IMG/VR virus record: IMGVR_UViG_3300032753_000038
Location: 1 to 53,138 of that record
From: a virus
Length of the DNA: 53,138 nucleotides
Reading direction: 5' to 3' (one strand)
Made by a program: the position numbers and the translations under genes. The notes under the pieces were generated by a model that was not told where the DNA came from, did no database searches, and saw only the letters and a list, made by a program, of their open reading frames with translations. Positions 1 to 53,138 of this stretch are shown here, piece after piece (the first letter of the stretch is position 1; every line of letters begins with the position of its first letter).

Positions 1-109
1 TCATGTAGAAACCAAGTATTTTACCAGGTACTTCTAGAACAGCATTACCTAACCATTTGACAGCATCCCATATACCTTTACCTATAGTCATGTAGAAACC
101 AAGTATTTT
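1..109. repeat. Direct repeat inside the tape measure gene
   Basis: A perfect 22-bp copy occurs at 1-22 and 88-109, 87 bp (29 codons) apart. In the minus-strand protein both copies encode the heptad KILGFYM, each preceded by a Trp-Asp-hydrophobic segment. It marks the start of a repeat series that continues beyond the window. Confidence 0.7.
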
Positions 110-2461
110 CTTTGGTACAAAAAGAACTATATTTGTTAATTTAGATACACCATCCCAAATAGAACTAGCAATATCACCAAGACCTCCAACCATATCAGAC
201 CCTATGTCGGCTATCTCTGTCCAATTTTCAAAAATTCCATATGCTGCACCTAGTGCTCCTCCAACGCCTGCACCAACTGGTCCTAAGATAGCGCCCGTCA
301 TTGCACCTTGCAATGCGCTAGATCCTATACCAGTAACCGCTGCTAATTTTTCATGACCTGATTCTTTTAAACTGTCAGTCACATGGTCTAGTATCAAACC
401 TCCAACTAACCCGCCAATGCCTTTTGAGAGCCCTTTACCAACAGTAGCTATATTCTTTAGAGAAAATATGTTCTTCAGCATACCTTCTCCAAATTTTGGC
501 ATCTGTAAAGAGCTAGGCATCTTAGGCATGCTGAGACTTTTCATAGTGAGCGGGGATTTTAAGAATGATGTTGATCCCGTAATACCTGTTTTTAATAAAG
601 GCAATGTGTTAGCCAATAGCCCAAAGATAGATGTTACATTTTTTATGCCTTTTGCTAGTAAATAAAAACCCCCTACTACCATTGCATTGGCAGCTACAAA
701 CTTTATTATTGATCCTGTGCCGCCAATAATAGATTTACTAAAATCTGGTAAAGCATTGTATAACGAAGTAAACCAACCTGATATTGTTTTCACTATTGAA
801 AGTTCAGAGAACCATTCAAATACATCTTTTATTCCAGTTCCTAAACTAGAGAATATATTTTCAACTATTTCAATACCGCTACCTAATAACTCAAAATCCC
901 AAGCTAAAGTATTAATTACTGGTATCACAATAGGATCTATTACGTCTACAACTAAATTCATAAATGTTTCTTCAAGCCGTGTCATAGATGTGTTGAGTCT
1001 ATCGCTTACAGCTTTTGCATTTTTTACTCTAGATTTGGCATCATTCTCTTCTTTCTTTCTAAGAATTCTAGCAGCTAGACTAGCATCGGTAATATCCAAA
1101 TGGCTTTTCATATATGCATCAACAGCAGCTTTGTTGGCAGTCAAGTATTCTTTATCTGATTCTTCGTCCTTTTGTCGTCTTTCTTCTATACTTGCTTGAG
1201 TTTTATCGAATTCGGTCTCAAATTCTCTAACTACATTTGCAGTATCTTTATATGAACTCACTTGACTACTTCCAAGCATATTCATCAATGCTCTACTATT
1301 ATCTAATGATTTTCCAAATGCTGTAACGCTTTTAGTAACACCTACACCAGTTTTCATAGACTGGAATAACTGCATCATAGCTGAATTTATTTCAGGTGAC
1401 ATTGCAGCCATGTTCTTAAAGTTTTCATCTAATCCTGCAACTCCAAGATTTAAATATCCAGCAAAATTTTTAGCTATTCTAGTAGATAATTCAGGTCCAA
1501 ACATTCCTGCTATTTGAGGTTGCACATTTTTAAAAATATCAGATAGCCCAAATTGCTTCATTGTTTGATTAATATCTGGCATTTGCATCACATCTTTAGT
1601 AGACTTAACTATCTCTTCTCTAGATCTACCAGTTAATTCTACAATAGAGTTGACATTTTTATAAAATTCAGTTGCTGATCTTGATACATCATTGGCGCTC
1701 ATCCTTTGTAGGGCCCCTGATTGACGTTGAATATCAATATATTCCATTAATGCATCAGCTGCTTCAGCTTGTGTCATCATTAGATCTGCACCACTGCGTG
1801 TCATGTTATTGAAACTTTTTTGTACCTTAGCAAGACCTGTACTTCCAAAAGCTGCGAAACTCTGACTGTGCTTGTTCATAATTGCAGTGAAATCGTTGAT
1901 GCTCAGCCCACTTTCGCCAACCATAGCATTCATTTGCTTGAGGCCGCCTGAATAAACAACACCACTCTTATAGCTTTCAATATAAGTGTCTGTGAGCGTC
2001 ATAGCTTCTTTATAAAGACCACCAAATGCCCCAATAACTAATCCTATCTCAGGTAACAATGTAGTAAATGAAAGTTCTAAACCTTTAGTAGCATAATGAA
2101 ATAGATTAACGCCGCTGACTATTCCTCCTATTATAGAATGAGGATCACCAGCAGAAAATGACGACCTCAAAGTAGAACCAAAAGAACCTACACCTTTTAT
2201 TATATCTAAGCTATTCTTATTGAGGGTACCTAATAATTTACTTAGAAGAGCCCTAGTTTCACTATTTTCAGAACTTGTATCTGATACTACCGTTCGTATG
2301 CCATCATTAAGTTCTCTAAGTTCGTCCTGCGTTAATTTAGTTTCAGTAGCAATAGATTTTAATGCTATTGCGGATTTGGTAGCTTCGCTAGTTAATCTAT
2401 TCAGGGTAACTTCTTGTGCCCACGTCTTAGACTGATCAAAATCTATCTTAGTTTCTGCCAT
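1..2461 (-). CDS. Tail tape measure protein, C-terminally truncated by the window edge
   Basis: An open frame runs from an ATG at 2461 to the window edge without a stop, giving the first 820 or so residues. The N-terminal part is polar and helical; further on come hydrophobic, glycine-rich stretches, including an AVTGIGSSALQGAMTGAILG-type helix region. This mix of long helix plus glycine-rich membrane-like segments is typical of tape measure proteins, which set tail length and sit in the tail tube until injection. Long glycine-rich hydrophobic helices could enter the host membrane. A T4-type late box at 2537-2544 faces this gene. The divergent neighbour is a gp26-like hub protein, which fits a tail block. 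No family name is certain from sequence alone; a large structural protein with a pore-forming segment is the alternative. Confidence 0.72.
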   Translation of the reverse strand, partial: MAETKIDFDQSKTWAQEVTLNRLTSEATKSAIALKSIATETKLTQDELRELNDGIRTVVSDTSSENSETRALLSKLLGTLNKNSLDIIKGVGSFGSTLRSSFSAGDPHSIIGGIVSGVNLFHYATKGLELSFTTLLPEIGLVIGAFGGLYKEAMTLTDTYIESYKSGVVYSGGLKQMNAMVGESGLSINDFTAIMNKHSQSFAAFGSTGLAKVQKSFNNMTRSGADLMMTQAEAADALMEYIDIQRQSGALQRMSANDVSRSATEFYKNVNSIVELTGRSREEIVKSTKDVMQMPDINQTMKQFGLSDIFKNVQPQIAGMFGPELSTRIAKNFAGYLNLGVAGLDENFKNMAAMSPEINSAMMQLFQSMKTGVGVTKSVTAFGKSLDNSRALMNMLGSSQVSSYKDTANVVREFETEFDKTQASIEERRQKDEESDKEYLTANKAAVDAYMKSHLDITDASLAARILRKKEENDAKSRVKNAKAVSDRLNTSMTRLEETFMNLVVDVIDPIVIPVINTLAWDFELLGSGIEIVENIFSSLGTGIKDVFEWFSELSIVKTISGWFTSLYNALPDFSKSIIGGTGSIIKFVAANAMVVGGFYLLAKGIKNVTSIFGLLANTLPLLKTGITGSTSFLKSPLTMKSLSMPKMPSSLQMPKFGEGMLKNIFSLKNIATVGKGLSKGIGGLVGGLILDHVTDSLKESGHEKLAAVTGIGSSALQGAMTGAILGPVGAGVGGALGAAYGIFENWTEIADIGSDMVGGLGDIASSIWDGVSKLTNIVLFVPKKILGFYMTIGKGIWDAVKWLGNAVLEVPGKILGFYM

Positions 2462-2536
2462 CTATTTCCACCAATGCTTATCAAACCAGTAATTTTTGAG
2501 GTTAAATACATTTAGAACCGCAATCACTGTTCAGAT

Positions 2537-2544
2537 TATTTATA
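2537..2544 (-). promoter_or_regulatory. T4-type late promoter box for the tape measure gene
   Basis: Exact TATAAATA on the minus strand, 76 bp upstream of the tape measure start. T4 late promoters consist of this single -10 box read by gp55, and a gp55 gene lies in this window. Predicted start is near 2531, giving a leader of about 70 nt. Confidence 0.65.
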
Positions 2545-2555
2545 GGAGCTATAAA
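2539..2555 (+). promoter_or_regulatory. Inverted repeat over the ribosome site of the gp26-like gene
   Basis: TTTATAG-GAG-CTATAAA is a perfect 7-bp inverted repeat ending one base before the ATG at 2557. The AGGAG ribosome site sits in the tight loop and inner stem, so folding could reduce translation. The left arm overlaps the minus-strand late box, so the element is shared by two divergent genes. Confidence 0.45.
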
Positions 2556-2556
2556 C

Positions 2557-3408
2557 ATGAGTGATAATCCTCTCAAGAGGTACTTCAGACAGCCAAGTAC
2601 GTATCTAAGGTTACCTACCTTAGGTCGTTGGTATAACAAAAATGATGTACAAACTAACGAAGAAGGTGAGTTACCTGTCTATGGGCTGAGTGCGATAGAT
2701 GATATTATGCTTAATACTCCGGATGCTATGCTAAATGGTAAAGCATTAGAAAACGTTATTAAAAACTGTGTACCCGACGTAAAAGATGTTAAGAAACTGC
2801 TAACACCAGATATGGAAGCTATATTTGTTGGCATAAAGATGGGTACTACAGGTGGCAAGTTTGATATCGATCGCAAATGTCCTCATTGCGGCCATGAGAA
2901 TACTTTTGAAATCATTTGTTCACACGTACTAGATACAATGTCATACGTTGAAGATTCGGATACTGTAGTGGCATTTGATGCAGATTTAGAAGTACATATA
3001 AAGCCATACAGTTTTGAAATGCGTCACATGTTTATTCAGCGTCAGTTTGAAGAAGAACGTGCATTAAAGCTTATAGATGAACAGAATAAGAATATGGACG
3101 AGTTAACCAAAGCTAAGATCATAGCTGAAAGCATAGAAAAGATGACTCGCATAACATTTGAGCTAGTCAGTCGAAGTATAGAAAATATTAGATTGATAAA
3201 ACAAAACATAACTGTAACAGATCCCGCACAGTTAAATGAATGGTTAGTAAATATCACAAAGAATCAAGCAGACAAAGTAATAGAAGCTGTTAATAAGCTT
3301 AATGAAGTAGGAGTTAACAAGAAAACTCAAGCTGTCTGTCAAAAATGTGGTAAAGATTGGGAAGAAACTATGAGTTTTGATCCAATAAGTTTTTTCGGCA
3401 AACGTTGA
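2557..3408 (+). CDS. Baseplate hub protein, T4 gp26/gp51-like, with two zinc-binding CxxC pairs
   Basis: A 283-residue protein. It carries one CPHC knuckle at C108/C111 and a second CQKC pair at C261/C264, which would together hold a zinc ion; between them lies an acidic helical region. This arrangement (N-terminal charged segment, Cys knuckle, helical middle, C-terminal Cys pair and a final ISFFGKR-like end) matches the T4-phage baseplate hub protein family (gp26). In T4 gp26 takes part in assembly of the central hub. The start is backed by AGGAG just upstream. It overlaps the next gene by 4 bases, suggesting translational coupling. The divergent tape measure gene supports a tail-assembly role. 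Whether it stays in the particle or acts only in assembly cannot be told here. Confidence 0.7.
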   Translation: MSDNPLKRYFRQPSTYLRLPTLGRWYNKNDVQTNEEGELPVYGLSAIDDIMLNTPDAMLNGKALENVIKNCVPDVKDVKKLLTPDMEAIFVGIKMGTTGGKFDIDRKCPHCGHENTFEIICSHVLDTMSYVEDSDTVVAFDADLEVHIKPYSFEMRHMFIQRQFEEERALKLIDEQNKNMDELTKAKIIAESIEKMTRITFELVSRSIENIRLIKQNITVTDPAQLNEWLVNITKNQADKVIEAVNKLNEVGVNKKTQAVCQKCGKDWEETMSFDPISFFGKR

Positions 3409-3629
3409 TGACCTTAGATCCTGTTTTGATACAAAATATGCTTGATGTGATGGATCGAAACAGGAAGATCATCAACGAGGACATAGCTACATTGGTATAT
3501 TACATGAACGGTGGTCTCGATTATAATGATGCTTGGCTTCTAACTGTTGATCAACGCAAACAAATGGCTAACATCATAGAGAAACATTTTGAAAATATGA
3601 ACGGTAGTAAGAATACTAGACTGATTTAA
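3405..3629 (+). CDS. Small tail/baseplate-assembly protein
   Basis: 74 residues beginning at ATG 3405, overlapping the gp26-like gene in an ATGATGA junction. The sequence is helical and contains YYMNGGLDYNDAWLLTVDQR, a pattern (tyrosine-rich, Met-Asn-Gly-Gly, then a helix-start TVDQR) found in short proteins encoded next to gp26-like hub genes in many T4-like phages. Function is unknown; its position suggests a hub partner or a tape-measure chaperone. No transmembrane segment or signal peptide is seen. An ATG three bases downstream (second Met) is an equally possible start. Confidence 0.6.
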   Translation: MMTLDPVLIQNMLDVMDRNRKIINEDIATLVYYMNGGLDYNDAWLLTVDQRKQMANIIEKHFENMNGSKNTRLI

Positions 3630-3686
3630 TTTTTAGTCAGAACTATAAGATTTAAAAGTTTTTCAATATTTTTATTTTGATTTGTG

Positions 3687-3711
3687 TGATGAGTGCTTTT
3701 AGCACTCATCA
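3687..3711. terminator. Hairpin, possible terminator or processing site
   Basis: TGATGAGTGC and its exact complement surround a 5-base loop (TTTTA). It lies 58 bp past the stop of the 74-residue gene. Neither side has a clean run of T, so an intrinsic terminator is only possible; it could equally end a leftward structured RNA. Confidence 0.4.
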
Positions 3712-3800
3712 GTTAATTGATTCATTTTCAACTCGTTATCACTCGTTTCAATTCATCAATTAACTTTTTTCTTACAACTTGTTTTATTGATTATTCTGAA

Positions 3801-4200
3801 AGATCTGCGGTCATACGACTCCCCTTGCGGGGAGTATGAACTAAAGATCATTCTGATGAGTCTTTGGGTCATGCCGCGACACCTCAGCATTTGCATGCAA
3901 GCTGGCGGAACGCCTATTTCCAGCTGATCAAGTGTTACACTCAGGGGATCTAACCCCTACGTTCGGTCACGGATTGATTACCGCACTGCACAATCGTCGC
4001 ACGGCATTACACGGCAATTGTGTATTGTAGACGTCAAGAAATGACTATCTACAATCCTTTCTTCTGTTTTTCTGGACTAGGGCGGTACAGATTATTATCC
4101 CTAGCGTGAGTGTGATAACCTGTTCGTTATCCTTTCACGGGTAGTAACTTACTACCATATTTGAGCCAGTATGAAGTAGTCTTTGATTCTATAATAAAGG
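3801..4200 (-). ncRNA. Candidate large structured RNA
   Basis: Within 400 bp at least seven perfect or near-perfect stems can be read: 3811-3839 (5+6 bp with a bulge), 3904-3914, 3943-3958, 4024-4055 (8+4 bp), 4077-4104 (closing stem CTAGGG), 4114-4131 and 4140-4156. On the minus strand the first stem is capped by GCAA, a GNRA tetraloop, while the plus strand would give UUGC; this favours leftward transcription. The region lacks coding frames and is richer in G+C than its neighbours, as expected for a folded RNA in an AT-rich genome. Large ornate phage RNAs (for example GOLLD or ROOL) are known, but no class could be recognised. It does not interrupt a gene, so a group I intron is unlikely. 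Ends are approximate. Confidence 0.5.
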
Positions 4201-4265
4201 GGAAATTTAAAAGCCTCGTATGGTGCCTAATACTGTGTGTTTAGCCTAAGTGTATTATAGATCCC

Positions 4266-4562
4266 TCAAATTGAGAGATAACTGTTTATGATGTCTTCTA
4301 GTCTTTCACTGGGTTCGCTCAGCATGCGCAGGCTTACATCTTGCCATAGCTTCTGCCTCTGCTCATCAGTAATATTACTATATGTTTCTGAGACATAATT
4401 GTCAAATAATTCTCTCATACTTACGCAAGAACTTGCAGGAGTACCTATATGAAAATCAGGTATCTTCCTTGCTGCTTGAAAACTAGATCGACCTTTTGTT
4501 GCTGCCTTTGGCACACTTGGCTTAGCCTCTTGCGGGAAGAATTTCTTAACTTTTTGTTCCAT
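4266..4562 (-). CDS. Unknown small protein
   Basis: 98 residues, ATG at 4562 with AGAGAGAAG about 10 bases upstream. The first 40 residues are Lys/Pro/Ala-rich and probably disordered; the last 55 (from about SMRELFDNYVSE to the C-terminus) are predicted helical and acidic. No family recognised. Another frame overlaps its beginning but is less convincing because it would read through the small-RNA terminator region. It lies downstream of the recombination operon and ends next to the structured-RNA region, so it may be co-transcribed with that RNA. Confidence 0.55.
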   Translation of the reverse strand: MEQKVKKFFPQEAKPSVPKAATKGRSSFQAARKIPDFHIGTPASSCVSMRELFDNYVSETYSNITDEQRQKLWQDVSLRMLSEPSERLEDIINSYLSI

Positions 4563-4567
4563 GATGT

Positions 4568-4596
4568 TTGACTTCTCTCTGCGTTTACTATAAAAT
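4568..4596 (+). promoter_or_regulatory. Sigma70-type promoter for a small RNA
   Basis: TTGACT at 4568-4573, exactly 17 bp, then TAAAAT at 4591-4596, pointing rightward into a region with no plus-strand gene. The predicted start is near 4603. It overlaps the first codons and ribosome site of the minus-strand gene starting at 4562. Confidence 0.6.
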
Positions 4597-4602
4597 AATG
4601 AT

Positions 4603-4672
4603 GTTGATGCTTTGAGCCGGCATTAACGTTGTAGCCTTGGACCGGAACTGCGCCTAACAGTTCCGGTTTTTT
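4603..4672 (+). ncRNA. Candidate small RNA of about 70 nt
   Basis: The RNA would start 7 bases after the TAAAAT box and end in the T-run of an intrinsic terminator. It folds into two hairpins: GTTGATGC (4603-4610) with GCATTAAC (4620-4627), eight pairs including one G-U, and the terminator stem at 4642-4666. It is antisense to nothing recognised apart from the leader of the 4562 gene, and holds no open frame of useful length. Promoter, two stems and terminator in 105 bp make a compact free-standing RNA gene; target unknown. Confidence 0.55.
4642..4672 (+). terminator. Intrinsic terminator (plus strand)
   Basis: Perfect 9-bp stem CCGGAACTG / CAGTTCCGG, 7-base loop, then TTTTTT. The T-run is on the plus strand only, so it ends rightward transcription, although both flanking protein genes are leftward. 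It lies 2 bp before the stop of the 271-residue gene. Confidence 0.8.
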
Positions 4673-4673
4673 C

Positions 4674-5489
4674 TTATGCTGCACGTCGCTTGATTCTTTT
4701 AGTTGAAGTGTTTGTCATTTCAACTAGATCCAAAAGATAACGACCTGATCCTTCCTTTACAGTTACTAACCACGGTGTATTTTCGTCGGGTATCATACCT
4801 GGCTTCTGCCTAATAATGATATGATCGTGAGGTTGCTTGGTTAGATCGTGTCCTTCTACTGTTATGGATATAGAAGAATACGGTATCTTGATCACAGTAG
4901 ACCTATTCTGTTGATCATATGATATATCCGTTAGATCCTTAGATAATTGCAAATGTCTCTTATGCAGATTATCAAACGGTTGTAACATCTGCAACGGAGA
5001 TCTCATTTGTCCAGTAGAACTTTCGTCAGCATCTGCTATCTGTTTAGCTTGGGGCTGTACCCAACGCAAAACTTCAGCGGCTATTGATCTGCGAACAAGC
5101 AGATGCAAAATAGCTTTGGATGCAGCAATATCAATCAACATCATGGTTCTATCATTGATTAACAGCTTCTTACCGTCAGTAATCGTGTCTCTATACAGTC
5201 TCAATGGTTCTGGCCACTCAGATGCATCTTTTACAATTAATGTACGTAGATCGCAGCTAGTTTGTGCTACAGCTAGCCAAATTCTCTCCATCTGATCTTT
5301 GATTCCATCAATCTCCTTGCAGAGTACTCGAATCTTACTGTTGAATCCGGTTACCAAACTGTTATAATATTTCAATTCCTGCTGCATGTATCCATGTAGA
5401 TACCTTTTGGTATTATTGTCTAGATTGATACGATATGAACGCTCCCAATTCTTATGAGAGTTTAAATGACCTTGATCATTTTTGAACAT
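4674..5489 (-). CDS. Unknown 271-residue protein of the recombination block
   Basis: ATG at 5489 with AGGAG nine bases upstream. Residues 20-80 look like a helical bundle with regularly spaced Tyr and Leu; the last 80 residues are beta-rich and end in a basic tail (TKRIKRRAA) that could bind nucleic acid. The N-terminus loosely recalls the helical start of TnpB-type proteins, but no RuvC acidic triad or zinc finger follows, so it is not called a transposase. It is the last large gene of a leftward run of gp47, gp46 and resolvase, with its own promoter just upstream, which suggests a DNA- or RNA-related role. No firm family. Confidence 0.6.
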   Translation of the reverse strand: MFKNDQGHLNSHKNWERSYRINLDNNTKRYLHGYMQQELKYYNSLVTGFNSKIRVLCKEIDGIKDQMERIWLAVAQTSCDLRTLIVKDASEWPEPLRLYRDTITDGKKLLINDRTMMLIDIAASKAILHLLVRRSIAAEVLRWVQPQAKQIADADESSTGQMRSPLQMLQPFDNLHKRHLQLSKDLTDISYDQQNRSTVIKIPYSSISITVEGHDLTKQPHDHIIIRQKPGMIPDENTPWLVTVKEGSGRYLLDLVEMTNTSTKRIKRRAA

Positions 5490-5519
5490 CTAGCTTAACT
5501 CCTATCGAACATAGTCTTA

Positions 5520-5549
5520 TGTATAGCGCATTTATATAATATGTGTCAA
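5520..5549 (-). promoter_or_regulatory. Sigma70-type promoter for the 271-residue gene
   Basis: TTGACA at 5544-5549, an 18-bp spacer, then TATACA at 5520-5525 on the minus strand. The start would fall near 5513, giving a 24-nt leader containing AGGAG. TATAAATG also lies in the spacer. Confidence 0.5.
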
Positions 5550-6049
5550 GGTATCGATTTACCAAAGAAATGATCTTCCGGTAATCCTAACCAATCCTTT
5601 AGTTGATATATGTAATAATTTTTGTAACGAGCACAGTTAACACCGTCTATAGGTTCTGATAAGAACACTATCTCATCTACATTATTGTATTTCACTATCA
5701 ACACCATCTTTTTCTTGCTGGAATCTGCATCCTGTGCAGCTTGTTTCAACCAACTGTCCCATTGCGCAACAGAATGCGTTATAACTGATTTAAAGCTTGG
5801 TGGTGCTTTATAATGTTTACACTCTACGCTATAGGTAAAATTTCGAGGACAAATTAGATCTCCAAATACAGCATAATCCATGCTATATGATTCTGTTCGA
5901 ATTTGGTTGGTTCCGCCAAAGAAGGAACCACTATCTGGGTTCCTTCTAAATGAATTCTTGATACCTAATTTGTCTTGGAATCTATCACTCAATAGATTGG
6001 CTATCTTTCTTTCAAAAGTAGAACCTTTGTTTTTTCCATTCACACCCAT
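5546..6049 (-). CDS. Hjc-like Holliday junction resolvase / PD-(D/E)XK nuclease
   Basis: About 167 residues from ATG 6049 (a GTG at 6064 overlapping the gp46 stop is the alternative start). The opening KNKGSTFERKIANLL carries the conserved Glu of archaeal-type Hjc resolvases; RRNPDSGSFFGG, then FGDL and VECKHYK supply the Asp and the E-x-K of the PD-(D/E)XK nuclease core. Such enzymes cut four-way DNA junctions during recombination and before packaging. In T4 that job is done by the unrelated endonuclease VII (gp49), absent here, so this gene probably replaces it. It directly follows gp46 in the same direction, so it is likely co-expressed. A structure-specific nuclease for other branches is possible. 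Confidence 0.75.
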   Translation of the reverse strand: MGVNGKNKGSTFERKIANLLSDRFQDKLGIKNSFRRNPDSGSFFGGTNQIRTESYSMDYAVFGDLICPRNFTYSVECKHYKAPPSFKSVITHSVAQWDSWLKQAAQDADSSKKKMVLIVKYNNVDEIVFLSEPIDGVNCARYKNYYIYQLKDWLGLPEDHFFGKSIP

Positions 6050-6063
6050 GATAGTAGTTATCA

Positions 6064-7839
6064 CTATAATGATTCATATGAATCACTAAACGTAGTGAAT
6101 CCACTTTCTTTTATAACCATAAGTACGTTGGAAACTCTATTCACTAGCTCCTCTCGATGTGATATCACAAACACGTTCTTGTTGCGTTCTCGTTCCATCT
6201 TCTTGAGCAACCCTATAGCTCCTTCTAACCCTGCTGGATCCATACCATTATCCAATAGCTCGTCTACAAATATTAGATCTATAGCAGTGTTGGTAGTTTC
6301 AAATATATCTCTGAAACTGAGACTCAATCCAAGTATCAATCTAGTACGCTCGCCTCTTGACAAGTTGTTGAAATCTAGATCTTGTCCCATAAAGGTAATT
6401 TCTGTAGTTAAATCATTTAGGAATTTGACTACGTGAGGCAGTCCAAGTTTGTCTAGATATTCTGCCAATCTCTTGTTGAGATAAGCTAGATTTTGATCAA
6501 CAATGCGTTTGCGGATGAAACTATCTTTGCTGGTCAACAACTTCAACAAGAATTCCTGATTTTCACGATCCTTAACCAATTGGTTTAGAACATCATAACT
6601 GACTTCCTGTAAAGTATCAGATAGTGTGTTAGCTTGCTCAACATATGGATTTGTAGATGATAATTCTTTATCAAGATCCTTGCGCAGTTGATCCAAAGTG
6701 TTTTTATGCTCTAGTGCTTCTTTGAGAGTTGGATAAAACACATTTGGTTTGCTCATGCTGTTGAATACAGGAAGCATATCATTAAGTTGTGCAGTTAGCT
6801 CTTCAAGTTCTGCCTTTTCAGCATTTACTTGAGAATCTAAATTGGCTATACGACTTTCTAAATCCTGCATGATATTCACATGCTTGTGATCTTTGATGCC
6901 TTGCCCACACATTGGACACGACTTGTCGCCTGCAGTCTTGTACTGCTTTAATAGGCTATCTAGTTGTGTATCTAACTGAGATACATGTCTAGTTTTGGTC
7001 TGTATTTCTCTATTGAACTGTGCGATGCCTGTGCTGAGTTCCTTGTATGTTTCAGCATTGCTGTGCGCAGCTAACTCTGTATCAATGTCAAGCTTTTCTA
7101 ACTGCTCAATTGCAGCTTCAATTGTAGCTATCTCTCGTACTCGATTATTATCCCAGTTCTCAACCTTGCGTTGAAACTCTTGTATAGTGTTTTGTATCTT
7201 CTCGTTAGAAGTCTTAACAGTTCGTATGCGGAATTCTTCACGCTCAATTTCAATTTTAGTAGTTTTGATCAATTCTTTTAGATTGTCAGCTTTCTTACTG
7301 AGATGAGTGATACCCAGCAACTCTTCTATGAGTTCTCGTTGTTTAGAAGCGCCTAGATCTAAAAATGGTTCTGTATAGGTATTCAGTGCTACTATATGTT
7401 TGAACAGGCTGTGGCTGAGACCAAATAGTCTTTCAATCTCAGCTTGTGTGTCTTTGTTTTCGCCTTGGGCTTCGTCAGTGTCTTGGCTTTTGACATGTTC
7501 GTCGTCTACTATATAACGAAAGAAGTTAGGCTTGCGACCACGTTCAATTCGATAGTTATGTCCGTTAACTTCAAACTCAATACTCACACTCATATTCTTC
7601 TGGTTTATCTTGTTAACTAGATTGTCCTTCTTGATGTTGGTAAGAGGGACACCATATAGTCCATAGCTTATGGCATTCAATATGGTTGACTTACCGACGC
7701 CATTGCGAGATCCATTTCCTCCCATATCTAGGTTATCGCCTAGTACTAGAGTCAATCCAGTTTTTTCTAAGTTGATGCTTTGTGTTACTGCACCAACACT
7801 CATAAAGTTCTTACAGGTTAAAGTTTTGATTTTTAACAT
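6064..7839 (-). CDS. 46: Recombination endonuclease subunit gp46 (Rad50/SbcC family)
   Basis: 591 residues. The ATP-binding P-loop lies at about 34-52 (GDN...GSRNGVGKST). Two long coiled-coil arms follow, meeting at a zinc hook CPMC at 308-311. The ABC signature NNLSRGERTR is near residue 490 and the Walker B segment DLIFVDELLDNGMD near 518. This is the complete order for a Rad50/SbcC ATPase. With gp47 it forms the Mre11-Rad50-type complex that resects DNA ends to start recombination-dependent replication in T4-like phages. It starts 2 bp after the gp47 stop, so the two are co-translated. Length is close to T4 gp46. The identity is secure. Confidence 0.97.
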   Translation of the reverse strand: MLKIKTLTCKNFMSVGAVTQSINLEKTGLTLVLGDNLDMGGNGSRNGVGKSTILNAISYGLYGVPLTNIKKDNLVNKINQKNMSVSIEFEVNGHNYRIERGRKPNFFRYIVDDEHVKSQDTDEAQGENKDTQAEIERLFGLSHSLFKHIVALNTYTEPFLDLGASKQRELIEELLGITHLSKKADNLKELIKTTKIEIEREEFRIRTVKTSNEKIQNTIQEFQRKVENWDNNRVREIATIEAAIEQLEKLDIDTELAAHSNAETYKELSTGIAQFNREIQTKTRHVSQLDTQLDSLLKQYKTAGDKSCPMCGQGIKDHKHVNIMQDLESRIANLDSQVNAEKAELEELTAQLNDMLPVFNSMSKPNVFYPTLKEALEHKNTLDQLRKDLDKELSSTNPYVEQANTLSDTLQEVSYDVLNQLVKDRENQEFLLKLLTSKDSFIRKRIVDQNLAYLNKRLAEYLDKLGLPHVVKFLNDLTTEITFMGQDLDFNNLSRGERTRLILGLSLSFRDIFETTNTAIDLIFVDELLDNGMDPAGLEGAIGLLKKMERERNKNVFVISHREELVNRVSNVLMVIKESGFTTFSDSYESL

Positions 7840-7841
7840 TA

Positions 7842-8864
7842 TTACACGCTCTGATAAATTTTGATCAACTGCTGACGATCTATAGTATTTGATTCAATAC
7901 TTTTTAAGTGACTGATCACAATAGTATCGATACTTTCAAAATTTATATCTGCTGTTTCATCAACATCTAGATCGTTCAAATTTTTAGTGATCAGATGCAC
8001 ATCCTTACCTTTAAGCTCAGTCTCGAACATCTCCTTCATGAAGTTTGCTTCTTCATAATTGATGTCAACGTCTATTGTTATGCGTGCATATGTATGCTCA
8101 TCAATATACTTGCTTGGATCTGTTAGAACTTGACTCAATGTTAGTGTGCGGTATTTGGGTGCACCTGGATACGATTTAAAAGTTGGATCTATCCCAGGCT
8201 CCCACATCATAATGCCGCGATCGTCATCCCAAGCGTCTGAATAATCGTGTGGGAAACAATTACCTATGTACCATATAGTACCTTTGTTCTGCCGCTTGTG
8301 GAAATGCCCGCTGAACACTTGCTTTTGATTGGCAAAATGATCCTTGTTTAGCATACCATGATCTGGCATCTCTACCATAGCATTCATCTTGAAGCTTGGT
8401 AGTTCAAAATGCCCAAACATATATGGAGCTTTGATCTTCTGGATCTTCTTCCAATCATCTCCTACTAACCATGGAACAAATGCAACATCTCCTACTTCAG
8501 TTATTGAGTCTATTAGATGTATGTTTGAGAATTGATCAATGTAAGGGATACTGTGAATTTCGTACTTGTCTCGATAGAATAAATCGTGGTTACCCAACAA
8601 GAATACTACATTGTCAAAATAGTCGTTGAGCAGTTTTAAACCGCTGACTGAATAATTGAGAGTAGAAATGTTGATAGCGCTGCGAACATGATGCCAATCG
8701 CCACCAAATATACAGGTTTTGGTCCCCCAATCTTCTGCCTGCTCTATCATCCATTTGACAAAACCTTCGCAGGCAGAATTGTGATCTCGGCTGTTATTAC
8801 ACAGACCATAGTGAATGTCGGTAAACACCATAGTCTTTGAAAAATCTATATTTTTGAGCCCCAT
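7842..8864 (-). CDS. 47: Recombination endonuclease subunit gp47 (Mre11/SbcD family)
   Basis: 340 residues with the metallophosphatase motifs in order: D16-x-H18 (TDIHYG), GGDWHH at 54-59, GNHD at 91-94, a GHFE histidine and GHFHKRQ further on. These bind the two metal ions of Mre11-type nucleases. Partner of gp46 immediately downstream. The start at 8864 follows TTAGGATATATC and fits T4 gp47 length. A TTGACT/CATAAT promoter with a TATAAATC late-like box sits just upstream, so expression may be both early and late. Confidence 0.96.
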   Translation of the reverse strand: MGLKNIDFSKTMVFTDIHYGLCNNSRDHNSACEGFVKWMIEQAEDWGTKTCIFGGDWHHVRSAINISTLNYSVSGLKLLNDYFDNVVFLLGNHDLFYRDKYEIHSIPYIDQFSNIHLIDSITEVGDVAFVPWLVGDDWKKIQKIKAPYMFGHFELPSFKMNAMVEMPDHGMLNKDHFANQKQVFSGHFHKRQNKGTIWYIGNCFPHDYSDAWDDDRGIMMWEPGIDPTFKSYPGAPKYRTLTLSQVLTDPSKYIDEHTYARITIDVDINYEEANFMKEMFETELKGKDVHLITKNLNDLDVDETADINFESIDTIVISHLKSIESNTIDRQQLIKIYQSV

Positions 8865-8882
8865 GATATATCCTAATTGCTT

Positions 8883-8919
8883 GATTTATATTATGCCTTT
8901 TTATGGAGGTACAAGTCAA
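8883..8919 (-). promoter_or_regulatory. Early promoter plus late-like box upstream of gp47
   Basis: On the minus strand TTGACT (8914-8919), 18 bp, CATAAT (8890-8895). Overlapping its end is TATAAATC (8883-8890), one base from the T4 late box; the same TATAAATC variant recurs upstream of the gene starting at 49330. Confidence 0.5.
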
Positions 8920-8930
8920 TGAATCGTTAA

Positions 8931-10520
8931 TTACAGATTTTTTACCCATACAGCGTTTCCTGCATCATAAAATCTGTTGTAACCCATGTTTGTTGCAATT
9001 TCTATTTCTGTAGAACCAGGTGCTTTACCAATAATTTTGTGTTTCTGAAAAGACATTCTGCTTTTTATATCGTCTATATTTTTAAAATACCAATAGTTTG
9101 GTTTACTGAATCCTTTAAATTCAAATCCAGCTTGCTTGTATACATTACCCTGCCCCCAGCAGAGATCAGCGTATGTTATTAAGGTTGTTGGACCCAAAAT
9201 CAATTTTGCTGCATTGAGTAATTTAGACAAGTTACCTGCTATAGAAATGTCAGATTTATTAGCAAATCTTGTTAATTCGTATTCTGCTTTTTTACTGAAG
9301 CGATTTTTAGATATGGATATAACAGATACAAGGTCGTTGTTATAGAAAGCACCCCAGTGGTATTTAGACCTATGATAACCCTGTAAGTGGTATCGATTAA
9401 GAAAAGCTTTGGCTATTTCTGAGTCTATGACTTTTATATCACATTCTCTAGCACCAATTCTATTTTTAATTAAACCAAATGCATTTGTTAACCTATTTAA
9501 AATTATATTATGTTTATTGTTAAGATCGTGTTCCCATACTTGTATTAAGTTTAACCCTGCATCTTTAGCCATTTTGAATTTTTTAAAATGATAACTTCTA
9601 TCATTTAAAATTTTTTCAGAATGCCACCATATACCATTAAATTCTATAGCAATATGTTTAGAAGGTATTACAAAATCTAATTCAAATGGTTTAATAGTTT
9701 GGCGATCATTTTGAATAAACGGTATTTTGTGCTCTTCTAACCATTGCCTTATGATTCTCTCACCTGACGATTCTGACAATGGCGAACAATTAGGACATCT
9801 CACTCCGTCGTTGCGCAACTTTTGATTGAATTTTAGTTTACAAATATTACATTCCCACGGCCATTCTGTATCACTATCATTCTCTATATAATCAGTTAAT
9901 GTGAATAAATTTGTTGCAGTTGATCTAGCTGCGATAACAGCATCAAATTGCCTAATTCTAGTATTGATTCTAGCTTGTATTACATTTTCTTTTATATGCA
10001 TGCTATTTTCAACACCATAACGAGATAACATAGTTTCCTTCATTTTGGTTTGTATAACATCGCTCTGTGCAGGATGTTCTACTCCAAATTTTTTAAGATT
10101 GGTTTGTTTAACACTATTTTTAAACTCTTTTGTTTTGCTGTAATGTTCTTCTCCAAATTTTTCTATGGATGTTTGTTTAATTTTTTTTGCAAAATCAGTT
10201 GATTTACTATAATAATCAACTCCATATTTTTGTATATTGGTAGCTTTTATTTTGTCTTGACTATATAGAGCGGTGCATTTTCTGCTACAAAATTGTCTAT
10301 ATTCATTTTTATCTGGATGCCAAGAAAGAGTTTTACCACATTTGCATAGAGGTATAGGTAAATTATTGATTGCGTGCCATAATATTTGTCTGCAATTACT
10401 TATACCTAGAGACGATTTGATTTCAAGATAAACATCTTTGAAATCACTTTTCAATAAGTGATCAAATTTTAACTTTTTCCTTGCTAACAATTGCTCAGAT
10501 TCAAATATTAATAAATTCAT
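8931..10520 (-). CDS. Free-standing homing endonuclease, Vsr-like (EDxHD) nuclease with NUMOD-type repeats
   Basis: 529 residues. A first Cys cluster (C59, C61, C78, C82) is a zinc finger. Residues 95-185 hold four copies of a KYGV/FGVEH-type unit seen in phage homing nucleases and thought to bind DNA. A second Cys set (C224, C227, C242, C245) precedes the nuclease core with E254 (SGE), D282 (FELDF), E293 and H300 (IEFNG.WWH), matching the Vsr-like EDxHD fold. The C-terminal 200 residues resemble an acyltransferase-like or DNA-binding add-on (GYHRSKYHWGAFYNN). It sits as an insert between gp55 and gp47, genes that otherwise belong together, with its own promoter and start-site hairpin, as is usual for mobile nucleases such as I-TevI or the Seg proteins. 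The target is probably a gp55 or gp47 allele lacking the insert. Confidence 0.85.
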   Translation of the reverse strand: MNLLIFESEQLLARKKLKFDHLLKSDFKDVYLEIKSSLGISNCRQILWHAINNLPIPLCKCGKTLSWHPDKNEYRQFCSRKCTALYSQDKIKATNIQKYGVDYYSKSTDFAKKIKQTSIEKFGEEHYSKTKEFKNSVKQTNLKKFGVEHPAQSDVIQTKMKETMLSRYGVENSMHIKENVIQARINTRIRQFDAVIAARSTATNLFTLTDYIENDSDTEWPWECNICKLKFNQKLRNDGVRCPNCSPLSESSGERIIRQWLEEHKIPFIQNDRQTIKPFELDFVIPSKHIAIEFNGIWWHSEKILNDRSYHFKKFKMAKDAGLNLIQVWEHDLNNKHNIILNRLTNAFGLIKNRIGARECDIKVIDSEIAKAFLNRYHLQGYHRSKYHWGAFYNNDLVSVISISKNRFSKKAEYELTRFANKSDISIAGNLSKLLNAAKLILGPTTLITYADLCWGQGNVYKQAGFEFKGFSKPNYWYFKNIDDIKSRMSFQKHKIIGKAPGSTEIEIATNMGYNRFYDAGNAVWVKNL

Positions 10521-10557
10521 GGTATAATATCCTTTTGCATATTATACCTTATGAATT
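10514..10557 (-). promoter_or_regulatory. Start-site hairpin of the homing endonuclease gene
   Basis: Perfect 10-bp arms 10521-10530 and 10539-10548 with an 8-base loop, extended after a 2-base bulge by AATTCAT/ATGAATT (10514-10520 with 10551-10557). On read-through RNA the ATG (10520-10518) lies in the outer stem and AAAAGG in the loop. RNA started at the promoter below would lack the 5' arm. Confidence 0.7.
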
Positions 10558-10570
10558 AATTCGTAGTCAA
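10541..10570 (-). promoter_or_regulatory. Sigma70 promoter of the homing endonuclease gene
   Basis: TTGACT (10565-10570), 18-bp spacer, perfect TATAAT (10541-10546) on the minus strand. The -10 box is inside the 5' arm of the start-site hairpin and the start is predicted near 10534, in the loop, leaving a leader of only about 14 nt. Confidence 0.65.
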
Positions 10571-10580
10571 CTAGACTATG

Positions 10581-12431
10581 TTAATCTGTCTTTTTTTGTG
10601 CAACTGATTCTGCTGCTAGTTTTTTTGATGCGATTTCGTTTTCTGATTGTCTTGTGTAGCTTGGAGTAGCACCGTGCATTGTTAATAAGTCGTCTCTAAT
10701 ATTTTGGTTCTTTTTTTCTATGTTGAGAACGCGGGTGAAGCTATTGGTCAATGCTGCGGTATAATAGGCGAATGGGTTCGGTGTTTCTGACCTGCTTTCA
10801 TCAAACTGTAAACCAATTTGACTTAATTGTAATAATGCTTGACTCTTCATTTCATCCAGATAGGTATTACCGGTTATGTATGCCTTGCCGTTACGACGTG
10901 CTACAAAACATCCGTATTCTGTTTCTGGGCACCAAACCATACCGTTATAATACGTTGTTGGTTCGTTTGGATGATACTCTTTGCCCCGACCCGAACCGAG
11001 ACCTCGACCTGTCCTGCCGTTGCGCTTACCACCGTGGAAATCGATACACTCCGCTCGTGTAGTGTTGCCTCGAGATGAAAACAAATTCATTTGATAAAAG
11101 TTTGAAGTCTTGCCATATGACGGATGATCTTCAATAAGATAATAATTGGTCTTAATACCTGCTAATGTACACAAAGCCTGTAGGATATCTATACCGTCTT
11201 TGTTTTTTTGTACGTATCTTCTATGTCCATTTGTACGCCATCCGTCGACGTCTATCATAGTGTTAATCAATAGTTCGCGTTGTATATTAGTCAATGACAA
11301 AATAAAGTCCATGCTGAGATTTTTGTTTGGTAATAGACTTGCTATTTTTCTTGAATCTTCTCTTGATATAGCAAATGTGATGTTCTTTTTTCCTGGAGGT
11401 GATTCGCTGAATTTATATCCTAGTTTGATTAAACAATTTCTTATACGATCAGCTTTTGGACCAACGTTTTGATAGATAGTAATACGTTTAATCCCCTTTT
11501 CGTTAGATTCATAGCATCCTTCTGTTACTATCCAACCGGCTAGCTCTACAAAACTATCCTCATATATACCGCAGCCATCTTCAACTGCGCTGCCCATAAG
11601 TATTACTTTGTCTGATTCTATAAGATGTTCGGCCTTAATTAATCCTCTTTCGGTTACAAGCTTGTGATTGGGTGTTATAAGTGCATCCATGCCTCTTACT
11701 GTCAATCGATGCATTAATCCGTCATAATGACCCCTGTATATGCTCTTGATGCGGCTCCATACCAAAGATCCGTTTGAGTATGATAGGATAGTGTCATCCT
11801 CACTGATGTCATTTATTCCCAACCATCCTCTCTTAGTTAGTGCTTGAGTATCTGTATCGATGCAGTAACCCCTCCAGTTACCTCTATGACTGTATCTCTC
11901 TACTAGTTTCATAAACATCATAGCCAATCTATTAGTCATCTTGCCATGAGAGGTATTGAACTGCCCGTTTTCTAATCCTCCTTGCCAATGACTTTTACCT
12001 ACGCATCTAAACTCTCCCTCAACTATTATGAAGTGTTGGAACGGGGGAAAGTTGCATCTCATGTGTCGATTAGCTTCAGTTTTGGCTTTGCCTACCTTCT
12101 CTTCGTTTATGGGTATATGGTCAAAAGTCATAAGTCTTATAACTATACTTTCTTGTGGTACATCGTCTAAGCTAACGTTTATGATTGGATTTTTAATACC
12201 CTTTGCAACCATTTCTTTCTTACGTTTTAGAGTTTCTTGAGTTACTTTACGCTTTCTTGCTTCATCTATAGATGCCTGCGTAACTTTGTCTAAATCATTA
12301 ACTATGATGTCGTAGTTGCTGTAAACAGGATCAATGAACTCGCAGTAACTTTTTTTGCTGGTGTGTATTTCTTCTAATAAATCTTTATTTGTTAGGTACT
12401 TTATCTTTGTTGGGGAGCTGTTTTTCATCAT
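10581..12431 (-). CDS. 55: Late-transcription sigma factor gp55, interrupted by an intein
   Basis: 616 residues: N-extein 1-189, intein 190-522, C-extein 523-616. Joined exteins give a 283-residue protein. The C-extein (TYLDEMKSQALLQLSQIGLQ, then NPFAYYTAALTNSFTRVLN and EKKNQNIRDDLL) matches the late sigma gp55 family of T4-like phages, where the segment corresponds to sigma region 2. Gp55 binds host core RNA polymerase and reads the TATAAATA box at late promoters. The N-extein has the matching MTNRLAMMFMKLVERYSHRGNWRGY segment split across the insertion. The reading frame is intact through the intein, so splicing is expected. ATG 12431 follows AAAAGGAATATG. Longer than T4 gp55 (185 residues) because of an N-terminal extension of around 100 residues, as in marine relatives. 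Confidence 0.9.
   Translation of the reverse strand: MMKNSSPTKIKYLTNKDLLEEIHTSKKSYCEFIDPVYSNYDIIVNDLDKVTQASIDEARKRKVTQETLKRKKEMVAKGIKNPIINVSLDDVPQESIVIRLMTFDHIPINEEKVGKAKTEANRHMRCNFPPFQHFIIVEGEFRCVGKSHWQGGLENGQFNTSHGKMTNRLAMMFMKLVERYSHRGNWRGYCIDTDTQALTKRGWLGINDISEDDTILSYSNGSLVWSRIKSIYRGHYDGLMHRLTVRGMDALITPNHKLVTERGLIKAEHLIESDKVILMGSAVEDGCGIYEDSFVELAGWIVTEGCYESNEKGIKRITIYQNVGPKADRIRNCLIKLGYKFSESPPGKKNITFAISREDSRKIASLLPNKNLSMDFILSLTNIQRELLINTMIDVDGWRTNGHRRYVQKNKDGIDILQALCTLAGIKTNYYLIEDHPSYGKTSNFYQMNLFSSRGNTTRAECIDFHGGKRNGRTGRGLGSGRGKEYHPNEPTTYYNGMVWCPETEYGCFVARRNGKAYITGNTYLDEMKSQALLQLSQIGLQFDESRSETPNPFAYYTAALTNSFTRVLNIEKKNQNIRDDLLTMHGATPSYTRQSENEIASKKLAAESVAQKKTD
10866..11864 (-). mobile_element. 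LAGLIDADG intein in gp55
   Basis: Codons 190-522 (333 residues). Splicing block A starts with Cys190 (CIDTDTQALTKRGWLGINDI); block B has ITPNHKL with the T-x-x-H; block F/G ends GKAYITGN with terminal Asn522 followed by Thr523. The penultimate residue is Gly rather than the common His. The two homing-nuclease helices are LAGWIVTEGC (about 297-306) and LLINTMIDVDGW (about 388-399), the latter carrying the second acidic residue. All splicing and nuclease blocks are therefore present, suggesting a full, active mobile intein. Confidence 0.92.
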
Positions 12432-12463
12432 ATTCCTTTTAACAAATTGATCTAAATCATTAT

Positions 12464-12492
12464 AATTTATAAGATGTTACCTAAGTAGTCAA
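12464..12492 (-). promoter_or_regulatory. Probable early promoter of gp55
   Basis: TTGACT at 12487-12492 on the minus strand, followed by TATAAA at 15 bp or TAAATT at 17 bp (12464-12471). The -35 matches the other early-type promoters of the window; the -10 spacing is less clear. A TATAAATT late-like box overlaps. Confidence 0.4.
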
Positions 12493-12522
12493 TTTATCAT
12501 TATATATATGGTTTATAGAGAC

Positions 12523-12530
12523 CATAAATA
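12523..12530 (+). promoter_or_regulatory. T4-type late promoter box for the baseplate block
   Basis: CATAAATA, one base from TATAAATA, with a predicted start near 12536 and a 23-nt leader before the ATG at 12559. A 6-bp stem (12507-12512 with 12521-12526) overlaps it. Confidence 0.55.
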
Positions 12531-12558
12531 CTGTTGTTATTAACTTAGGTGTATATTT

Positions 12559-13347
12559 ATGGCTGATCCCGGCACTTCTACATTCATAAGCAACGATTCA
12601 GATGCTAGCTCTCGTCGAGTTAGATTGCGGCCAAAGCCTGCTGCAGTAGGCACTATATATGGAAGTGGTTTGATAAATCCGTTGCGAAACACAAACGGTA
12701 TGGTATGGATGTACCAACCAACTATAACTTACCAACAGGGAACTACCTATACTAACATAGATTTAGTACATGCTAACACAGAACTATATGCATATACAAG
12801 GACCAATGCTCTTAAACTAACTGTAGATGGTAAGTTTTCTGTTCAAAACCAAACTGAAGGTGTTTATGCGTTAGCCTGCATACATTTCTTGAGAACAGTA
12901 ACCAAAATGTGGTTTGGTCAAAATGATCCAAATGCTGGCACACCACCGCCTGTATTATTGTTTGATGCATATGGTGATTATATGTTTAATCAACTTCCAG
13001 TTATTGTAAATGACTTTACAATTGGATTACCAGACGATGTTGATTATGTTCCAATTAGCCAGTCTTATATTTCTACACAGATGCCGTCAACAACAAGCGG
13101 TGGGTATAATGGAATACCAGCTACAACAATTTCGTCGGGTACTTCAGCACAATCTATACCTACTACTGCTAACACCAGCGCATTACAATCTGGTTCTAAT
13201 CTTTCAGGAAATTATGTTTGGTTACCGGCCGTGTTTAACATAACCGTGAGCATGACAGTGCAACAAACACCTGCTAATTTACGTACAGTCTTTAATTTAG
13301 ATTCATTTAGATCAGGACAGCTTATGCAACAAGGTGGATGGATATGA
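12559..13347 (+). CDS. Baseplate tail tube initiator/cap protein (T4 gp48/gp54-like)
   Basis: 262 residues. The segment RLRPKPAAVGTIYG, then NPLRNTNGMVWMYQPTITY and LKLTVDGKFSVQNQTEGVYA, then ACIHFLRTVTKMWFG and PPPVLLFDAYGDYMF, is characteristic of the family joining the baseplate hub to the first tail-tube ring (gp54 and gp48 in T4, both related to the tail tube protein). Whether this is gp48 or gp54 cannot be decided. The C-terminal 90 residues are Ser/Thr-rich. First gene of the long rightward baseplate run; the next gene starts within its last codons (ATGA). Confidence 0.8.
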   Translation: MADPGTSTFISNDSDASSRRVRLRPKPAAVGTIYGSGLINPLRNTNGMVWMYQPTITYQQGTTYTNIDLVHANTELYAYTRTNALKLTVDGKFSVQNQTEGVYALACIHFLRTVTKMWFGQNDPNAGTPPPVLLFDAYGDYMFNQLPVIVNDFTIGLPDDVDYVPISQSYISTQMPSTTSGGYNGIPATTISSGTSAQSIPTTANTSALQSGSNLSGNYVWLPAVFNITVSMTVQQTPANLRTVFNLDSFRSGQLMQQGGWI

Positions 13348-13652
13348 CAACAGTTGCATATCCATCTACTAGTATATATTCTAGTACCCCTCAGGTATTT
13401 GATTATGTATCATATTTAGATTTTTGGAACGGTGTTACTATTACCCCAACTGGATCTGATACTCTTATAAGTTTAGATCAAAAATACAATTATAGACCTG
13501 ATTTGTTGAGTTACGATCAATACGGTACTCCGCAGCTCTGGTGGGTTTTCATGTTGCGCAACCCAGATATAATAAAAGATCCTGTTTGGGACTTTGTAAC
13601 AGGCATAAACATATATGTTCCAGTTAAAAATGTTCTCACAGGATATATCTAA
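13344..13652 (+). CDS. 53: Baseplate wedge protein gp53-like
   Basis: 102 residues. The ATG at 13344 is chosen over one at 13338 because it overlaps the upstream stop as ATGA and has AAGGTGG six bases upstream. Residues around NYRPDLLSYDQYGTPQLWWV and the ending NIYVPVKNV match the gp53 family, whose core resembles a LysM-type fold and clamps neighbouring wedges together in the T4 baseplate. Shorter than T4 gp53 (196 residues), as in marine relatives. Overlaps the next start (TAATG). Confidence 0.85.
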   Translation: MTTVAYPSTSIYSSTPQVFDYVSYLDFWNGVTITPTGSDTLISLDQKYNYRPDLLSYDQYGTPQLWWVFMLRNPDIIKDPVWDFVTGINIYVPVKNVLTGYI

Positions 13653-16081
13653 TGCCAGCAGCACAAAATCCAGATTCTCCAAATGCAATACCGGCTACGC
13701 CCGCCCAATTAGATCAAAATACAACTGCATCTGCTACTACACAGACTACCAATCAGTCAAATTCTCCGGGACAAAATGCAGTAGCAGCCGCAACAACAAC
13801 AGCTACTACTACACAGCAGAATCAACAAACCATTGCTAACCAATTGAGTTCAGTTGGAATTAATTTTAACCCTGTACAAAACCCTCTTAATGTATATGCA
13901 AATTACACTTATCATATTAGGTGGTTTCAAACTAATGAACTTGTAGCATATTCAGTTGGAATAACCTCAGCTGGTAGTAATGTACCAAACTCAACTATAG
14001 GTCTACCTACCCCAAGCCTATATCCAACTAAGGCTGTAGCAGACGGTTTTCCTAAGATGGTTATAGCTGAAAGTGGTGTAACGGCCGGTTTTAACATAAA
14101 AAGTTTTGAATTTGTAAATTTATGCAGTCCGGGCCCAAAAAATCTTAACAGTCATATGATGAATTGGACTATGGTTGTAACTGAACCGTTTGGATTTAGT
14201 TTGATCGACAAGATACGTTCTGGTTCATTAGCTATGAATTATCTTAGATGTCCTTATTTTGTAGATATTTGGTTTGACGGATACGATGATAATGGTAATG
14301 TACAGACTAATCTTTTTTATAAATTATACAGGATAACAATAGCTGACGTTGATATAAAATATACAGAAGCAGGTGCTATGTATACATTAACCGGTTTTTG
14401 TGATGGGGATATAGGAATGAGCAATGAAATTGCTATACCCCCTGGACAATTAAGCATACAAGCAAAAACCGTTGGTGATTTTTTCAGTCAGCTTCAAACA
14501 AAATTAAATGTTCAGACTAAAGCTGTAAATGAACAACCCACTGTTAATCCAAACATAACTTATTCGTTTGTAATCCCTTCTGACATCAAAAGTTGGCAAT
14601 TGAAGCAAGGGGATCCTCAATCCCAACCTCAGCAAAACTCTGATATGACTGTACCATATGATGGTATTACTATGAATATCAAAACTGGTCACGGTACTAG
14701 TATGGAAGCTATCATCAACCAAGTTATGAGCTTGTCACCGGAAGCATTACAATGGGTGAAAGCTACAGGATTTGGATCTAAATCTGGGTCTGATTATAAC
14801 ACAACTGGAAATATGACATGGCCAATGTTACATCCTGTAGTTACTATTACAGGATTTGATTTATTAACTCAAGATTATGTTAGAAACGTACAATACAACC
14901 TAGTCCCATTCTTGTCGCCAAATATAGCAGGTGATCTCGATTCGGTTAATAATCAAACACAACAATCTGTGCAACAGGCTGGATTTGCATTTTTAGCCGG
15001 TAACAATTCATTAGTGAAAGAATATGATTATTACTACACAGGATTGAACACAGAGATAATTAAATGGGACATAGCGTTTAAGTGGACTTGGAGCACTGAC
15101 TTGGCTCAATTCCAGGCTAATAATAACTATGGCGATTTTGCATCAAAACCTAAATATGATCCTAATCAAGTAGGCAATGAACGCAACGAGGGTAGATACA
15201 ATCCTACACCTAAAGGTCAACAAGGTATACAAGCAAATACACCTACTGCAACCGCGCAGAATGATATTAACACTGCTATACAAAATTTAGGTGCAGCAGA
15301 ACGTATAGTACAATTAAAATCAAACGGGCAATTATCAGTAAGCGAAGCTCTTGGAAAAATTAATCCAGCGCTAGCGCAACAACTACCAAATATCAATGCA
15401 CAGCTAGCTAAAGCTGCAAACGGTGCAATATATGCTGAAGATGTACAAAATAGTCCAGCGCAACAAGAGTTGATACCCATAGTTATAAGACAATCAAACG
15501 ATCCTAGTGCACCTAATACCAACCAAGGTAGTGATACTAATGCACCTCAGGCTGAGTCAAGTGTAACTACGATGCCCGGAAGTAGAAGTTTTATAGGTTC
15601 AGTTTTAGGGAATCTATTTTCTGATTATCCTTCTGCTCTTGATATAGAGATAGAAATAAGAGGCGACCCATACTGGATGGGTCAAGGTAATATAGCAGAT
15701 GATATAATAACTACTAACTGGGCTAAAATAGCATCAACAAATATAGCAACTCCCAATGCTAGACCTACTGCAGACAATACTTGTGCCGATTTTAACGGAT
15801 GCAGTCCCGCATTTATACTGACATTTAGAACTGGAGAAACTTATAATGTTGATACTGGTTTGATGCAATTTGATACCAACAGTTCTTTCTGGAACGGTGC
15901 ATATCAAGTTATTGAAGTGCATAATCATTTTGTTGATGGCAAGTTTACTCAAACATTGAAAGCGCGCAGATATGTTTTTCAGAAATTGTTGTCGAATGCA
16001 CTAGCTAACACACAAGCACAGGCACGAACATCAAACGGTACTGCAATAGGATCAAATGGACGTATAACAGGTTCTGTTTAA
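13652..16081 (+). CDS. Baseplate hub structural protein (gp27 position)
   Basis: 809 residues. The first 65 are low-complexity Gln/Ala/Thr/Asn; then come beta-rich stretches with KSFEFVNLCSPGPKNLNSHM and YKLYRITIADVDIKYTEAGA. A middle Gln/Asn/Ala-rich linker (about 510-640) is followed by a second beta-rich domain (YPSALDIEIEIRGDPYWMGQ to KARRYVFQKL). Placement between gp53 and gp5 and repeated beta domains suggest the hub ring protein that holds the gp5 spike, the role of T4 gp27, but sequence similarity to gp27 cannot be shown by eye. The poly-Thr/Gln start is unusual for a hub protein. Alternative: a baseplate adaptor specific to these phages. Confidence 0.6.
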   Translation: MPAAQNPDSPNAIPATPAQLDQNTTASATTQTTNQSNSPGQNAVAAATTTATTTQQNQQTIANQLSSVGINFNPVQNPLNVYANYTYHIRWFQTNELVAYSVGITSAGSNVPNSTIGLPTPSLYPTKAVADGFPKMVIAESGVTAGFNIKSFEFVNLCSPGPKNLNSHMMNWTMVVTEPFGFSLIDKIRSGSLAMNYLRCPYFVDIWFDGYDDNGNVQTNLFYKLYRITIADVDIKYTEAGAMYTLTGFCDGDIGMSNEIAIPPGQLSIQAKTVGDFFSQLQTKLNVQTKAVNEQPTVNPNITYSFVIPSDIKSWQLKQGDPQSQPQQNSDMTVPYDGITMNIKTGHGTSMEAIINQVMSLSPEALQWVKATGFGSKSGSDYNTTGNMTWPMLHPVVTITGFDLLTQDYVRNVQYNLVPFLSPNIAGDLDSVNNQTQQSVQQAGFAFLAGNNSLVKEYDYYYTGLNTEIIKWDIAFKWTWSTDLAQFQANNNYGDFASKPKYDPNQVGNERNEGRYNPTPKGQQGIQANTPTATAQNDINTAIQNLGAAERIVQLKSNGQLSVSEALGKINPALAQQLPNINAQLAKAANGAIYAEDVQNSPAQQELIPIVIRQSNDPSAPNTNQGSDTNAPQAESSVTTMPGSRSFIGSVLGNLFSDYPSALDIEIEIRGDPYWMGQGNIADDIITTNWAKIASTNIATPNARPTADNTCADFNGCSPAFILTFRTGETYNVDTGLMQFDTNSSFWNGAYQVIEVHNHFVDGKFTQTLKARRYVFQKLLSNALANTQAQARTSNGTAIGSNGRITGSV

Positions 16082-16098
16082 ATTAGATGAGGTAAAAT

Positions 16099-18228
16099 AT
16101 GGCAAGAGGATTTCATAGATCAACCTCTACTCCTAGAAGTTTTGAACAGATAGGTATGGGTAGAACAAGTCCTATACATGGTATATTTGTTGGATTTGTT
16201 AAAGATACTGATGACAAAGCTAGAATGGGAAGAATTAGAGTATGGATACCTGAATTAGGCGGAGAACCTACTGATCAAGATTCGTGGTATCAATGCAATT
16301 ATGCTAGTCCGTTTGCAGGAGCTAGTAGCTTAAAGAACAGTACACCAGGTGGTGATTGGACACAATCGCAGACTAGTTATGGATTTTGGTTCGTACCGCC
16401 AGACATAGATAATGAAGTTTTAGTTTGTTTTGCAAATGGCGATCCTGGTAGAGGCTACTGGTTTGCTTGCTTATATCAGTGGGGTATGAATCACATGGTG
16501 CCTGGTATACCAGGTAACAATACTACAGCAGCTACTCCGCCTGTTGTAGAATACAACAAGAAAAACAGTAATATAAATGTACAGAGTCCGGATAGACCTA
16601 TATTCACTCCTTTATATCAAGGATTGCAGAATCACGGAGTTGATAAAGACCCAATTAGGGGAACGTCTGATTCTGGAGCACGCCGAGATAATCCTATTAA
16701 CATGGTATATGGTATATTAACTCCCGGTCAAAATCAATTTGTAATGGAAGATAACCCTGCTAATCCATTTATAAGATTGAGAACTCGTACAGGTGCTCAG
16801 ATATTGATCAATGACGGCGATGGCAGCGTATACATGAACGGCGGCGGAGGTAAGAACTGGGTCAATATGAACAGTGGCGGTACAATGGAAATATTTGGTT
16901 ATCAAAATCTAAACATTAGAAGTGCTGGTACTATTAACATGCGAGCAGATTCTGATCTAAATCTTGAAGCAGGTAGGAATATCAACATGAAAGCTAGGAA
17001 TGATTCTAATACGATCATTCCTACAGGTAACAGTGTAAGCATGGGTAACGGAATACCTGTTACTGGATCAACTACCGGCGGCCTCATATTGATGTACGGA
17101 CAAGGCGACGTTAATATTTCTAGCGGCGCTGATATGTTTGTTAGAGCTGATAGAGATTTCCATAGGACTGCAAAGAGAGATTTATATGATCTATCTTATG
17201 GAAATGTTAATACTATCGGGCACGTTAATGTGTTTACTACATCTGGCGGTAACATATATGTTACGGCACCAAATAATGTATTGATAGCTGGCAGTGTAAT
17301 ACATCTTAACGGCCCACCGGTGCCTCCCGCAATACCAGCCGGTGATGCTACTGCTCCAACTGATAATATCATGAGAGATAATAATGTTGTTGCCGATGCC
17401 AATTTTAAATTTATAAACAGAAATACTATATTAAGTGTAATGCCATTCCATGAACCTTATGAATATCATTCATCGGCGCTTTTAGGGTTAACAGGACACG
17501 TTACTAGTAATTCTGACCCGGGTACAAATCCTTCGGCAGTAGATCCTAGTACAGGATTACCTCTACCTCTTGGCGCGTCAGCACCTAATCAAACATCGCC
17601 AACTAATTTAGTAGGAACCCCGTCTGCAGGAATGCAACCCGGAAATTATACAGGTCAAGGATATTCTGCAAATGGTACACCTCAATATCAATTTACAGGA
17701 TCTAACAGCAGCCTAGCATCGGCATCGTCGTTTACTATTAGTGGTAGTGCAATACAATGGTTGAAAAATTTTAGTGAAGGATTTGAAACTACACCGTATC
17801 CTGATGCAATTGAATTAAAGACTATAGGTGTTGGTCACCAGTTAAATAAAAATGAGTTGGCAGCAAATGCAGTTTTTATTGGAGGACAAAGCATACCATT
17901 GCCTGGCCCATTAACAAATGCACAAGTTGATCAGTTATTGCGTCAAGATTTAACTGTATTTGAAAAAACAGTGCAGCAAGCGGTTAAAGTACAAATAACT
18001 CAATCACAATATGATGCATTGGTTACTTTTGCATTTAGTTTAGGCCCGGCTGGATTTAGAAAAAGTTCGGTTTTAACAAATCTAAACGCCGGTAATTTTG
18101 ATGCGGCTGCTAATAGCCTTTTGCTGTATGTATATGCAGGTAATAAAAAACTTGACCACTTGGTTCACATACGCCATTCTCAATATAATGCGTTTAGAGG
18201 AACTACTTCTGGCTTGCAACCAGCGTAA
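16099..18228 (+). CDS. 5: Baseplate spike gp5-like with C-terminal GH24 lysozyme
   Basis: 709 residues, ATG preceded by GATGAGGTAAAAT. Residues about 20-60 (HGIFVGFVKDTDDKARMGRI) are the gp5 N-terminal OB-fold. Residues 200-400 contain regular short beta repeats (for example NLNIRSAGTINMRADSDLNL) typical of the trimeric beta-helix needle. After a Pro/Ser/Gly linker, 550-705 is a lysozyme of glycoside hydrolase family 24 with catalytic E560, D569 and T575 in the expected E-x8-D-x5-T spacing (SEGFETTPYPD...T). In T4 gp5 the lysozyme lies between OB-fold and needle; here it is at the far C-terminus. It would cut the cell wall during penetration. Confidence 0.88.
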   Translation: MARGFHRSTSTPRSFEQIGMGRTSPIHGIFVGFVKDTDDKARMGRIRVWIPELGGEPTDQDSWYQCNYASPFAGASSLKNSTPGGDWTQSQTSYGFWFVPPDIDNEVLVCFANGDPGRGYWFACLYQWGMNHMVPGIPGNNTTAATPPVVEYNKKNSNINVQSPDRPIFTPLYQGLQNHGVDKDPIRGTSDSGARRDNPINMVYGILTPGQNQFVMEDNPANPFIRLRTRTGAQILINDGDGSVYMNGGGGKNWVNMNSGGTMEIFGYQNLNIRSAGTINMRADSDLNLEAGRNINMKARNDSNTIIPTGNSVSMGNGIPVTGSTTGGLILMYGQGDVNISSGADMFVRADRDFHRTAKRDLYDLSYGNVNTIGHVNVFTTSGGNIYVTAPNNVLIAGSVIHLNGPPVPPAIPAGDATAPTDNIMRDNNVVADANFKFINRNTILSVMPFHEPYEYHSSALLGLTGHVTSNSDPGTNPSAVDPSTGLPLPLGASAPNQTSPTNLVGTPSAGMQPGNYTGQGYSANGTPQYQFTGSNSSLASASSFTISGSAIQWLKNFSEGFETTPYPDAIELKTIGVGHQLNKNELAANAVFIGGQSIPLPGPLTNAQVDQLLRQDLTVFEKTVQQAVKVQITQSQYDALVTFAFSLGPAGFRKSSVLTNLNAGNFDAAANSLLLYVYAGNKKLDHLVHIRHSQYNAFRGTTSGLQPA

Positions 18229-18238
18229 TTTATATTAT

Positions 18239-18294
18239 CTATGATAATATGCTGTGTTTATTAAACCATAAATAACACACGCATATTATCATAG
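18239..18294 (+). promoter_or_regulatory. Large inverted repeat holding the gp25 late promoter
   Basis: CTATGATAATATGC (18239-18252) pairs perfectly with 18281-18294. Inside, TGTGTTTATT pairs with AATAACACA with one bulge, for about 23 bp in total. The late box CATAAATA (18267-18274) spans loop and inner 3' arm; the predicted start (18280) is where the outer 3' arm begins, so late RNA cannot form the stem. Confidence 0.75.
18267..18274 (+). promoter_or_regulatory. T4-type late promoter box upstream of gp25
   Basis: CATAAATA with a predicted start near 18280 and a 25-nt leader to the ATG at 18305. Lies in the loop of the inverted repeat 18239-18294. Confidence 0.6.
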
Positions 18295-18304
18295 AGCATA
18301 TAAC

Positions 18305-18694
18305 ATGGCATTTTTAAAGCAGAGTCGTTTATTTGTTGGGTACAGTACACTTGATACAACCAGTAAGAAACAGCAATTTGCTGATATTGCATTAATACAA
18401 AGAGATCTCATCAACAATTTTTATACTCGACCGGGCGAGAGGCTTATGATGCCTACTTATGGGTGTGGCATTTGGAATCTGTTGTTTGAACCATTTGATC
18501 CTGTTACTATTGATGCAATAGTGTATCAGGCACAACAAGTAATAAACAATGATAGCAGAGTACAGATGCAAAATATCAATGTACAACAGTTTGAGCAAGG
18601 ACTTTTGATACAGATGGAACTATTATATATACCATATAACGTGATAGATACTTTCTCATTGTCATTTGACAACAGATCTGCGCAGATGGTTTGA
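18305..18694 (+). CDS. 25: Baseplate wedge protein gp25
   Basis: 129 residues. DIALIQRDLINNFYTRPGER with MMPTYGCGIWNLLFEPFD is the signature of the gp25/W-like baseplate family (a lysozyme-like fold without activity, conserved in all contractile injection machines). In the T4 baseplate gp25 joins gp6, gp7 and gp53 in the wedge core and helps start sheath polymerisation. It precedes gp6 as in T4-like clusters. The upstream hairpin with embedded late promoter suggests that its expression is tightly set to late infection. Confidence 0.92.
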   Translation: MAFLKQSRLFVGYSTLDTTSKKQQFADIALIQRDLINNFYTRPGERLMMPTYGCGIWNLLFEPFDPVTIDAIVYQAQQVINNDSRVQMQNINVQQFEQGLLIQMELLYIPYNVIDTFSLSFDNRSAQMV

Positions 18695-18704
18695 AGGATT
18701 AAAA

Positions 18705-21700
18705 ATGGCTATTACACAACAACAGAGACAGAAACAAATCTTCGCAGCAGAAGATTGGCAGGTATTATATACTGCCTTCACTCAAGTGAACTTCAATGCG
18801 TATGACTTTAACAGTATACGACAAGCAATGGTCACTTATATCAGGTTAAATTATCCAGAAGACTTTAATGATTGGATAGAAAGCAGTGAATTTGTAGCTA
18901 TTATAGATTTAATTAGCTATCTTGGTACTAGCATAGCATTTAGAATGGATCTCAATACTCGTGAGAATTTTCTAGATACAGCTCAGCGCAGAGAAAGCAT
19001 CTTTAGATTAGCACAGATGTTAAACTATCAACCTCAACGATGCTTAACATCTTTGGGATTACTCAAGATAACTCAGATAGTAACTACTCAATCTGTATAC
19101 GACAGTAGCGGCAATAACCTAGCAAATGTGCCAATCAACTGGTATGATCAAAACAATCCAGACTGGTATGAACAATTCATAGTAGTTTTGAACGCTACTC
19201 TTTATGGCGGCAGTCAGTTTGGCAATCCAAGCGAAAGCGGAACAGTTGGAGGTATACAAACAGATTTGTATGCTATGAACAATACTGTAATACCTACTAG
19301 TGTGATACCATTTGGCGCTTCGGTTGGCGGTAATAGCATGCGATTTGAATTAATAAATCCAGATTTAATACCAGATGGAACAGTTGCATCTCAATTGGGA
19401 CAGACTGGCTACTTTATCGAAAGGCCGCCAAATCCTTTAAATAATTGGTATATCATATATAAGTCAGACGGCAATGGATATAGAAGTGCTAATACAGGAT
19501 TCTTTTTGACCTTTAAAGAAGGTAATATGAACAAAAGTGACTTCCAGCTTGATCTACCAATAGCAAACAGGGTAATTGATATAAATGCTAACAGCATAAA
19601 TCAAACTGACGTTTGGGTAGAATCTATAGATTCTACTGGGGCTGTACAAAACGTATGGACACAGGTTCCTAGTGTAAACGGATTTAATGTCATCTATAAC
19701 AGTGTAGATAACAACGTAAGAAATATTTTCAGCGTCATAACTAGAGATAATAATGGCCAAGACGCTGTATCTATTCGATTTGCTGACGGAAATTTTGGTA
19801 ACGTACCAGTTGGTTTGTTAAGAGTTTGGTATAGGACAAGCAACGGTTTACAGTATCAAATAAGACCTACTGACATAACAAATCGGTCGTTTACATTTTC
19901 TTATAATGATAGTCTTAATAATACCTATTCTGTAGCATTCAATACCTCACTACAATATACAGTAGCTAATAGTCAGGGACCTGAGACTAATGCACAAATA
20001 GCATTGAATGCTCCTGCTGTTTACTATACTCAAGATCGTATGGTAAATGGTGAAGACTATAATCTGTATCCATTACAAAGTAGTCAAGCTCTAAAAGTAA
20101 AGGCAGTTAACAGGACATATAGCGGACAAAGTAGATATTTAGATATCAACGACCCAACTGGAGCTTATCAAAATACAAATATTTTAGCAGATGATGGAAT
20201 GATCTATTCAGAACAGTTGCAGAATAGGCAAGTAGTTACGATAACAAATAGTCTTACATCTAACATGCTGGTTGCTAATTACATACAGCCAATGGTTAAT
20301 GGCACCGGCGGATTAACTAACACTGCAACAGAACTGAGAGATTTCTTTTATGCGTCTTATCCAAGACAAGCCTCTAACAACATTACATGGAATGCATATG
20401 GGTCTTCTGTTGCTAGTGCTACTGGTACTTTATATAGAGAGATTAATCCTGTTAGTTTGGGATCTTATGCACCATATGGGGATCCGTCTGCTTACATTAC
20501 ATCTGGTGCATTACTAAATTTTGCTAGTTCTGGATGGGTATCTGTTTCAAGTATAATTGGCGAAGGAGATAACCTTAGTGTATCTGGGTTGACATCTTTA
20601 GGTGCACCTTTAGTTTCCTTATCTGGTCCTGTGACTAATAATGATGTAATAATATCGATATTTCCAGCATTTAGAACTACTTTTACTACTTCTGAATTAG
20701 CTCTTATCGCTGGTGCAGCTAGTACAAACCAAACTTTTGGTATTAGGTACGATCCTTTAGCACAAGCTTGGTACATTATTACCAATGATAATCTTGATAG
20801 ATCAGGTGCGTTTAGTTTAAATTTTGCTGGAAATACTAGCAGCACTGGAATAGATGCAAGTTGGTTAGTTCAATGCATATATAATGGATCTAACTGGTTG
20901 ATATTAACTAGAGCTCAAAGGTATGTAGTTGAAAGCATACAAGAAGCTAGGTTCTTTTTTGCTAACACAACTAAGATAATCGACCCTACTACAAACAATG
21001 CTGTTTATGACAGCATAAACATATTGGGAATTAATTCTGTTCCTGGGGGTGCATCTGCTTTAGGTAAAAATTATCTATGGAAGATAAAGAATCAATACAT
21101 CTATCCAGACGGATATGCTGAACCAAACAGTGTGCAAGTAACGTTTTGGGATTCTATGCAACCAGGATTGCCAGACAATCCTGACCAATTTACAACTATA
21201 GTGAATCCACCCGGTACATCTGGTAGAATGATTTTTTGGCAAGTTGGATTAACAACAGATGGTTATAATTATTACTATCCTATAAATTTAGCATCGGCAC
21301 AGATATTTGTTAATACCAGTAATTTGCCTGCCGCAAGTTCTAGCTTCTGGCAGTCATATGGATTAGCATTTGTTCAAAGCAATAATAAATTTTACCAGTT
21401 AAGTGGTACTACTATTACAGATGTATCCTCTAATTACAAAGCTAGAATAGGCAGAAACAATTTAACATTTATGTGGAAACATTATGCACCATATGATCAA
21501 AGGATAGATCCTTCTATTACTAATATAATAGACATGTATATATTAACTTCAAATTATGATACAGCATTAAGAAATTGGATAATGATTGGCGGCAATTCAA
21601 GTACTGAACCAACTCCGCCTAATACAAATGAACTGAGCGCAACATTTAGTTATTTTGAACAGTTTAAAATGATGACTGATCAAATCATATGGCATCCAGT

Positions 21701-22085
21701 TAGTTATAAATTGCTTTTTGGTTCACAAGCAGATCCAAGTCTACAAGTAGTCTTTAAGGTAGTCAAAACCTACGGTAGCACTTATAGTGATAACGAAGTT
21801 AAAAGTTTGGTTAAGTCTCAGATAGATGCATATTTTGCATTATCTAATTGGGATTTTGGTCAAAGCTTTTACTTTACTGAATTAGCAACTTATATACATC
21901 TTAACCTAGCAACTATAGTAGCTAGCGTAGTAATAGTACCAAAAAATGCTCAAGCGGTTTTTGGAGATTTATTTGAAATAGATTGCGATCCTGATGAGAT
22001 ATTCATTAGTTGCGCAACTGTATCTGATATACAACTGGTTACTAGCTTGTCTGAAACACAATTGGGAATATCTTCAAATGGCTGA
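18705..22085 (+). CDS. 6: Baseplate wedge protein gp6
   Basis: 1126 residues from ATG 18705 (AAGGA nine bases upstream; an earlier ATG at 18666 lies inside gp25 and is rejected). The N-terminus (DWQVLYTAFTQVNFNAYDFN...FNDWIESSEFVAIIDLISYL and AFRMDLNTRENFLDTAQRRE) is diagnostic for gp6/gpJ-like proteins, which dimerise and link the six wedges into the iris around the hub. The C-terminal part (about 950-1126) with TYGSTYSDNEVK also matches the family. Much longer than T4 gp6 (660 residues); the extra mass is a beta-rich middle. Shares 8 bases with the next gene. Confidence 0.93.
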   Translation: MAITQQQRQKQIFAAEDWQVLYTAFTQVNFNAYDFNSIRQAMVTYIRLNYPEDFNDWIESSEFVAIIDLISYLGTSIAFRMDLNTRENFLDTAQRRESIFRLAQMLNYQPQRCLTSLGLLKITQIVTTQSVYDSSGNNLANVPINWYDQNNPDWYEQFIVVLNATLYGGSQFGNPSESGTVGGIQTDLYAMNNTVIPTSVIPFGASVGGNSMRFELINPDLIPDGTVASQLGQTGYFIERPPNPLNNWYIIYKSDGNGYRSANTGFFLTFKEGNMNKSDFQLDLPIANRVIDINANSINQTDVWVESIDSTGAVQNVWTQVPSVNGFNVIYNSVDNNVRNIFSVITRDNNGQDAVSIRFADGNFGNVPVGLLRVWYRTSNGLQYQIRPTDITNRSFTFSYNDSLNNTYSVAFNTSLQYTVANSQGPETNAQIALNAPAVYYTQDRMVNGEDYNLYPLQSSQALKVKAVNRTYSGQSRYLDINDPTGAYQNTNILADDGMIYSEQLQNRQVVTITNSLTSNMLVANYIQPMVNGTGGLTNTATELRDFFYASYPRQASNNITWNAYGSSVASATGTLYREINPVSLGSYAPYGDPSAYITSGALLNFASSGWVSVSSIIGEGDNLSVSGLTSLGAPLVSLSGPVTNNDVIISIFPAFRTTFTTSELALIAGAASTNQTFGIRYDPLAQAWYIITNDNLDRSGAFSLNFAGNTSSTGIDASWLVQCIYNGSNWLILTRAQRYVVESIQEARFFFANTTKIIDPTTNNAVYDSINILGINSVPGGASALGKNYLWKIKNQYIYPDGYAEPNSVQVTFWDSMQPGLPDNPDQFTTIVNPPGTSGRMIFWQVGLTTDGYNYYYPINLASAQIFVNTSNLPAASSSFWQSYGLAFVQSNNKFYQLSGTTITDVSSNYKARIGRNNLTFMWKHYAPYDQRIDPSITNIIDMYILTSNYDTALRNWIMIGGNSSTEPTPPNTNELSATFSYFEQFKMMTDQIIWHPVSYKLLFGSQADPSLQVVFKVVKTYGSTYSDNEVKSLVKSQIDAYFALSNWDFGQSFYFTELATYIHLNLATIVASVVIVPKNAQAVFGDLFEIDCDPDEIFISCATVSDIQLVTSLSETQLGISSNG

Positions 22086-25000
22086 TACAAAAAGACGCGT
22101 CATAGACCTATTACCGGTCGTTAACCAAACTGAAACTCTAACCAAATTCTTTGCTGCTACTTTAGATAATTTAATGCAGCCAGAAAGTGTTGAGTTTATT
22201 ACAGCATATATCGGTAATAAACCAAGTTGGTATAATCCTTCTACTGATTTTTATGTTAACGAGCCTACAACAGATCGAGCAACATATCAATTGCCAGTCT
22301 CAGCAGTTAGCGTTAATACCTTAAGTGGTATGGTCAATAACATAATGTTCTATGACGACATATTGAACCAATTGTCATTCCAAGGAGCAAATACAAACAA
22401 CCATAGCAGGTTATTTGACCAAGAATACTACAGTTGGGCTCCCCCAATAGATATAGACAAATTAATAAACTATACCAAATATATCTGGTTGCCTGATGGA
22501 CCAGATACAATAACCTTGTTGAATCCAACTGATTATTCCAATGAAATATATAACAACACTCAATATACATATACAGGTGCATTTAGATATGATAGTACTG
22601 GATTAATAGTTAATGGAAGTTTGACATTTACAAACGGTTTAGCAATTATATTATCTGATGATGCAATCTCTTCAAACAATAATACTAAATGGTACATAGA
22701 AGGGGTAGGAACAGGTATATCATTTGTTTTAGATAGAACACTATCTAATCCGGGTTGGGATGTATATACATGGAATACTGCCAATTGGGACGGCGACGAC
22801 ACTGCAAATGATAAGATTTATTGTACAATAGCTAGGAATTCTATTGACAAGAATCAATGGAGTTTAGCTAATAGATGGTTTCATCAAGATATACTTTCTA
22901 TATCAAATACAGTCATAACTGATCAAAGCACATTAAGGGCAAATAGGCCAATAATAGAGTTTTCTAAAGATATCATGCTTTATGACTACGGGTGGTATGG
23001 CCGTTCATCAGTTTATATGGTAATTGATAATATTTCTGATGTATTTGGCACTATAGTTGGTCAATCTAGTTTCACTTATGATGGTATCAAATTAGTTGAT
23101 GGTATGAGGATATTGGTCCTCAATGATACTACCAACACTCCTGTTAACAACAGAGTTTATACAGTTGATGGTTTAACACAATATGGTAGTATACAACTTG
23201 TATTAGCCAAAGACGGTCAAAATGCAGACGGAAGTCCTGCAGTTGGCGATAGGTTAACTGTACAATATGGAAAATATGAAGGTAAAAACCTGTGGTTTAA
23301 TAATTTGAAAGTATGGAGATCTACTGGCCAACAATATCAATCACCTTTCGTACCTTTATTTGATGCATATGATGTTAACGGAAATAGTTTTAGCAATCCT
23401 GTTGTTTACCCAAATAGTAATTTTTCAGGTAATGCTGTATTTGGATATACAAACGATGTTAATAATAGTCCATATGATTCTGTATTGGATCTAAACCCTC
23501 AAAGAGATTCGTTTGGTTCTTTTGTTTTTACTAACTATCTTGCTACGGCTTCTATAACCTATATAGTCAATAACAAAACTATTGATTATAATGGTTATGT
23601 ATTTTACAACATAAAAAATAGTTTTGATAGCAGTAATTGGATATATGGTAATTCGTGGCACAAAGCTAAAGCTCCTAGTAGACAATATATAATTAATGAT
23701 TTTCTAAATATTGTTGTACCTAGCTCTACTACACCAATGGTTTTTAATATCGACCAATTGCCTGCAGAGTATGAAACAGGAACCCTACCTACAATACATG
23801 TATACCTAACACGGAATCAAACTGAGTCAGAGTTAATTAATAGTGTTGACTATTTTACAAGTGTAAACCAACTTACAGGACAGCCACAGGTTACAATAGC
23901 TGCGGGAACCTTAATTACAGGAGACAGAATAACCATAAGAACTTGGAATTCTACAACCCCATCTAATATTACAGGTTATTACGAACTACCTTTAAATTTA
24001 ACAGCAAATCCAAATAACAAAGAGATTGAAACTATTAGCCAGAGCCAACTGTTGCCTCATTTTCTTCAACTAATGAGCAACCAATACGGGTTCGCTGGTA
24101 ATACTATAAGCACAAACAATTATAGAGATACTGCTCAAGATTTAAGTCTAGGTGAGACTATATTGCAACATAGAGCTCCCTTGTTAAAGACTATGCTATT
24201 AAACAGCGGTAATGTTGCTACAGGGCCATTGTCAACAGTTAGCAACACTGATCCTATGATGGCTATGCAATATGCACAAAGAGAATATACGAGATTTTAC
24301 AGCAAATTTATAAGAGCGTTGCTGAATTTGAACAAGAACGGTTATACATTAGGTAATTCTACAAGCGATTGGATCAATAAAGTATTGTCCCAGATAAATG
24401 TAGGAAAGACACAATCTAATCCGTGGGCCAATAGCGGTTATGATACTGTGCAAGCAAGTTATACCTTCCAACAGGCTATAAATCCAACTTATATACCGCC
24501 AACTGCTACTAGGTTGGGTATGGCTCCAGCTTTTCAGCCAGGTGTTTATCTATCTGGAGAAAACATTGTTATTGAAACACATGACGGTAGCAGAATAATA
24601 ATGGAAGATGATCAAGGAAATCCTTTGGGAACTATATCTTCTGGTTACTCTTATACCGATGAGCCAAATTTACTTACTAACCCCGTAGCTAGAGTTTGGT
24701 TGCAATTTGAACTAAACTTGTTTAATGATATGCCAGATAGATATCAAAATGCAGAAGCAACATTGGCATTTGATGTTAGGACCATAACACCTGGTAAATG
24801 GAGAACTGGTGATTATACTCAATCAGAATACATCTCTATATTACAGCCGATGTTTGATAAATGGGTTATAAACAATCAAGTTGACTTTACTGCAAACACA
24901 ACTTTTGATTTAAATGATCAATTCTCATGGAATTATAGCAAACAATATGACAAGCAAGGGTTGCCTGTACCAGGCAATTGGCGAGGTATATACAATTGGT

Positions 25001-28000
25001 TTTATGATACCGATAGACCTCACACGCATCCTTGGGAGATGTTGGGATTTAGTCAGAAACCGTCTTGGTGGGATACCCAGTACGGATTAGCACCATATAC
25101 AAGTGGTAATACGGCTATGTGGAGCGATCTTAGAGATGGTATCATAAGGCAAGGCCCGAGAGCCGGAACGTATTCTGAATGGGCTAGGCCCGGATTATTA
25201 TCTTGTATACCAGTAGATAGTCAGGGTAACTTATTAGCTCCTCTATACTCGGGAACTGTGTCTTCTTTACCAAGTGTTATACAAGCTAGAGCAGAATGGG
25301 TGTTTGGCGACGGCAGTCCTATAGAATCAGTATGGAGGCATAGTCAAGATTTTAATTTTGTAATAGCTGAAATGTCGTACTTGATGAAACCGGCTAGATT
25401 TATAGAATATAATTGGGACACTTTAAGGACTCAGGAGATATTTACTGGTACTGCTGAAACTCAATGGATATACTTAGACACAAACAGCAGAAGATCTAGC
25501 AATCAATTTTATGTACAACGAGAGAACCCATCTACTATAGGACAGGGTATCAACATACCAAATGAAACTACTTTAACATATTACCAGAGTGGAGGGCTGC
25601 AACATTGGATAAGCGAATTCCTCATTAGTAATAGTGTTAATGTTACATCATATTTTGGTAACATAATTCGTGGCGGACAACCTAGGCTATCTCATAAGGT
25701 TGGGGCATTTATTAATAGCAATACCGATCTTCGTGTTACAAGTGACAGTTTTGGAACTATAGGATATAAATCTTCCTTAATTCCAAGTGAAAATATTAAT
25801 GTTTATTTGTATAGAAGTGCAAGCATTGGTTCAAATTTCTACGGCGGTGTGATAGTCAAACAGGTTAGCGGGGGTTGGCAGGTATTTGGATACGACGGTA
25901 TTTCTCAGAAGTTTACGGTAATACCAAGTAACTTAACCGGAGCTAAATCTACACTAACATTAGGAAATGTTGTTGTTACTCAATATAAGATTGGACAGAT
26001 ACAAAATGGTGTACCTGTTATCAATACAATACCGTATGGCACTACATTTACATCCCTACAACAAGTTTATGATTTCTTGATAAGTTACGGTCGATATCAA
26101 ACTAGCCAGGGATGGATATTTGATAATTTCAACAATGCAAACAATACTATGACTGATTGGACACAGTCGGCTAGCGACTTTGTGTATTGGAGTCAAACTA
26201 ACTGGGCAGATGGCAATTTTATAGCCCTAAGTCCTCTAGCAGACCAGGCAGAGTTTACTCAGGAATTTGGCAATATTGAATTTATAAATGGTATAGTGGG
26301 AGGTACTTATCCTGTAGTAGACAGAGCCGGCAATCCAATAGATTCTAATAATTTAGAAATACTTCGTTATGATAGCGACATTGTAGTTAGATCTTTAAAT
26401 GAACAGAGCATATATGGTTTAAGATTGTTTAGTACTACACTAGAACATGTAATGATATTTGACAATCAGACAAGCTTTGGTGATACGATATACGACGACT
26501 TGTACAACATAGCTCAGCAAAGATTAAAATTATATGCATACAAGACTAACGATTGGACCGGTAGATTAGATGCACCAGGTTATTTCCTATATCAAAATCC
26601 AGTTGACAATACATGGAGCATGATATCAAATTTTGAAAAAACAGCAAACGACTTCCGTAAATATTTTAATATCGATCAGCCTAAGAATGCAGATTCCATA
26701 GACGTCATATCAGGTAATGTGACTACTGTAACATCTCAGAACAGTGTGATTGATCGAAGCGATATTGCTGACCTAGCCAAACACATGTTTGGTTATCAGC
26801 AGAGGACATATTTAGAAGATCTCATATTTGAAGATAGCACAGAGTTTCAGTTTTATCAAGGATTTATAAAGCAGAAAGGTACAACTTCTGCATTGACTGC
26901 TATAACAAGAAATATAAACATAATACCAATTGAAGAAAGTTTTGAATATTATGAAGAATTTGCACTGAGGTTGGGAAGGTATGGATCATTCGCGCTTAAC
27001 ACCAATATAGATTTTGAACTTCCGCAACAGGAGTTTGAGACTGACCCTCAGCAGATAACAGTATTTGGCAGCTTGCATTCTAACAGAGAAGAAAATGGTG
27101 TTATAACTTTTATCCAAGGAGATGACAGATTTGTTGTACCGCCAGTTAGTTGGAATATGAACAGGTTCGCTCTTAGAAACTACTTAGGACCAAATTATGT
27201 TACAGATTTACCAAATTCTGGTTATATTGAATTAGGAGAATTAACTTGGACAGTAGGTAATATATCTGCATTAACAACGTTGTATTACAATAATGCCCTT
27301 GATATTACACAGCATGTAGGTAACTCTCAAGTAGCTGACGGAGATACAATATGGCAAACAACAGATCCTAACATAGGATGGACAGCTTGGGAATTTAATA
27401 AATCTCCTGCTAATATCCTATATACTTTACCTAGCGACGGCGCACCAACAACTACTATACAATGCGACAGCCCGCATGGGTTGTATGATGGCGATCTAGT
27501 GACGTTGGATAACATAGGTAATGTAGGTTTATTGAATACCGTCACTTATACAATAGGAAATGTTGATTCAACTGGAACAATGTTCACAGTTCCAGATGTT
27601 ACATATACACCAGGAACCGGCGGTGTAGTATATGCATATAGACCAATAAGATTTGCTACACCGGAATTAAGAGATTCTAATCCTCCGCTTGGTGGATGGA
27701 AACCTGGAGATTTAGCCTTCGTTGATCAAGGAGATGTTGGTGTAAACGGATGGACTGTTTACAGACGAAATTCTACCGGATGGAATGCTATTAGAACTGA
27801 AAATTATAAAGTTGATTCTAGTTTAATTTTGAGTGCTAAGTTATATAGCCAATCTAATTTTAATATATTAGCTACATTGAGTTACTATGATCCTGCTAAA
27901 GGTGTTATACCTGGATTAGCTGATGTAGGTTTAACTTATAAAGGTTCAGTAGATCCTGCCAAATATAACCAAGGTGATACTAGTGTCTATTCATTAAATC

Positions 28001-31000
28001 CATCTAGCGCATGGGGTGCAGAGCACTTAGGCGAAACTTGGTGGGATTTCAGTTCAGTGAGGTATGTAAATTATGAAATTGGCGATGATAGCTACAGACG
28101 GCAAAATTGGGGCAAGATCGCTCCTGGTACCTCCATTAATGTTTACGAATGGGTACGAAGTCCTATATCGCCTTCAAATTGGGTTAATTATGTTGAAACA
28201 GGTCAAAGCTTCGCGCAATTTGGCATCAGTTATACCCCTTCCGGAACGTTAAGGAATTCATCAGATCCATCATGGTGTCAGATAAACGAATATGACTCAA
28301 ATGGAAATCTAAGTATTTGGTATTATTTCTGGGTAATGAATGCATATACATTACCTCTACCTACAGGTAGGAGTTTAACTACTCTTCAGATATCAAACAT
28401 ATTGTCTAATCCTTCTTCTGCAGGAATACCTTGGTTTGCGGCTATAGATGCTAACAACATTATTGTTTCTGGAGTATCATCTTACTTAAACGATAATGAT
28501 ACAGTAATGCAAATATTATACACCCAGAAACAAAATGATTCTAACGATCATAAACAGTGGCAATTGGTTAGGAGTGGGGATGCGAGCTGTGTTATAGACA
28601 ACTTCTTCTGGGGTAAGTTAAGGGACAGCTTAGTAGGTTTTGACGGATTTAACAATTCAGTGCCCGACATGAATTTGAGTACGTCTCAGCGCTATGGTAC
28701 TTTGATAAGACCAAGACAAAGTTGGTTTAAAAACAGGATACAAGCATTAGAGATATATGTAACTCAAGTAAACACCTTACTTAGCCAAGTTGTTATAAGA
28801 GATAATATTAACGTGTCTAGTTGGTCAACATATTTTAATGCTGCGGATCCAATACCAGCTCAGAGTGGAAATTATGATTATGTAGTATCTAGTGTTTCCA
28901 GTCTAAATGCATTAACACCTCAAAATGGTCAGAAGGCATTGGTTCTTCCAAACATATCAACTAATAATCTATGGATGATTTATCAGTTTGAATTTGCTTC
29001 TAATGTTTGGTATCCAATTTTAGTTCAAAAGTACAATACAACTAATTATTGGGATTATGTTGATTGGTATGATGCATCTAGTGGAGTTAGCAGTTCTACA
29101 ATACCAAACTACATTGTATCACAAGAACGCGATCTTAGTACCTTAACTCCGTCTACTGGAGATATAGCAAAAGTATTGAATAATGGTAACAATCTTTGGG
29201 AACTATGGCAATACAGCGGGTCAACTTGGACAAGAGTTGGTTTTCAGTCTGGAACTATACAACTATCAACTAGCTTATATGACGGATCTGCACCTACTAT
29301 AACTGAGTTTGACGAAGGTGGATTTGATTCTGCTGGATTTGATCTAACACCTACAATTGAACTTGCTAACATATTCAATGGTATACTGTATGCTATATTT
29401 GGCACTCCGATAGCCAGCAACACGGCAGAACTGAATACTATATTCTTTTCTATGATCAATTATGTCTTAGCTGAACAAGGATTTGTAGATTGGATATTTA
29501 AGACATCTCACATAGTATTGAATGGATTTAACAACCCTCTATATACAGGAGATCTATATCAGAGCGATAATATTGAAGATCTGTTAAGTTATATTGATGA
29601 AATTAGACCATATAGGAGTAAAATAAGACAGTTTATCAGTGGCAGGACTTCAAATGACAATGTTAACGTTACATCTACTGACTTTGACTTACCACCATAT
29701 AACGGCGAGATACTAGATGTTAAGGTTGCATCTGATGCTAATATCATAGCAAATACAACAAGTTTACAAGCTTGGTATAATAATTATCAGAGCAATCCAC
29801 AACTTATCAGAACACTTAAAACTACACTTGTTTTTGATAGAATAGCAAGCTATCCGCAAGGTTGGGATACCAATACGTGGGACTCTGTATCTTGGCAATA
29901 CGAAGGCGGATCATCTCCTGGCTACGGTGCTTGGGACAGAATTGCCGCATACTATCAGCCAACAGAAGGAATGATACCACTTGGAAGTGACGAACTCATA
30001 AGTGGAACTGCATTTAAAGGTGTGCTGTTAAGCGGTATTGGATTTAATATTGATATAGGATGGATGAACAGTGTATGGGATAGTGAACTTGGCTGGGACG
30101 CCGGCACTAATAACTTCCAATCTTACTTGGATCTCATAATACAAGGTGGTGTAAGCCCACTATATTCGAGCTATTATGGTGACGGTATCACAAAATCTTT
30201 TGATCTCAAACGAGTTCCTATAGATGTACCAAAAACAGTAGTTTGGAGTGATAATATTCTCAGAACTTATGGAGTCGATTGGATCATTCCAAATTGGGTA
30301 GTTGCAATTAACATAATGTCTAGAGGTGCGGGATATCAAGTAGGAGATATTTTATTCCTTGATATTCAACCTTCTGTAGAAGCTGCGCAACTAGCTGTAA
30401 CAGAAGTTGATTCAAACGGCGGGCTTGTATCTGTTGCTATAGTAAGCGGCGGTAATTATGATATAGTACCAAGTGGCACAGTTAGTGTTATATATAGTAG
30501 CAACTATCAGGGATCAGGATCATCTGCTGTGGTACAACCAGTATGGGGAGGTTCTACATTAGTATTCAAGACGCCTCCTAGTAGTTCTAGCACGTTGTCT
30601 ATATTTGTTCTGTTCAGTGGAGAGACTTTTGAACCTGCACCGGCTGGTTACGGAGATATGATTACTGACGGATATTCGTTTGTACAACCAACTGTAGCTG
30701 ATGATCATGCAGAAGAATTATTCAATGCCAAATTGATTAATTCATTGAGATTGGATGTCTATACAGCAGCAGTTGGTGGAAGACCTTCGATATATATTAG
30801 ATCGTATATAACTGATGGAATAACTGATCAATTTGATCTAGGTTTGAAACCGCAAGATGTTAATAGCGTTATTGCAACTCTAAACGGCAATTTACTAACC
30901 TATGGTATAAACAATGACTATGTTATAAATTTCTATACGAATAAATTGGTATTCATTATACCTCCGCCTGCGTCTGGAAAATTACAAATATTCACTATAG

Positions 31001-33171
31001 GTACCGGTGGCACAGGATTTGGAATATCAGTTCCATTTGTAGTTGACCCTGGTTCTAATTATAATATTGGCGATACTATTACAATGGCGGGAAATTTTAT
31101 TTATCCTCCTGTAATAACTGTAACAGGTGTTAAGGCTTCAAGTATAACAATATCATCGCCTGGTACAAAATATACAGTTGGTGATCAATTGATACTGATT
31201 GATGACTATCAAACAATAGAAACATCACAAATTGCACTTCAAGTAACAAAAATAGACGGATTTACTGGTGCTATAATTTCTGCAGAAATACTAAATTCTG
31301 GAAATTATACTGTAAAACCATTAGTTACAACCTGGAGCACGTCAAGCAATGGCAATGGTGCAATAATATTAATTAATTGGGGTGTATCAACACTATCCGT
31401 AAATGATCCTGGTTTATGTGCAATAAAACAGTTTGGATATATAACTCAATCAAGTACAACAGGGTCTGGAACAGGATTAGTAATTGGTGCTAACTACAGC
31501 GATACACTTGGTACAGCAGTGTTCAAAGGTGACGGATCAAATCAAATATTTCCGGTTACATTCCCTCTTACAACCACTGATAAACTTTTGGTAACAGTAG
31601 ATGGTATTATACAAGGGTTTAACAATGTTTCTATTGATCAATTAAATGTTGTAATATATCCGCCGCCTGCACTTAATTCAACTGTTGTTATAACAAGTTT
31701 TAACACAAATAATTTTAGCACAGTTTATGAACAGGAATTTTTAGTAGAAAGCGGCGTTAACCATTTTGAATTACAATATACTCCGGGTAGTAGTTTACCA
31801 CAATATAATAGTATGCTGGTTATCAAAAATGGGTTAGTGTTGAATCCTCCTCCTATGAATAATTTTGTAGCAAATGGCGAAGAGACTATATTCTCTCTAA
31901 ACTTTACACCACCGCCCGACTATCCTAGAGATTTTTATGTTTATGTAGATGACCTAGAGTTAACTAGAGATGTTGATTATACGGTTACAAATGATACGTT
32001 TGTTTTACAAACAACACCGCCAGCTGGATCTAAAATAACTGCTGTATTGACTAATTTAAACCATGGATTTGATTACGATATAGAGCAAGGTAATTTATTA
32101 TTTGTACCAAATGCAGTTGCGGGAGATGACATCAAAGTGTTCACTTTTTATCAGGATGTCAGCTATGGATGGACGACAGACACTTTTGTAGGAAACTCAA
32201 CCGGTGTTTACATATTGTCAGATCTTGCAAGTGATTCAAATAGTGTTATGGTCTTTGTTAACGGAAAAATGAATAATTTGATGTGGGATTATTTAATTAA
32301 TAGAGAAATAATGTATTTTTCTTGGGATTATAATGGTTGGGATACAGTTGGATGGCAAGGATCAGAATTAGTCTCCTCTGTAAACTTCAATGATGCTTCA
32401 ATTCCTCCAATTGGTAGTAATGTAGTTGTAACTTATGCAACAGGTCTACAAAATCAACCAGCTATTGCATGGAGAACATTAATAGATGCAAGTGGTACAT
32501 CTAGCACAACAGCTATAGATGATGCAAGAAAAACTGTATTGTTGAGCAATGTTTATGTGTATAGCAATGAGATAGAAATAGCCGATATGACACTGATCAG
32601 TCCTGCACCTGGATCAATTTGGATTGATAATGAGTTGATTGCATACTTTTCATTAATGCCTGCGGGAACTGATCAATATCCAAATAGAGGTATCATTAGT
32701 ATGCTTAGAAGAGGTGAAAGAGGTACTAGTGATCTACCATCTGCAGCATACAATACTCTGTACTATAATGGAGACGGATCAAACGTATATTTTCCAGCAC
32801 AATCTGGTACACAGCCATTGGCTGAAACTGTATTTGTAGACGGTATGATACAGATTAACACCTCTATAAATCTTGATATTGGAACATATACTTCGGTAAT
32901 AGATCCAAATGGGTTGCCTGCTGGTGGATATATAGTATTTGAACAAGATAGTATACCCCCAATTGGATATAAAAACGTTAGGATAACAAGTTTGAACACC
33001 GAAGCAGAAAACACAACTCCTGTACATCTAAACGGTGTCGAAGTTATCGATGCAGGAACTTTTGTTAATTTGCCTGGTGGTTATCAATGGGAATCTGCAT
33101 CACAAGGTCTACAATATAGTACAAGTGATCAAGCTAAATTTCTCTTAAATCACAGCGGTACAAGGAGCTAA
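22078..33171 (+). CDS. Giant baseplate wedge/structural protein, gp7 position
   Basis: 3697 residues from ATG 22078, which overlaps the gp6 stop (ATGGCTGA); an upstream in-frame ATG at 21994 is inside gp6. N-terminus: DLLPVVNQTETLTKFFAATL then PESVEFITAYIGNKPSWYNP. It follows gp6, where T4 has gp7 (1032 residues), and many marine T4-like phages carry an oversized protein here. The region from about residue 2700 on holds repeated beta modules: a GDG-x-FDL start, a VDG/NG turn, a DY strand, a PP-x-G turn and a V-x-I end, recurring at least five times, and G-x-x-Y-x-V-GD modules in between. The modules look like stalk or Ig-like units. No enzymatic motif found. It uses 21% of the window. Confidence 0.75.
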   Translation: MADTKRRVIDLLPVVNQTETLTKFFAATLDNLMQPESVEFITAYIGNKPSWYNPSTDFYVNEPTTDRATYQLPVSAVSVNTLSGMVNNIMFYDDILNQLSFQGANTNNHSRLFDQEYYSWAPPIDIDKLINYTKYIWLPDGPDTITLLNPTDYSNEIYNNTQYTYTGAFRYDSTGLIVNGSLTFTNGLAIILSDDAISSNNNTKWYIEGVGTGISFVLDRTLSNPGWDVYTWNTANWDGDDTANDKIYCTIARNSIDKNQWSLANRWFHQDILSISNTVITDQSTLRANRPIIEFSKDIMLYDYGWYGRSSVYMVIDNISDVFGTIVGQSSFTYDGIKLVDGMRILVLNDTTNTPVNNRVYTVDGLTQYGSIQLVLAKDGQNADGSPAVGDRLTVQYGKYEGKNLWFNNLKVWRSTGQQYQSPFVPLFDAYDVNGNSFSNPVVYPNSNFSGNAVFGYTNDVNNSPYDSVLDLNPQRDSFGSFVFTNYLATASITYIVNNKTIDYNGYVFYNIKNSFDSSNWIYGNSWHKAKAPSRQYIINDFLNIVVPSSTTPMVFNIDQLPAEYETGTLPTIHVYLTRNQTESELINSVDYFTSVNQLTGQPQVTIAAGTLITGDRITIRTWNSTTPSNITGYYELPLNLTANPNNKEIETISQSQLLPHFLQLMSNQYGFAGNTISTNNYRDTAQDLSLGETILQHRAPLLKTMLLNSGNVATGPLSTVSNTDPMMAMQYAQREYTRFYSKFIRALLNLNKNGYTLGNSTSDWINKVLSQINVGKTQSNPWANSGYDTVQASYTFQQAINPTYIPPTATRLGMAPAFQPGVYLSGENIVIETHDGSRIIMEDDQGNPLGTISSGYSYTDEPNLLTNPVARVWLQFELNLFNDMPDRYQNAEATLAFDVRTITPGKWRTGDYTQSEYISILQPMFDKWVINNQVDFTANTTFDLNDQFSWNYSKQYDKQGLPVPGNWRGIYNWFYDTDRPHTHPWEMLGFSQKPSWWDTQYGLAPYTSGNTAMWSDLRDGIIRQGPRAGTYSEWARPGLLSCIPVDSQGNLLAPLYSGTVSSLPSVIQARAEWVFGDGSPIESVWRHSQDFNFVIAEMSYLMKPARFIEYNWDTLRTQEIFTGTAETQWIYLDTNSRRSSNQFYVQRENPSTIGQGINIPNETTLTYYQSGGLQHWISEFLISNSVNVTSYFGNIIRGGQPRLSHKVGAFINSNTDLRVTSDSFGTIGYKSSLIPSENINVYLYRSASIGSNFYGGVIVKQVSGGWQVFGYDGISQKFTVIPSNLTGAKSTLTLGNVVVTQYKIGQIQNGVPVINTIPYGTTFTSLQQVYDFLISYGRYQTSQGWIFDNFNNANNTMTDWTQSASDFVYWSQTNWADGNFIALSPLADQAEFTQEFGNIEFINGIVGGTYPVVDRAGNPIDSNNLEILRYDSDIVVRSLNEQSIYGLRLFSTTLEHVMIFDNQTSFGDTIYDDLYNIAQQRLKLYAYKTNDWTGRLDAPGYFLYQNPVDNTWSMISNFEKTANDFRKYFNIDQPKNADSIDVISGNVTTVTSQNSVIDRSDIADLAKHMFGYQQRTYLEDLIFEDSTEFQFYQGFIKQKGTTSALTAITRNINIIPIEESFEYYEEFALRLGRYGSFALNTNIDFELPQQEFETDPQQITVFGSLHSNREENGVITFIQGDDRFVVPPVSWNMNRFALRNYLGPNYVTDLPNSGYIELGELTWTVGNISALTTLYYNNALDITQHVGNSQVADGDTIWQTTDPNIGWTAWEFNKSPANILYTLPSDGAPTTTIQCDSPHGLYDGDLVTLDNIGNVGLLNTVTYTIGNVDSTGTMFTVPDVTYTPGTGGVVYAYRPIRFATPELRDSNPPLGGWKPGDLAFVDQGDVGVNGWTVYRRNSTGWNAIRTENYKVDSSLILSAKLYSQSNFNILATLSYYDPAKGVIPGLADVGLTYKGSVDPAKYNQGDTSVYSLNPSSAWGAEHLGETWWDFSSVRYVNYEIGDDSYRRQNWGKIAPGTSINVYEWVRSPISPSNWVNYVETGQSFAQFGISYTPSGTLRNSSDPSWCQINEYDSNGNLSIWYYFWVMNAYTLPLPTGRSLTTLQISNILSNPSSAGIPWFAAIDANNIIVSGVSSYLNDNDTVMQILYTQKQNDSNDHKQWQLVRSGDASCVIDNFFWGKLRDSLVGFDGFNNSVPDMNLSTSQRYGTLIRPRQSWFKNRIQALEIYVTQVNTLLSQVVIRDNINVSSWSTYFNAADPIPAQSGNYDYVVSSVSSLNALTPQNGQKALVLPNISTNNLWMIYQFEFASNVWYPILVQKYNTTNYWDYVDWYDASSGVSSSTIPNYIVSQERDLSTLTPSTGDIAKVLNNGNNLWELWQYSGSTWTRVGFQSGTIQLSTSLYDGSAPTITEFDEGGFDSAGFDLTPTIELANIFNGILYAIFGTPIASNTAELNTIFFSMINYVLAEQGFVDWIFKTSHIVLNGFNNPLYTGDLYQSDNIEDLLSYIDEIRPYRSKIRQFISGRTSNDNVNVTSTDFDLPPYNGEILDVKVASDANIIANTTSLQAWYNNYQSNPQLIRTLKTTLVFDRIASYPQGWDTNTWDSVSWQYEGGSSPGYGAWDRIAAYYQPTEGMIPLGSDELISGTAFKGVLLSGIGFNIDIGWMNSVWDSELGWDAGTNNFQSYLDLIIQGGVSPLYSSYYGDGITKSFDLKRVPIDVPKTVVWSDNILRTYGVDWIIPNWVVAINIMSRGAGYQVGDILFLDIQPSVEAAQLAVTEVDSNGGLVSVAIVSGGNYDIVPSGTVSVIYSSNYQGSGSSAVVQPVWGGSTLVFKTPPSSSSTLSIFVLFSGETFEPAPAGYGDMITDGYSFVQPTVADDHAEELFNAKLINSLRLDVYTAAVGGRPSIYIRSYITDGITDQFDLGLKPQDVNSVIATLNGNLLTYGINNDYVINFYTNKLVFIIPPPASGKLQIFTIGTGGTGFGISVPFVVDPGSNYNIGDTITMAGNFIYPPVITVTGVKASSITISSPGTKYTVGDQLILIDDYQTIETSQIALQVTKIDGFTGAIISAEILNSGNYTVKPLVTTWSTSSNGNGAIILINWGVSTLSVNDPGLCAIKQFGYITQSSTTGSGTGLVIGANYSDTLGTAVFKGDGSNQIFPVTFPLTTTDKLLVTVDGIIQGFNNVSIDQLNVVIYPPPALNSTVVITSFNTNNFSTVYEQEFLVESGVNHFELQYTPGSSLPQYNSMLVIKNGLVLNPPPMNNFVANGEETIFSLNFTPPPDYPRDFYVYVDDLELTRDVDYTVTNDTFVLQTTPPAGSKITAVLTNLNHGFDYDIEQGNLLFVPNAVAGDDIKVFTFYQDVSYGWTTDTFVGNSTGVYILSDLASDSNSVMVFVNGKMNNLMWDYLINREIMYFSWDYNGWDTVGWQGSELVSSVNFNDASIPPIGSNVVVTYATGLQNQPAIAWRTLIDASGTSSTTAIDDARKTVLLSNVYVYSNEIEIADMTLISPAPGSIWIDNELIAYFSLMPAGTDQYPNRGIISMLRRGERGTSDLPSAAYNTLYYNGDGSNVYFPAQSGTQPLAETVFVDGMIQINTSINLDIGTYTSVIDPNGLPAGGYIVFEQDSIPPIGYKNVRITSLNTEAENTTPVHLNGVEVIDAGTFVNLPGGYQWESASQGLQYSTSDQAKFLLNHSGTRS

Positions 33172-33178
33172 ATAACTC

Positions 33179-33322
33179 ATGACTGAATCATCAACCAACG
33201 AAACTGAAAAGAAGGTAGAGGACACAACTCTACCAGATGAAAACATGCACCTGTTTGTATATGGTAGCATTGTGATTAAAGATGTAGAAACTGGTTCTGT
33301 ATTAGTCAAGAAGAGTTTTTGA
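33179..33322 (+). CDS. 47-residue partial paralogue of the next gene
   Basis: Begins at ATG 33179, 7 bp past the giant gene, and ends with TGA at 33320-33322, overlapping the next ATG. Its second half (YGSIVIKDVETGSVLVKKSF) matches the opening of the following protein (GHVLIKDVETGKILVDKF). The copy stops where the neighbour continues, so it is either a duplicated N-terminal domain kept as a small protein or the remnant of a paralogue. An acidic, Thr-rich first half differs. Confidence 0.6.
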   Translation: MTESSTNETEKKVEDTTLPDENMHLFVYGSIVIKDVETGSVLVKKSF

Positions 33323-33927
33323 TGGACGCGAGTGCAATGGAATCTGATCACAGACAACATATAACAGGGCATGTTTTGATAAAGGACGTTGAGACTGGTA
33401 AGATACTTGTTGACAAGTTTAATGCTATTAATTATGAGAACTTTTCAATCAGCCTTGCTAGAACACTTGCCAATCGTCCAGATAGTTGGATACAAGAAAT
33501 GGTATTTGGCAACGGAGGTGCCAGTGTCAGTGAGATAGGTACAATAACGTATCTTCCACCTAATACTGTTGGTATGTCAGCAGAATTATATAATGAAACA
33601 TATGTTAAAGTTGTTAATGATCAAAGTCCATTAAATGTTAATCCATCTGAGAATTATATACAATTTGCGCATAGTGCTGGTAGCACATTCAGCGATGTTA
33701 TAGTTACATGTACATTAGATCTAGGTGAACCTTCTGGGCAAGATGCATTTGATACCGCTACTAGCATAACTGGTACTTATGTATTCAATGAACTTGGATT
33801 AAAAGCATATAGCAGCACTGGACCAGATACTGGCAGTTTGATATCTCATGTCATCTTTAGTCCTGTACAGAAAAGCCTTAATAGGCAGATTCAAATAGTT
33901 TACACGATTAGGATACAGACGGTGTGA
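33322..33927 (+). CDS. Virion structural protein (tail tip/fibre region)
   Basis: 201 residues from ATG 33322, overlapping the previous TGA (TGATG). Opens with ITGHVLIKDVETGKILVDKF and AINYENFSISLARTLANR, then MVFGNGGASVS, followed by beta-rich sequence ending QIQIVYTIRI. The family occurs between gp7-like and fibre genes in T4-like marine phages; it has no known enzymatic motif. Probably a small tail-tip or fibre-adaptor subunit. The repeated N-terminus with the 47-residue gene suggests a multi-copy module. Confidence 0.6.
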   Translation: MDASAMESDHRQHITGHVLIKDVETGKILVDKFNAINYENFSISLARTLANRPDSWIQEMVFGNGGASVSEIGTITYLPPNTVGMSAELYNETYVKVVNDQSPLNVNPSENYIQFAHSAGSTFSDVIVTCTLDLGEPSGQDAFDTATSITGTYVFNELGLKAYSSTGPDTGSLISHVIFSPVQKSLNRQIQIVYTIRIQTV

Positions 33928-33934
33928 TATTGAA

Positions 33935-33942
33935 TATAAATA
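33935..33942 (+). promoter_or_regulatory. T4-type late promoter box
   Basis: Exact TATAAATA, predicted start near 33948, 26-nt leader to the ATG at 33974 with AGCAGGAC as ribosome site. No inverted repeat around it, unlike gp25. Confidence 0.7.
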
Positions 33943-33973
33943 ATCTACTTACATTATAGCAGGACAAATCGAT

Positions 33974-35458
33974 ATGGCCACTAACATCTACAATTTCAAT
34001 GGAACGCTGTTAACAACAGTAGCAGATGGTACTATTGATACCACACATAGTACACTGAAGTTCCCAGGTAAAGGTTATCAGAATTATGGCGAGCCGGTTT
34101 TAGAGGACGTCCTTTGGACGATGACAAATTTTGCCGGTGCCAATACACCGGCATTACCTCTTACTGGACAAGCATGGTTCAACACAAATACAAATGTGTT
34201 AAACATATATAATGGTACTACGTGGCAGGCAGCAGGTGGCGTATTGGTATCTGCTACAAAACCTTCATCAGGAAGCAACGTTGGTGCATTTTGGTATGAC
34301 AGTGTAAATCTTCAGCTTTATGTTTGGGATGGAACTACATGGGATTTAGTGGGACCGTTAGGTAGTGCAATTAATGGAGATCCTGTCACAAATGGTACAA
34401 TACCAACATTCTCGCAGATAGACTCTTCTAAAATATCAGACGGTTATGCTACTCATCAAGTGTGGAGATTGACGATAGGCGGAGTGTTGTTTGCTATTAT
34501 TAGCAAAGATCCTGCGTTTACTCCTAATCCAGGTATATCTGGATTTACTCAGATACTTCCCGGAATAAACTTCAATACAAATATACCAGGAGTTGGGTTA
34601 AACGGCGATTCTACTACGTTTAAGAGTACTCAAACCAATTTACCGATATCTGACAACACTTACAACTTAGGAAGTTCTAGCAATAGGTTTTCAAGTATAT
34701 ATGGATTAAACGGTTCATTTGGAACTTCTATGACCGTTGGTAATTTGTTATCTGGTGGATATACATTCCACGTTACAGGTAGTAGTTACTTTAATGGTCC
34801 TGTTTCATTTAGTGGCGGATCACTTAGTTCTGCACCTATAACGTTATCAAAGGGATCATTATTATCTACTCCTGTATTAGGAGCGTTAGAATTTGACGGT
34901 AACTATCTATACATTACGATCAATGAGAACAATGCAGTTACTCGTGCTACTGTATTAGCAGGCACGGCTGCCGGTAACGTACAAGCTATACCAAATACTC
35001 TAGCATTACGCGACCAGTATGCAAGCATATATGGTAATTTGTTTGTAGGAACTGCAACTAGCGCATTATATGCTGACGTTGCTGAAAGATATGCTACTGA
35101 CACAACAGTCTATCCAGGTGATGTAGTTGTGATTGGCGGCGAAAAAGAGATAACAACTACTACACTTAGCTATGATCCAACGGTATTTGGCGTCATATCA
35201 ACTAACCCTGCAGTGAGAATGAACGAGTCTGCTGGTACGGATGAAACCCATCCATTTGTAGCATTGGTAGGTAGAGTACCTTGTAAGGTTATTGGAAAGG
35301 TTATGAAAGGCCAGCGATTGGTAACAAGTAGTCAAGCTGGTGTTGCAATGGCTGCAATGGAAACTGATAAACCATATACAGCGTTTGCTAGATCTCTAGT
35401 CAACAAGGAAACTGAAGGCATTGAATTGATAGAAGTGGTGCTACTAGGAAAGGCCTAA
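33974..35458 (+). CDS. Tail fibre/spike-like structural protein
   Basis: 494 residues. The first 130 residues have fibre-attachment features (LTGQAWFNTNTNVLNIYNGT, then a GAFWYDSVNLQLYVWDGTTW repeat of the same idea). The middle is Ser/Gly-rich beta structure with SDNTYNLGSSSNRFSSIYG, a signature of trimeric tail fibres. The end (TSALYADVAERYATDTTVYP, VVIGG, GVISTNPA and LVGRVPCKVIGKV) resembles the C-terminal trimerisation/chaperone-like domain often found in fibre and spike proteins. Likely a receptor-contact or short-tail-fibre protein. Own late promoter. Confidence 0.75.
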   Translation: MATNIYNFNGTLLTTVADGTIDTTHSTLKFPGKGYQNYGEPVLEDVLWTMTNFAGANTPALPLTGQAWFNTNTNVLNIYNGTTWQAAGGVLVSATKPSSGSNVGAFWYDSVNLQLYVWDGTTWDLVGPLGSAINGDPVTNGTIPTFSQIDSSKISDGYATHQVWRLTIGGVLFAIISKDPAFTPNPGISGFTQILPGINFNTNIPGVGLNGDSTTFKSTQTNLPISDNTYNLGSSSNRFSSIYGLNGSFGTSMTVGNLLSGGYTFHVTGSSYFNGPVSFSGGSLSSAPITLSKGSLLSTPVLGALEFDGNYLYITINENNAVTRATVLAGTAAGNVQAIPNTLALRDQYASIYGNLFVGTATSALYADVAERYATDTTVYPGDVVVIGGEKEITTTTLSYDPTVFGVISTNPAVRMNESAGTDETHPFVALVGRVPCKVIGKVMKGQRLVTSSQAGVAMAAMETDKPYTAFARSLVNKETEGIELIEVVLLGKA

Positions 35459-35462
35459 ATAA

Positions 35463-36440
35463 ATGACTTATACCGTCGGCCAAAAAGCACTAGCATCAGA
35501 CTACATGTCGTTTAGAGGTTCTAGTAACGTCTCAGTTGCATATAGCAATTCAACAGTTGCTACAAATGCCCTTGCGGCATTAATAGGTGTTGGATATGGA
35601 GATAGGGGATATGGACAAGGAAATGTCATACTTCCTGAAAGAAACACAGGCGATCTAATACAGGCATCAGATTGGGATTATCTGCGTGCAGTTGTAAACA
35701 CTATAAACATACATACAGGCAGTTTGGTTCCAATAGAACCAAACTCTATACCAGGTACACCTATAATTTCATTTGATGGCAGCAATAGTCGTGTCATATT
35801 GAGCGATATAATTGCCAATTTAGACAGCAATAGATTTAATTCAAATGTCACAGAAATGACATTGACTAACGTTCTTAACAGCGTTAGGACTAGCAGTTGG
35901 ACTAATGTTATTGAGCCCATGCATGAGTTTACAGTTGATTTAGGAACTGAAGACGCTGCAAGATTTTTCTTTAATAGCGGCGGACAGATATGGGTTTCTG
36001 GAACTATGGTAAGTAACTTTCCTGGCGAAGTTAATGGTGCTATAAGGAAAATGCTGTCTCAGATGGGTACAGTAATGATGGGTGCTACTGCTACGACTTA
36101 TACAGGAACAGGCGGCACAACATCGGCTATTGGTTACTATGGGCTACCAGTATCAAACACATTTCAGGTTTTATTTACGCATGGTGGATTAAGCACATAT
36201 TATTATCCTAACATCAGCTATACACTACAAGCCAGGGCAGAGAACTATACCGGTCTTAACGGGGCCAACGGTAGCTTATTGAGATTTCAAGCAATATTCA
36301 GTTTAGATGGTTATTCTAGCGGCACATATACCCCAACTGCATCAGGAACCCTAACACATAGTGTTAATTGCTATAGGTCAAATAATCTCGTTACAGTGCC
36401 ATTGCCAATTTTTAATACTACAATTGGTATAGGTCCTTGA
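35463..36440 (+). CDS. Virion structural protein
   Basis: 325 residues beginning 2 bp after the fibre stop. The start (TYTVGQKALASDYMSFRG) and GYGDRGYGQGNVILPERNTG recur in fibre-cluster proteins of marine T4-like phages. Residues 60-90 (GDLIQASDWDYLRAVVNTIN) look helical; the rest is beta with Gly/Ser/Thr repeats. Probably part of the tail fibre or baseplate tip and co-transcribed with it. No catalytic residues visible. Confidence 0.6.
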   Translation: MTYTVGQKALASDYMSFRGSSNVSVAYSNSTVATNALAALIGVGYGDRGYGQGNVILPERNTGDLIQASDWDYLRAVVNTINIHTGSLVPIEPNSIPGTPIISFDGSNSRVILSDIIANLDSNRFNSNVTEMTLTNVLNSVRTSSWTNVIEPMHEFTVDLGTEDAARFFFNSGGQIWVSGTMVSNFPGEVNGAIRKMLSQMGTVMMGATATTYTGTGGTTSAIGYYGLPVSNTFQVLFTHGGLSTYYYPNISYTLQARAENYTGLNGANGSLLRFQAIFSLDGYSSGTYTPTASGTLTHSVNCYRSNNLVTVPLPIFNTTIGIGP

Positions 36441-36456
36441 TACTGCCTACATTTAA

Positions 36457-36512
36457 TTGACTTGGTATCAAATCTAAACAATACTAATCTATATAAATTA
36501 GATTGGGTATTG
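36457..36512 (+). promoter_or_regulatory. Promoter merged with a start-site hairpin
   Basis: TTGACT (36457-36462), 17 bp, AATACT (36480-36485). The hairpin has outer arms CAATAC (36479-36484) and GTATTG (36507-36512), inner arms AATCTA (36486-36491) and TAGATT (36499-36504). It ends two bases before ATG 36515. The start predicted near 36492 falls in the loop, so only RNA from this promoter leaves the start region open. The loop also holds TATAAATT, a late-like box. Confidence 0.55.
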
Positions 36513-36514
36513 CT

Positions 36515-36874
36515 ATGGATGAAAGACTTAAGAAAGCTTTAGACTTCTCAAATTATCGTATTAGTTTGTTCAACCGCAAGGAAGAAATAAAGACTAAAGT
36601 CAACACCATGTTGACCTACAGTTTTAACGGTGGTATCTTTAAGATAACTCCCGAACTCGTTAGCTTTACTAAGCTAGTTATAGATAGTGGTAAGACAAAT
36701 GTTGTATTAATTGACTCAAATTCAAATCCCATAATGATCGATAACGTTGAAAAATTCTTCTCTGATATCTTCAGTAGATATTTTGAAACTACAAACTATT
36801 ACAATACAGAATATTCTACCCTCAAAAAAGCTAGGACAGTATCTAGTATATATGATTTTACAGATGAGCAGTAA
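36515..36874 (+). CDS. Conserved small phage protein, function unknown
   Basis: 119 residues from ATG 36515 (a TTG at 36503 is possible). MDERLKKALDFSNYRISLFN, then a KVNTMLTYSFNGGIFKITPE core and IDSGKTNVVLID, is a pattern recalled from small hypotheticals of T4-like marine phages near fibre genes. Mixed helix and strand, acidic. It has a dedicated promoter hairpin and opens the transcript that leads into the glycosyltransferase-like array. Could be a fibre chaperone. Confidence 0.6.
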   Translation: MDERLKKALDFSNYRISLFNRKEEIKTKVNTMLTYSFNGGIFKITPELVSFTKLVIDSGKTNVVLIDSNSNPIMIDNVEKFFSDIFSRYFETTNYYNTEYSTLKKARTVSSIYDFTDEQ

Positions 36875-36875
36875 T

Positions 36876-37754
36876 ATGTCTCGAGGATATCTAATTTTCG
36901 CATATAACAATGAGACTATCGATTATGGTACTATGGCACTGTGTAATAGCTTACTAATTAAGAAACATTGCAAGGAACATGCAGTAGCGCTAGTTACGTC
37001 CGATTGGACTTTAGATTTCCTAAAATCTAAATATAACAAAAGTTTGATAAATTATGCATTTGATGAAATCATCATAAGCGGTTTATATGAACATGATGCA
37101 GATGATAGAAAATATTTCGATACTAGGTATAGTAAGTTTAATGCTAAATATTACAATTCAAATCGATATGGTGCATATCAATTCTCTCCGTTTGATGAGA
37201 CTATATTGCTAGATGCAGACTATCTAATCTTAGACAATAGCTTGGATCTAGTATGGGGAAATGAAGAAGATTTTCTCTGTAATAAACGTGTAATAGATTT
37301 AGATCATAAAAATAACAATGGATTTGATTCTCGTTTTAATGACATGAGTATACCTTTATATTGGGCAACCGCAGTGTACTTCCGCAAAACTGAAAAATCT
37401 AAAGCTATATTTGACCATGTTAGGTTTGTTAAAGACAATTACGACTTTTATAGATATCTATATAATTTTAATTCAAGCGGATTCTTTAGAAATGATTATG
37501 CTATGAGTATAAGCATACATTTGGTAAACAGATTTATGGAATATGATAGTGTCAAACCGTTACCAGTTGACTATATTAGGGTATCAACCGAGTTTGATGA
37601 GATGCATGATTTTGATAATGGTAATCCAATAATAACGACGGAAAAAGAACCGGGCCAGTTTATATTACATCGTGTAATGAATAACGTACACATTATGAAC
37701 AAGCTATCAATCTTAAGAAACAGCGAGAAGATCATAACCTATGCAAGAACCTAA
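36876..37754 (+). CDS. GT-A glycosyltransferase-like protein 1
   Basis: 292 residues from ATG 36876 (ATG 36864 equally possible; a longer frame reaches back into the previous gene). RGYLIFAYNNETIDYGTMAL opens a Rossmann-like fold; SPFDETILLDADYLI supplies the DxD-like D-A-D of GT-A enzymes, which binds the metal-nucleotide sugar. Paralogous to the next gene (IDY-x-x-MA near the start, SP-DET-I-LD-D). Likely transfers a sugar, perhaps to phage DNA, tail fibre or host surface. Acceptor unknown. Confidence 0.65.
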   Translation: MSRGYLIFAYNNETIDYGTMALCNSLLIKKHCKEHAVALVTSDWTLDFLKSKYNKSLINYAFDEIIISGLYEHDADDRKYFDTRYSKFNAKYYNSNRYGAYQFSPFDETILLDADYLILDNSLDLVWGNEEDFLCNKRVIDLDHKNNNGFDSRFNDMSIPLYWATAVYFRKTEKSKAIFDHVRFVKDNYDFYRYLYNFNSSGFFRNDYAMSISIHLVNRFMEYDSVKPLPVDYIRVSTEFDEMHDFDNGNPIITTEKEPGQFILHRVMNNVHIMNKLSILRNSEKIITYART

Positions 37755-38646
37755 ATCTATAACTACTCGACCAAAAGGTTTCTTTACATTTGCGCAGAAT
37801 AGCGGCGAAATTGATTATGTAAGAATGGCATATGCTCTAGCATTGAGTTTAAAAGCTAGTCAAACTATTCCCTATTTGTCTATAGGTATAACACCTGGCA
37901 CTACAGTAAAAGAGGAATATGCGTGGGCTTTCGATAACATTATAGAAATACCATGGGGCGACCATGCCGCAGAAAGCACATGGAAGTTAGAGAATGAATG
38001 GAAATCTATCTATATGAGTCCGTATGATGAGACTATAAAGTTAGATTGCGATATGTTATTTTTCAACGACATTGGACCTTGGTGGGAAATGATGTCGTCT
38101 AAAGATTTTTGTATATGTAACCAAGTAGTTAATTATAGAGCAGAAGCTGCTACTAGTGATTATTATAGGAAGGTTTTTACAGATAACAACTTGCCAGATG
38201 TATATACAGGTTTTATGTATTTTAAGAAGTCTCCCGAAGTTTACGAGCTTTTTAAAATGGTAACATATTTGTATTTCAACTGGGAAGCTATGACGGCTGA
38301 TTCGCTTGACTACAAGCATAGACCTAAAACTCCTAATACAGATGTTGCATTTGCCCTAGCATTAAAGATTCTCGACCTCGATCAAACATGGTACAAGAAG
38401 AATCCGTTCCCAACTTTTACTCATATGAAGACTAAATTGTTCAATTGGGATGATCAAGAGTTAGGAGAAGATTGGAGCAAATATGTTAAGACTTGCTTCA
38501 ATCAAAATTTAGAATGCAAGATAGGAAATTACTTACAATATTTTCCATTACACTACCATTTAAAAGATTTTATTACTGACGAAATGATTGGATACTATGA
38601 ACGAAGAATTAGACCCGACAGAGAAAGCTTGGTTGCAATACGATGA
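37741..38646 (+). CDS. GT-A glycosyltransferase-like protein 2
   Basis: 301 residues, starts 14 bases before the end of the preceding gene. GFFTFAQNSGEIDYVRMAYA matches glycosyltransferase-like 1; SPYDETIKLDCDMLFFNDIG holds a D-C-D version of the DxD motif. The C-terminal half keeps NTDVAFALALKILDLDQTWY, a helix with an Asp likely near the acceptor. Tandem duplication with the neighbour is the simplest origin. The D-x-D is intact, so activity is plausible. Confidence 0.65.
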   Translation: MQEPKSITTRPKGFFTFAQNSGEIDYVRMAYALALSLKASQTIPYLSIGITPGTTVKEEYAWAFDNIIEIPWGDHAAESTWKLENEWKSIYMSPYDETIKLDCDMLFFNDIGPWWEMMSSKDFCICNQVVNYRAEAATSDYYRKVFTDNNLPDVYTGFMYFKKSPEVYELFKMVTYLYFNWEAMTADSLDYKHRPKTPNTDVAFALALKILDLDQTWYKKNPFPTFTHMKTKLFNWDDQELGEDWSKYVKTCFNQNLECKIGNYLQYFPLHYHLKDFITDEMIGYYERRIRPDRESLVAIR

Positions 38647-39097
38647 CAGTAATGGCGAGCTGATAGAAGTATGTCTTTCTAGAAACGGTAAAGACACGTC
38701 CTCTAACTACATTACAATAGACGCTATTGATGCACTTAAATTTATGACCGGGGCATCAAAGATGGCTGACTATAAAGTTGAAGCTGACCAAGATAACAAT
38801 ATGATTCTTGTTATGAAACAACAGAAATTTTATACAAAACTCTTTTGGAATCTATGCGACGCTTTGTCAGAAAATAGTCCATTAGTTATATTATATAAAG
38901 ATAAACATGGTTTTAGATTTACATTAACTCGTGAAGATCCTAACATAATTCTTTATGTGACATTGAAAAATGACCCCAATTACTTACATAATACAATTAG
39001 TCTTTCAAATATCAAGACTAATGAGGCTGGCGAACATGTAGTTTCTTTTGATTTTGATGAGGATTATAGTATATATGTGAGGTACCATGCTGCATGA
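38597..39097 (+). CDS. Unknown protein in the glycosyltransferase array
   Basis: 166 residues from ATG 38597, overlapping the previous gene by 50 bases and the next by 11. Acidic, alpha/beta, with YKVEADQDNNMILVMKQQKF and DPNIILYVTLKNDPNYLHNT. No family recognised. Tight overlaps on both sides place it in the same translational unit as the sugar-transfer genes; it could be a small acceptor or partner protein. Confidence 0.5.
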   Translation: MNEELDPTEKAWLQYDDSNGELIEVCLSRNGKDTSSNYITIDAIDALKFMTGASKMADYKVEADQDNNMILVMKQQKFYTKLFWNLCDALSENSPLVILYKDKHGFRFTLTREDPNIILYVTLKNDPNYLHNTISLSNIKTNEAGEHVVSFDFDEDYSIYVRYHAA

Positions 39098-40004
39098 AAT
39101 TAACGAGTTTGATTTTATATTTTTAAGCTATGACGAACCAAATGCCGAAGAACTCTACTCAGATCTATCTAATAAAGTACCTTGGGCTAAACGGGTATCG
39201 GGAGTTAAAGGATTTGATTCGGCACATAGAGCATGTGCCAATGCAAGTGAAACTGATTTCTTCATAACAGTTGACGGCGATAATTTAGTCCACGATGACT
39301 TCTTAAACGTAAAGATAGAGATAGGTGATAGACAGAAAGATCATGCATGGAGTTGGGCCGGTCGTAATCATATAAATGGGCTCGTATACGGCAATGGCGG
39401 ATTAAAGTTATGGAGTAAGGCGTTTGTTATGGGAATGAATAGCCATGAGAACAGCGCTGACGACGGTAACGCTGTAGATTTTTGTTGGAATAATAGATAT
39501 CACGAGCAGTTTGGGTGTTATAGTACCAGCTTTGTAAATGGAAGTCCTTATCAAGCATTCCGTAGCGGGTTTAGAGAAGGAGTGAAGATGAGTCTAGATC
39601 AAGGTCACAAAGTTCCTAATAAAGAATTTAGAGATAGAATCTGGATTCACAACTTACATAAACTGATGATATGGTGCAGTGTTGGCGCTGATGTCGAGAA
39701 TGGAATTTGGTCTATATACGGTGCACGGTTAGGTGCATATAAATGCAATTTGACCAATTGGAATTACGTTGAGATACGAGATTATGATTGGTTTAATTCT
39801 CTCTGGGAAACTGTTAGTTCTTGTGATCCTGTCTCTGAATCTAAATCTCTTGGTGCAGAGTTAAGGCAAGGTATAGGATTAAACATATCTGATCTAGATC
39901 CAATACAAAGCAAGTTTTTTAAATCTGTTTATATCAATCCGCCTAGGGTAGCAATGGTTGGGGACAATCTTAGACATTTTACGGCTGTAAATATTAATGT
40001 TTGA
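39087..40004 (+). CDS. DGD-type GT-A-like protein A
   Basis: 305 residues. Opens DFIFLSYDEPNAEELYSDLS, then AKRVSGVKGFDSAHRACANA and FFITVDGDNLVHDDF. The SYDEPNA start, the AKR-x-GxKG-x-x-AH motif and VDGD define a family repeated four more times downstream (two copies degenerate, see next entry). VDGD at about residue 70 would bind metal and nucleotide like DxD of GT-A transferases. NGSPYQAFRSGFREGVKM is a second shared motif. Family of glycosyltransferase-like proteins common in marine T4-like phages; substrate unknown. Confidence 0.6.
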   Translation: MLHEINEFDFIFLSYDEPNAEELYSDLSNKVPWAKRVSGVKGFDSAHRACANASETDFFITVDGDNLVHDDFLNVKIEIGDRQKDHAWSWAGRNHINGLVYGNGGLKLWSKAFVMGMNSHENSADDGNAVDFCWNNRYHEQFGCYSTSFVNGSPYQAFRSGFREGVKMSLDQGHKVPNKEFRDRIWIHNLHKLMIWCSVGADVENGIWSIYGARLGAYKCNLTNWNYVEIRDYDWFNSLWETVSSCDPVSESKSLGAELRQGIGLNISDLDPIQSKFFKSVYINPPRVAMVGDNLRHFTAVNINV

Positions 40005-41460
40005 TCTATTTTATGTGAGTACTAGTAGACAATCAGTCTGTCATAACTTTACTAAAGTTAAGACAAGGTTTAATCATGCTCGCCACCTAATAATAGACGG
40101 CGATATATCTGACATAGTTAATGCTGCTAAGTCGCAATCATTCACTAAGATGTTTTGGATATTGATGGACGGATGGACTCTTTCAGATAATTTTGATATG
40201 TCATGGGCGCCAATTGAATGGGATACTAGATATGTACATTTGTGGCCTTGCACCGGTAGTGAGCCGTTAAAAAGCGGTCTAAGTCTTTGGCCTGCAGATA
40301 TAGATTTAAGTAACTATGATGTCAAATATGTTGATCAAGATGCAGTTAAACCTTTGCCGTATGATTTGTTCTTTATAACTAGAAATGAAAATGATAACAA
40401 ATACTTAGATATTCTAAGATCTAGATGTACCAATACTATAACCAGTATTAGATGCACTGATGACATATTTGATTCTATCAAACAAGCTGCTAATTTATCA
40501 ACTTCTGACATGTATTGGATAATGGTAGATTCTTCTATCTTATCAGATGACTTTGATTTATCGTGGATGCCAGACCTATGGGAAAGGAAATATGTACATG
40601 CATGGCAATGCGAAGGTGGAATGCCTATTGTAGATGGAATCAGTTTGTGGCCTAAGAGCTATAATATTGAGAAATTTGGTAATGAGATAAAGTTTATAGA
40701 TGTAATAGCCGCTGATACAGTTGAATATGACATATTTTTTATATCATATAAAGAACCAAATGCAGATGCTAATTATGAAAAGTTGAGATCTAGATATCCA
40801 AATGCCAAAAGAGTCCATGGTATTAAAGGTATACATAACGCACATAAACAATGTGCCAAATTGAGTTCAACAGCAATGTTTTGGACAGTAGACGGCGATA
40901 CTATTATAGATGATGATTTTAAACTAGATTATAGACCATCAATATGGGAATCAAACTATTTACATCTTTGGTATACAAGGAATCCTGTTAATGATTTAGT
41001 TTATGGATATGGTGGTATTAAGTTATGGCCTAAATGGGCCTTACTGAACTTTGATGGCAATTGGTTAGATTTTACTACCAGCGTTGGTAATATCAAAATT
41101 ATAGACAACGTGGTTGCAACTACTGAATTCAATACAAGTGCATATGATGCGTGGCGGAGTGGTTTCAGAGAATCAGTTAAATTGTGTTCAGATATTTCGC
41201 GCACTGGATCGCAAGAAAATTTTGACAGATTGTTAATTTGGGTAAACAAGGCCAATCGTGTTCCGTTTGCTCAAGATACTGTTCAAGGTGCTAGAGACGG
41301 TCTTGCTTATTTTGTAAAATTCTCTCAGAAACCGCAGTTATTGCAGAGGATTAATGATTTTGAATGGATATACGTTATGTATATGACTGGTAAAGTTTCT
41401 CATCCGCTTGAAATTTCTAGAGATTATATGTCTAAGATGCTAAACTATCAATATGTATGA
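39997..41460 (+). CDS. Three-domain GT-A-like protein, two domains degenerate
   Basis: 487 residues built from three copies of the same module: 1-121, 122-243 and 244-487. Copy 3 has the full set (DIFFISYKEPNADANYEKLR, AKRVHGIKGIHNAHKQCAKL, VDGD at 298-301, and YDAWRSGFRESVKLCSDISR). Copies 1 and 2 keep the core fold signals (MFWILMDGWTLSDNFD, MYWIMVDSSILSDDFD) but have lost the second Asp of the DGD motif and the AKR-x-G motif. They end where copy 3 continues, so they are shortened modules that probably act as scaffold or acceptor-binding units. Confidence 0.62.
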   Translation: MFDLFYVSTSRQSVCHNFTKVKTRFNHARHLIIDGDISDIVNAAKSQSFTKMFWILMDGWTLSDNFDMSWAPIEWDTRYVHLWPCTGSEPLKSGLSLWPADIDLSNYDVKYVDQDAVKPLPYDLFFITRNENDNKYLDILRSRCTNTITSIRCTDDIFDSIKQAANLSTSDMYWIMVDSSILSDDFDLSWMPDLWERKYVHAWQCEGGMPIVDGISLWPKSYNIEKFGNEIKFIDVIAADTVEYDIFFISYKEPNADANYEKLRSRYPNAKRVHGIKGIHNAHKQCAKLSSTAMFWTVDGDTIIDDDFKLDYRPSIWESNYLHLWYTRNPVNDLVYGYGGIKLWPKWALLNFDGNWLDFTTSVGNIKIIDNVVATTEFNTSAYDAWRSGFRESVKLCSDISRTGSQENFDRLLIWVNKANRVPFAQDTVQGARDGLAYFVKFSQKPQLLQRINDFEWIYVMYMTGKVSHPLEISRDYMSKMLNYQYV

Positions 41461-42154
41461 CATCTTATATATCAGCTACCAAGAACCGCACGCGGAAATC
41501 AATTGGAAGTCATTATTCAATCGGTTCCCTAATAGAGCTAAACGACTGCACGGGATTACCGGTATACATAGAGCACATGCAATAGCAGCTAAAATAGTAT
41601 CTACAGATATGTTTTATGTTGTAGACGGCGATGCCGAAATAATGCTAGATTTTCATTTCAATCACAGCGTACCTGATCATCAGAAAGATCATATACATGT
41701 TTTTAGGGCTAAAAATCCCATAAACGATCTAATATATGGATATGGTGCTGTAAAACTATTACCTACTGAATCAGTAAAGCAACTTGAAAATTTTCAACTG
41801 AAACCAGACATGACTAGCAGTTTGCCTAATGCTAGATATCATGTTGTACACGAATTAAGCAACATCACTAGATTTAATACTGATCCATTTAATACATGGA
41901 GAAGTGCATTTAGAGAATGTGCAAAGCTATCTAGCAAAGTTATTGATGGACAAATAGATAGAGAAACTGCTATGAGATTGAACACATGGTGTTCTGAAGG
42001 ATCTGATAGACCGTTCGGCAAATGGTGCATTAGTGGAGCATTAGCGGGCAGAGCTTATGGTGAAAAATTTTCCAATGACCTAGAATCAATCTTTAAGATC
42101 AACGATTGGCAATGGATGCGCAATCAATTTGAAGAAATAAAAGGTCTTATATGA
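41453..42154 (+). CDS. DGD-type GT-A-like protein B
   Basis: 233 residues, overlapping both neighbours. DILYISYQEPHAEINWKSLF, AKRLHGITGIHRAHAIAAKI, YVVDGDAEIMLDF and FNTWRSAFRECAKLSSKVID repeat the family signature with the DGD motif intact. It is the shortest full copy. Ends ATGA with the methyltransferase-like gene, so the two are likely made together. Confidence 0.6.
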   Translation: MYDILYISYQEPHAEINWKSLFNRFPNRAKRLHGITGIHRAHAIAAKIVSTDMFYVVDGDAEIMLDFHFNHSVPDHQKDHIHVFRAKNPINDLIYGYGAVKLLPTESVKQLENFQLKPDMTSSLPNARYHVVHELSNITRFNTDPFNTWRSAFRECAKLSSKVIDGQIDRETAMRLNTWCSEGSDRPFGKWCISGALAGRAYGEKFSNDLESIFKINDWQWMRNQFEEIKGLI

Positions 42155-42906
42155 TAGATAGAGAAATTGTTAGATTGGTATTAGAAGATATGCGCAGCGA
42201 TGGCGTAAATCAGCCAATGATAGATTTATTATATGAGAATTTTAATGACTATACTGATCACCTTTCTATATTAAAGCACATGTATGGATTATATGATAGA
42301 GATCGCGAGCAAGTATCTAGAGATGCATGGACCTATGGACAAATACGTAGTAAGCATTGGTTAATAAAAAAATTAGCAGAGTTAAATTTAGATTTAGGTA
42401 ATGTTTGGATTCTGTGCGGATGGATAGGCAGTCTCAGTTTATTACTTAGACATAGCAATGCTGCTCTTAGATTTGATAAGTTGAGATCATTTGATGTTGA
42501 TCCTAGGTGTGCACCGCTAGCAGATGCATTAAACAGACCCTGGGTAAAAGACAACTTGAAGTTTAAAGCATCGACGATAGATGTTAATCAATTGCATTAT
42601 GACGAATATGATATTCATACATTGAGGAATGACGGTACCGTATGTACTATACACAACGAAACTGCTAATACTATTATTAACACAAGTTGTGATCATTTGG
42701 GCAATGATAATACATGGTGGAATAACATTCCGTTGGGTAAACTAGTAATCCTTCAAAATAATGATTTTCTAACCGTTGAAGAACACAATAACAATGTCAC
42801 AAGTCAAACTGAATTTAAATTTAAGTACCCAATGAGCGAGTTATATTTTTCAGGTGTGTTAGATTGTAAATTATATAATAGATATATGCTTATAGGTCGT
42901 AGGTGA
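42151..42906 (+). CDS. Class I SAM-dependent methyltransferase-like protein
   Basis: 251 residues from ATG 42151 (ATGA with the upstream gene). NVWILCGWIGSLSLLLRHSN is a glycine-containing loop like the SAM-binding motif I, followed by RSFDVDPRCAPLADALNRPW where the Asp would hold the ribose. TVCTIHNETANTIINTSCDH contains an N-x-S/C motif-IV-like position. It could methylate a sugar or a protein. The best explanation is a partner in the surface-modification cassette. Motif I lacks the usual D/E-x-G-x-G pattern (CGWIGS instead), so activity needs proof. Confidence 0.55.
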   Translation: MIDREIVRLVLEDMRSDGVNQPMIDLLYENFNDYTDHLSILKHMYGLYDRDREQVSRDAWTYGQIRSKHWLIKKLAELNLDLGNVWILCGWIGSLSLLLRHSNAALRFDKLRSFDVDPRCAPLADALNRPWVKDNLKFKASTIDVNQLHYDEYDIHTLRNDGTVCTIHNETANTIINTSCDHLGNDNTWWNNIPLGKLVILQNNDFLTVEEHNNNVTSQTEFKFKYPMSELYFSGVLDCKLYNRYMLIGRR

Positions 42907-42909
42907 CAA

Positions 42910-43776
42910 ATGCCCAAGTATTTTCTAAAAGATTGCGATATATTTTATATCAGCTTTGACGAACCTAATTGTGATGTCAATTGGGAAAGAGTGAAAAGTA
43001 TTGCACCGACTGCTAAGAGGATACACGGTGTAGTTGGATTTGATAAGGCGCATAGAGTATGTGCAGAGGCCAGCACCACAAATCGATTGGTAATAATAGA
43101 TGGTGATAATTGGCTAAACGATGACGGCTTAGATCAAGAAATAGATGACACAGGAGTTGAAGATGCATGCTTCAGTTTCAAGAGCCAAAATATAATCAAC
43201 GGATTAGAATATGGCAACGGGGGCATTAAAGTTTGGAACAAAGAAATATTGCTCAATAGCAAGACACATGAGAGAGCAAATTCTGTTGATTTCTGTTGGG
43301 ATATTAGATACTATCAAGTTGACTTTATTGCAAGCGCTACGGTGCAAAATTGCACACCTTACCAAGCATGGAGGGCAGGGTATAGGGAAGGTATTAAAAT
43401 GTCGTTTGTTGAAGGAAAGCCTTTAGAAGATTTTACAACACAATGGAATTTAATTTGGAAAGGAAACCTCAGCAGACTTTTTGTATGGGCTACTATTGGA
43501 AGAGATTGCGAAAATGGTATTTGGTCAATATTAGGAGCTAGGCAAGCGTTGAATGATATGTTAACTAAATCAATCAAACACACTTGCATTAATGACTATC
43601 ACTGGATGTCAGATAAGTTTAGATCTATATCTGACAACGATCCAGAAGAATTTGCATTATATTTTAATAATGCTATACGACAACAAGGTATCTTTATTCC
43701 AGAATTTGATAAAGATACAAGTATTTGGTTCAAATCAATATATATGAATCCAAAGAGAGAAGGGTTGATGTGGTAA
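42910..43776 (+). CDS. DGD-type GT-A-like protein C
   Basis: 288 residues, ATG 42910, 3 bp after the methyltransferase-like gene. DIFYISFDEPNCDVNWERVK, AKRIHGVVGFDKAHRVCAEA, IIDGDNWLNDDG, NGLEYGNGGIKVWNKEI and YQAWRAGYREGIKMSFVEGK match protein A most closely (both carry NGL-YGNGG-K-W and ENGIWS-GAR). So A and C are sister copies flanking the shorter copies. DGD is intact. Confidence 0.62.
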   Translation: MPKYFLKDCDIFYISFDEPNCDVNWERVKSIAPTAKRIHGVVGFDKAHRVCAEASTTNRLVIIDGDNWLNDDGLDQEIDDTGVEDACFSFKSQNIINGLEYGNGGIKVWNKEILLNSKTHERANSVDFCWDIRYYQVDFIASATVQNCTPYQAWRAGYREGIKMSFVEGKPLEDFTTQWNLIWKGNLSRLFVWATIGRDCENGIWSILGARQALNDMLTKSIKHTCINDYHWMSDKFRSISDNDPEEFALYFNNAIRQQGIFIPEFDKDTSIWFKSIYMNPKREGLMW

Positions 43777-44003
43777 TTGATCTATCATCCTTAACAGTTA
43801 GACAATTGCAACAAGAAGCTTCTAGAGTTCTTGCGTCTGGAGATGGATATGGAAATCATGACCTTGTGATGTTCAATAAGGCAGCGCATCATGACAGTCA
43901 CGCGTGGTATCGTGCAGTTATCTCGTGGTATGTAGAAAAATACGGCGATATTCCCAGCAAGATTGGACCCGGTGCTGAAATCAAACTTCTGTTACCAGAT
44001 TAA
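43770..44003 (+). CDS. Small unknown protein upstream of the radical SAM pair
   Basis: 77 residues from GTG 43770, chosen because AAGGG lies seven bases upstream; a frame start at 43725 lies inside the previous gene. The sequence (SSLTVRQLQQEASRVLASGD and DLVMFNKAAHHDSHAWYRAV) is compact, helical and globular, not leader-peptide-like. Function unknown. Being next to two SPASM-type radical SAM genes it might be a partner protein, but no modifiable core motif is evident. Confidence 0.5.
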   Translation: MVIDLSSLTVRQLQQEASRVLASGDGYGNHDLVMFNKAAHHDSHAWYRAVISWYVEKYGDIPSKIGPGAEIKLLLPD

Positions 44004-44040
44004 TCTTTGCATAATAGCCAAAACATCTTAAAATCATATC

Positions 44041-45126
44041 ATGATATATGATTATGATTCTATAAGATCTGTCCATCTTGAAATAACCAGCAAATGCAAT
44101 GCATCTTGCCCAATGTGCGCTCGTAATAAATTTGGTGGTCCTGATAACGAGTTTTTACCACAGTCAGAACTGACACTAGATGACATAAAACGTATATTTT
44201 CTGAAAAATTTGTCAAACAACTCAAACGTTTATATATGTGTGGTAATTATGGAGATCCAATCGCTGCTAGTGATACTTTAGAAGTGTTTGAATGGCTGCG
44301 ACAAGTAAATCCCAATATTGATCTAGGATTGCATACCAATGCTAGTGCTCGTAATCCTGCATGGTGGGCTACTCTAGCTAAGAGCTTAAACGGCGAAAGA
44401 GATTATGTTAAGTTTGGTATTGATGGTTTAGAAGATACTAATCACATCTATAGACGAGGGACCAGCTGGCAAAAGATAATGGCCAATGCTGCTGCATACA
44501 TAGACGCTGGAGGCAGCAATCCTCAATGGGAATACATAGTTTTCAAACACAATGAACACCAGGTAGAAGAAGCTCGCATGCTGAGTGAGAGGATGAGGTT
44601 CTCACAATTCCGTACTAAGAAAACAGGAAGATTTTTTAGCAATACAAATCTCAAAGGCAAAGATCAGCAAGAAGTATGGAATCGCAATGGTGAGATAGAA
44701 TATTACATAGAAAAACCATCCGATACTCAATATCAGAATGACAGTTTGTCTAAAGAGCAAGAACTTATTACCAAATGGGGAAGCATGCAGACTTATATTG
44801 ATAATGCTAAGATCTCTTGCAAAGTTGCAGCAGAGAAGAGTTTATATATCTCAGCAGAAGGTCTTGCTTTTCCTTGTTGTTGGACTGCAAATCAATTGTA
44901 TGTATGGTATTGGCCTTACAAACAGTCAGAGATATGGACTTTGATAGATCACAACACCGATAACGTTAATGCATTACAAAAAGGATTAAGTTCTGTTGTA
45001 GAAGGTGAATATTTTCGCAGAATTTATGACAGTTGGTACAAGCCAAGTGTATCTGAAGGTAAATTAAGAGTGTGCTCAAGAATATGCGGCACAGACTTTG
45101 ATCAATTTGCGAGCCAATTCAAATGA
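44041..45126 (+). CDS. Radical SAM protein with C-terminal SPASM/twitch-like cluster
   Basis: 361 residues. CNASCPMC at C19, C23 and C26 is the radical SAM CxxxCxxC that holds the [4Fe-4S] cluster and SAM; LEITSKCN fits the first strand. YMCGNYGDP corresponds to the GGE-like SAM-binding loop. C-terminal Cys (SCKVAAEKSLYISAEGLAFPCC and CSRICGTDF) probably bind an auxiliary cluster, as in SPASM or twitch enzymes. It overlaps the next radical SAM gene by ATGA, so the two are coupled. Substrate unknown; these enzymes modify peptides, sugars or nucleotides. Confidence 0.8.
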   Translation: MIYDYDSIRSVHLEITSKCNASCPMCARNKFGGPDNEFLPQSELTLDDIKRIFSEKFVKQLKRLYMCGNYGDPIAASDTLEVFEWLRQVNPNIDLGLHTNASARNPAWWATLAKSLNGERDYVKFGIDGLEDTNHIYRRGTSWQKIMANAAAYIDAGGSNPQWEYIVFKHNEHQVEEARMLSERMRFSQFRTKKTGRFFSNTNLKGKDQQEVWNRNGEIEYYIEKPSDTQYQNDSLSKEQELITKWGSMQTYIDNAKISCKVAAEKSLYISAEGLAFPCCWTANQLYVWYWPYKQSEIWTLIDHNTDNVNALQKGLSSVVEGEYFRRIYDSWYKPSVSEGKLRVCSRICGTDFDQFASQFK

Positions 45127-46523
45127 AAGATTTACCAAGTCCTACATTTTGCGCCTTACCGTGGATACATCTCAGCACTAGACCAGACGGATCTATGAGA
45201 GTATGCTGTACAGCTAATGCTAGCAGCGTTCAAGATCCAGACAGCACCAACAAGACATACGGCGGACAAGTTGGAGTGTTACGTACAGACGACGGTATAC
45301 CAGCCAATCTAAACAATAGCACATTACAAGATGCATGGAACAATGATTACATGCGTAATACACGCAAGATGATGTTGCGCGGTGAAAAACCTCCTAGCTG
45401 TATTAAATGCTATAAAGAAGAAGAAGCGGGTGTACAAAGCAAGAGAAGTTGGGAAACTCGCTACTGGGTTAGTGAATTAGGTTTAGAAGATATCATAGGC
45501 GATACACAAGAAGATGGTTCTGTCAGTCCACAAATACGCTATCTAGATCTTAGGATGGGTAGTAAATGCCAACTGGCATGTGTAATGTGTAGTCCACATG
45601 ATAGCAGCGGATGGGTCAAAGAATGGAATCAAATTTATCCTCAGATACAAAATCCCAGATTGAAGCACAGTAGCAGTTGGGACAACAGAGGTAAAGTACA
45701 CGGTGCCAATTACAATTGGCACAAGAATAATCCTCAGTTTTGGGAACAGCTATACGATCAAATTCCCAATATGAAACAGCTTTACTTTGCAGGCGGCGAA
45801 AGCACTATAATTGAAGAGCATTACGATCTATTGGAAGAAGTAGTTCGCCGTGGGTATGCTAGCAAGATAGAACTGCGTTATAACAGTAATGCAGTAGAAC
45901 TTCCTGATAAGTTATTTGAGCTTTGGGATCAATTTAGACAGGTCAAATTTCACTTCAGTATGGATAGTTACGGTGCTAAAAACGATTACATACGTTATCC
46001 TAGCAATTGGGACGACCTAGTTAAGAACATGCATAGGCTAGATGCAACGGGTCCAAATGTAATAGTTACTACTGCAGTGACAGTAATGGCACTGAACATA
46101 TTGTATGTACCAGATCTAATCAAATGGAAGTTGTCTCAAAATTTCAAGAAGTTTAACACTTGGCCAAATGGCGCAGGTATGATCAATTGGCATTTTGCAT
46201 ATTGGCCACCGCAACTAAATGTCAAGGTATTGCCGGTACACGTCAAAGCTGCTGTGAAAGACAAGTTTGAAGAATTTTATTCTTGGTTAGAGTCTAACTG
46301 GCAACTTGCAACAGGTGTAGATGGTATTTCCGTAAGCAAAGATGAATTTATGAGAAATGATTACGGTATCAAAAGATTGAAGAGCATGATCAGCTTTATG
46401 GAAAAGGAAGACTGGAGCGAGAGATTGCCAGAGATGCTAGAATGGGTTAGCTTGCTAGATAAGATTAGAAATCAAAGTTTTAGTAATACTTTCCCAGAAT
46501 TATCAAAATTATTAGGAGTATAA
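45123..46523 (+). CDS. Twitch-type radical SAM protein
   Basis: 466 residues. The N-terminus has a Cys-rich segment (C10, VCC at 28-29, CIKC at 93-96) like SPASM auxiliary clusters, unusually placed before the core. CQLACVMC at C149, C153 and C156 is the radical SAM motif; YFAGGESTIIEEH is the GGE SAM-binding motif. Matches a group of phage radical SAM proteins with an N-terminal cluster domain. Probably acts with the upstream radical SAM gene on the same substrate. Confidence 0.8.
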   Translation: MKDLPSPTFCALPWIHLSTRPDGSMRVCCTANASSVQDPDSTNKTYGGQVGVLRTDDGIPANLNNSTLQDAWNNDYMRNTRKMMLRGEKPPSCIKCYKEEEAGVQSKRSWETRYWVSELGLEDIIGDTQEDGSVSPQIRYLDLRMGSKCQLACVMCSPHDSSGWVKEWNQIYPQIQNPRLKHSSSWDNRGKVHGANYNWHKNNPQFWEQLYDQIPNMKQLYFAGGESTIIEEHYDLLEEVVRRGYASKIELRYNSNAVELPDKLFELWDQFRQVKFHFSMDSYGAKNDYIRYPSNWDDLVKNMHRLDATGPNVIVTTAVTVMALNILYVPDLIKWKLSQNFKKFNTWPNGAGMINWHFAYWPPQLNVKVLPVHVKAAVKDKFEEFYSWLESNWQLATGVDGISVSKDEFMRNDYGIKRLKSMISFMEKEDWSERLPEMLEWVSLLDKIRNQSFSNTFPELSKLLGV

Positions 46524-46588
46524 ACATAATGGATTGGGGTACATTTGGTGTGATAAATAATCATGTAGAGTCACAGAGGGTTGTTGTC

Positions 46589-46966
46589 ATGGCAACGAAA
46601 AATAACGCAGATAGCGTCTGGGACGAGATATTTGATAGCTTGATTCTCACCGCCGAACCTCCGCAAAAATATATCAAAAAGGTAACAATCACTACCGGAA
46701 GTGGTGATGTAATCAGTATGAGCGCACAGGATTTCTCAGCCTTGCTAGAATACGAACGTCATCTACCTCCAGGTGTTAGCGATATACAGAGCGCACGCAT
46801 GAGCTTGGATTTTAATAAAATCAAGCGAGATGTAGACAAATGGGCAGATGACATTCTTGGCGGATTTGATCTTAATGGCAAACCTGGATTGCCAAAGTTT
46901 CCAAAACCAAAAGCAGCTAATCCAAAACGCAAAGCACCTCCTAAAAAGAATAAGCCAACAACTTGA
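46589..46966 (+). CDS. Conserved small protein with a Lys/Pro-rich tail
   Basis: 125 residues from ATG 46589 (GAGGG nine bases upstream); ATG 46529 would add 20 residues without similarity to relatives as far as can be judged. WDEIFDSLILTAEPPQKYIK, then VTITTGSGDVISMSAQDF, then RMSLDFNKIKRDVDKWADDI is a short alpha/beta domain recalled from T4-like marine phages. The tail (PKFPKPKAANPKRKAPPKKN) is disordered and basic and may bind nucleic acid or membrane. Function unknown. Confidence 0.6.
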   Translation: MATKNNADSVWDEIFDSLILTAEPPQKYIKKVTITTGSGDVISMSAQDFSALLEYERHLPPGVSDIQSARMSLDFNKIKRDVDKWADDILGGFDLNGKPGLPKFPKPKAANPKRKAPPKKNKPTT

Positions 46967-46991
46967 TGATGTAGGTGTGATGTTGTAAAAT
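46963..46991 (+). promoter_or_regulatory. Possible sigma70 promoter for the DHFR gene
   Basis: TTGATG (46963-46968), 17 bp, TAAAAT (46986-46991). The start would be near or at the ATG 46998, so RNA would be almost leaderless. Weak -35; offered with caution. Confidence 0.35.
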
Positions 46992-46997
46992 GAGTGC

Positions 46998-47492
46998 ATG
47001 ATCAGAGCTATATTTGCAGTTGACCGCAATGGCGGCCTTGGGAAATCAAATGGCTTACCTTGGCCTCATGATAAAGAAGATATGCTGTGGTTTAAGAAAC
47101 ACACAAACCATCAAATTGTAGTTATGGGCAGTGCTACATGGAACAGCAGCATGCCTACACCATTACCAAATCGAGTAAATGTAGTAGTAAGTCGCAATGG
47201 CATTGAAAATTTCAAAGGTGCAACAGCAGTTATCCATCCAGACAATTTAGCAGCTGAACTAAAATATATTGAACATCTTTATACTGATAAGGATATATGG
47301 ATTATTGGTGGTGCAAAACTATTAGAATTGTCAAAACCGGTTATTAGGGAAGCATACGTTACACATTTCCATAATGAATATGATTGCGACACTTTTATAG
47401 ATCTTCCCAATTGGTTACAAGGTACAAATATACAAGAAGAGTCATACGGTAGAAACAAAACATTTAGGGTGTATATATGGAATCATATTTGA
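46998..47492 (+). CDS. frd: Dihydrofolate reductase
   Basis: 164 residues. MIRAIFAVDRNGGLGKSNGL with LPWPHDKEDMLWFKKHT gives the substrate pocket; VVMGSATWNSSM is the NADPH-binding segment and IIGGAKLL the second; FxxEYDCDTF closes the fold. Regenerates tetrahydrofolate used up by thymidylate synthase, which overlaps it by 16 bases, the same frd-td order as T4. No large insertion; full-length for a phage DHFR. Confidence 0.95.
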   Translation: MIRAIFAVDRNGGLGKSNGLPWPHDKEDMLWFKKHTNHQIVVMGSATWNSSMPTPLPNRVNVVVSRNGIENFKGATAVIHPDNLAAELKYIEHLYTDKDIWIIGGAKLLELSKPVIREAYVTHFHNEYDCDTFIDLPNWLQGTNIQEESYGRNKTFRVYIWNHI

Positions 47493-48340
47493 ATTTATTG
47501 AGAAAAATAATTGCGTATGGAACAAATAGTTCTGATCGAACAGGCGTTGGTACTAGAAGCTTATTTGCAGAACAGTTGAGATTTGATCTTACAGCAGGGT
47601 TCCCTGCTGTAACTACCAAGAGATTAGCATGGAAGCCAGTTGTTGCTGAATTATTATGGTTCATAGAAGGGTCAGGTGACGAGCGACGTTTAGCAGAGAT
47701 ATTGCACGGCACTAGAGACACAAACAAGACCACTATATGGACTGCTAATGCAAATGCAGATTATTGGAAGCCTAATGCTGCATTTGATGGCGATCTAGGA
47801 AGGGTGTATGGTGTTCAATGGCGAAATTGGAGAACACCTACATTTGACGGCACTGCCAGTTACAAATCAACAGATCAGTTGTTATCATTAATAGAAAACA
47901 TCAAGTTGTATCCAAATGGACGCCGACATATTATAACTGCATGGAATCCGGGTGAGCTTGATCAAATGGCGCTTCCGCCCTGCCACATGCTAGCACAATT
48001 TTATGTGCGTAATGGAGAGCTAAGTTGCCAAATGTATCAGCGCAGCGCGGATGCCTTTTTGGGCGTTCCGTTTAATATTGCATCATATGCATTGTTTACT
48101 CACATGATAGCACAAGTATGCAATCTAACAGCTAAGGAATTGATACTAACTATAGGCGATGCTCATATATACACATCTCATATGAATGCAGTTGAAGAAC
48201 AGCTATCACGAGAACCAAAAGCGTTGCCAGTATTATGGTTAAATCCTGATGTGAAAGATATTACTAAATTTTGTATAGATGATTGCAAGTTAATAGATTA
48301 TGACCCGCATCCTACTATCAAAGCTGAGATGGCTGTATAG
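47477..48340 (+). CDS. td: Thymidylate synthase (ThyA type)
   Basis: 287 residues. SDRTGVGTRSLFAEQLRFDL, KRLAWKPVVAELLWFIEGSG, RVYGVQWRNW, the catalytic Cys169 in PPCHMLAQFY, and QRSADAFLGVPFNIASYALF are all present, as in classic ThyA. Makes dTMP for phage DNA. Unlike T4 td there is no intron in this copy. An 11-bp terminator hairpin follows eight bases after the stop. Confidence 0.97.
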   Translation: MESYLNLLRKIIAYGTNSSDRTGVGTRSLFAEQLRFDLTAGFPAVTTKRLAWKPVVAELLWFIEGSGDERRLAEILHGTRDTNKTTIWTANANADYWKPNAAFDGDLGRVYGVQWRNWRTPTFDGTASYKSTDQLLSLIENIKLYPNGRRHIITAWNPGELDQMALPPCHMLAQFYVRNGELSCQMYQRSADAFLGVPFNIASYALFTHMIAQVCNLTAKELILTIGDAHIYTSHMNAVEEQLSREPKALPVLWLNPDVKDITKFCIDDCKLIDYDPHPTIKAEMAV

Positions 48341-48347
48341 TCAAGAA

Positions 48348-48383
48348 AATAGGTTGGGTTAGACCCAACCTATTGTTGTTTTT
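48348..48383. terminator. Bidirectional terminator between convergent genes
   Basis: Perfect 11-bp stem AATAGGTTGGG / CCCAACCTATT with a 5-base loop, then GTTGTTTTT on the plus strand and TTTTC on the minus strand. It separates td (+) from the leftward gene ending at 48382. Confidence 0.85.
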
Positions 48384-49074
48384 ATGCCTTAACTTTGGTC
48401 TTTACGGCAGGCTTGCTTGCAGTCTTAGCAGCAGTTTTAGCCTTAGCTTCGGCCTTTGTTACGACCTTGGTCTCTTCAACTACTCGCTTCTTGTTTAAGC
48501 TAGGATCAAGTCGATATGCTTGCTGTCGCTTGGCCATAGCATCAGATTCTAGCATCTCAGCCATGCGCAACAATCCCATAGCTTCTTCTTTCTGCCCAGA
48601 TGCAGTGGTGCCTTCCATGTTGGCTGCATGCATGTTGAACTTGCCCATTTCAGATAGTACCTGAGCGCGAGTCTCGGGATCTAGATCATCGAAGTCGGCA
48701 GGAGTAGTCTTTTCCTCTTCCTTCATAGCTTCTAGAACCTGCTGTAGTGGCCAGTTAAGGCCCTTGCGAGGCGTCATTGTTACTAGACTGACTGGTACTC
48801 TCTGCAAACGGCCACTCTCATGGAACTTCTGCAGTAGCGTTGTATTGCTACCATCTGGGCTCATCCTTCGAGCCAGGACATCTGCTAAATCTTTAGCATT
48901 TTGCCCGTCAACGCTTTCAACAATCTTGCGCAACGACTCGTTGAACTGGTCAGGTAATGCATCGGTATCAATAACCAATGCATGATCCGGGTCCTGAGGC
49001 AAGCTCATAAACGCTACAACCACATTCTTACCGGTATTATTGAGGATACCGGTGTGCCTCATCATCTCTGCCAT
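48382..49074 (-). CDS. Conserved phage protein with an Ala/Lys tail
   Basis: 230 residues from ATG 49074 (AGGAAG ten bases upstream, next to the 83-residue gene's stop); a longer in-frame start at 49152 would lie inside that gene. RHTGILNNTGKNVVVAFMSL then ALVIDTDALPDQFNESLRKI and VESVDGQNAKDLADVLARRM match a conserved but uncharacterised protein of T4-like marine phages. The last 40 residues (KVVTKAEAKAKTAAKTASKP) are like histone-H1 tails and likely bind DNA. Co-transcribed with the upstream gene. Confidence 0.65.
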   Translation of the reverse strand: MAEMMRHTGILNNTGKNVVVAFMSLPQDPDHALVIDTDALPDQFNESLRKIVESVDGQNAKDLADVLARRMSPDGSNTTLLQKFHESGRLQRVPVSLVTMTPRKGLNWPLQQVLEAMKEEEKTTPADFDDLDPETRAQVLSEMGKFNMHAANMEGTTASGQKEEAMGLLRMAEMLESDAMAKRQQAYRLDPSLNKKRVVEETKVVTKAEAKAKTAAKTASKPAVKTKVKA

Positions 49075-49078
49075 AGTA

Positions 49079-49330
49079 TTAGCTTCCTGTTGATGTGTCG
49101 GTTGTAGCTGTTGCATCAGCAGCCGGCTGCGGAGGTAGAGCGGCCTGTACAAACTTTGATATCTTGTTGTATAGAACGCCCACTGGCTCTAGCTCAGGAC
49201 CTCTGAATGCGCCGCGATTGCTCGCAAGGTCAAATACCACAAGAACATTCTGCAGATCAGTTAGGTTGATCACACTGTCTGCTGGATTTGGTACCTGTGG
49301 CTGTGTATTATCTACTGTGACATCACTCAT
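49079..49330 (-). CDS. Conserved small phage protein, function unknown
   Basis: 83 residues, ATG 49330 after AAGGAGATTCTA. INLTDLQNVLVVFDLASNRG then AFRGPELEPVGVLYNKISKF is the conserved core; Gln/Pro/Ala/Thr-rich tail. A familiar partner of the downstream 230-residue protein in T4-like phages. The ribosome site is locked in an 18-bp hairpin on read-through RNA (see 49335-49390). Confidence 0.65.
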   Translation of the reverse strand: MSDVTVDNTQPQVPNPADSVINLTDLQNVLVVFDLASNRGAFRGPELEPVGVLYNKISKFVQAALPPQPAADATATTDTSTGS

Positions 49331-49334
49331 TAGA

Positions 49335-49390
49335 ATCTCCTTGTGTAGCGATTTATATTACTACATATTAATCGCCAAACACAAGGAGAT
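49335..49390 (-). promoter_or_regulatory. RNA switch hairpin with embedded late promoter
   Basis: Perfect 12-bp arms (49335-49346 with 49379-49390) and 6-bp inner arms (49348-49353 with 49370-49375), 16-base loop. The AAGGAG ribosome site at 49337-49342 is fully inside the 3' arm and paired with its exact complement. The loop and inner 3' arm hold TATAAATC (49350-49357); the start would be near 49344, after the 5' arm, so late RNA has a free ribosome site about 7 bases upstream of the ATG. Confidence 0.75.
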
Positions 49391-49402
49391 ACAATATTAT
49401 TT

Positions 49403-49984
49403 TTAGTATTCTAGAGAATTTAGATCCGTCGACTTCGTGTTAGGAGGTCTAATCGTAATCAAATGCTCTTCCCAGCCAAGATATGGGATCCAGCTTGCAT
49501 CTGGAATCTCAATAGGCACCTTGCGTGCATTTGATAACAACGTATGATAATCCGGCTTGGCTGGTTTCACAGCGGGCTTCATCGTGGTACGATGTCCCTT
49601 GATGCTGTTGCAACTGTAGCAAGAACTTACCACGTTCTCCCACTTGGTAGTACCACCTCTAACACGAGGTACCACGTGATCAATCGTCATCTGGCTGAGA
49701 CTGAGATGATCATGGCAGTACTGACAAGTGAAATTATCCCTGAGCAACAATGTGCCGCGACTGAATCTCACAGAAGTCTTCTTCTTGAGGAACTTGCGAT
49801 TTACAATCACACTGGGAACCGAGATAGTGATACTTGGACTGTGTACTGCCCAATCGCTATAAGTTTCAAGAATATCAACTGAACCAAGATATGCCATCTT
49901 GATTGCATCCTTCCAGCCAACACTGCTGATTGGTATGCAGCTGAGCGGCGTGTAATCTGCATTTAACACTAAACAATGTCTCAT
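49403..49984 (-). CDS. HNH endonuclease
   Basis: 193 residues. LNADYTPLSCIPISSVGWKD and the VRFSRGTLLLRDNFTCQYCH lead into the HNH core: C-x2-C (CQYC), TIDHVVPRVRGGT with the catalytic His, NVVSSCYSCNSIKGHRT with the second Cys pair and Asn. Such proteins occur both as phage nicking enzymes and as free-standing homing nucleases; the LNADYTPL lead is found in many single-copy bacterial and phage HNH proteins. A double promoter precedes it. Confidence 0.82.
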   Translation of the reverse strand: MRHCLVLNADYTPLSCIPISSVGWKDAIKMAYLGSVDILETYSDWAVHSPSITISVPSVIVNRKFLKKKTSVRFSRGTLLLRDNFTCQYCHDHLSLSQMTIDHVVPRVRGGTTKWENVVSSCYSCNSIKGHRTTMKPAVKPAKPDYHTLLSNARKVPIEIPDASWIPYLGWEEHLITIRPPNTKSTDLNSLEY

Positions 49985-50017
49985 AATTTCAACCCATTAT
50001 TACATAATATACTTGCC

Positions 50018-50046
50018 AATATATAGTCAACTACTTTAGAAGTCAA
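50018..50046 (-). promoter_or_regulatory. Tandem sigma70 promoters of the HNH gene
   Basis: TTGACT (50041-50046), 17 bp, TATATT (50018-50023); a second TTGACT lies at 50025-50030 with TATTAT 15 bp downstream. Both point to the HNH ATG at 49984. Confidence 0.5.
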
Positions 50047-50049
50047 TGA

Positions 50050-50091
50050 CATAAATATATTGTAGTCCACCGGACGGCAATCCGCGACTAC
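50050..50091 (+). promoter_or_regulatory. Late promoter and 5'-end hairpin of the broken HNH gene
   Basis: CATAAATA (50050-50057), predicted start near 50063. The transcript would open with a stem GTAGTC/GACTAC (50062-50067 with 50086-50091) enclosing CGGA/TCCG, a form that can protect a 5' end. Confidence 0.45.
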
Positions 50092-50117
50092 TCTATGTCT
50101 TCAATGGAGATCACAGC

Positions 50118-50741
50118 ATGTGTATTTACTGCAAAACTGCAAATTATCGAAAAATATATGAGTTTCACTATGGACCTATTTCAACTGATGAAATGGGCAG
50201 AACATATGAGATACACCACATAGATGGAAATTGAAATAATAATGCACCTGACAATCTAATGCAGGTTAGTATGCAAGAACATTACAACATTCATTTCTCA
50301 CAAGGAGATTGGGCAGCATGTATACGTATAGCGGCCAAAATGGGGCTATCCCGCGAAATTATATCATCTGCAGCACGAACTCATCAGCTGAAAAGGATAG
50401 CAGAAGGTACTCATCCATTCTTAGACAGGGCACAATCTAAGGTATGGGCAGCGGATCGGGTATCGAGAGGCTTATGTGTTCTATCAGGAGGTGCTATACA
50501 CAGACGTAGGGTAGAAGAAGGTACTCATCCATTTTTAGGCGGAGAGATCCAACGCAAGAGCAATTCTAAACGCATTGCTGACGGATCTCATAATTTTCTT
50601 GGTAGCAAGAGTAACAATGATAGATTAACAAATGGTACTCATCCTAGTCAAAAGATGGACACTTGTGTACATTGCAATAAGACATTTAGCATATCAATGA
50701 TAAAACGTTGGCATAACGATAATTGCAAACGTAAAACATAA
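50118..50741 (+). pseudogene. HNH homing endonuclease broken by an in-frame TGA
   Basis: ATG 50118 follows GGAGATCACAGC. The frame reads CIYCKTANYRKIYEFHYGPI and GRTYEIHHIDGN, then TGA at 50232-50234, then NNNAPDNLMQVSMQEHYNIH in the same frame to 50741. Intact relatives have IHHIDGN-R-N-N-x-P-x-NL, so TGA stands exactly where an Arg (CGA) is expected: one transition. Downstream are three THPF-type repeats and a C-terminal CVHC zinc knuckle, normal for phage HNH genes. Other genes here use TGA as a stop, so read-through by recoding is unlikely. A restart at 50259 would give a 160-residue piece without the first His motif. Confidence 0.75.
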
Positions 50742-50771
50742 TATTGCCTTATCGACATTACAAAATAACTT

Positions 50772-51998
50772 TTAAAACTCCTCAATCATTAGGCAGCTGA
50801 GCTTTCCTCCCTTGCTGCTGCCGGTGTCTAGGAAGATCGCTCGACCTCCTACACTATTAGTTACCACAAGTGGCGTTTCCTTGTTGCGCGGATCATGCCC
50901 AACTACCACAGTCTTACCTGATGCAATTTGGTCAATCCATCGATAGGTCCTGTTGGGCATACCGTCGTCTCGAACAGGCTTGTCGAGATCAACTTCGCCA
51001 AAGAACGCCATGTTACCCATCTCACCAGGAAGAGTGTGCTTGCCCCCTTGATTCCACATCTCAGGAGTAGCTGCACCGTGGGTAAAAAGGTAATCGCCCA
51101 GCACATAATGCTGCCGACTGTTGAGCGACAGACAGCGCCACTTGGCAAGGAACCTGTCCTTAAATGCAGAGTTAGCTGCAACGCTACGGTTGATTTCATC
51201 AACCGTAATAGACAGACCGGGACCAATTACACCACGGAATTCCTTGCCAAATCCAGCATCAATCCAGCGATCAAGCTTGCGCTCATGGTTACCCCAAACC
51301 ATATGAGCACGACCAGTGCGAACCCAATCGTACACAGTGTCAACCGTAGCAAGATTGTGCATGCCATAGTCAACGATATCGCCAAGGAACAGAACATGCG
51401 CACCCGTTTTGGTAGCCTCATTGAGCATCTTGTCTAGATCGTTGAGGTTACCATGGACATCGCCAATAACCATAAGAGGCTGGTTATCCTTAACCGTAAG
51501 ATGCTGTTGAGAACCAATAACTCGCAGAACCCTACCCATATCGTAACAGATCACTCTCGCAACACCGTCGCCAGCCTTGATAGCCTTGAGATTGGCGTTG
51601 AACAGATCCTCATGCTTCTCAATGAGACCGCGAACTTCGGCACGCCAACCAGCAGTCTTAAGCTTCTCAGACACAGGGCGGTTGACCACGAGGTACACAA
51701 GCTCAACAGCAAAGTGCTTGGCCATATCAATGAACGCCTTGCGATCTCGATGGCGCAGGTTGGTGGCATCAACTACCACACGCTGCCCAAACGCAAGACG
51801 GTGTCGAACCCGACGATGGACCTCGGCCCAAACGTCTTCCTGATTGGTCTGAATGCGGAAGTCGCCAAGGAGCTCCGCACGGATGTTGTCACTGCTGACG
51901 ATTTCGTGAGCAGGAAAATAACGGGCAGCCAAGGTGCTCTTGCCGCTGCCACTGGGTCCTACCATGAGGACAAGTGAGTGAAGATTGATCGTATCCAT
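50772..51998 (-). CDS. Polynucleotide kinase-phosphatase (bacterial Pnkp-like end-healing enzyme)
   Basis: 408 residues. The P-loop GPSGSGKST (14-22) with DATNLRHRDR is a kinase like the N-terminus of bacterial Pnkp. From about 180: GDVHGNLNDLDKML, LGDIVDYG, WGNHERKLD, FTHGAA and GHDPRNKE are calcineurin-type phosphatase motifs. The kinase-plus-metallophosphatase order matches bacterial Pnkp without its ligase domain and differs from T4 Pnkp, which uses a HAD phosphatase. It would restore 5'-phosphate and 3'-OH ends of cut RNA or DNA. G+C-rich in wobble positions compared with its neighbours, so it may have been acquired separately. Confidence 0.82.
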   Translation of the reverse strand: MDTINLHSLVLMVGPSGSGKSTLAARYFPAHEIVSSDNIRAELLGDFRIQTNQEDVWAEVHRRVRHRLAFGQRVVVDATNLRHRDRKAFIDMAKHFAVELVYLVVNRPVSEKLKTAGWRAEVRGLIEKHEDLFNANLKAIKAGDGVARVICYDMGRVLRVIGSQQHLTVKDNQPLMVIGDVHGNLNDLDKMLNEATKTGAHVLFLGDIVDYGMHNLATVDTVYDWVRTGRAHMVWGNHERKLDRWIDAGFGKEFRGVIGPGLSITVDEINRSVAANSAFKDRFLAKWRCLSLNSRQHYVLGDYLFTHGAATPEMWNQGGKHTLPGEMGNMAFFGEVDLDKPVRDDGMPNRTYRWIDQIASGKTVVVGHDPRNKETPLVVTNSVGGRAIFLDTGSSKGGKLSCLMIEEF

Positions 51999-52004
51999 AC
52001 TCGT

Positions 52005-52032
52005 ACAATAGCATCTGTACGTGATATGTCAA
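52005..52032 (-). promoter_or_regulatory. Sigma70 promoter of the kinase-phosphatase gene
   Basis: TTGACA (52027-52032), 16 bp, TATTGT (52005-52010) on the minus strand. The start would be at about 51998, the ATG itself, so RNA may be leaderless; no strong ribosome site is visible. Confidence 0.5.
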
Positions 52033-52038
52033 CCAAAA

Positions 52039-52233
52039 TTATCCAAAAAATAGATGATAAATCTTTACAAAAGCCCCGACAATTAAACTAAAAGTTCCTG
52101 TAAATACTGCTGAACTCATAACTAGATCGTAATGATGGGACTCACAGAGCATGCCAGTTAAACCGGCTATGTAAAATGCTACAAACAATAATAGTGGAAT
52201 ACCTACTTGTCTGCAAATGGTCCTAGTCTGCAT
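52039..52233 (-). CDS. Small two-segment membrane protein
   Basis: 64 residues. Two hydrophobic segments, about 10-28 (VGIPLLLFVAFYIAGLTGML) and 40-60 (SAVFTGTFSLIVGAFVKIYH), separated by a short polar loop. Typical of small inner-membrane phage proteins such as holin-like or superinfection-exclusion factors; nothing more specific. It has its own late promoter. Confidence 0.6.
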   Translation of the reverse strand: MQTRTICRQVGIPLLLFVAFYIAGLTGMLCESHHYDLVMSSAVFTGTFSLIVGAFVKIYHLFFG

Positions 52234-52332
52234 GTTGACCTCTTGTAGCTTACATAACTGTATTTATTTATAGGTGTGGTTAACTGCGATTTAATAGCTA
52301 TATAACAATAAAATTGTATTAATAAAAACTAA
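52234..52332 (-). promoter_or_regulatory. Late promoter region
   Basis: Exact TATAAATA on the minus strand at 52265-52272, predicted start near 52259, 26-nt leader with AAGAGGTC before ATG 52233. The remaining bases to 52332 are AT-rich and hold nothing else. Confidence 0.6.
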
Positions 52333-52821
52333 TTAAAAATCATCCAATCTAGGCATATGTCCGTCAAATCTCAACCTAAATATAGTTTCGTCCATAGCAT
52401 CTGTAAATCTCAGATGTATGCCGTTGACATCTGAAAACAAATAATATCCGCTGTGGCAATTGGTATCACACCAGTGCTCAAGAGGACCAAAATATTCAAA
52501 GAATAGCGTTTCTCGAACTACTCTGGGATGGTTTGCCCATCTCCGCAACTCTGCACTCTTGCTTTGATCAAATAACGCTTGCCAAGATACAAACCTAGTG
52601 CTAAATTCTTGTCCACCTAATCCTGCAAGATTCTTGCATGCTCCCGGAGCATATTTGGGTAGGTCTTTATTGTGACCTAACTTGTAGATATGCTTTGCAT
52701 ATCGGCGTATGAAAAATCGCCCAAACATCAAATCAAATATGCGTAGCAGGGTCTTGGCTATGCCTATTGTAACAAGTATTGTAGCTTTAAATGTGCTAAA
52801 AACAATCGTCTTGAGTCTCAT
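52333..52821 (-). CDS. Unknown protein with an N-terminal membrane anchor
   Basis: 162 residues. Residues 5-35 (TIVFSTFKATILVTIGIAKT) form one hydrophobic helix followed by a basic FFIRRYAKHIYK; the rest is soluble, with Trp/Tyr-rich EYFGPLEHWCDTNCHSGYYL and FTDAMDETIFRLRFDG. No family recognised. Its ATG overlaps the upstream stop, so it is coupled to the 82-residue gene. Confidence 0.5.
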   Translation of the reverse strand: MRLKTIVFSTFKATILVTIGIAKTLLRIFDLMFGRFFIRRYAKHIYKLGHNKDLPKYAPGACKNLAGLGGQEFSTRFVSWQALFDQSKSAELRRWANHPRVVRETLFFEYFGPLEHWCDTNCHSGYYLFSDVNGIHLRFTDAMDETIFRLRFDGHMPRLDDF

Positions 52822-53066
52822 AAATCACCAGTCAGCCTAATTGTCATACCAGCTTCTCGGTGTATCCATTCAATTTGTTCTATAAAAAAATTTCCATAAT
52901 TGCCAGTATGAATTGTAGTAACTTTGAAATGTTTACTCAACCATAATATCTTTTTGCTGCGCTTACAGTAACGAGGAATCCAACATCGTTCATACGACCA
53001 TGTGGGCGGTGTGTTTTCATGATGTTGTTTAAGCCATTTGAGGGCTTCGGCTTGTTTTGATGTCAT
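52818..53066 (-). CDS. Unknown small protein, tandem paralogue of the next
   Basis: 82 residues. Lys/Arg/Trp-rich start (ALKWLKQHHENTPPTWSYER), C-terminus FIEQIEWIHREAGMTIRLTG. The ending matches the partial gene at the window edge (VVQIGWLHQEVGTMFILS), so the two are tandem duplicates. The overlaps (ATGA) suggest one translational unit. Confidence 0.5.
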   Translation of the reverse strand: MTSKQAEALKWLKQHHENTPPTWSYERCWIPRYCKRSKKILWLSKHFKVTTIHTGNYGNFFIEQIEWIHREAGMTIRLTGDL

Positions 53067-53138
53067 GTATCATTACTCAAGATAAACATGGTACCAACTT
53101 CTTGGTGTAACCATCCAATTTGTACAACTGAACTCACA
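53063..53138 (-). CDS. Partial paralogue of the 82-residue gene
   Basis: Only the last 24 codons and the TGA (53063-53065) are in the window. VVQIGWLHQEVGTMFILSND resembles the C-terminus of the next gene. The stop overlaps the ATG at 53066 as ATGA. Confidence 0.5.
   Translation of the reverse strand, partial: VSSVVQIGWLHQEVGTMFILSNDT

Follow-up and report, generated by a model that had tools for sequence, protein, structure and literature searches.

A putative class 1 LAGLIDADG homing intein in the late sigma factor gene (gp55) of T4-type phages

The open reading frame at positions 10581-12431 on the minus strand of a 53,138-base virus record (hereafter the window, i.e., the whole stretch of DNA analyzed) is, judged from its sequence, a T4-type late sigma factor (gp55) gene carrying a LAGLIDADG intein. 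The reading we favor, with a probability of about 0.93, is that the element would be a class 1, splicing-competent LAGLIDADG homing intein at a recurrent position (site a) in gp55 of T4-type, mostly jumbo, phages. The inteins reported from phages lie mostly in genes for replication, nucleotide metabolism, and packaging. The open-access full texts searched describe no intein in gp55 or in any sigma factor; this essential transcription factor is apparently an unreported, new insertion niche, occupied by an element that is itself a standard class 1 homing intein. The original prediction knew of no gp55 intein, which holds for the texts searched, but one had been deposited, unnoticed, in the genome of an isolate, Synechococcus phage B23 (b23_0289, gp289; L082; MN695335.1 174984-176498). 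The B23 gp55 shares with the window the insertion site and all splicing residues, and its intein is 43-44% identical, whereas the gp55 itself is of the shorter cyanophage type, has Ser at +1, and is annotated as 'hypothetical protein; phage T4-like gp55', with the intein unannotated. Such an intein explains how a gp55 gene carrying it can escape annotation, as in B23. The gp55-gp47-gp46 gene order is the same in B23 and the window.

Anatomy and class of the intein

The window is apparently a fragment of a T4-type myovirus, in which PHROG profiles identified gp55, gp47, and gp46 homologues, a baseplate hub, and virion structural genes. Contigs of its relatives, both intein-bearing and intein-free, reach up to 200-520 kb, and the source is therefore probably a jumbo phage. 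The gp55 gene encodes a 616-aa precursor (N-extein, intein, and C-extein). PHROG 12791 ('sigma factor for late transcription', E = 5.9e-82) matched it in two stretches, with residues 7-190 corresponding to profile positions 4-190, and PHROG 234 (late sigma factor) matched residues 523-603. Homology to gp55 breaks off and restarts exactly at the proposed intein junctions, and profile stretches that are adjacent in the gp55 family are held apart by 333 residues. The N-extein (residues 1-189; 11865-12431, minus strand), delimited by PHROG 12791 and by alignment with intein-free gp55, ends in GNWRGY; the C-extein (residues 523-616; 10584-10865, minus strand) starts with TYLDEMKSQALLQL, where Thr523 would serve as the +1 nucleophile. 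Membership in the T4-type late sigma factors is indicated by the profiles on both exteins, a sigma region 2-like core, the alignment with T4 gp55, and late promoters (TATAAATA) in the same genome. A Pfam search of the precursor gave no match, and a PDB sequence search for gp55 and a close intein gave weak intein matches and nothing else.

The intein (residues 190-522; 10866-11864, minus strand) spans 333 aa from Cys1 to Asn333, and its excision would leave a spliced gp55 of 283 aa (616 - 333). Specifically, it carries, all on the minus strand, the N-terminal nucleophile Cys190 (11862-11864), block B TPNH (Thr253, His256; 11664-11675), a first LAGLIDADG motif, LAGWIVTEG (acid Glu304; 11517-11543), a second, LLINTMIDVDG (acid Asp396; 11241-11273), and a C-terminal splicing region with blocks F and G, VWCPET...FVARRNGKAYITGN (10866-10955), whose last residues are YITGN (Gly521-Asn522) before Thr523. 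The lengths, splicing residues, and two motifs are as originally predicted, and the central claim of a full-length LAGLIDADG intein in gp55 is borne out by PHROG matches confined to the exteins, by motifs and fold, and by homologues at the same site.

In the AlphaFold model of the precursor, most of the intein has a pLDDT of about 90, with weaker values around residues 470-490, and the model matches the TliVMA intein (E = 3.6e-15), PhoVMA, PI-PfuI, PI-SceI, and I-DmoI. The first four share with the gp55 intein a splicing domain and a two-motif LAGLIDADG fold, but they reside in cellular hosts (TliVMA and PhoVMA being archaeal VMA inteins) and are 9-18% identical to it. The two acid-bearing motifs, together with the structural matches to PI-SceI and I-DmoI, identify a putative LAGLIDADG homing endonuclease. 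Because the NCBIfam intein N-terminal model scored 15.4 bits, under its cut-off of 24.5, and Pfam was empty, the intein assignment rests on motifs, homologues, and fold.

Four features bear on the splicing class. Position 1, where class 1 inteins have Cys or Ser, is Cys190; block B has the TxxH pattern (TPNH, 253-256); and the C-terminal Asn is followed by Cys, Ser, or Thr, here as Asn522/Thr523 and likewise in 67/67 homologues. The penultimate His, common in class 1 and non-obligatory, is replaced by Gly521. Loss of this His lowers C-terminal cleavage in some inteins. The penultimate Gly had been considered an oddity, a view that does not survive comparison: the residue is Gly in 64 of 67 family members (Ser in two, Phe in one), and class 1 inteins of mycobacteriophages show weak conservation of the penultimate His, with Gly, Lys, or Ser in its place (Kelley et al., PMC5050341). 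Since such phage exceptions are known, class 1 membership stands despite Gly521. Among the closest systems is the Bethlehem-type RDF/metallophosphoesterase intein of cluster A1 mycobacteriophages, which likewise has class 1 residues, a LAGLIDADG endonuclease, and a penultimate Gly, and in which a Gly-to-His change slowed splicing (PMC5050341). Grouped with it are actinophage DNA methyltransferase, portal, and terminase inteins; the actinophage inteins give full-length tblastn matches to the gp55 intein, but at about 21-28% identity and in different host genes.

Class 3 inteins are marked by Trp B:12, Cys F:4, and Thr G:5 and need no nucleophile at position 1. A class 3 mechanism was rejected here: Cys F:4 and Thr G:5 are present, but the Trp expected at B:12 is missing and Cys1 is kept throughout the family. 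Two positions beyond the block B His, the window has Leu, and the homologue set listed has Ile, Val, Phe, or Met, never Trp. Cys F:4 (window residue 501) is invariant and Thr G:5 common, two of the three class 3 signature residues thus occurring with Cys1 retained; the gp55 intein family is possibly a relative of the class 3 intein ancestor.

Intein family, empty sites, and horizontal movement

Two scans of viral contigs for intein-bearing gp55, after removal of identical inteins, yielded 67 distinct full-length inteins and one natural mini-intein, all at the junction between GNWRGY and TYLDE where the original prediction had proposed to look, in host gp55s down to about 30% identity. The 67 homologues are invariant for Cys1, the block B His, the Trp, Cys, and Thr of block F, the terminal Asn, and the -1 Tyr; the block B Thr is present in 66, and the +1 residue is Thr in 51 and Ser in 16. 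Each of the two endonuclease acids is present in 63/67. At least one catalytic acid is lost in five of the 67 (L023, L084, L117, L151, and L155), all of which keep every splicing residue, as expected if splicing is needed and homing dispensable. On one contig (L028:4556-5008), a natural mini-intein of 151 aa occupies the same gp55 site, without an endonuclease domain and with the splicing residues kept.

We show that near-relative intein-free gp55 is contiguous in alignment across NWRGY/TYxDEM. In 113 alleles that lack the intein, Tyr is universal at -1 and Thr occupies +1 in 111; ranked by local conservation, the insertion site is at the 94th percentile. When gp55 genes were sampled by their C-extein alone, the intein was found in one of 80 among the matches listed, a rough rate, and the other 79 were empty with GY/T, the precise intein-free alleles characteristic of a class 1 host gene. 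Chance and artefact are excluded by the recurrence of the insertion at one and the same site in many independent contigs, with precise empty sites in others. At a single site the intein can be seen absent, full-length, endonuclease-decayed, or reduced to a mini form, which makes the homing cycle readable in one gene. That gene is the master switch of transcription in T4-type phages, and the insertion extends over a very wide range of them.

Intein and extein histories conflict in both directions, and the sequences argue strongly for homing. Inteins are more alike than extein proteins in L002/L005 (93% vs 61%) and L003/L005 (92% vs 65%), and less alike in L021/L022 (59% vs 97%) and in L012/L028 (44% vs 89%), the latter pairing a full-length intein with the mini-intein. 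At the DNA level, the L003 and L005 inteins are 94-96% identical (dS about 0.13-0.16) and the exteins 60-70% with saturated synonymous sites, and identity changes at the intein ends, a sequence signature of movement into the cognate site, as expected of a LAGLIDADG element. Chimeric assembly of L003 is argued against by an identical gp55 protein in another sample (L004). As deep nodes of both trees are weakly resolved, the discordance claim is based on pairwise comparisons and supported groupings (extein L005+L010, 100/100; intein L003+L005, 97/90). Intein presence changed at least 25 times on a 171-gene gp55 tree, an approximate count given that many branches are weak.

In bacterial genomes, the intein family was found at three places, once in gp55 on a phage-like contig binned as Prevotella (L160) and twice in another gene (L161 and L162). 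The latter two, on a MAG contig and in Paracidovorax citrulli (NZ_FNEY01000012), respectively, are distant relatives of about 30% identity, whose host gene differs from gp55 and whose junctions read GAVGGxLF/C...THN/TFKTYS.

Splicing and late transcription

The insertion site aligns to Tyr63/Thr64 in T4 gp55. This position falls within the sigma-2-like domain (about residues 42-122), immediately before a region 2.2-like segment for which binding to core RNA polymerase has been inferred (PMC2988020). Because the site precedes this segment, the unspliced precursor is probably non-functional. We infer that gp55 would first be synthesized in precursor form, with the intein lying between a sigma region 2.1-like helix and the core-binding helix that resembles region 2.2. 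Cys190 would attack, the chain would be transferred to Thr523, and Asn522 would cyclise, releasing the intein and joining the 283-aa gp55 as GNWRGY-TYLDE. In co-infecting phages, the endonuclease would cut intein-free gp55 at the highly conserved site, and repair would copy the intein in. It is likely that gp55 function is lost in the unspliced precursor, so that functional gp55, and late transcription with it, presumably require splicing.

A T4-late-promoter-like octamer of the kind gp55 may recognize, CATAAATA (12523-12530, plus strand), lies 36 nt ahead of the virion gene at 12559, which is divergent from gp55, and [CT]ATAAATA also occurs at 18267 and 33935 (plus strand), 38 and 39 nt before the open reading frames at 18305 and 33974. 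The octamer was observed 7 times against 16 expected, as if avoided elsewhere in the window. These positions lend supporting evidence to a gp55-driven late program.

The original prediction's statement that the rate of splicing would gate late gene expression directly is speculative. A stronger claim would make the intein a co-opted switch, with slow or condition-dependent splicing setting gp55 activation and thereby timing late transcription. We consider this quite improbable. It could draw on the separation of the core-binding part of the sigma factor, on the octamers ahead of three window genes, on the dependence of splicing rate on the penultimate residue in a class 1 phage intein (PMC5050341), and on splicing residues that are invariant across very divergent phages. 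However, the intein sits in only one of the 80 gp55 genes of the intein-blind sample (among the matches listed), the site is unoccupied in near relatives, phages exchange or replace their inteins, and the analysis identified no regulatory feature. Since presence is patchy and near relatives are empty, a selfish element without a role fits better, and splicing as a regulator of late transcription is unsupported. Whether splicing is able to delay late transcription could be tested directly on the gp55 intein.

The element might instead be a dead relic, inactive in both endonuclease and splicing, with gp55 function supplied otherwise. The family does decay, as the lost catalytic acids attest, and the fragmentary nature of the 53-kb record leaves room for a second gp55 elsewhere. 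In the window, however, neither acid nor any splicing residue is lost, the window and L002 inteins differ little at nonsynonymous sites although their synonymous sites are close to saturated, and the relatives bear evidence of recent movement, which together make this reading very improbable. Finally, that the in-frame, stop-free insert in a gene of otherwise normal length is a lineage-specific gp55 domain is scarcely credible and was ruled out, as the original prediction's own alignment check fails to support it: the insert has an intein fold and motifs, is bounded exactly by Cys and Asn/Thr or Ser, differs greatly between near-identical exteins (L021/L022, L012/L028), and is precisely absent from intein-free relatives.

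Neighboring endonuclease, second site, and other features

Returning to the homing intein, a free-standing homing endonuclease gene (PHROG 3339/559, DUF7487; 8931-10520, minus strand) lies directly downstream of gp55 and before gp47. Such a gene is near 11/67 intein-bearing vs 1/104 intein-free gp55 genes (raw Fisher p = 1.6e-4), and a pair test on supported branches of the gp55 tree left 0-1 informative pairs; the association, made of raw counts with few supported pairs, is a lead only. The intein-bearing cases are the window, L002, L004, L007, L023, L034, L095, L117, L124, L127, and L158, and the sole intein-free gp55 with a downstream free-standing endonuclease is L029. In the 'collaborative homing' pairs of T4-like phages (PMC2988022), a free-standing endonuclease gene likewise adjoins the inserted element, but there the partner is an intron, whereas the window element is an intein with its own endonuclease and any co-operation would be putative.

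A second, different LAGLIDADG-type intein was found in the C-extein of gp55 in two relatives, L137 (4150-5124) and L146 (4135-5085), which also appear as L246-L248. Its junctions read I(K/R)N/C...N/CF(R/T)RVLN, intein-free alleles have N/SF, and the surrounding sequence is region 2.4-like. Both inteins co-occur within one gp55 protein in L137 and L146. A profile comparison of site-a and site-b inteins gave no significant full-length similarity, with the first 74 positions aligning weakly. Relatives of the second-site intein (L249, L250, and L252-L255) lie in ribonucleotide-reductase-like and primase-like exteins, as named from reading the extein sequences. A combined proposal, which we regard as unlikely, would treat gp55 as an intein hotspot of long standing, with dissimilar inteins at two sites and at times both within the same protein, and would have late-sigma splicing impose or tune an early-to-late delay, the spread possibly aided by the adjacent endonuclease.

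A search for repeats and inverted repeats around the gp55 gene gave short imperfect pairs and nothing more. Elsewhere in the window, a 3725-aa open reading frame occupies 21994-33171 (plus strand), and two adjacent radical-SAM-like open reading frames (44041-46523, plus strand) lie near a thymidylate synthase gene (47477-48340).
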